This document shows, in pieces, positions 1 through 22,356 of a DNA stretch of 22,356 bases. This stretch comes from a virus. Positions within the stretch are counted from its first letter, which is position 1, and every line of letters begins with the position of its first letter. The notes below the pieces were generated by a model. It searched no databases and was not told the DNA's origin. It was given only the letters and a program-made list of their open reading frames with translations. Position numbers and translations under genes: made by a program. The stretch lies in the IMG/VR virus record IMGVR_UViG_3300032265_002214, positions 1 to 22,356 of that record; one strand, written 5' to 3'.

Positions 1-3000
1 ATCTTGCCGCAACAAACATACAACGTGGGCGTGATTTAGGCCTTCCAAGTTTAAATCAAATGCGTGTAGCATTAGGGTTTTCAGCATATACTAGCTTTAG
101 TCAAATTACTAGCGATGCAACTATAGCCAATGCATTACATTCAGCTTATGTTAATATTAATAACATAGATTTATGGGTTGGCGGTCTTGCAGAGGATCGC
201 TATCCAGGAGCAATGGTGGGTCCAACATTCCGTGCTATCATAGCAGATCAAATGAGTCGATTACGAGATGGCGATCAATCTTGGTATCAAAATCAACCAT
301 GGAATCCAACAGATTTAACCTGGATTAATAACACTACTTTATCTGATATAATTTTACGTAATACTAATACAGTACACATGCAGACTGATGCATTTGTAGC
401 AGTAGAACGTGCAGACCTTATTTCAGGCGCTGTTCCAAGCATAGTTGCTCGATCACCTAGCACTAGTCCTCCTCCATTGTCCGATACTGCTGGAATAACA
501 TTTACGGTGATTAGTGGATCATTACCGCCTGGATTGATATTGCAAGGTAGTACAATCATCGGAAGTCCGTATATCACACAAGGCACTCCAACATATAATT
601 TCTGTATTAGAGCCAGCAACGGTATTGATTTTTCAGATAGAACATTTACTATACAAGTAGACGGTGCTAATCCTCCTGAGTTTGTTACACCAGCAGGCAA
701 GCTAGCAATAGGGCCTGCACATCAGTTGTATGCGTTGGATAGTAGTTATGTTGACTATCAACTAGAAGCATTTGATCTAAACATAACATTAGGAAAAAGT
801 TTAAAATTCTTTATAGCTAGCGGCGATGGATCATTGCCTCCGGGATTAACATTGTCAGATGATGGTAACATCAGCGGCTATATTATTCCACAACTAATAC
901 TAACTCCTATTATGGGTACCGGTGAGTTTGACCAAGCGTATTATGATATATCTGGATACGATTTTGCACAAATACCTACCGACGGATTTGATAGTTACAA
1001 TTACGATAAAGTATTTTTTGATTATAACCAACCTAGTGTTCTACCAAAAAGTCTAAATGCCAACTATCAATTCCGTGTAACTGTAACAGACGGTATTACT
1101 TTTGCACAAAGAGTTTTTAGAATTTTTGTAATTGGTAACGACGAATTCCGTGCAGATACTACAACTAGAGATGGCTTTGCTGGCGGCTTTACCGCAGATT
1201 CAACCTTCCTAAGAAGTCCTGCATGGTTAAGTAAAACTAATTTAGGTACATTTAGATCTAATAACTATATCACGGTTCCTGTATCCCTATATGATAATTC
1301 AGGAGTTATATTTAGATTAGAAACTACAAATTGCGAAGTATCAGCAGTAACCCGTAGAATAGCACTAGGAGATAACGGTCTTGGCAATACAAAGTTATCT
1401 ATTACCAATGTCGACGGGATTCCAAAATTTGGCCAGTATCTTACATTTGATAATTTCTTAGACGGTGCTACAGGAAAAGTTTATCAAATTTCCGCAGTTG
1501 ATTATATTCTTATCCCGGTAGATGGAACACTTACTAGTGGTAGTAACATGATTACAAATGTTACTAAATTTAATAATTTAAGTGTAGGATCTACAGTAAC
1601 AGGTGTTGGTATTCCTAAGAATACAACAATTACAGCAGTTTATAGATCTTTAAATAGTATCGAACTAAGCAACAATGTAAGAATAACGACCAGTACCACT
1701 GTAAATGTCACTCTTGCTGGTTATTATAGATTAACTCTTACAAGTCCTTTGGAAATTGAAGTTCCAGATCTAACTAGTTTTTATATTGGTTCATTAAGTG
1801 AATTACCTGATGGAACAAGTTTTGATGTTAATACTGGTGAAGTTTACGGGCGTGTTCCTTATTTGCCAAGTGTTACTACTACATATACATTTACCATAAC
1901 AGCCGTAAGATTTAGTACAAATATTAATGACCAGGTAACCAGCTTTAAAACTTTTAATATAACTATATTAGGTAGTATTACAAGTGAGATGACTTGGGTA
2001 AGCCCAGACAATTTGGGATCGATTCCTGCAAACTATCAAAGTACACTAAGAGTTACTGCTACTAATAATATTCCCGGTAGTGTCGTATTATATACATTAA
2101 CCGGTGGATCGTTACCGCCTGGACTTAGCCTTGGCAGCGATGGCGAACTAATTGGAATGCCTAATCAGTTTTATAATGCTAGTACTGGCGAACTTGGTGT
2201 AACTACATTTTACGATATCAATTCATCTGGCCATCGGTTTTCTAATCAAACATTCGATGGAGGTACCACTAGTATTGATAGGCAATTTAAATTTACAGTC
2301 ACAGCTAACGATCAGTACCAATATAGTGCCCTACCAAAAACATTTACATTAACTGTTACAACGCCAAACACATTACCATTCAGTAACGTGTATGCAAAAC
2401 CTTTCCTTAGTATGGCTCAGCGAAGTATATGGCACGATTTTATAAACGATACTACTATTTTCTTACCTGAAAATATTTACAGACCCACAGATCCGTCGTT
2501 TGGAGTACAATCCAATCTTAATATGTTGATCTATGCCGGTATACAAACTGAGGCGGCAGCGGCCTATGTAGCGGCCATGGGTGTTGGATTTAAAAAGAAA
2601 CGATTTAAATTTGGGGCATACATGTCTGCGGTTGCCGTGGATCCGGTTACTAACGAAAGTGTTTACGAAGTCATTTATGTTCCTATGATAGATCCATTAG
2701 AAAACAATGGTAAGCATTTAACCTTAGTTGAGCATACTAAATATCCAGAACCTGTTTCTATTACAGTAGACGAAACTATAGATAATAACTTGTTTAAAAT
2801 TACTACTGATAGTAACGCATACGAAGCAGGTACACCTAAAATAACAAATTATTACCCAAACAGTATTACTAACTGGCAAACACGATTAAGCCAAACTACG
2901 GATCATTTTGATAGTACTGGTAAGTCTATTCCGGCCGAAACTGAACGTAATTATTTGCCGCTGTGGATGCGTAGTATACCCTCTGGATCAAAAACACAAC

Positions 3001-3194
3001 TAGGATATGTGTTATGTGTGCCTGTATGTTTTTGCAAGCCAGGAACTTCAGCAATAATTTTAAGTAAGATAAAAAACAGCGAATTTAGCTTTAATAACAT
3101 TGATTTTACCGTAGATAGGTTCACTATTTCCGCAGTCACGGGTTACACAAGCGATAAATACCTTATATTCAAAAACGATAGGATAACAGTATGA
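1..3194 (+). CDS. Virion-type protein: C-terminal animal heme peroxidase domain fused to Ig-like (He_PIG) repeats (5' partial)
   Basis: The frame is open from base 3 to the left edge, so the ATG at base 60 is internal and the true start lies outside the window. Translation from base 3 gives the motif TNIQRGRDLGLPSLNQ, the hallmark of animal-type heme peroxidases. Its Asn aligns with myeloperoxidase Asn421, which hydrogen-bonds the proximal His. Then follow IDLWVGGLAED, VGPTFRAIIADQ, LRDGDQSWYQN and a LSDIILRNT segment, all in family order up to about base 420. The usual His of RGRDHG is Leu here. The rest is beta-rich, with SLPPGL-type Ig-like repeats at residues about 154, 258 and 684 counted from the base-60 Met. 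Length and composition suggest a tail-fibre or baseplate-associated protein. The proximal and distal His would lie upstream, so activity cannot be judged. It is joined to the next gene by an ATGA overlap. Confidence 0.85.
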   Translation, partial: LAATNIQRGRDLGLPSLNQMRVALGFSAYTSFSQITSDATIANALHSAYVNINNIDLWVGGLAEDRYPGAMVGPTFRAIIADQMSRLRDGDQSWYQNQPWNPTDLTWINNTTLSDIILRNTNTVHMQTDAFVAVERADLISGAVPSIVARSPSTSPPPLSDTAGITFTVISGSLPPGLILQGSTIIGSPYITQGTPTYNFCIRASNGIDFSDRTFTIQVDGANPPEFVTPAGKLAIGPAHQLYALDSSYVDYQLEAFDLNITLGKSLKFFIASGDGSLPPGLTLSDDGNISGYIIPQLILTPIMGTGEFDQAYYDISGYDFAQIPTDGFDSYNYDKVFFDYNQPSVLPKSLNANYQFRVTVTDGITFAQRVFRIFVIGNDEFRADTTTRDGFAGGFTADSTFLRSPAWLSKTNLGTFRSNNYITVPVSLYDNSGVIFRLETTNCEVSAVTRRIALGDNGLGNTKLSITNVDGIPKFGQYLTFDNFLDGATGKVYQISAVDYILIPVDGTLTSGSNMITNVTKFNNLSVGSTVTGVGIPKNTTITAVYRSLNSIELSNNVRITTSTTVNVTLAGYYRLTLTSPLEIEVPDLTSFYIGSLSELPDGTSFDVNTGEVYGRVPYLPSVTTTYTFTITAVRFSTNINDQVTSFKTFNITILGSITSEMTWVSPDNLGSIPANYQSTLRVTATNNIPGSVVLYTLTGGSLPPGLSLGSDGELIGMPNQFYNASTGELGVTTFYDINSSGHRFSNQTFDGGTTSIDRQFKFTVTANDQYQYSALPKTFTLTVTTPNTLPFSNVYAKPFLSMAQRSIWHDFINDTTIFLPENIYRPTDPSFGVQSNLNMLIYAGIQTEAAAAYVAAMGVGFKKKRFKFGAYMSAVAVDPVTNESVYEVIYVPMIDPLENNGKHLTLVEHTKYPEPVSITVDETIDNNLFKITTDSNAYEAGTPKITNYYPNSITNWQTRLSQTTDHFDSTGKSIPAETERNYLPLWMRSIPSGSKTQLGYVLCVPVCFCKPGTSAIILSKIKNSEFSFNNIDFTVDRFTISAVTGYTSDKYLIFKNDRITV
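1524..1716 (+). repeat. Shared beta module, copy 1 (in the peroxidase/Ig protein)
   Basis: This stretch encodes a module with the order GT..(S/N)N.I.NVT.F.NL..G.TVTG.GIP..TTIT..., then a hydrophobic strand and a Ser-Asn turn. A similar module lies in the next gene at 4250-4453. The match is at protein level only. Confidence 0.55.
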
Positions 3195-4789
3195 CAAGTG
3201 CAATTACACCCTCAACAGTTTCAACTACTTTTCCCGTAGCAGGACAAGATAATAATAGCCAGGGTTTTAGAGATAATTTTGCGGCAATTGCCAATAATTT
3301 TACACACGCCGCTAGTGAAATAACAGCTCTCCAAAGGGTATCCATTTTGACTGCTGATTTAGCTACGCAGGTTAACACCGTGGTTAATAATTTACAAGGT
3401 AGCACGTTGAGTAATGGTTTATCTCAACTAATGTCTAATACATTCTATAGTGCTACTGGTGTGTCTGGTAGTGTTACTATCGACCTAAGTCAGGGCGATG
3501 TCCAACAATTTATCCTAGCAGGCAATACTACTTTTAACTTTGCACTTACAGGTTCATCTACAGGTTGGCCAAACTATACCGGTGTAAGTGTGTATAGTAA
3601 AGCTGTCATTCTTTTACAAAGTAATACACTTGGTGTATGGACTCCAACATTTACTACTACTGGCGGTACTGTAAGTTACGATACTAACTTCCCATTCATA
3701 CCAGGCACTACTACCCCAGGAGTTAGTGTTGGTGGCGAAGGTGTTGCTAGCATTGCAGTTGGCACAAAAGGATCTGGATATCAAAGTTTAGTTAGTATTT
3801 CATTTAGTGGTGGCAGTCCTGTTACTAACTATACGTTGCCAACTGCATCGGCAACATACACAGTAGTAGGTGCTAGTGCATCTAACAACATTTATAATAG
3901 TAGTACTGGGGTAGTGACGACGTTAACTGTTACTGGTTCCTCAGGTACTGGACTTACACTAGGTACTGCTACATTAACATTTACCGCACAGCGATATAAA
4001 CCTTATGAAAATGGTGAAACTATTATTGTATCCGGAATGAATCCTAGTGCATATAACGGTGTGTTTACAGTAACCGGTTGTACAACTACTACTGTATCAT
4101 ATACTAGTGCGGCTAGCGGTAGTATGGTATCAGCAGGTACTATTACTGGAGGTACTCCAGGGAACGGATACGCTGTTGGCGATATTGTAGTAATGAATTC
4201 AAATTCAGATGTACAACTAGTAGTATCTGCGATTGCTACATCATTTACCGGCACTGTACGAGCTAACAACAACGTAATCCGCAATGTAACTAACTTTACT
4301 AATATTGCAAACGGATTAACGGTTACTGCGGCTACAGGAACAATTCCTGCCAGTACAACTATTACAGGATTTGATCCTGCCCAGGGCACGGTGACAATCA
4401 GTCAAAATGCTACTGGTACTGGTAGTACAGATAGTGATACATTAATAACCTATGTAAGCTCTACAGGGCCTGTAAGAACACTGACTGGTGCGCCTATTGG
4501 AACATTAACAAACCCAATCGTCGGTGTTCGTGGATTTACAAGTATTACTGGATCTGGATCCGGCCTACGTGCCGCAATTAACTGTGGTGTTGGTGCTATT
4601 AATGTAACAACTCCAGGTGATGGCTATACTACAACTGCTCCTAACGTGTCTATTACTAGCGGTGGAGGTACTGGTGCAACTGCAACTGCTTCAATCACAA
4701 CAGGTACTGGTAATAGAATCCAAGCAATTGAAGCATGGACTGTTAACGGTGGACGAAATGTTTACCTACGTTACTTAGGACAATATTAA
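3191..4789 (+). CDS. Glycine/threonine-rich virion structural protein, probable tail fibre or baseplate component
   Basis: A 532-residue protein very rich in Thr, Ser, Gly and Val. The N-terminus has a PVAGQDNNSQGFRDNF motif followed by a short helical stretch (residues about 15-70). I associate this opening with structural proteins of T4-like aquatic phages. The remainder is predicted beta. It holds loose repeats of the type GSGYQSLVSISFSGG, GNGYAVGDIVV and GDGYTTTAPNVSITSGGG, which are common in phage fibres. Residues about 354-421 resemble a module in the preceding protein. No enzymatic motif is seen. The start overlaps the upstream stop (ATGA) and the stop overlaps the next start (TAATG), so all three genes are probably translated together. 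The structural role is inferred from composition and context. Confidence 0.75.
   Translation: MTSAITPSTVSTTFPVAGQDNNSQGFRDNFAAIANNFTHAASEITALQRVSILTADLATQVNTVVNNLQGSTLSNGLSQLMSNTFYSATGVSGSVTIDLSQGDVQQFILAGNTTFNFALTGSSTGWPNYTGVSVYSKAVILLQSNTLGVWTPTFTTTGGTVSYDTNFPFIPGTTTPGVSVGGEGVASIAVGTKGSGYQSLVSISFSGGSPVTNYTLPTASATYTVVGASASNNIYNSSTGVVTTLTVTGSSGTGLTLGTATLTFTAQRYKPYENGETIIVSGMNPSAYNGVFTVTGCTTTTVSYTSAASGSMVSAGTITGGTPGNGYAVGDIVVMNSNSDVQLVVSAIATSFTGTVRANNNVIRNVTNFTNIANGLTVTAATGTIPASTTITGFDPAQGTVTISQNATGTGSTDSDTLITYVSSTGPVRTLTGAPIGTLTNPIVGVRGFTSITGSGSGLRAAINCGVGAINVTTPGDGYTTTAPNVSITSGGGTGATATASITTGTGNRIQAIEAWTVNGGRNVYLRYLGQY
4250..4453 (+). repeat. Shared beta module, copy 2 (in the 532-residue structural protein)
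   Basis: This stretch encodes GTVRANNNVIRNVTNF, then NGLTVTAATGTIPASTTIT and a TVTISQNATG strand. The order of motifs is the same as in copy 1 at 1524-1716 of the neighbouring gene. It is probably a mobile or duplicated fibre domain. Confidence 0.55.
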
Positions 4790-5019
4790 TGCATCCGTTA
4801 GCCGGTGATTTAGAGAGCCTTAAAGATATTGATTTAGAAAATAAGATTAACGATCTTACCAAAAAATATTTTATGACTCGAAATCCTGGGGTACAAGCCC
4901 AAATGCGTATTATGTTAGACTCATTAAACGAAGAGTTACGTAAACGTCAACAGGCAGCTTTGGAAAAATTGATGGCTAATCGCGATAAAAGCCTTGACAA
5001 ATTAATCAGAGTAAGTTAA
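4789..5019 (+). CDS. Small helical phage protein, function unknown
   Basis: A 76-residue protein, charged and almost entirely helical by composition, with heptad-like Leu/Ile spacing in the C-terminal half (residues about 40-74). It starts inside the upstream stop codon (TAATG), which points to translational coupling with the structural genes. It has no signal peptide, membrane segment or catalytic motif. A small virion or assembly factor is possible from position only. I do not recognise the family. Confidence 0.65.
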   Translation: MHPLAGDLESLKDIDLENKINDLTKKYFMTRNPGVQAQMRIMLDSLNEELRKRQQAALEKLMANRDKSLDKLIRVS

Positions 5020-5029
5020 ACTATAGGCT

Positions 5030-5539
5030 ATGCGCCTAGATCAATTCGGTAATCCCATTTTTAATTCAGTAGATATATTCAAATTCCTTTATCAAGGAAA
5101 ACTTACCAACCTCAAAGATATCACAGTAGATTATAATGATGATATTGAACAGTTGGAACAAACTGCTGGGTTTACCTTTCAACGATTTAATGAACAATTA
5201 CAATCTATTGATATAGCAGATTTTGATCAAGCATTACAAAGCGATTGGTTTATGCCTCCCGAGTATAAAGATTTTGATGTAGAAAAATGGTGCTTGGACA
5301 AATGTACTACACAAGAACAAATTGGCCGCGTCAATGCAGAATTAGATGCATTTAAAGAACGAGGAATGATTCCACTACTACAATGGACCAAACATTTTGT
5401 AGATACTTGCAATTCTAATGGTATCGTTTGGGGAGTAGGCCGAGGATCAAGTGTGGCAAGTTTTGTATTATACTTATTGGGTGTACATCAAATAGATTCA
5501 GTAAAATATAATTTAGACTGGCAGGAATTCCTGAGATAA
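5030..5539 (+). CDS. DnaE-like fragment: stand-alone piece of the DNA polymerase III alpha palm, lacking the catalytic aspartates
   Basis: A 169-residue protein whose last 60 residues match bacterial DNA polymerase III alpha (C-family). IPLLQWTKHFVD leads to NGIVWGVGRGSS (GRGSS at about 137-141), then VLYLLGVHQIDSVKYN and WQEFLR. In full-length DnaE this segment runs directly into the P-E-R-V-S-M-P-D-x-D block that carries two catalytic Asp residues. Here the frame stops right after FLR, and the downstream sequence does not resume the domain. The N-terminal 110 residues are not recognised. Polymerase activity is therefore not expected from this protein alone. It could bind nucleotide or DNA, modulate the host replisome, or be a decaying remnant. 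No good ribosome-binding site precedes the ATG. The gene lies 10 bases after its neighbour. Confidence 0.7.
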   Translation: MRLDQFGNPIFNSVDIFKFLYQGKLTNLKDITVDYNDDIEQLEQTAGFTFQRFNEQLQSIDIADFDQALQSDWFMPPEYKDFDVEKWCLDKCTTQEQIGRVNAELDAFKERGMIPLLQWTKHFVDTCNSNGIVWGVGRGSSVASFVLYLLGVHQIDSVKYNLDWQEFLR

Positions 5540-5547
5540 GTATATAC
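5535..5547 (+). promoter_or_regulatory. T4-late-promoter-like element
   Basis: GATAAGTATATAC overlaps the stop region of the DnaE-like fragment and lies about 20 bases upstream of the next start codon. It resembles the T4 late core TATAAATA and recurs in related forms ahead of other genes in this window. A strong AAGGAG ribosome-binding site follows at 5555-5560. Confidence 0.45.
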
Positions 5548-5566
5548 ATAATCCAAGGAGATTAAA

Positions 5567-5797
5567 ATGGCAAAACAAATTTATAAAACTGCTAGAGGTG
5601 TTGAAATAGACATGATCAAAATGGTTCAAAAGAACGAAATGGAACTTGCAGTTGGCAACGCTAGAGTTAATGCTCGAGGCGATAGAATTGGTCCTAACGG
5701 CCAAATCATTAAAACACGTGAAGAAATCCTTGCTGAACGTGCAGGTATGGGCAACGGCAAAGATCTTAGCGGCCACGATCCAGAGGGTAACGAATGA
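5567..5797 (+). CDS. Small conserved T4-like phage protein, function unknown
   Basis: A 76-residue protein beginning MAKQIYKTARGVEIDM, with a central VGNARVNARGDRIGPNGQII stretch and a charged tail. The TARGVxxDM...NARGD arrangement looks like a small family I associate with T4-like aquatic phages, often listed as structural, but I cannot assign a role. The start is well supported by AAGGAG seven bases upstream. The stop overlaps the GroES-like start (ATGA), so the two are probably co-translated. It has no signal peptide or membrane segment. Confidence 0.7.
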   Translation: MAKQIYKTARGVEIDMIKMVQKNEMELAVGNARVNARGDRIGPNGQIIKTREEILAERAGMGNGKDLSGHDPEGNE

Positions 5798-6222
5798 ATT
5801 TAGATTTAACACCTAAGGTAGGAGTCAAGGTAAAGGGAAAACTTATTCCTATCCGCGACAATGTTTTAGTTACCGATATGGAATTTGGTGAAAGAAAACT
5901 TGGTATGTTTGTACTACCAAGTGATGATGGAAAAAGTGAAGGCGTTCGCCATCGCTGGGGTCGAGTTTGGGCTATTGGGCCTCAACAAAAAGATGTCAAA
6001 GTTGGAGAGTGGATACTGCTTGAACACGGTCGTTGGACTCGTGGGGTTACTGTAGTAGAAGATGACGGTTCCGAAATTATTATCCGTCGTGCAGATATCA
6101 ATGCTATTTTGATGGTCAGCGAAGATAAACCCGATGAGAAATATATGAACGTGCAAGGTGGCCATTCTAAAGTACAGCATCAAGAATGGGATCCAGCCCA
6201 ATTTTCTGGCCCGCAATTTTAA
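5794..6222 (+). CDS. GroES-like co-chaperonin (functional counterpart of T4 gp31)
   Basis: A 142-residue protein with a Cpn10 pattern. LIPIRDNVLVTDMEFGERK corresponds to the first strand. GMFVLPSDDGKSEGVRHR sits where the mobile loop that contacts GroEL would lie. GRVWAIGPQQKDVKVGEWIL matches the VxAVGxG...VxxGDxVL strand, and IRRADINAIL fits the C-terminal strand. It is longer than bacterial GroES (about 97 residues) because of an N-terminal lead and a C-terminal tail. Such proteins cap the host GroEL chamber; T4 gp31 does this to fold the major capsid protein. The gene is translationally coupled to the gene upstream and followed by a strong terminator. The family call is by pattern, and the capsid-folding role is inferred from T4. 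Confidence 0.75.
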   Translation: MNLDLTPKVGVKVKGKLIPIRDNVLVTDMEFGERKLGMFVLPSDDGKSEGVRHRWGRVWAIGPQQKDVKVGEWILLEHGRWTRGVTVVEDDGSEIIIRRADINAILMVSEDKPDEKYMNVQGGHSKVQHQEWDPAQFSGPQF

Positions 6223-6243
6223 AACAAATTATGCCAAACACCT

Positions 6244-6272
6244 ACAGGACTATTGACTAGTCCTGTTTTTTT
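6244..6272 (+). terminator. Rho-independent terminator after the GroES-like gene
   Basis: Perfect 9-bp inverted repeat ACAGGACTA / TAGTCCTGT with a 5-base loop (6253-6257), followed at once by a run of T to 6272. It separates the GroES-like gene from the clamp-loader gene. Confidence 0.85.
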
Positions 6273-6300
6273 CTATATACTAGTACAAACAGGAAAATTT

Positions 6301-7215
6301 ATGAAAGAACTATGGGTAGAGAAATACAGGCCTGATACATTAGAAGGTTATGTATTCAAGGACGAACATCAAAAAACACAAATCGAATCGTGGATTAAAG
6401 AAGGCAGTATTCCACATTTGATGTTCAGTGGAAATGCCGGTGTAGGCAAAACAACTCTTGCTAAGATCTTACTCAATAAATTGGGTGTGCAAGATAGCGA
6501 CATAATGTTTGCTAACGGCAGTAAAGAAGGTCGTAAAATTGAATGGGTTGACAAATTGATTATGTTTTGTCAAACTATGCCGTTTGGCGATTTTAAGGTT
6601 GTGCTAATCGATGAAGCAGATTATCTTAACGTAAATTCTGTACAGCCTGCGCTACGCAACCTTATGGAAGAATACACCCACAGCGTAAGATTCATCCTTA
6701 CCTGTAATTACCCTAATAAAATTATTCCGCCATTGCATAGTCGTTGCCAACGATTACATATTGAAAAAACAGACCTAACTGAATTTACTGCTCGTGCGGC
6801 TACAATCCTTGTTTCAGAAGATATCGAATTCGATCTAGATACATTAGATACGTATGTAAAAGGCACTTATCCAGATTTACGTAAGTGTATTAATAACTTA
6901 CAAATGAATAGTGTTGACGGCAAATTGATCAACCCTCAAACAACAGATTCAAGTTCTGATTATAAAGTCGAAATGGTTAATCTGTTCAAACAAGGCAAGA
7001 TATCCGAAGCTCGTAAACTAATCTGTAGTCAAGCATTACCGGAAGAAATGGATGATATCTATCGCTGGCTGTATGATAATGTAGAACTGTTTGGAGACGA
7101 AGCCAAACAAGACAAGGCCATTCTTATCATAAAGCAAGGACTTGCTGACAACACACTGGTCAGTGATCAGGAAATCAATCTTGCGGCCACGCTTATAAGA
7201 TTGGGGAATCTTTAA
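6301..7215 (+). CDS. 44: Sliding-clamp loader large subunit, AAA+ ATPase (T4 gp44-like)
   Basis: A 304-residue AAA+ ATPase. The N-terminus ELWVEKYRPDTLEGYV is the classic RFC/gp44 box. Walker A is GNAGVGKT at 44-51 and Walker B is VVLIDEAD at 100-107. A TCNY sensor-1 segment (about 134-137) and the SRC arginine-finger motif at 147-149 follow. T4 gp44 is 319 residues. It would load the phage sliding clamp on primed DNA together with a small subunit (gp62), which is not in the window. The frame is open from 6253, but that ATG lies inside the terminator, so I choose 6301. That start has AGGAAA upstream and gives the family N-terminus. A bidirectional terminator follows. Confidence 0.92.
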   Translation: MKELWVEKYRPDTLEGYVFKDEHQKTQIESWIKEGSIPHLMFSGNAGVGKTTLAKILLNKLGVQDSDIMFANGSKEGRKIEWVDKLIMFCQTMPFGDFKVVLIDEADYLNVNSVQPALRNLMEEYTHSVRFILTCNYPNKIIPPLHSRCQRLHIEKTDLTEFTARAATILVSEDIEFDLDTLDTYVKGTYPDLRKCINNLQMNSVDGKLINPQTTDSSSDYKVEMVNLFKQGKISEARKLICSQALPEEMDDIYRWLYDNVELFGDEAKQDKAILIIKQGLADNTLVSDQEINLAATLIRLGNL

Positions 7216-7220
7216 TCGTA

Positions 7221-7247
7221 AAAAAAGGGCTCCTAGAGCCCTTTTTT
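7221..7247. terminator. Bidirectional rho-independent terminator between convergent genes
   Basis: GGGCTC / GAGCCC stem (7227-7232 and 7236-7241) with loop CTA, flanked by six A on the left and six T on the right. It can therefore work on both strands. It lies between the clamp-loader stop (7215) and the stop of the opposing phoH gene (7259). Confidence 0.9.
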
Positions 7248-7258
7248 GTTACATCCTA

Positions 7259-7978
7259 TTAGTCTCCATAAACCGTTAACACCTCCTTCACGGCATTATG
7301 GCGTTCGATGTCTCTCGCGTCAAATTGCACAATGTCAATGTGTCTTAACACAGGGTGACCTTCGAGCAAGTTGCAAAAATTGATTAGTCCATTGTCGTTT
7401 AAACGATCAGCTTGAGCTAAATCTCCTGTTACTACCATTTTAGACCCCTCCCCGAGTCTGGTTAGTAGCATCTTCATTTGATTTACTGTAGCATTTTGCA
7501 TTTCGTCTGCAACAATGTATGCATTTTTAAATGTACGGCCACGCATATAGGCCAATGGGCTTATTTCAATAACTCCATCCTCCAGCATTTTGTTAATGTC
7601 TTTTTGTTGATAATACTCTAGGAAGACGTCGAATATAGGTCTTGTCCAGGGTGCCATCTTTTCATTAATAGTTCCTGGTAAAAATCCTAAATCTTCATCT
7701 ACACTAACGGCGGGTCTTGTTACCACGATTTTGTCAACAACACCTTCCTGAAACAATTTAATCCCGTGTTGAACAGCTAACATGGTTTTACCCGTGCCAG
7801 CAGGTCCAATAGCAAAGACTATGCTTTTGGCACTATCTTGCAGTTTTTGGATATATGTTTCTTGATTAGAATTACGTGGATAGAGGCTCACACGTTGCTT
7901 CTTCGCGGGAAGATATGGTTGGAAATCAATGATATTAACTTCTGATGTAAAACGCTTTTTCACTCGTTGTTTACTCAT
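7259..7978 (-). CDS. phoH: PhoH-like ATPase
   Basis: A 239-residue P-loop ATPase of the PhoH family. Walker A is GPAGTGKT at 58-65, followed by IVVTRPAVSVDEDLGFLPG (about 84-102). Walker B is YIVADEMQNA (about 154-163), then a LTRLGEGSKMVVTGDLAQ segment (about 172-189), all in family order. The first 40 residues are basic and family-variable. PhoH-like genes are widespread in T4-like aquatic phages; a link to phosphate stress or RNA metabolism is proposed but unproven. It is the only clear minus-strand gene here. The start is supported by AGGAG (minus strand, 7990 to 7986). That site lies inside a leader that can fold two ways, described separately. Confidence 0.92.
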   Translation of the reverse strand: MSKQRVKKRFTSEVNIIDFQPYLPAKKQRVSLYPRNSNQETYIQKLQDSAKSIVFAIGPAGTGKTMLAVQHGIKLFQEGVVDKIVVTRPAVSVDEDLGFLPGTINEKMAPWTRPIFDVFLEYYQQKDINKMLEDGVIEISPLAYMRGRTFKNAYIVADEMQNATVNQMKMLLTRLGEGSKMVVTGDLAQADRLNDNGLINFCNLLEGHPVLRHIDIVQFDARDIERHNAVKEVLTVYGD

Positions 7979-8061
7979 TAAGTTGCTCCTACTTTTTGTG
8001 AATAAGTAGGACTTGTAGCGACCGCCTCGATAACTACAGAGGTCCTACACTATTATTTAAC
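7979..8061 (-). promoter_or_regulatory. phoH leader with two mutually exclusive hairpins and a late-promoter-like element
   Basis: On the minus strand, GTTAAATAATAG (8061 to 8050) resembles a T4 late core and would start transcription near 8047. The leader then has arm A, GTAGGAC (8048-8042) plus TGTAG (8038-8034). Arm B is CTACA (8018-8014) plus GTCCTAC (8012-8006), running on to TT. Arm C is AAGTAGGAG (7994-7986), which contains the ribosome-binding site. A pairs with B (7+5 bp, loop 8019-8033). Alternatively B pairs with C (8 perfect bp, 9-base loop), hiding the ribosome-binding site. This is the layout of a translational switch. Function is inferred. Confidence 0.5.
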
Positions 8062-8105
8062 GAATACACAGAATAATAAAGTGATACTGTATGATTTTGA
8101 ACCAG

Positions 8106-8119
8106 CTAAATAAGTATAG
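8106..8119 (+). promoter_or_regulatory. T4-late-promoter-like element
   Basis: CTAAATAAGTATAG lies directly upstream of an AGAGGA ribosome-binding site (8118-8123) and the start codon at 8131. It is related to the elements at 5535 and 10776. The implied leader would be only about 10 bases long. Confidence 0.5.
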
Positions 8120-8130
8120 AGGAACCTAAC

Positions 8131-8709
8131 ATGCACCATGATATCTTAGACGTAATACGTAATATACAGGATCTATACGAAAATAACAGTAGCCTAGCTG
8201 TTCTAAAGGACTTCGAGCGTGTGCTAGAAGAAATGGATGTTTACGTATACGAAAACTGGGAAGACGGCGAGCTGGCCTATGGCCCTAAAGTGGACCGCCA
8301 TTGGATCACTGCTGGGTTCATGTGGCCACGCGATAAGATGCCTAATCCTATAGCAGGTAAAAGGCTTACTGATCTAGGATGCAAAGTTAAATTCCAAGAA
8401 AGTCACTTATTAGAGCCACGTAAGATTAAAAGCCGTGAAGATATTCGTCCTAACAGCAAAAAAGGTATGCTAGATCGCAAACCTATTTGGATCGTTGAAG
8501 TACAGATGCCTAAGAAGATTGCATTTGATATCTATCAAGGATATATGGATAAACTTAAGAATGACGAGAAAGGTTCAGCTAAACCTACAGAGTCAGCAGT
8601 TCCTCAACAACCTGCACCAGTAGCTCCGATGGCTCCTGGAGCACCAACTGCGGCTCCTCAACCAGCAGGCGCAGGAGCACCGGGAACAGCCGCAGGAGCA
8701 CCTGTATGA
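8131..8709 (+). CDS. Conserved phage protein with a Pro/Ala-rich tail, function unknown
   Basis: A 192-residue protein. The first 150 residues form a compact acidic/aromatic domain (LDVIRNIQDLYENN, VYVYENWEDGELAYGP, HWITAGFMWPRDKMP, KPIWIVEVQMPKK). From about residue 155 it becomes a low-complexity Pro/Ala/Gly tail. The domain looks like a protein I have seen in T4-like aquatic phages, with no function that I can assign. It has no signal peptide or membrane segment. The start is supported by AGAGGA and a late-promoter-like element. The stop overlaps the next start (ATGA), so it is coupled to the following gene and possibly to the lysis block. A structural role is possible but not shown. Confidence 0.75.
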   Translation: MHHDILDVIRNIQDLYENNSSLAVLKDFERVLEEMDVYVYENWEDGELAYGPKVDRHWITAGFMWPRDKMPNPIAGKRLTDLGCKVKFQESHLLEPRKIKSREDIRPNSKKGMLDRKPIWIVEVQMPKKIAFDIYQGYMDKLKNDEKGSAKPTESAVPQQPAPVAPMAPGAPTAAPQPAGAGAPGTAAGAPV

Positions 8710-9440
8710 AATTAGACGAAAATCTAAGAGCAGGCGATCTCGTACACTTAGTAAAAAAAGTGTTTGAAATAGACAGCTACAAAAGCAAGATTGGTGACGA
8801 CGAAGGTATCATTGTTGTTACTTTTATTGTAGACACAGAAGATCCAGCTAAAGATTTAGAAAATTTCTTTGAGATGGGTTACAATTTTGTATTAGACTCT
8901 GATGTCACCGCAGGCGAATTAGACGACGGCAAGTTTAGAGTATTTGTTGAATTAGAACGTACACGCCATGCGCCTGAACAAATTTTTGAATTAATCGAAG
9001 GTGTTAAAAAATTAACAGGCTTTGATGATATGCGTTTTAGATATTTTAAAAACTTTAAAAGTCATAGTGCCACAATAGAAAATTTAAAGGCAATTGTGCC
9101 AACAGATGTTGCCAGTTATAAGTTGGCAGCTGAAAAAGATCAATTAAATACCTACAGTGAATTTTTTAAAAGAAGTTATGCAGACAAAGTTACAGTATTA
9201 GATGAGTCGATAACTTTTAAAAGAGTTTATAGTGGTCCGGTTTCATTTGAAATTATTGAAAGCGGTCCCAAGCAACAAGTACACGACTCTATTAAAGGTC
9301 CTGTAATTTTAGAAGGTAAAGACATGGCAGAAGTTATGTTTTTAACCAAGTTGATTGGCAACTACAATATTGTAAAAGTAAAAGATACTTTTATATTTGA
9401 AAATAACGGCTGGGCCGTAGCACTTAGAAGGATACAATAA
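8706..9440 (+). CDS. Conserved phage protein, function unknown
   Basis: A 244-residue acidic alpha/beta protein. The N-terminal half has alternating hydrophobic strands (GIIVVTFIVDTEDP, FRVFVELERTRHAPEQIF) and the C-terminal half ends in VKVKDTFIFENNGWAVALRRI. I see no nucleotide-binding, catalytic, signal or membrane motif. It starts inside the upstream stop (ATGA) and stops inside the endolysin start (TAATG), so the three genes form a coupled run. The pairing with the preceding gene suggests a joint role, perhaps in the virion. I do not recognise a named family. Confidence 0.75.
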   Translation: MKLDENLRAGDLVHLVKKVFEIDSYKSKIGDDEGIIVVTFIVDTEDPAKDLENFFEMGYNFVLDSDVTAGELDDGKFRVFVELERTRHAPEQIFELIEGVKKLTGFDDMRFRYFKNFKSHSATIENLKAIVPTDVASYKLAAEKDQLNTYSEFFKRSYADKVTVLDESITFKRVYSGPVSFEIIESGPKQQVHDSIKGPVILEGKDMAEVMFLTKLIGNYNIVKVKDTFIFENNGWAVALRRIQ

Positions 9441-10069
9441 TGTCAGATTTTACGTTTGATTTTTCACAAGAAAAATGCACAGCAATACTACAAAATAATC
9501 CATATAGCGAACATTGGCACGAAGCATTGTGCAAAATTTTGCCTGACTATGATATTAACACACCAGAGCGTGTTGCCTGTTTCTTAGGGCAGACTATGGT
9601 TGAAAGTGCTGGATATAAAGCACTTATAGAAAATTTAAACTATAAGCCAGAAACACTAGTTAAAATTTGGCCCAGTCATTTTCCTAATATGGATGTAGCT
9701 AATCAATATGCTCATCAACCAGAAAAAATTGCCAACAGAGCCTATGCAGGCCGCATGGGTAACGGACCAGAAGAGTCAGGCGATGGCTGGAGTTATTGCG
9801 GACGTGGCTTGATACAGATTACAGGTAAAGCTAACTATCAAAAGTTTGCTGAAAGTATAGATACTCCAGTTGATCAAGTTCCAGAATTTTTAGGAACATT
9901 CGAAGGCGCTGTGCAATCAGCTTGTTGGTTCTGGGAAGCAAACAACCTTAATGCTCTTGCTGACAAAGGCGATGTATTAGGTATTACTAAAAAAGTAAAC
10001 GGTGGAACATTGGGATTAGACGAGCGTCAACATCACACTGCACAAGCTCACCAAATACTTCAAGGGTAA
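9440..10069 (+). CDS. Endolysin, glycoside hydrolase family 19 (chitinase-like) muramidase
   Basis: A 209-residue protein with the GH19 phage-lysin pattern. RVACFLGQTMVESAGYKAL carries the general-acid Glu (E55), followed by ENLNYKPETLVKIWP. Next come PEKIANRAYAGRMGNGPEESGDGW (second acidic site about 111-112, given in family order), then GRGLIQITGKANYQKF and an ACWFWEANNLN segment. Such enzymes cut peptidoglycan glycan strands at the end of infection. There is no signal peptide, so export would rely on a holin; a holin-like gene lies downstream. The start overlaps the upstream stop (TAATG), with AGAAGGA at 9426-9432. The position next to the spanin genes supports the lysis role. The usual Tyr/Arg before GRG is Cys here (WSYCGRG). 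Confidence 0.92.
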   Translation: MSDFTFDFSQEKCTAILQNNPYSEHWHEALCKILPDYDINTPERVACFLGQTMVESAGYKALIENLNYKPETLVKIWPSHFPNMDVANQYAHQPEKIANRAYAGRMGNGPEESGDGWSYCGRGLIQITGKANYQKFAESIDTPVDQVPEFLGTFEGAVQSACWFWEANNLNALADKGDVLGITKKVNGGTLGLDERQHHTAQAHQILQG

Positions 10070-10071
10070 TT

Positions 10072-10524
10072 ATGTTTGCTTGGTTAATCGAACACATTAT
10101 TGGAATGATCCCATTTTGGGTATGGTTAACCATTGCTTGTGCCGGTGGTATAGGTTATTTTTTCTCCGGTGTCATAACTATGATTCCATTATTGATGCCT
10201 TACAAAGAACCTGTTAAGATTTTCTTCATTGTAATATGCTTGGGTGGAACATTTATGTGCGGTGGCGATGGTGTTACTGCGATATGGCAAGAACAAATTA
10301 AAGAAGCAAACGCTCGAGTAGCGGCCGCAGAAGCTAAAAGTAAAGAAGTAAATGTAGTAATACAAAAAGAGTATGTCGATCGTGTAAAAACAGTTAAAGA
10401 TGTACAGGTAGTGGTACAAGAGAAAATTGTTAAAGATAGTACCGTAATCGATGCAGAATGTAAGATAGCTCCTGAAGCTATTGCAGATCTAAATTCAGCG
10501 GCTATTCCAAGGAGCAAAAAATGA
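10072..10524 (+). CDS. i-spanin-like (Rz-like) membrane protein, with extra N-terminal membrane segments
   Basis: A 150-residue protein. The first 65 residues are strongly hydrophobic, with segments at about 10-43 (probably one or two crossings) and 49-65. Residues 70-125 form a charged helical/coiled-coil region. The embedded next gene start encodes a lipoprotein, the standard Rz/Rz1 arrangement. Classical Rz has one N-terminal membrane anchor; two or three here is unusual and could mean a holin-like or adapted anchor. Spanins span the periplasm and fuse inner and outer membranes at lysis. The start is two bases after the endolysin stop, so it is co-translated. The family is inferred from architecture and context, not from specific motifs. 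Confidence 0.7.
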   Translation: MFAWLIEHIIGMIPFWVWLTIACAGGIGYFFSGVITMIPLLMPYKEPVKIFFIVICLGGTFMCGGDGVTAIWQEQIKEANARVAAAEAKSKEVNVVIQKEYVDRVKTVKDVQVVVQEKIVKDSTVIDAECKIAPEAIADLNSAAIPRSKK

Positions 10525-10784
10525 GAATAGCTATTTTACTACTTCCTTTATTGTTAGCCGGATGTTTAACTACTCCGATCATTGAAAAATTCCCAGAAGT
10601 TCCGGCGGAATTATTAGTTGCATGTCCTGATTTAAAACAGGTAGATCCAGCTACTACTAAACTTAGTCAGATTATAGGTGTAGTTGCAGAAAACTACGGG
10701 CAGTATCAAGAATGCCAAATCAAAGTTGATACTTGGATTGAATGGTACAACCACCAGAAAGTGATATTTGACAACGTTAAATAA
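10521..10784 (+). CDS. o-spanin-like (Rz1-like) outer-membrane lipoprotein
   Basis: An 87-residue protein with a short signal sequence ending in a lipobox LAGC, the acylated Cys being residue 15. The mature part contains two further Cys (in VACPDLK and YQECQIK) and a helical end. It starts within the stop of the i-spanin-like gene (ATGA), with AAGGAG at 10509-10514. A lipoprotein gene directly after a membrane-anchored coiled-coil gene in a lysis block is the typical two-component spanin layout. The product would sit in the outer membrane and contact the i-spanin across the periplasm. A late-promoter-like element overlaps its stop codon. Confidence 0.8.
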   Translation: MRIAILLLPLLLAGCLTTPIIEKFPEVPAELLVACPDLKQVDPATTKLSQIIGVVAENYGQYQECQIKVDTWIEWYNHQKVIFDNVK

Positions 10785-10788
10785 ATAC
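10776..10788 (+). promoter_or_regulatory. T4-late-promoter-like element
   Basis: GTTAAATAAATAC overlaps the last codons and stop of the o-spanin gene. It sits about 25 bases upstream of the holin-like start at 10815, which has AAGGGAG at 10802-10808. It would give the holin-like gene its own late transcript. Confidence 0.5.
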
Positions 10789-10814
10789 ATATATAACAGC
10801 CAAGGGAGCGAACT

Positions 10815-11402
10815 ATGGCAGAAGATGTAGCAGAAATGAGCGCAAGTGAAAAGAAAAAAGAAGATTGGATGAACTCCAAATGGCGTCCGATGATGGGTTG
10901 GATGTATATGGGCGTGTGTATATTTGACTTTGTGCTTGCACCTATATTGTGGTCACTAATACAGGCAATGTTTCACGGCGGCGTAAATGTACAATGGCAG
11001 CCACTTACTCTACAAGGAGCTGGACTGTTTCATATCAGTATGGGTGCAGTATTAGGACTTGCGGCCTATGGACGTACACAAGAAAAACTAGCAGGTGCAA
11101 ACAACGGCGGATTAGGTGCAGGAACTACTTACACTCCACCTTCACCAATCAGCGGAGGCTTTGGCAATGCAACAAACAACGTATCATCAACTGGGTTTAC
11201 AGCACCTAGCATACCTGCAACAGGAGGCTTCGGTTCCCCAAGCACAGGTTTTGGGTCAACAACACCTACAGCATCAACTGGGTTTGGTAGTACTAGCGGA
11301 GGCGGCTTTGGAAGCGCACCTTCAACAAGTTTTGGCACAGCGCCATCAGTAAATGCTTCGGGACAAAAAGTTATTCCGACATTTAGTCAACCAGCACTAT
11401 AA
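10815..11402 (+). CDS. Putative holin with FG-rich low-complexity C-terminal tail
   Basis: A 195-residue protein. A charged N-terminus leads to SKWRPMMGWMYMGVCIFDFV, with a first membrane segment at about 29-50. Then comes VQWQPLTLQGAGLFHISMG with a second segment at 68-86. The KWRPxxGW opening resembles the 3-TM holin family known from gene-transfer agents and phages. From residue 100 the protein is a Gly/Ser/Thr/Pro tail with six Phe-Gly dipeptides (116, 139, 146, 157, 165, 173) in GFGS-type repeats. A holin would permeabilise the inner membrane and release the endolysin. Position after endolysin and spanins supports this. The tail is unusual for holins; it might sit in the cytoplasm or bind a partner. 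Confidence 0.7.
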   Translation: MAEDVAEMSASEKKKEDWMNSKWRPMMGWMYMGVCIFDFVLAPILWSLIQAMFHGGVNVQWQPLTLQGAGLFHISMGAVLGLAAYGRTQEKLAGANNGGLGAGTTYTPPSPISGGFGNATNNVSSTGFTAPSIPATGGFGSPSTGFGSTTPTASTGFGSTSGGGFGSAPSTSFGTAPSVNASGQKVIPTFSQPAL

Positions 11403-11412
11403 GGAAAATATC

Positions 11413-11604
11413 ATGAAAAAGTTTTTAATTGCATTAAACATTGTAATTTGGAGCATAGTTTGCTTTGAAGTAGCACATGCTGAAACAGCTAAAAAGCCAG
11501 CGGCTGTTAAAAAAGAAGTTAAACATCACAAAAAAGCCGATGGCACTAAAATGGCAGGTACTAAACCGGATACAGTACCTACAAAGAAGCCAGCCAAAAA
11601 ATAA
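11413..11604 (+). CDS. Small exported lysine-rich protein
   Basis: A 63-residue protein. It has a clear Sec signal peptide: KK, then the hydrophobic core FLIALNIVIWSIVCFEV, then a likely AHA|ET cleavage after residue 23. The mature 40 residues are very basic (about 15 Lys, plus His), with KKPA/KKEVKHHKK-type runs. The start at 11413 is preferred over the in-frame 11353. It has AAGGAA at 11401-11406, gives a proper signal peptide, and avoids overlap with the holin-like gene. It follows the lysis genes and precedes a terminator. A polycationic periplasmic peptide could help disrupt the envelope or shield surface charge. No family is recognised. Confidence 0.7.
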   Translation: MKKFLIALNIVIWSIVCFEVAHAETAKKPAAVKKEVKHHKKADGTKMAGTKPDTVPTKKPAKK

Positions 11605-11611
11605 TCAAAAC

Positions 11612-11640
11612 TTGACAGGCTCCATTAAAAATAGTATAAT
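11612..11640 (+). promoter_or_regulatory. Consensus sigma70 promoter for the dnaJ-def-clp operon
   Basis: TTGACA (11612-11617) and TATAAT (11635-11640) are both perfect consensus, separated by exactly 17 bases. Transcription would start near 11647, inside the right half of the adjoining terminator hairpin. It is a host-type promoter, unlike the late-type elements elsewhere in the window. Confidence 0.88.
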
Positions 11641-11664
11641 TAATACTATTAATGGAGCTTTTTT
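11619..11664 (+). terminator. Terminator overlapping the sigma70 promoter
   Basis: GCTCCATT (11619-11626) pairs with AATGGAGC (11651-11658). After a bulge of three A, AATAGTAT (11630-11637) pairs with ATACTATT (11643-11650). The loop is five bases and T11659-T11664 follows. The left arm and loop contain the promoter spacer and -10 box. The right arm contains the GGAG that could serve dnaJ. It would end transcription from the lysis block. Confidence 0.8.
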
Positions 11665-11670
11665 ACGACT

Positions 11671-12564
11671 ATGACTGATTATTACCAAACACTAGGTGTT
11701 GGCGAAAATGCTAGCCCAGATGAAATAAAACGAGCATACCGAAGCTTGGCTAATAAACATCATCCAGACAAGGGTGGCGACCAGGCTAGATTTAAAGATA
11801 TTAGTGTTGCTTATGACAACCTAAGTGATCCACAAAAACGTGCCGAGTACGATCAGCAAAGACAGTTTGCTAATATGCCCGGCGGCGGAACACAATTTCA
11901 TTTCCACACTGGAAATCCGTTTGGCGGTGGTCATCCCTTTGGTGACATCTTTGGCGGTGGTGGAAATCCTTTTGGTCAAGGACACCCGTTTGGCGACATC
12001 TTTGGTCAGATGCATAGGCAACAGGTACGCCGCAATAGAGATTTAAATATACAATGTACAATATCGTTTGCAGATAGTTTTCATGGTAAACAACTAGAAG
12101 CAAACTATCAACTACCTAGCGGCCGTAATCAAAATGTTCAAATCAATATCCCTGCTGGTGTACAGAATAACGACACGATACGATATCCCGGGTTGGGTGA
12201 TGATAGTGTTCCTAATGCTCCTCGAGGCAATTTAAATGTAACTGTATTTGTACAATCTGATAGTAATTACGAACGTCGTGGAGACGATTTATATACTACT
12301 ATTGACGTTACACCAATCGAAGCAATGATAGGAACTAAGAGAACTGTTAAAACGCTTGGCGGTATTAGCATGGAAATTGATGTTAGGGCTGGTGTTGAGT
12401 CTGGTACAGAATTTGCCAGTGCCGGTAATGGATTTAGAAATTTAAATACACAACAAGTAGGCAGATTCGTTACAGTTATAAAAATTAAAACTCCTCGAGT
12501 TACTGATCCTGCGTTAATTAAAAAACTGGTAGACTTAAATGCTGAAATTAGTAAAACATCCTGA
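11671..12564 (+). CDS. dnaJ: DnaJ/CbpA-like J-domain co-chaperone
   Basis: A 297-residue protein. The J domain (1-65) begins DYYQTLGVGENASPDEIK and has the essential HPD at 31-33. A Gly/Phe-rich linker (about 70-115) contains a duplicated 15-residue unit. Two C-terminal substrate-binding beta domains (about 120-290) carry SFADSFHGKQ, IPAGVQNNDTIRYPGLGD, DLYTTIDVTPIEAMIG and GTEFASAGNGF. No CxxCxGxG zinc-finger repeats are present, so it is a class B (CbpA-like) form. It would stimulate the ATPase of host DnaK. It is read from the sigma70 promoter at 11612. Its last 26 bases overlap the deformylase gene in another frame. Confidence 0.93.
   Translation: MTDYYQTLGVGENASPDEIKRAYRSLANKHHPDKGGDQARFKDISVAYDNLSDPQKRAEYDQQRQFANMPGGGTQFHFHTGNPFGGGHPFGDIFGGGGNPFGQGHPFGDIFGQMHRQQVRRNRDLNIQCTISFADSFHGKQLEANYQLPSGRNQNVQINIPAGVQNNDTIRYPGLGDDSVPNAPRGNLNVTVFVQSDSNYERRGDDLYTTIDVTPIEAMIGTKRTVKTLGGISMEIDVRAGVESGTEFASAGNGFRNLNTQQVGRFVTVIKIKTPRVTDPALIKKLVDLNAEISKTS
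11911..12006 (+). repeat. Two in-frame 45-base repeats in the dnaJ Gly/Phe linker
   Basis: Copy 1 at 11911-11955 and copy 2 at 11962-12006 encode GNPFGGGHPFGDIFG and GNPFGQGHPFGDIFG. They differ at one residue but in eight of fifteen codons. Confidence 0.85.
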
Positions 12565-13048
12565 TCCTATTTTAAAACAACAAGCCAAACCATATGAGTT
12601 TGGATTAGAATGGCCAAGCGCAGACGAGCTTGAAGATCAAATGCTTGATGTAATGATGGCCGAAAAGGGCATTGGTTTGGCCGCTAATCAAGTTGGCATT
12701 CTAAAACGAGTATTTGCCATTAAATTATCTAACGGTAGAAGTTTATGTATGTTTAATCCAAAAGTACTTTCTACTAGTGATAAAATGCAAGACGGGGACG
12801 AAGGCTGTTTAAGTTTTCCAGATCTTTGGTTGCAAATAACTCGACCTATAGAGGTTGTTGCCGAATACTTTGACAAAAACGCACAAGAGTGTAAAATAAC
12901 ATTAACAGGTATAGATGCTAGATGTTTCTTACATGAACTGGATCATTTAAACGGAGTTTGTTTTACAGACAACGTAGGTCAATTAAAACTAGCATTAGCG
13001 GTGAAACAACAACAACAAAGGAAGAGTAATGGTCGAACCAAGCGATAA
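12539..13048 (+). CDS. def: Peptide deformylase
   Basis: A 169-residue protein with all three deformylase motifs. Motif 1 is GIGLAANQ at 44-51. Motif 2 is EGCLS at 88-92, whose Cys90 is a metal ligand. Motif 3 is HELDH at 132-136, with two His ligands and the catalytic Glu133. It removes the formyl group from the N-terminal Met of nascent proteins. The N-terminus LKLVKHPDPILKQQA is the usual family opening, which supports the start at 12539 despite the 26-base overlap with dnaJ. The end overlaps the ClpA-like start by 20 bases. Phage deformylases are known in aquatic myoviruses, where they have been proposed to support synthesis of short-lived photosystem proteins. No such genes are visible here. 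Confidence 0.95.
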   Translation: MLKLVKHPDPILKQQAKPYEFGLEWPSADELEDQMLDVMMAEKGIGLAANQVGILKRVFAIKLSNGRSLCMFNPKVLSTSDKMQDGDEGCLSFPDLWLQITRPIEVVAEYFDKNAQECKITLTGIDARCFLHELDHLNGVCFTDNVGQLKLALAVKQQQQRKSNGRTKR

Positions 13049-15296
13049 CTTACAAGCAGTTTTTGAACGTGCAATAGAATCAGCAAAAAAACTGCATCAT
13101 GAATATTTGACCATAGAGCATATCCTATTGGCTATGCTAATTGATGAATCATTTAATAACTGTGTACAAGGATTTAATAATAGTGCAGAAACTCTTAAAA
13201 AGAATTTGCAAGACTATGTCACTACTAAATTAAACGAAATAACTATTCAAGATGTAGTAGTTAAGCCTAAAAAAACACAAGCCGTTGAACGTGTACTCAA
13301 TCGTGCGTTTACACAAGTATTGTTCAACGGACGTCAACGTATTGAACCTACTGATGTGTTTTTAGCTATGATGGGTGAAAAACGTAGTTGGGCACAATTT
13401 TATATCCAACAAGCTGGTATTGATAAAGACAAGTTTGCTGATTTTATTAATAACACAGTAGAAGAATCCGAAGAAGAAAATATGCCACAAGAAGGGAATG
13501 TTAATAAAGCACTTGCGGCTTATACAACTAATCTAAACGATGCTGTAAACAAAAACAAGATTGATCCTGTTATCGGACGAGTTGAAGAATTAGAAAATAT
13601 TGCCTTGTCCATGGGACGTCGTAGTAAGAACAATGTAATCCTTGTAGGAGATCCAGGTGTAGGTAAGACTGCCATAGCAGAGGGACTTGCTTATAATATT
13701 GTCAAGGGTGCTGTACCAGACTTTCTAAAAGACTATACAGTTTATAATCTGGATATTAGTGCTATGCTTGCTGGTAGTAAATATCGCGGCGACTTCGAAG
13801 AACGTTTTAAAATGGTTCTAAAAGGATTAACTAAAAAAGGTAAAACTATTTTATTCATTGACGAAGCACACATGATCTCTGGCGCAGGATCTGCCGGCAA
13901 TTCAGCTAACGACCTTGCCAACATGATGAAACCTGCATTGAGTAAAGGCAATATTAAAGTTGTAGCGTCGACTACATGGGAAGAATTCCGTAAACACTTT
14001 GAGAAGGATCGTGCATTGATGCGTCGTTTCCAACGTATTACTATCGACGAACCTAGTCAAGAAATGACTTTGCAAATACTTAAAGGAGTTAAAAAGTACT
14101 ACGAAGGGTTCCATAATGTTAAAGTTCGCGAGGATGCGTTAAGTGCCGCAATTAAGTTAAGTGTCAAATATCAAACAGATAAGAAACTACCAGACAAGGC
14201 AATTGACTTAATTGACTTAGCTTGCTCACGTTTCAATCTTAAACTAGCTGACGAACGTGTAGTTTCCGAACGTGAGATCCAATATGAACTTGCTAAGATG
14301 ATTCAGATGCCTGAAGAAAAGATCATGGAAACTGAAAGTACTGGACTTTCTAATCTACAAACAAATCTTGAAAAAGAAGTTTACGGACAGGATCTTGCTT
14401 TAGTAGAAATTGTAGATAAGATTATGGTCGCGCAAGCTGGACTTAAGAGTGAAAACAAGCCTATTGGTAGTTTTGTGTTCATGGGGCCAACTGGTTGCGG
14501 TAAGACTGAAACTGCTAAAGCCCTAGCTAAAAACTTAGGTGTTAAATTGCTACGTTTTGATATGAGTGAATATCAAGAGAAGCATAGTATCAGCAAGCTG
14601 ATCGGTAGCCCTCCAGGTTATGTTGGATTTGAAGAAGATTCTGGATTGTTGATTACTCAAATCCAAGAAGCACCTAATGCTGTTCTGTTGTTTGACGAAG
14701 TTGAAAAATCACATCCAGATGTAACTACTATTTTGTTGCAAATGATGGATAATGGGTTCATTACCGGTTCAAATGGTAAGAAGGCAGATTGCCGTAACTT
14801 GATCCTTATCCTTACTACTAACGCTGGCGCACAAGACGCTGAGAAAAACGTTATTGGCTTTGGTACACAGGAAAAAGATTACAGCGATAAAGATTTGAAA
14901 AAGTTCTTTACACCAGAGTTCCGTAATCGTTTAGATGGTATTATTACATTTAATAAACTTGCTAAAGAAACAATGAGTAAAATTGTTAACAAGTTTATTG
15001 ACGAACTTCGTGAACAGGTTAAAGAAAAAGGTATCCGTATTAAAATTAACAAAGAGGTTATTGAATGGCTGATTGTTAAAGGATTTGATCCTAAGATGGG
15101 TGCTCGTCCGCTACAACGTGTAATCGATAAAGAAATTAAACGACCATTAGCCAAGCTAATGCTGTTTGGTGATTTGAAAGCAGGCGGTTGGTTAACTATC
15201 AATATTGCAGAAGATGCAATTAATCTAGTTACTAAGCCTAAAGAAGTCAAATTACCTTTACTAACATCGGATGTAATATTATCAGATGCAGTATAA
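13029..15296 (+). CDS. clpA: ClpA-like AAA+ unfoldase, with an IGF loop for ClpP docking
   Basis: A 755-residue Hsp100 protein. The Clp N-domain (1 to about 150) begins VFERAIESAKKLHHEYLTIEHILLAML. AAA-1 has Walker A GDPGVGKT at 207-214 and Walker B ILFIDEAH at 274-281. AAA-2 has Walker A GPTGCGKT at 486-493 and Walker B LFDEVEK from 554. There is no long middle coiled coil between the two modules, which points to ClpA rather than ClpB. An IGF tripeptide at 609-611 lies before FFTPEFRNRLD, where ClpA keeps its ClpP-binding loop. It could thus feed substrates to host ClpP. AGGAAG precedes the start. The upstream deformylase gene overlaps by 20 bases and the next gene by 11, which suggests coupling. 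Confidence 0.92.
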   Translation: MVEPSDNLQAVFERAIESAKKLHHEYLTIEHILLAMLIDESFNNCVQGFNNSAETLKKNLQDYVTTKLNEITIQDVVVKPKKTQAVERVLNRAFTQVLFNGRQRIEPTDVFLAMMGEKRSWAQFYIQQAGIDKDKFADFINNTVEESEEENMPQEGNVNKALAAYTTNLNDAVNKNKIDPVIGRVEELENIALSMGRRSKNNVILVGDPGVGKTAIAEGLAYNIVKGAVPDFLKDYTVYNLDISAMLAGSKYRGDFEERFKMVLKGLTKKGKTILFIDEAHMISGAGSAGNSANDLANMMKPALSKGNIKVVASTTWEEFRKHFEKDRALMRRFQRITIDEPSQEMTLQILKGVKKYYEGFHNVKVREDALSAAIKLSVKYQTDKKLPDKAIDLIDLACSRFNLKLADERVVSEREIQYELAKMIQMPEEKIMETESTGLSNLQTNLEKEVYGQDLALVEIVDKIMVAQAGLKSENKPIGSFVFMGPTGCGKTETAKALAKNLGVKLLRFDMSEYQEKHSISKLIGSPPGYVGFEEDSGLLITQIQEAPNAVLLFDEVEKSHPDVTTILLQMMDNGFITGSNGKKADCRNLILILTTNAGAQDAEKNVIGFGTQEKDYSDKDLKKFFTPEFRNRLDGIITFNKLAKETMSKIVNKFIDELREQVKEKGIRIKINKEVIEWLIVKGFDPKMGARPLQRVIDKEIKRPLAKLMLFGDLKAGGWLTINIAEDAINLVTKPKEVKLPLLTSDVILSDAV

Positions 15297-15882
15297 AACA
15301 ACCACTAGACTATTTAGGGGAATATACAAGTACAAAATAGTACTTGTATGTCCTGGATCTCAACATTTTAGAAAGCAAACCCACGAAGAGATTATATCAA
15401 GTTTGATAGCTGATACAAAGAGTAGGACTAAAGAGAATCTAACGTTTGCATTAGCTTTACAAAATGTATTAAACACTATGGAAAATGTAGAAGTCCGTGT
15501 TGAAAATCCATGGATTTCTATCTACACAAACAGCGAATCTGATCTAAATAAGATAGCTAAGTTAGGTCAGGACAGCGTAAAATATATCAGCAAACCTTCT
15601 GTAGATTTAGAAGAAGGAACAGTTTTGATGCCTAAAATGGATTATGATTTCAGAGTTACATTAGGCAAAACTACACACGAACACTCTGCTTTTATCGAAT
15701 GGGCCAAATCCAATAGTAAGATTAAGCTGACAAAAGGATGCATCAAAGATTTAGAAAAGCCGCGCAGTTGGGGCGGCAAGCACTTCTATGTCAAGGGAGA
15801 CAAGAATCTCATGGTTGCCAAGATGCATTTAGAAGGATCAGTGAGCAAAGTAGAGCGCATAGTTAAAAATCAAACTAGTTAA
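15286..15882 (+). CDS. Conserved phage protein of unknown function
   Basis: A 198-residue basic protein. The frame starts 11 bases inside the clp gene. The C-terminal part (about 120-195: MDYDFRVTLGKTTHEHSAF, then KIKLTKGCIKDLEKP, then GGKHFYVKGDKNLMVAKMHL) looks like a small alpha/beta domain. I loosely associate it with hypothetical proteins of T4-like phages. The N-terminal 25 residues contain KYKIVLVCPGSQ. No catalytic motif, signal peptide or membrane segment is seen. The start is uncertain because the ribosome-binding site is poor. It is probably the last gene of the sigma70-driven unit. Confidence 0.65.
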   Translation: MQYKTTTRLFRGIYKYKIVLVCPGSQHFRKQTHEEIISSLIADTKSRTKENLTFALALQNVLNTMENVEVRVENPWISIYTNSESDLNKIAKLGQDSVKYISKPSVDLEEGTVLMPKMDYDFRVTLGKTTHEHSAFIEWAKSNSKIKLTKGCIKDLEKPRSWGGKHFYVKGDKNLMVAKMHLEGSVSKVERIVKNQTS

Positions 15883-15887
15883 AAGCT

Positions 15888-15900
15888 GATAAATACTCTA
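15888..15900 (+). promoter_or_regulatory. T4-late-promoter-like element before the tagged-protein block
   Basis: GATAAATACTCTA is the closest match in the window to the T4 late core TATAAATA. It lies just after the stop of the preceding gene (15882) and 41 bases before the next start. A small hairpin GCAGA/TCTGC (15904-15917) follows. Confidence 0.55.
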
Positions 15901-15940
15901 ACCGCAGAGATTTCTGCTGAATATTTAATCGGGCTTAAAA

Positions 15941-16315
15941 ATGCGTATAAATGAACTATTAGAGGGCAAAATCTTCAATGATTTGGACTTCGTATCACAT
16001 AAACAAGATGGCAAACGAGAGATCAATTACGATCTTGCAGAAGACCTAGTACATTTCATGAATCAGGACGATCATGTTTACAGACGTATCGTACACCCAA
16101 CTATTTCAAAATTTATAGATCTTAGAGATGCTAAAAAACAAGTTAGTCCTAAAATATTCAAATCCGCAGTAGAAGAATGTTATAAGCAATATATCAAACA
16201 TTTTCCTATTAGAGAGCTTCCGGACGAGATTGACGAAGAAATGTGTCGTCAAGTCTGCGATAAAATGTACGAAGACGTTACTCAAGACCACTCTGATGGC
16301 ACGTACAAGGACTAA
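15941..16315 (+). CDS. Small tagged phage protein, putative internal head protein
   Basis: A 124-residue protein. The N-terminus MRINELLEGKIF resembles a T4 capsid-targeting peptide (T4 internal proteins begin MKTYQEFIAEA), and L-L-E|G fits the gp21 protease consensus (I/L)xE|(A/G). The rest is helical and charged, with YDLAEDLVHFMNQDDHVYRR and FPIRELPDEIDEEMCRQVCDKMY. I associate this FPIRxLPDE pattern with hypothetical proteins of T4-like aquatic phages. A late-promoter-like element lies upstream. The next gene starts two bases after its stop. The packaging role is inferred from the tag only. Confidence 0.7.
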   Translation: MRINELLEGKIFNDLDFVSHKQDGKREINYDLAEDLVHFMNQDDHVYRRIVHPTISKFIDLRDAKKQVSPKIFKSAVEECYKQYIKHFPIRELPDEIDEEMCRQVCDKMYEDVTQDHSDGTYKD

Positions 16316-16317
16316 CT

Positions 16318-19317
16318 ATGTTCCTTCGTGAACTATTTGTAAATCCTAAAAAGCCGTTGGTAGAAGCCAACCTCACTATGTTTACTGATCTAGAGCCGTT
16401 TGACCAGGAAATTGCCGACGACTTAGCTAGAGAAGTTTCTCGATATACTAGCGGATTAGGCAAGCATATAGTTGTTTATAAAACGGGAAGCGCAGCCAAT
16501 CCAACTCCTGGAAAATTCAGCAATGATTTAGATCTAATGATGGACTTGGGTCATCTTATGAAAGTTTTTGGAACTACTGACGGTAAAACTACAAGAGCGG
16601 CTCTCGAACAACATTTACAAAGTCAAGGGCTTGAAACCAAAAAAGCCGGGAGCGAAGTACATTTTAAATTACCATACAACGGTAAGTTTTATCAAGGCGG
16701 TATAAAAGTTGTTGCACATGCAGAGCATGTACACAAAATGCATGTACATAGTATTCCACATGGTAGTCCATACAAAGGTGTCCACAAACAAGTATTCCTA
16801 AGTACATTAGCAAGTAAATTAGGTATGCTATATAGCCCCGACGAAGGATTATATGCAAGAGATGCTGATGGGAAAAAATCTAATTTTATTACATACAATT
16901 TAGATGAGATTGCTAAACGTCTTTTGAATCCTAATGCAACTGCTAAAGATTTAGGTAGCATAGAAAGTATAATGGCGGCAGTTCCAGATCAAGAACTTAG
17001 AAATGAAGTTTTACAACGTGCGAGTGAAGGACCTAGTTGGAAAACTACTCCTCCAAAAACATTATCCGAGGCCACCGCGCCATCGGTGGGTCGTAAGTAT
17101 CAACACATTGAAGATTTAGTATTCACTAATGGTAGTGTCGGTGGATTGCATGCCGTAGAACGCTTACGTCATATGACCACTAAAGGTAAAGGTATAGAAT
17201 TAAAATGGGATGGTAGTCCTGTAGTATACTGGGGACGAGACGAACACGGTGTGTTCCATATGTTTCCAAAAAATGCATGGGATTATATAAAGCGTGGTAC
17301 AACACACACTAAGAGTGGCGTGAGTACGATGATGAACGACCCTGATGATGTGATGCAATTTATACTTGGCACTGGGAAGACAGAGCCAGGCAAAGAAGCA
17401 CAGCGTTCTTCATACGCACAAGGACTTGCAGAGTTATGGCCATACTTTGAGTCAATCAGCCCCGATTCTGGTTTTTTAGAAGGCGGTATCTTATTCAGTC
17501 CAATGCAACCTCCTGTATTAAACCCTACTACTGGCGATTGGGATTTTACTCCTAATATAACTAGTTTCCACATTCCTTCGAACAGTGATTTAGGTAAACG
17601 TATTGGAAAAGCAAAAGTTATGGTTGCGGCCACAGGGCATTACACACATATTGGTAGTGAAGAAGGTCGTTATGCTAATGCCGAACAACTAAGTAGTCCT
17701 GATGTGATTGTACAAGGTACAACTTATGTAGAACATGCTCCTAAGATTGACCATGCTGGGTTAGATCATGCAGAAACATATATTAAAAAGAATAAAGCAA
17801 TCATTGATAGTTTTGTTGCTGGTCAGCCTGGATTAACTAATCCCGGCGATAAGCTATACACATTCTTTAACCAAAAATTACGTGTAGCAGGAGTTAAACA
17901 ACAGTTTGTTGACTGGGCTAATAGTACACTCAGTGCCGGGCAAGCACAAAAATTAACCAGTCATCCTGGTTTAGATGCAGTACTAACTGCTGTAGAGATG
18001 CTGACTAGTGAAAAGATGAAAGTGATTGCCGCATTAAGTAGTGGTACACACGGTGGTATTAGACAAACTAAACCCGAAGGCTATGTACAAGCACATCCCG
18101 GCGGTAAGTTTAAGAATGATTTACCTGGACAGTTTGTTAAAACTATTGACCAAGCTAACTGGGCACCACGTAAAGATAATATTCAAGAGAATATTAATCG
18201 TACCGGCGAAGGTAAAGCCGCTGTAGTTGGGTGGGGTCGCGGGATGGGCCACAAGGGACACATGTATTTGGCCAGTAGTGTAATTACACAGGCTTCCGAA
18301 ACTGGGGCAGATCCATACTTTGTTGTAAGTCGTACTGTAGGAAAAGACGATCCGATTACTCCAGACGAAAAAATGCAAATCTATCGCAAAGTATTTCCTA
18401 AACACGGACATATATTTCATACTGCGACAGACGAAATGCCCGATTTAACTCGTGTACTAACACAATTAGATAAACATGGATACACTGACGTAGTTGTAGT
18501 CGTAGGCGAAGATCAAAAACATGCTCTAAGTTATGTTACACAATACAATGGGAGACCTAATAAAGCAGGCGAGATTCCGTTTACCTTTAACAGTTTGAAT
18601 GTTATTAGTCGTCAAGAAACTAATGACCCTAGCAAAGATGAAGAAGGGCCACGTGCTACACCTATGCGCCAAGTGTTGACTGACCCGGAAGGTTTTAAAG
18701 CAGAGAATCCAGATTATGCTAATATGCCTACTAAACAAATGCAGTTTGCAGTATGGCGAGATTCTATGGACTCGCAAATTAGTGACGAAGAAGTTTTAGA
18801 TTTGATGCACAAAGCACAGCAACGCATGAGTGACCCTACCTTTGGAAAAGCACCAAAGAAAGCCAAGCCTGTAAAGGAGAATTTGGTTAAATATGCTAAT
18901 AAGGTAATAAGAGAAATGAGAGCTAAAGAATTCGTTGTTGAAGGTCACCCAAATGCAGGAACAGGGCATACTACTGAGCTAGCTACCGATCATGATAATG
19001 TAATGAAAGGTGCAAGTCGTAGCCGTGACATTGGCGGATATGATCGTGTATATCATATGAATCGTTTAATGATGGCCATGGCCATGCATGACGGTAAAGG
19101 TCCTCATCCTGTAGACAGTGCTAAAGATACTTGGTTTGAAAAGTATAATACGATGCATCCAATGACTCAAGAAGAAGACAATATGATCCGTGGTGCTATG
19201 AAAACTGTTCCAACAGATGGAAAACATGTCAGCAAATTTGCCAAGAGTGAAGAAGCTGAAGGCATTAATATGGTAAGCCCAGTTGCCAAGCCTAAAAAGA
19301 ACAAGTACGGAATATAA
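16318..19317 (+). CDS. Multidomain nucleotidyltransferase protein with capsid-targeting-like tag (possible packaged polyprotein)
   Basis: A 999-residue protein with four modules. (a) Residues 1-16: tag FLRELFVNPKKPLVE. (b) About 17-251: polymerase-beta-type nucleotidyltransferase pattern, G57-S58 then D70-x-D72. (c) About 252-624: ligase-like module with K296-W-D-G299, the covalent nucleotidyltransferase motif KxDG, preceded by YQHIEDLVF and followed by LEGGILFSP. (d) About 625-854: HIGH-superfamily adenylyl/cytidylyltransferase pattern WGRGMGHKGH (639-648), then a K-M-x(5)-V-FPKH segment. (e) 867-999: an internal MRAKEFVVEG tag and a module duplicated in the next gene. gp21-like (L/V/I)xE sites mark each joint (LVE|A at 14-17, LSE|A at 249-252, IQE|N at 622-625, VKE|N at 852-855, VVE|G at 873-876). 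Module activities are by motif only; (c) is the least certain. Confidence 0.75.
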   Translation: MFLRELFVNPKKPLVEANLTMFTDLEPFDQEIADDLAREVSRYTSGLGKHIVVYKTGSAANPTPGKFSNDLDLMMDLGHLMKVFGTTDGKTTRAALEQHLQSQGLETKKAGSEVHFKLPYNGKFYQGGIKVVAHAEHVHKMHVHSIPHGSPYKGVHKQVFLSTLASKLGMLYSPDEGLYARDADGKKSNFITYNLDEIAKRLLNPNATAKDLGSIESIMAAVPDQELRNEVLQRASEGPSWKTTPPKTLSEATAPSVGRKYQHIEDLVFTNGSVGGLHAVERLRHMTTKGKGIELKWDGSPVVYWGRDEHGVFHMFPKNAWDYIKRGTTHTKSGVSTMMNDPDDVMQFILGTGKTEPGKEAQRSSYAQGLAELWPYFESISPDSGFLEGGILFSPMQPPVLNPTTGDWDFTPNITSFHIPSNSDLGKRIGKAKVMVAATGHYTHIGSEEGRYANAEQLSSPDVIVQGTTYVEHAPKIDHAGLDHAETYIKKNKAIIDSFVAGQPGLTNPGDKLYTFFNQKLRVAGVKQQFVDWANSTLSAGQAQKLTSHPGLDAVLTAVEMLTSEKMKVIAALSSGTHGGIRQTKPEGYVQAHPGGKFKNDLPGQFVKTIDQANWAPRKDNIQENINRTGEGKAAVVGWGRGMGHKGHMYLASSVITQASETGADPYFVVSRTVGKDDPITPDEKMQIYRKVFPKHGHIFHTATDEMPDLTRVLTQLDKHGYTDVVVVVGEDQKHALSYVTQYNGRPNKAGEIPFTFNSLNVISRQETNDPSKDEEGPRATPMRQVLTDPEGFKAENPDYANMPTKQMQFAVWRDSMDSQISDEEVLDLMHKAQQRMSDPTFGKAPKKAKPVKENLVKYANKVIREMRAKEFVVEGHPNAGTGHTTELATDHDNVMKGASRSRDIGGYDRVYHMNRLMMAMAMHDGKGPHPVDSAKDTWFEKYNTMHPMTQEEDNMIRGAMKTVPTDGKHVSKFAKSEEAEGINMVSPVAKPKKNKYGI

Positions 19318-19318
19318 T

Positions 19319-19789
19319 ATGCGAGCTAAAGAATTCTTATCAGAACAAAATGGCAAGGCAGTTATATACAAGGCTAAGAAATTTACTCACGGCAAACTCG
19401 GTGTGCCTAACGATCCTCTAGAAGCTCATAATACTCATAGCCGTTCACAAGATGCTAACGAATACGGTACATATCGCGACAAATTAAATCCCGAGCAAGA
19501 ATTAGTAATGCGTGGTGCAATTGGCGTACCAAATGAAAACCCTTATGATTTATACCGATTAGGTATGGCTATTGCAGGTGGCGATCGCAACATCCCAGGT
19601 GTAGATGCGCTAGGACAAACTGGATTAATCTTGCCATTCAGTGAACAAGAGCATCAAACTATTAATGCACATATTAGACGTCAGGGACTGAAAGCAGAAA
19701 AACTTAGTACACACGGCAGTGAAGAACCTTTGCAGAATAATAAGGTCAGTCCTGTAGCTAAAATTAAAAAGAATAAGTACGGTATATAA
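19319..19789 (+). CDS. Tagged protein, paralogue of the C-terminal module of the preceding gene
   Basis: A 156-residue protein beginning MRAKEFLSEQ and ending VSPVAKIKKNKYGI. The preceding gene has MRAKEFVVEG at residue 867 and ends VSPVAKPKKNKYGI. Between the ends both contain a body with a RGA(I/M)...P pattern (LVMRGAIGVPNENP here, NMIRGAMKTVPTD there) and HxTxS/D-type polar stretches. I prefer the start at 19319 over the in-frame ATG at 19283. It gives the shared tag and avoids a 12-residue extension overlapping the upstream gene. The tag suggests head packaging. The stop overlaps the Dps-like start (TAATG). Function is unknown. Confidence 0.75.
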   Translation: MRAKEFLSEQNGKAVIYKAKKFTHGKLGVPNDPLEAHNTHSRSQDANEYGTYRDKLNPEQELVMRGAIGVPNENPYDLYRLGMAIAGGDRNIPGVDALGQTGLILPFSEQEHQTINAHIRRQGLKAEKLSTHGSEEPLQNNKVSPVAKIKKNKYGI

Positions 19790-20238
19790 TGGAACATAAC
19801 AAATATCATCTTGCTATTAAATCTGCTTTTGCTAGCGAATTTGCATTTTATTTAAAAGCACATAACTTTCATTGGAATGTAGAAGGTATTCATTTCCGCG
19901 AACTGCACGATTTGTTTGGAACAATTTACGAAGAAGTATTTGAAAGCATAGATCCATTTGCAGAAAAGATACGTGCCATGGGTGCATATACTCCTGCAAG
20001 TTTGCAAAAGTTTAGTATGCTAAGTCAGCTAGACGATGAAAATGATATACTACCTCCAGAACAAATGGTTGCAGAATTGCTAGCAGACAGCGAAAAAATG
20101 GCGGAAATATTCCGTGTGACATTTGACATGGCCGAAGGTGCTGGCGATCATGGTCTCAGTAACTTCTTGGCAGACCGTCAAGATGCACACAAAAAACACT
20201 GCTGGCAACTACGTGCCACACTAAAGCACTATGGATGA
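19789..20238 (+). CDS. dps: Dps-family ferritin-like protein
   Basis: A 149-residue protein with the Dps signature HNFHWNVEGIHFRELHDLF, then DPFAEKIRAMG, and a C-terminal LADRQDAHKKHCWQLRATL helix. Ferroxidase ligands align with E. coli Dps as H28 (H51), H40 (H63), D55 (D78) and E59 (E82). The position of D67 is Gly44, so one ligand side chain appears missing. Dps forms 12-subunit shells that oxidise iron with peroxide and can bind DNA. Here the N-terminus is short and has only a few basic residues. It lacks the capsid tag of its neighbours but is co-translated with them (TAATG start; 8-base overlap with the next gene). It could protect phage or host DNA from oxidation. Confidence 0.9.
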   Translation: MEHNKYHLAIKSAFASEFAFYLKAHNFHWNVEGIHFRELHDLFGTIYEEVFESIDPFAEKIRAMGAYTPASLQKFSMLSQLDDENDILPPEQMVAELLADSEKMAEIFRVTFDMAEGAGDHGLSNFLADRQDAHKKHCWQLRATLKHYG

Positions 20239-20467
20239 ACTTGCCAGAATACGTAAATTAGCAGGTATAACAGAATACAAAGGTATGATGCCCTATGCCG
20301 GCAGTAATATAAGTATTACAGGCACAGAAAAAAAGATTATAGAACGCGAGCAGAACATACAACCCGGAACAGAGGAATGGTTTAAACTATGGTTCAGTTT
20401 ACCTAAATTCATGGGCGGAGAACATCCTGTAGTTCAGCATAGTCCAGGATTCAGGAGTAGGAAATGA
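20231..20467 (+). CDS. Small phage protein with an RIRKLAGI-type N-terminus
   Basis: A 78-residue protein beginning MDELARIRKLAGITEYKG. I associate this amphipathic opening with several small proteins of T4-like aquatic phages, and it may be another targeting or interaction tag. The remainder (EEWFKLWFSLPKFMGGEHP) has no known motif. It overlaps the Dps-like gene by 8 bases and the next start by 4 (ATGA), so it is tightly coupled. Function is unknown. Confidence 0.65.
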   Translation: MDELARIRKLAGITEYKGMMPYAGSNISITGTEKKIIEREQNIQPGTEEWFKLWFSLPKFMGGEHPVVQHSPGFRSRK

Positions 20468-20970
20468 AATTAAAAGAATTGTTTAAGGAAAGTGGTTATA
20501 ATCATGGCCATGCTGATCCACGAGCTCCACAGCTGGGATCAGATGAAAAGCGTGACCGCAAACGTGCAGAACTACAACACGAACTTGGACATGAAACCAA
20601 CAATATTGCAATCGCCATCAATGGTAAAACTTGGAAGGTTGTTCCATGCAAAGGCTATGCAGACAGCCGAGAAGAGCGCGAGTACTTGCAACATATGAAA
20701 AACTGGGCCGAGAGGAAATCGGCAAGTTCGGGCAAAAAGTGGTCTGTGCATCTAACAGGTGCACCTATTACTGAATCAGCAAGTGCAGGTGCTACTAGTT
20801 CAGCCAGTATAGCTACTGTGGTCAATCCAGATTACGCAAATAATGCCAATAAAAAGCCTGTAAAAAGCGTTAATGCGCTAGATCAAGACGAAGTGAGCCT
20901 GTTTGGCACACCAATGGAAACTGTGAAAAGTGCGTCCGGTAAGAAAGCCGCTATAATCAAAAGACGCTAA
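20464..20970 (+). CDS. Tagged small phage protein, putative internal head protein
   Basis: A 168-residue basic protein beginning MKLKELFKESG, the same (R/K)xxE(L/F)(L/F)xE tag pattern as nearby genes. A central domain (about 45-95: NIAIAINGKTWKVVPCKGY, then EREYLQHMKNWAERK and KKWSVHLTG) looks like a compact beta-alpha-beta fold. The C-terminal 65 residues are low-complexity Ser/Ala/Asn with a basic end (KAAIIKRR). I-T-E|S after the central domain could be a second processing site. The start overlaps the upstream stop (ATGA). Function is unknown. Confidence 0.7.
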   Translation: MKLKELFKESGYNHGHADPRAPQLGSDEKRDRKRAELQHELGHETNNIAIAINGKTWKVVPCKGYADSREEREYLQHMKNWAERKSASSGKKWSVHLTGAPITESASAGATSSASIATVVNPDYANNANKKPVKSVNALDQDEVSLFGTPMETVKSASGKKAAIIKRR

Positions 20971-20979
20971 ATATATAAC
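20966..20979 (+). promoter_or_regulatory. T4-late-promoter-like element
   Basis: GCTAAATATATAAC overlaps the stop of the preceding gene and lies about 20 bases upstream of the start at 20999, with ACGGAG (20986-20991) in between. It is related to the other TAAATA elements of the window. Confidence 0.45.
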
Positions 20980-20998
20980 AAGATAACGGAGTATACTC

Positions 20999-22356
20999 AT
21001 GCCAGCAGAATTAGACCAAATGAACCCAGGAATGGACCAAGACGCACAAGATTATTCACAGCCAGATGGCGGACATGATCGTGAAGGTGCTATGGCCAAA
21101 GCTGACTTATACAAATTGGCTACATATTCACACAAGCTATTCAAGCAATTACACGATAACGATCAGATGGAAGCATGGGTACAAGCTAAAATCACTAAAG
21201 CTGCCGATTACATTGCATCAGTATACCACTATCTAGAATATGAAATGAAGTTCAGCGAGTACGGACATCATTTGGACAACAGCGATACACTAAGCGAAGG
21301 ACAAAAAATGAAAATCAAAGAAGTACTAGCTGAAGCTAAAGAAAAAATGAAAGAGCTTAAGAAGAGCCAAGCCGAGAAAATGAAAGGCAAGAAAGTTGAA
21401 GAAGGCATCTTAAGTGGCGGTGATCGTCCTTGCACAGAGTGTGGCGGTACTGGTATGGTATACGAAGAGCCAAAAGAAGTTCCAGCTCATGTTAAGAATA
21501 AAGTTGATGCATACAAGCGTTTAACTAAAGCTACACATGCCGCTCACAAGCGTTTAGATGCTAACAACAACGGTATCCCAGACGACGAAGAAATGGATGA
21601 AGAATTCGACGAAAAATCAAAAGTTGGCGATACATTTAAAACCGCAACTGGTGTTGCAACTAAGACTGACAAAGGTGTTAAACATACAAACACTAGTTAC
21701 AAAGACGACGGTGAAGCTGAAGATAAATCAGGCAAGGGCAAGAAGAGCTATGCTAAAGCACAGTCTGCCGCAGAGAAGAAAGAAAAAGCTCCTGCACAAA
21801 AGCAAAGTCCTAAGAGTGCTAAGACTTGGGGTATGAAAGACGGCGAAAAATTTGACAATCGTGACAAGCAAAAAGACGAGTCTGTATCCGAAGCTAAAAA
21901 GAAGAAAGGCGATGGTAACTTAGCTAATAACTATCCTCCATTTGACAAAGTAACACGTGGCGATGTTATTGCCGGTGCTACGGGTAAAGACCAAAAAGGC
22001 GGCAAGGCTGTTAAAGAAGCTGCCAAGCCAAGCGCAGGACTAAGCAAAGCCAAGAAGTCTGCTACTGTTAAAGATGCTAAAGCAGGTAAAGACATTGGCA
22101 AGCCAGGCAAAGGTTTTGACAAGCTAGCTAAGAAAGCAGGCGGTGGTGAGAAAGGTGAGAAGATTGCCGCCGCCGCTATGTGGAAGAACATTAAAGAAAC
22201 TACTGCTTATATCGAAGAAAAAAAGAATCTTCCAGGTAAGCAAGAAAAGATCGATGTTGCTGAACCAAAAGGTAAGATCGACGGTAAGGACTTTGCCGCG
22301 TTACGTGCAGGTAAAAAAGAAACTGTCAAAGAATCAGCTGACATGGATCGCATGAA
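20999..22356 (+). CDS. Lysine-rich, probably head-associated phage protein (3' partial)
   Basis: The frame opens at ATG 20999 and stays open to the right edge (452 codons), so the end is missing. Residues about 30-90 form a helical domain (DREGAMAKADLYKLATYSHK, then EAWVQAKITKAADYIASVYH and LEYEMKFSEYG). I associate it with T4-like aquatic phages. Then comes a basic/acidic helical stretch, one CTECGGTG knuckle (145-152), a DANNNGIPDDEE loop resembling a calcium-binding loop, and a long Lys/Ala/Gly/Asp low-complexity region. gp21-like sites recur: LSE|G (98-101), LAE|A (110-113), VEE|G (133-136), and later VSE|A, VKE|A and VKE|S. Composition and sites suggest a scaffold-core or DNA-packaged head protein cut during maturation. 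ACGGAG supports the start. Confidence 0.75.
   Translation, partial: MPAELDQMNPGMDQDAQDYSQPDGGHDREGAMAKADLYKLATYSHKLFKQLHDNDQMEAWVQAKITKAADYIASVYHYLEYEMKFSEYGHHLDNSDTLSEGQKMKIKEVLAEAKEKMKELKKSQAEKMKGKKVEEGILSGGDRPCTECGGTGMVYEEPKEVPAHVKNKVDAYKRLTKATHAAHKRLDANNNGIPDDEEMDEEFDEKSKVGDTFKTATGVATKTDKGVKHTNTSYKDDGEAEDKSGKGKKSYAKAQSAAEKKEKAPAQKQSPKSAKTWGMKDGEKFDNRDKQKDESVSEAKKKKGDGNLANNYPPFDKVTRGDVIAGATGKDQKGGKAVKEAAKPSAGLSKAKKSATVKDAKAGKDIGKPGKGFDKLAKKAGGGEKGEKIAAAAMWKNIKETTAYIEEKKNLPGKQEKIDVAEPKGKIDGKDFAALRAGKKETVKESADMDRM

Follow-up and report, generated by a model that had tools for sequence, protein, structure and literature searches.

A predicted animal-type heme peroxidase nested in an Ig-like domain of a tail-type phage protein

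A predicted heme peroxidase of the peroxidase-cyclooxygenase superfamily, intact in its recognizable residues, is nested in a loop of the first Ig-like domain of a tail-type scaffold protein, an architecture that we regard as nearly certain. It was identified in a window of 22,356 nucleotides, the whole stretch of viral DNA analysed here (IMG/VR record IMGVR_UViG_3300032265_002214). The frame at 3–3194 on the plus strand is open for 1,063 residues and reaches the left edge of the window without a start; by its sequence relationships it is the 3′ part of a scaffold protein of approximately 1,400 residues from a large tailed phage (Table 1). The 5′ two thirds of the window's peroxidase lie beyond the contig edge. 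The missing 5′ half of the protein was recovered from relatives, in which a full-length animal-type heme peroxidase is located within the first He_PIG domain.

Table 1. Features of the scaffold frame and the following gene (window coordinates)
Feature	Position	Strand	Remarks
Heme peroxidase cassette, 3′ part	3..479	+	Frame residues 1–159; Pfam match 3–395; NIQRGRD motif, proximal side
First Ig-like (He_PIG) domain, second half, interrupted by the peroxidase	480..659	+	Best He_PIG stretch, residues 154–219
Further Ig-like and small beta domains of the scaffold	660..2366	+	He_PIG matches here in relatives; stretch conserved with peroxidase-less relatives
Scaffold C-terminal domain, predicted 2H-phosphoesterase-like (Usb1/LigT) fold	2367..3179	+	AlphaFold2 model, structure comparison
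Next gene, starts MTSAITPSTVSTTFPVAGQDNNSQGF	3191..4789	+	Also 3′ of the scaffold gene in L002, L006 and L012; Pfam and PHROG matches absent

Residues 1–131 of the window frame match positions 393–530 of the 530-position An_peroxidase profile PF03098 (E 4.3e-41; 2e-44 in another run) and, among solved structures, chains of the lactoperoxidase type (8s6c, E 8.5e-33; peroxinectin A, E 1.4e-23), so the match is not due to chance. The He_PIG match (E 2e-14) lies in the same frame. Both results bear out the first-pass annotation, made from the sequence alone, which had read the left edge as the C-terminal third of such a peroxidase running unbroken into an Ig-like part. The Asn that it had equated with myeloperoxidase (MPO) Asn421 is present as the equivalent of DdPoxA Asn403. 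The window itself displays only this proximal-side Asn; the two catalytic His are known from relatives, on which the proposed searches for them and for the complete profile were made. Positions 3–530 of 530 are matched in proteins P0001 and P0002 of loci L003 and L011 (E 2.5e-114 and 3.2e-114; 383 bits against a cut-off of 25); the L003 domain spans nt 8864–10489 of its contig. The solved structures matched by the full-length phage peroxidase include the bacterial 'lactoperoxidase' 8s6c (E 1.4e-83).

Active-site residues were counted in a 25-row phage alignment that was not de-duplicated, using only the rows that cover each position. On the distal side Gln (21/21), His (21/21) and Arg (22/22) are invariant, as are His (22/22), Asn (23/23) and Arg (23/23) on the proximal side, and all of them, both His included, recur in four of four further rows. 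The absence of the two His, which the first-pass annotation had named as a refutation, was thus not observed in relatives. The heme-ester Glu is kept in all 22 covered rows and in the four further ones. The second heme-ester position, of the Asp type, is Thr in 21/21 covered and 4/4 further rows, whereas Asp occupies this motif position in all eight cellular relatives fetched. Because the Asp position is Thr, the phage peroxidase is not placed in family 1, the chordate MPO, LPO and EPO enzymes with two ester bonds. One of the eight cellular sequences (L134) has a second match to the search motif with Gln instead of Asp, at an unverified location. The Ca-binding loop of the peroxidase superfamily has a motif of the T-x-[FW]-x-D-x-S type; a TGWIDGS-like loop is present in 22/22 covered phage rows, with the last Ser replaced by Thr in six. 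This loop is not fully conserved across the peroxidase-cyclooxygenase superfamily, according to the available part of the source (PMC4420034).

The first-pass annotation had also observed Leu in place of His in the family motif RGRDHG. The substitution is present in the window and general in the phage family, in which the position is Leu in 18 and Ala in 4 of the 22 covered rows; dual oxidase 1 (chain 7d3e) likewise reads QRGRDLG, and the catalytic residues listed in the available part of PMC5787809 do not include this position. On these grounds Leu is no sign of inactivation, and its interpretation as a defect was rejected. A pseudogene or inactive remnant is unlikely given the retained active-site residues and the dN/dS values below. 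The phage peroxidase is probably catalytically competent, although activity and heme binding are inferred in the absence of biochemistry. AlphaFold2 gave no usable peroxidase model for the N terminus plus peroxidase (18-row alignment; pLDDT 36.5), so only sequence homology supports the geometry of the active site. No PHROGs match was found within the peroxidase region of the three proteins scanned.

Thirty-five IMG/VR contigs carry this peroxidase, with identities of 62–100%. In 21 of the 30 loci of the main set, scaffold flanks the peroxidase at either end in one frame; the other nine are cut by a contig end and have scaffold on the side retained. In a divergent group of carriers the cassette occupies a second insertion site. 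Comparison with the peroxidase-less L002 places the cassette edge in the window near residues 158–160, and the best-scored parts of an otherwise poor AlphaFold2 model of the L003 protein are the Ig strands flanking the insert (residues 11–30 and 571–630). The first-pass annotation had named as a possible refutation a chimeric assembly, in which a bacterial peroxidase gene was joined to a phage gene. In the window and the nine truncated loci the contig does stop within the peroxidase, which a sequence common to several genomes in a sample would be expected to cause. Against such a join, every contig, over the length that it covers, is in frame within one scaffold family; two separately named contigs, L017 and L018, are 100% identical over 17,912 bp across both junctions, L055 and L056 agree across the cassette site, and the closest cellular sequence seen is merely 40% identical. 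Chimeric assembly is therefore excluded for the architecture, although, in contigs whose cassettes are nearly identical, an individual left–right linkage might still be mistaken. Bacterial contamination was rejected on the basis of the same identity limit and of the tail neighbours in L011. No animal-type peroxidase was detected in 50,697 GenBank phage records (tblastn, E 1e-5), and the present contigs expose a group not found by that search; records very near the window may have been omitted from the phage and viral-contig searches.

The cassette, of approximately 1.6 kb, has been repeatedly exchanged between phages, as shown by third-codon identities between the window and four carriers of 90–99% inside the peroxidase and 41–53% in the rest of the protein. 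Within a single phage population some members carry the peroxidase and others lack it: the same phage occurs with and without it (L017/L055 type pair), with flanks 98.7–99.3% identical around 1,768 bp versus 166 bp. Thirteen gains or losses were placed on the tree, at least nine of them forced by starred branches. The nesting in an Ig domain, the mobility with two insertion sites and this polymorphism lie beyond what the first-pass annotation had seen. Older alleles (L021 and L024) have third-codon identities to the window of 47–49% in the peroxidase and 41–44% in the scaffold; being about as diverged as their scaffolds, they indicate that the cassette family is old and that just a subset was recently exchanged. 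The cassette is itself mosaic, with L003 and L017 falling to 62% amino acid identity at residues 150–200. (Thirty-six plus 11 pairs were computed; those quoted are the window pairs and the clearest others.) Values of dN/dS of 0.065–0.31, from 11 pairs chosen out of 120 possible, indicate purifying selection on the peroxidase.

The peroxidase is found in 19 of 82 unique scaffold frames, a set that is enriched for it and includes a few undecided 5′-cut frames. L054 and L061, which a contig end truncates on the 5′ side where a cassette finishes or shortly beyond it, were counted as undecided. The many scaffold relatives without the domain imply that it is dispensable. No other enzyme was detected in the cassette slot of nine longer peroxidase-less scaffolds scanned, seven with only He_PIG matches and two with no Pfam match.

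The scaffold C-terminal domain (AlphaFold2 pLDDT 75.4, pTM 0.72) is predicted to adopt the LigT/Usb1 fold. Its model is structurally similar to Usb1 (PDB entry 6d2z; VIA Z 10.8, rmsd 3.5 over 171 residues) and to LigT-type entries (Z ~9), with a weak match by Foldseek (E 0.04). The hallmark of 2H phosphoesterases is a pair of HxT/S motifs. The scaffold domain lacks them: among 68 rows no His column is invariant or close to it, and the most His-rich columns (model residues 91 and 133; 38/68 and 37/68 rows) lie outside HxT/S motifs in the window. The scaffold C terminus also matches Agrobacterium phage Atu_ph07 gp329 and Sinorhizobium phage Phosso (E 3e-10 and 6e-9; structure search E 2.1e-11), in both of which a subtilisin-type protease domain (Peptidase_S8) lies N-terminal to the scaffold.

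We consider it likely that the peroxidase–scaffold protein is part of the virion, as implied by homology and neighbouring genes in the absence of proteomics of the carriers. Upstream genes in L011 match Mtd_N (E 2.3e-8), a tail-fibre PHROG (E 6.7e-30) and a virion structural PHROG (E 1.7e-21). In the available part of its description, Atu_ph07 has a virion-protein cluster defined by mass spectrometry, CDS 284–329 (PMC6102473), in which gp329, going by its number, comes last; its own detection is not established there, and the record's locus tags are assumed to follow the paper's numbering, with gp327 a tail fibre in both. The protein could instead be phage-encoded but remain outside the particle, acting in or released from the infected cell. 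This is improbable given the L011 neighbours and the homology to the end gene of that cluster, although whole-protein PHROGs matches are absent or weak and the window has no named tail gene near the scaffold; only the downstream side is visible, and the genes scanned there have replication, chaperone and other functions.

Our best explanation, held with slightly more belief than doubt, is that the peroxidase travels on the virion and works at the host surface as an H2O2-dependent oxidase, a proposal made without data on activity, substrate or host. The scaffold protein with its nested peroxidase would be assembled into the tail. Heme b would be bound in the host cytoplasm, disulfides not being needed since the domain has 0–1 Cys, and may form one ester bond with Glu. 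Carried outside on the virion, the peroxidase would convert ambient or host-derived H2O2 into compound I, which could oxidise thiocyanate, iodide or aromatic groups at the host surface, and surface polymer or receptor cover may be chemically modified or loosened during adsorption. Oxidation of the surface in adsorption would make the enzyme an oxidative counterpart of tail depolymerases. Action at adsorption is itself an inference that we advance with some reserve, and we hold it somewhat less likely than not that, by means of a swappable cassette with two sites, virions draw on H2O2 from the environment or the host to open the outer layers of the envelope oxidatively rather than hydrolytically. 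Oxidation of iodide and thiocyanate by DdPoxA, which has Ile at the Asp position and Glu as its sole ester residue, is fast according to the available part of PMC5787809. As to the host, amoC was detected in 0/16 records, a weak clue given that no control genome was positive, and psbA in 0/16, with one control positive.

The retained active-site residues would equally support a shield that mainly clears H2O2 from the surroundings of the particle or of the newly infected cell and so spares virion or host, with no surface polymer as target. Side activities of the catalase and classical peroxidase kinds are described for a bacterial member (PMC10204396, available part), and the window encodes a Dps/ferritin-like protein (19789–20238; PF00210, E 4.8e-23). 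We nevertheless regard a shield as unlikely: few copies per virion would presumably barely alter bulk peroxide, for which a soluble catalase would be better, and the tail-type scaffold, together with the S8 protease that it bears in two rhizobial phages, points to a surface role. An Ig-type tail protein with fast allele exchange is also what would be expected of a receptor-binding part, and peroxinectins have adhesion functions (PMC4420034, available part), so that the domain might act without turnover as a heme-bearing ligand, luring a heme-uptake receptor of the host or adhering in the manner of a peroxinectin. This is doubtful because the distal Gln, His and Arg are invariant, and their role is to cleave peroxide, not to bind heme. 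Repeated gain and loss on the tree, and presence or absence within one population, could reflect a selfish module spread by homologous recombination between tail genes without steady benefit; the dN/dS values and an active site invariant down to 62% identity render this quite improbable. The surface oxidase remains our preferred interpretation.

To our knowledge, tail-borne enzymes mostly rely on hydrolysis or elimination to break bonds; a redox enzyme on the virion, if confirmed, would add a chemistry to them. The case also shows that the loops of Ig-like domains can take up a folded enzyme of ~500 residues that moves as a cassette, and the natural pair with and without it (L017/L055) makes its benefit directly testable. 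No report of a phage-borne animal-type peroxidase was found by title or start of abstract in open-licence PubMed Central full texts; in its available part, PMC13390420 mentions heme peroxidases in a reference title only.

Among characterized enzymes, the phage peroxidase resembles DdPoxA (peroxinectin A, PDB entry 6erc; superfamily family 6) over its full length (E 6.6e-63). As far as the accessible DdPoxA description extends, the two have in common distal Gln, His and Arg, proximal His, Asn and Arg, a single ester Glu and the loss of the Asp ester residue, replaced by Ile in DdPoxA and by Thr in the phage enzyme. DdPoxA differs in being a eukaryotic enzyme that is secreted, glycosylated and free-standing, rather than a domain nested in an Ig domain of a tail-type protein. 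The closest cellular sequences seen are bacterial peroxidases (8s6c; Limimaricola variabilis plasmid WP_322338017.1; Saprospiraceae), with identities of 37–40% to Limimaricola and 32–38% to the phylum of the Saprospiraceae MAG, and none above 40%; they keep the Asp and are found outside phage scaffolds. The S8 family peptidase proteins of Atu_ph07 (gp329) and Phosso have a homologous Ig and C-terminal scaffold with an enzyme carried ahead of it, but their Peptidase_S8 is N-terminal, whereas the peroxidase is nested in Ig. Tail-spike depolymerases and virion peptidases or lysins likewise place an enzymatic domain, exchanged between phages, on a tail-type protein; they act by hydrolysis or elimination, whereas the phage peroxidase is a predicted heme oxidoreductase.

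The first-pass annotation had described a heme peroxidase fused to an Ig-like virion-type protein at the left edge of the window, with the catalytic histidines outside it. The window comprises a virus record of 22,356 bp. The frame at 3-3194 (+), which encodes 1063 amino acids and is open at the left edge, bears out the fusion: residues 1-131 correspond to positions 393-530 of the PF03098 profile (E 4.3e-41), and a He_PIG domain lies in the same frame at residues 154-219 (E 2e-14). A scan of IMG/VR with the whole frame gave 13 relatives. The complete proteins of two relatives, L003 and L011, cover positions 3-530 of the 530-position profile (E 2.5e-114 and 3.2e-114), and four other loci (L002, L006, L009 and L014) encode the scaffold protein without a peroxidase. 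Using only the peroxidase as query, a further scan found 30 loci. The scaffold flanks the peroxidase on both sides in a single frame in 21 of these; the other nine end inside the peroxidase, with scaffold on the retained side (four N-terminal, five C-terminal). L152-L155 and L165, in which the scaffold C-terminus is also present, came from a profile scan with bacterial relatives included, and bring the peroxidase-bearing contigs from both scans to 35. With at least 578 scaffold relatives in IMG/VR, the peroxidase looks like a minority trait, the ratio being rough because the underlying scans differ. No peroxidase match was detected at E 1e-5 in a GenBank phage collection of 50,697 records.

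Features of the window and of two relatives with complete genes.
Sequence	Position	Feature	Evidence or remark
L003	8780-12985	Complete gene including peroxidase	
L011	8783-12979	Complete gene including peroxidase	Contig of 223 kb
Window	2367-3179	C-terminal domain of scaffold	Predicted 2H-phosphoesterase (Usb1/LigT-like) fold
Window	5030-5539	169-aa frame	Piece of bacterial DNA polymerase III alpha NTPase domain, PF07733, E 3.6e-13
Window	5794-6222, 11671-15296	GroES-like (PF00166), peptide deformylase, ClpA/B-type ATPase and DnaJ-like genes	
Window	16318-19317	999-aa protein	DUF6267 match and cytidylyltransferase-like region
Window	19789-20238	Ferritin/Dps-like protein	PF00210, E 4.8e-23

In the carriers, the N-terminus resembles IWTQPSGYSFGTFPEQVSVNLPLP and is followed by the peroxidase, then by Ig sequence again (SDTAGITFTVISGSLPPGL). 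Since the two Ig halves are contiguous and uninterrupted in the non-carriers, the peroxidase must be nested within a loop belonging to the first Ig domain. An AlphaFold2 model of the N-terminus and peroxidase was poor overall (pLDDT 36.5), and its best-scored parts were the two Ig halves (residues 11-30, 68-73; residues 571-630, 67-84). In L152-L155 the peroxidase extends from residue 516-612 to residue 1037-1132, with the C-terminal domain starting at most about 30 residues later; L165, cut on its 5' side, has the same spacing. Our reading of the printed sequences is that the peroxidase of these five loci occupies a different insertion site, located in the last Ig domain. The model of the C-terminal domain (68 sequences; pLDDT 75.4, pTM 0.72) resembles the 2H phosphoesterases Usb1 and LigT (best Z 10.8; Foldseek E 0.04) and also phage Ig proteins, among them those from Atu_ph07 (E 2.1e-11) and from Klebsiella phage K64-1 (E 1.5e-8). 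The domain has no conserved catalytic His, no single His position being shared by more than 38 of 68 rows, and is therefore probably a structural module.

Active-site residues were counted in 25 aligned rows, not de-duplicated, with partial rows included where they cover the site. The two histidines missing from the window are present in all covered relatives (distal, 21/21; proximal, 22/22), as are the distal Gln (21/21), Arg (22/22), ester Glu (22/22), Asn (23/23), Arg (23/23) and Ca-loop Asp (22/22); L152-L155 have the same residues at the motifs inspected. The second heme ester of mammalian peroxidases is carried by the residue at an Asp-type position, which is Asp in 8/8 fetched cellular relatives and Thr in 21/21 phage rows and in L152-L155 (4/4). 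Dictyostelium peroxidase A (DdPoxA) has Ile there and a single ester bond, to Glu-236, and is a very fast oxidant of iodide and thiocyanate and a poor one of bromide (PMC5787809). On these grounds the phage domain is predicted to be a one-ester, lower-potential enzyme, its activity itself being inferred. All 16 domains read contain no Cys or one, compatible with folding in the cytoplasm. Selection on the domain is evident from dN/dS values of 0.065-0.31 in 11 chosen pairs, which are rough where dS exceeds 1.5.

The peroxidase has been exchanged between scaffolds. Third-codon identity of the window to carriers L012, L003, L011 and L017 is 98.7, 96.2, 89.9 and 89.9% within 159 peroxidase codons, against 40.9, 44.5, 42.9 and 53.2% in the remainder of the protein. 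For L021, L023 and L024 the values are 47-55% and 41-46%, and their alleles have therefore not been recently shared with the window. The window scaffold is closest to that of the peroxidase-less L002, its starred sister on the scaffold tree. L017 and the non-carrier L055 are nearly one and the same phage: their flanks are 98.65% (upstream, 4234 bp) and 99.35% (downstream, 8573 bp) identical, and enclose 1768 bp in L017 versus 166 bp in L055. L017 equals L018 and L055 equals L056, each pair in separately named contigs. A scaffold tree of 78 rows, of which 19 have the peroxidase, 56 lack it and 3 are unknown (quick method, long rows included), requires 13 changes of presence or absence, at least 9 of them forced by starred branches. 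L153 and L154 share 90% identity along the 2148-bp block holding the peroxidase, against 65-80% in other matching parts. Along L003 residues 100-250, amino-acid identity to L017 drops to 62%, flanked by stretches of 90-100%; such a mosaic suggests recombination inside the domain. Assemblies break at shared sequence, and the window and 9/30 loci end inside the peroxidase; which left side belongs to which right side may therefore be misassigned for near-identical alleles, with the nested architecture unaffected.

The closest cellular matches are on a Limimaricola variabilis plasmid (37-40%). Matches of 32-38% occur in 5/296 genomes of the phylum to which a Saprospiraceae MAG belongs, and a pattern scan of genome contigs, sensitive to close relatives only, gave one match (33%). 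Given these low identities, the phage peroxidases form a group well separated from the cellular ones, with a Thr signature of their own.

Elsewhere in the window, a small beta-type stretch (GS..ITNVT.F..L..G..V.G.GIP..T.I) seems, by eye, to occur at 1530-1721 in the scaffold and at 4250-4459 in the next gene, and within the first Ig domain of some relatives (L012); it looks like a small shared module. The Ferritin/Dps-like gene is a possible second peroxide- or iron-related gene. The DnaJ-like assignment was made by eye, the PHROG matches of that gene being unnamed. The PF07733 frame is much too short to be a polymerase.

Genes upstream in L011 have matches to PHROGs of the tail-fibre (E 6.7e-30) and virion structural (E 1.7e-21) classes, and to Mtd_N (E 2.3e-8). 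In the window, which retains only the downstream side, the next gene is without a match, and none of the later genes scanned is a named tail gene. A gp23-type capsid protein was found on 2/15 records searched, the contigs of L016 (the L011 contig) and L040; at the DNA level, part of the L011-contig gene matches Phosso, PA5oct-like and other jumbo phages at 69-71%.

The best reading is a virion-borne, H2O2-driven oxidase, carried on an Ig-type tail protein, that would act at the host surface. The nesting, the active-site residues, the selection and the exchange are established from sequence; assembly into the particle, heme loading, activity, substrate and timing are inferred. It remains open whether the peroxidase is instead a peroxide shield, whether the domain is a heme-bearing ligand, whether it persists as a selfish module, and whether the protein bearing it has a role outside the virion.

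Matches to the C-terminus of the scaffold occur in Agrobacterium phage Atu_ph07 (gp329) and Sinorhizobium phage Phosso. In Atu_ph07, most virion proteins identified by mass spectrometry are encoded in three clusters, among them CDS 284-329 (PMC6102473). If locus tags follow the paper's numbers, gp329 is, by number only, the last gene of that cluster; both the record and the paper give gp327 as a tail fibre. Like the window, Atu_ph07 has ClpA (gp292) and DnaJ (gp293) genes, whose numbers fall within the 284-329 cluster (PMC6102473). Phosso (L050, 5358-9221) and Atu_ph07 (L051, 5049-8804) have an N-terminal subtilisin-type protease (Peptidase_S8) ahead of the He_PIG scaffold, another enzyme on the same carrier.

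Follow-up and report, generated by a model that had tools for sequence, protein, structure and literature searches.

The internal proteins IPI-III and Alt of phage T4 carry a short N-terminal leader, the capsid-targeting sequence (CTS), which ends in (L/I)xE↓A (an arrow marks an actual or candidate cleavage site), and they are matured by gp21, an S77 prohead protease, and enter the host together with the phage DNA. Both the CTS and gp21 cleavage after L/I-x-E have been described (PMC9026906). For polyvalent proteins, in which several catalytic domains share one chain, packaging and injection have likewise been proposed (Iyer et al. 2017, PMC5512222). Release of their domains by an embedded metallopeptidase is common, but not universal.

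The locus described here lies in a window of 22,356 nt, the whole stretch of viral DNA that was analysed (positions 1-22,356 of IMG/VR record IMGVR_UViG_3300032265_002214), and it combines features of both systems. A single open frame on the plus strand (16318..19317) encodes a 999-aa chain of four parts in the order M1 (DNA-polymerase-X-like nucleotidyltransferase), M2 (DUF6267, RNA-ligase-like), M3 (HIGH-type nucleotidylyltransferase) and T (a small tail module) (Table 1). As in IPI-III and Alt, there is a short N-terminal leader with a terminal cleavage motif, and entry into the host with the DNA is proposed here as well; but whereas the T4 proteins consist of one leader and one mature domain, the window chain joins unrelated enzymes and has a candidate site at each joint. 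The parallel with Alt drawn in the initial annotation is best kept as an analogy only. Like polyvalent proteins, the chain holds several unrelated catalytic domains, and the RelA/SpoT-type and acetyltransferase domains of that group recur as extra cargo in relatives of the window. Its PolX-like, DUF6267 and HIGH modules are, in contrast, unlike polyvalent cargo, and the head protease rather than an embedded peptidase would do the cutting; no peptidase domain was found in the chain in Pfam or NCBIfam scans.

Table 1. Features of the 999-aa reading frame and of neighbouring genes, in window positions
Feature	Position	Strand	Remarks
Small neighbour gene	15941..16315	+	like leader, MRINELLE↓GKIF
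N-terminal leader MFLRELFVNPKKPLVE (cut after last residue)	16318..16365	+	residues 1-16; T4-CTS-like tag ending LVE↓A
M1, family-X DNA-polymerase-like nucleotidyltransferase	16366..17070	+	residues 17-251; GS57-58, D70, D72
M1-M2 joint, LSE↓A (E251), disordered linker	17062..17073	+	pLDDT <50 at 248-258
M2, DUF6267, RNA-ligase-like motifs	17071..18189	+	residues 252-624; Pfam DUF6267 E 1.2e-14
M2-M3 joint, IQE↓N (E624)	18181..18192	+	617-623 and 620-624 at pLDDT <50
M3, HIGH-type nucleotidylyltransferase	18190..18879	+	residues 625-854; GMGHKGH 642-648
Internal tag NLVKYANKVIREMRAKEFVVE (cut after last residue)	18880..18942	+	residues 855-875, between VKE↓N and VVE↓G
T, tail module ending SPVAKPKKNKYGI	18943..19317	+	residues 876-999
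Free-standing tail paralogue	19319..19789	+	MRAKEFLSE↓QNG...KKNKYGI
Neighbour gene	20464..20970	+	like leader, MKLKELFKE↓SGYN

A search of viral contigs gave eighty relatives for the whole protein as query, and further ones for profiles of M1 and M2. By module HMMs, the four-part fusion is present in the window and in contigs L001, L002 and L003; since samples of different origin yielded contigs with this same fusion (L002 and L003, 80-86% identity), it is not an assembly error. Other arrangements comprise M1, M2 or M3 alone, M1-M2, M3-T, M2-M3, M1-M2-M3 and M2-x-M1. In most relatives the cassette consists of separate genes split exactly at the joints of the window, namely M1-M2 (about 618-638 aa, with the C-terminal end QANWAPRKD) and M3-T, and in L074-L080 M1, M2 and M3 are three separate genes. 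Modules encoded separately, many of them behind a T4-CTS-like leader, are what the initial annotation had suggested looking for.

Its proposal of three nucleotidyltransferase-type modules followed by a tagged tail is likewise borne out by the motifs and, for M1 (pol X) and M3 (HIGH-type), by nucleotidyltransferase folds seen in AlphaFold2 models and structure comparison, with rows from annotated phage records left out of the modelling input. M1 has the pol-beta palm fold with GS...DxD, as judged from model and alignments; its best Foldseek match in the PDB is pol lambda (E 6.2e-6, probability 1.00), and VIA aligned it with pol beta (Z 12.9, rmsd 3.3, 176 aligned). HMMER profiles of M1 and M2 gave no convincing match among PDB sequences. 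M1 shares fold and GS...DxD with the family X DNA polymerases pol beta and pol lambda, but it is only about 10-19% identical to them, and the clade of the window lacks the third catalytic Asp. The M1 alignment shows no variation at D70 and D72, but this third position (residue 128, window 16699-16701) is Gly in the window and its close relatives L001, L004-L006 and L030 and Asp in most other M1. M1 of the window's clade may be catalytically dead. In two relatives (L252:3938-6907 and L257:590-3526) a single chain unites M2, another nucleotidyltransferase-like domain (GSAGYY...GDIDVMV) and M1, and its joints read IDE↓GG and LITE↓GG.

M3 adopts a Rossmann-type fold with (H/T)xGH, modelled at pLDDT mostly >90. 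PHROG 3041 'cytidyltransferase' matches residues 620-839 (E 3.7e-19), and PF01467 is found in M3 homologues. Foldseek gave no significant match with the M3-T model alone, whereas VIA of M3 matched PPAT (Z 11.5, rmsd 2.9, 147 aligned) and the NMN adenylyltransferase NadM (Z 11.1, rmsd 3.6, 162 aligned). Several M3 genes of relatives have an extra C-terminal domain: SpoT-like HD in L233:5125-8124, cytidine-deaminase/RibD-like in L078:7122-9371 and L072:7119-10727, and acetyltransferase in L228:5146-6906, with a ParB-like domain also found among this set. The C-terminal parts of L233, L228 and L219 contain a repeated linker-like QGVAE↓G/A between segments, which looks like further cleavage sites.

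M2 is less readily placed. DUF6267 is matched by 32 of 32 members, and across these diverse members K45, D47, G48, E336 and G337 (module numbering) are invariant; in the window the motifs read KWDGSP (296; KWDG at 296-299), LEGGIL (387) and EGYV (587), followed by a Lys. The order KxDG, EG(Y/F)V and downstream Lys is that of the T4 RNA ligase 1 family (RnlA), but M2 has no significant sequence match to this family, and its motifs III and IV are separated by a large helical insertion. In HH comparison with nine Rnl1-type ligases, the two best alignments fell, in the right sequence, on motif I and on motifs IV-V; the score was 23.5 against at most 19.1 in column shuffles, and the probability was low. 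Comparison of M2 with single ligases by hhalign gave no signal, and the structures listed by Foldseek and VIA were matches to the M1 domain. The ligase-like module of the initial annotation is upheld in its motif order only and lacks a statistically significant match. An apparent HH match of 99% between the M1 and M2 modules was dismissed as artefactual: it could be aligned in three different ways, one of them over 15 columns, each scoring 134-142. In G001 and G008 a canonical DNA ligase is encoded as well, which rules out M2 as the sole ligase of these phages.

What the enzymes might do is a question apart from packaging. Because the HH score of M2 is little above the shuffles, RNA repair is a lead and not a result, and a role in RNA repair, taken by itself, is put forward here only tentatively. 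The enzymes might instead repair gaps or nicks in the incoming DNA, with the polymerase-X and ligase modules acting on DNA rather than serving RNA repair or nucleotide supply. The best matches of M1, DNA polymerases lambda and beta, and the nucleotidyltransferase-ligase motifs of M2 would suit such a role, yet we regard it as rather unlikely: both motif I of M2 (KWDG-S/A/M-P) and the HH alignment, itself weak, suggest an RNA ligase of the T4 Rnl1 type, three DNA ligases scored only at shuffle level against M2, M1 of the window's clade is without the third Asp, and an ordinary DNA ligase is also present in two related jumbo contigs.

The leader of the window differs from the T4 form in having V at P3, and residues 9-18 are modelled at pLDDT <50. 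In each of the 101 unique M1-first genes, LxE↓(A/G/S/N) occurs within the first 33 aa. When encoded separately in relatives, the four unrelated modules share one type of leader: MLLRELFVNPKKSLLE↓GG for M1, MKIRELIIE↓AA and MRAIEFLTE↓AA for M2, MRLRQLFE↓NIN for M3 and MRAKEFIAE↓QNG for T. These leaders resemble the propeptide of T4 IpII, MKTYQEFIAE↓A, which matches T4 records exactly and is annotated as a 10-residue cleaved leader in X04567. A CTS-like pattern is matched by 61/101 unique M1 starts, 31/58 of M2, 18/76 of M3 and 31/39 of T, and by 38/464 other ORFs, with tagged genes among these too; as the pattern was written once the leaders were known, these counts are descriptive and are no test. 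The leader is not uniform. Many separate M3 genes start MLLREFLNRTG and lack a clean site, with the strict motif in only 24 of 76 separate starts; P1' of T leaders is mostly R, with the strict motif in only 3 of 39; and cyanophage M2 homologues have no tag. In many lineages the leader of separate M1 is just 5 residues long (MILNE↓GGN), so E-GGN may be kept for some other reason.

Tail modules form a family of variable small proteins (18943-19317 and 19319-19789 in the window) with up to 3 copies per locus, many ending SPVAKxKKNKYG(I/V). Separate tagged T genes of relatives (about 124 aa) align from residue 867 of the window chain onward, where the internal tag MRAKEFVVE↓G (residues 867-875) stands; MRAKEF is also the N-terminus of free-standing tail genes, and relatives with separate genes often have one more of these. 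Directly after the tail paralogue of the window lies a ferritin/Dps-like gene (19789-20238; Pfam Ferritin E 4.8e-23). The small gene at 20231-20467 has IR(K/R)LAG(I/L) at its N-terminus, and the motif also stands at the C-terminus of two proteins of relatives (G001:90124-91218 and G002:17659-18756) that adjoin gp21 and gp23 and are scaffold-like by position; the motif is perhaps a second type of head tag. Elsewhere in the window (5030-5539), a small protein with GRGSSVASFVLYLLG resembles a fragment of the bacterial DNA polymerase III alpha subunit.

The 999-aa protein contains six (L/I/V/M/F)xE↓(A/G/S/N) motifs against 3.8 expected in shuffles (P=0.17). Their number is thus unremarkable, and the signal lies in their position. 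Five of them, at E16, E251, E624, E854 and E875, stand between modules as the initial annotation had claimed, and a sixth that it did not list, E388 (FLE↓GG), is buried inside M2, in a core modelled at pLDDT of about 97, which shows that the motif by itself is no cleavage site. Residues modelled at pLDDT <50 number 41, and four of the six motifs lie among them (binomial P=4e-5); the count rises to five once residues 850-869, a weak stretch added by hand, are included.

Conservation of the joints was counted in non-redundant fusions (<80% identity), with other windows of the same proteins as the expectation. LxE is present in 22/22 M1-M2 linkers (3.4 expected; the strict form accounts for 19/22), 8/9 M2-M3 linkers (2.3 expected) and 26/26 M3-T linkers (5.6 expected), or 56 of 57 against 11.3 when the three joint types are pooled. 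Homologues uphold the joint sites, although common ancestry means that the 22 M1-M2 linkers are not 22 independent events. Joint sites are also kept in fusions that appear to have arisen separately, those of L066 and of L227/L230 (M1-M2-M3) and that of L252/L257 (M2-x-M1). The M1-M2 alignment shows a conserved Glu amid variable residues (QPINE↓AAAP, TPLLE↓ASAP, HLAE↓AAAP). At the position matching the M2-M3 joint, unfused relatives begin MRLRQLFE↓NINRTG; the site at 624 is kept only as a motif, since the many separate M3 genes that start MLLREFLN-RTG have no clean site there. The M2-M3 fusion of cyanophage S-PM2 has none at its joint. Of the leader, M1-M2 and M2-M3 fusions have mostly lost the targeting half and retained the tripeptide site, as would be expected because a polyprotein needs one tag only.

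A gp21-type (S77) prohead protease, the enzyme that matures IPI-III and Alt, is encoded by carriers of the cassette (large contigs G001, G002, G003, G008 and G009; cyanophages S-PM2 and P-HM1). This evidence comes from relatives; the window contig itself ends short of gp21. The major capsid protein of relatives has a candidate site, YLME↓SPT. According to Sullivan et al. (2010, PMC3037559), the putative cytidylyltransferase T4-GC190 was detected in purified S-SM1 virions. In S-SM1 this protein is SSM1_190, an M3 homologue (HMM E 1.3e-30) with a T4-like leader, MKKFSAFLNE↓AERS. The adjoining gene in the genome, T4-GC71 (DUF6267), is an untagged M2 homologue. The cyanophage pair is thus homologous to M3 and M2 of the window and neighbouring like them, but it consists of separate genes, with M2 untagged and M3 26% identical to that of the window. 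M1 was not found among five S-SM1 genes scanned, and the main text of the virion proteome papers on jumbo phages CBB and phAPEC6 contains no match to the modules.

On balance, the chain is probably best read as a head-packaged polyprotein of a T4-like phage that is cut apart by the head protease. The initial annotation had proposed such a polyprotein, split on head maturation. In its favor are the separable tagged modules, the joint sites, gp21 in relatives and the virion-detected, though distant, M3 homologue; the untagged M2 and siteless M2-M3 fusion of cyanophages and the R at P1' of most T leaders count against it. Packaging of this particular 999-aa protein is likely, and its cleavage and injection are probable predictions.

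The alternative that survives best accepts head targeting by the leader and holds that the chain is left whole or cut at its N-terminus only, the LxE at the joints being relics of leaders that the modules had when they were separate genes. The joints are clearly derived from gene starts, and almost all known prohead-protease cuts in T4 and SPN3US take off N- or C-terminal propeptides (PMC9026906, PMC10052503). Unneeded relics should, however, decay together, and the retention of the tripeptide in 22/22 M1-M2 and 8/9 M2-M3 linkers whose targeting half is lost counts against this account, which we consider unlikely. More improbable still is an ordinary intracellular multi-enzyme fusion, in which LxE arises by chance in flexible linkers and the leader serves another role, for instance in assembly or translation. 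The raw motif count, which is not above chance, and the cyanophage exceptions would fit; against them stand the enrichment at all three joint types, the single leader type, near the IpII propeptide, on four unrelated modules, and the detection of T4-GC190 in virions. Finally, production of the free tail from an internal start at M867 instead of by cutting, suggested by the in-frame ATG at 18916 and by free-standing tail genes with the same MRAKEF, is very improbable, as no good ribosome-binding site lies directly upstream of this ATG, several relatives have no Met there (e.g. ...ARSLRE↓GHGG in L046), and the other joints would be left unexplained.

If the chain is indeed a head-packaged polyprotein, its 16-residue leader would be the capsid-targeting sequence by which the 999 residues are brought into the prohead core. 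A gp21-type prohead protease would take off the leader and cut the disordered joints after E251, E624 and E854/E875, leaving polymerase-X-like, ligase-like and HIGH-type nucleotidylyltransferase domains and a small tail protein in the mature head. The released enzymes would enter the cell together with the phage DNA and would there most likely form an immediate kit for nucleic-acid end-joining or repair and nucleotide supply, most plausibly directed at RNA cut by host defence nucleases. With a leader that looks like a packaging tag and recognition sites of the head protease at the joints, the enzymes are likely to enter the head as one chain, to be separated there and to be delivered alongside the DNA.

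The pieces of this system are of known kinds, and it joins T4 capsid targeting to the principle of polyvalent proteins, each familiar by itself; a chain of several enzymes that is packed into the head and divided at its joints by the head protease nevertheless seems new, and no description of one was found in the open-licence literature. We lean towards regarding it as the first phage polyprotein in which different enzymes are separated inside the capsid, before delivery, by the head-maturation protease and not by an embedded peptidase, with relatives swapping cargo (SpoT-like HD hydrolase, deaminase, acetyltransferase) on the same platform. This would extend the T4 rule, by which gp21 trims a leader, to the loading of several enzymes into the head from one gene, and it would provide a readable code, leader plus LxE joints, with which injected proteins can be found in uncultured phages. 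DUF6267, a Pfam family without a function, would thereby gain a testable role.
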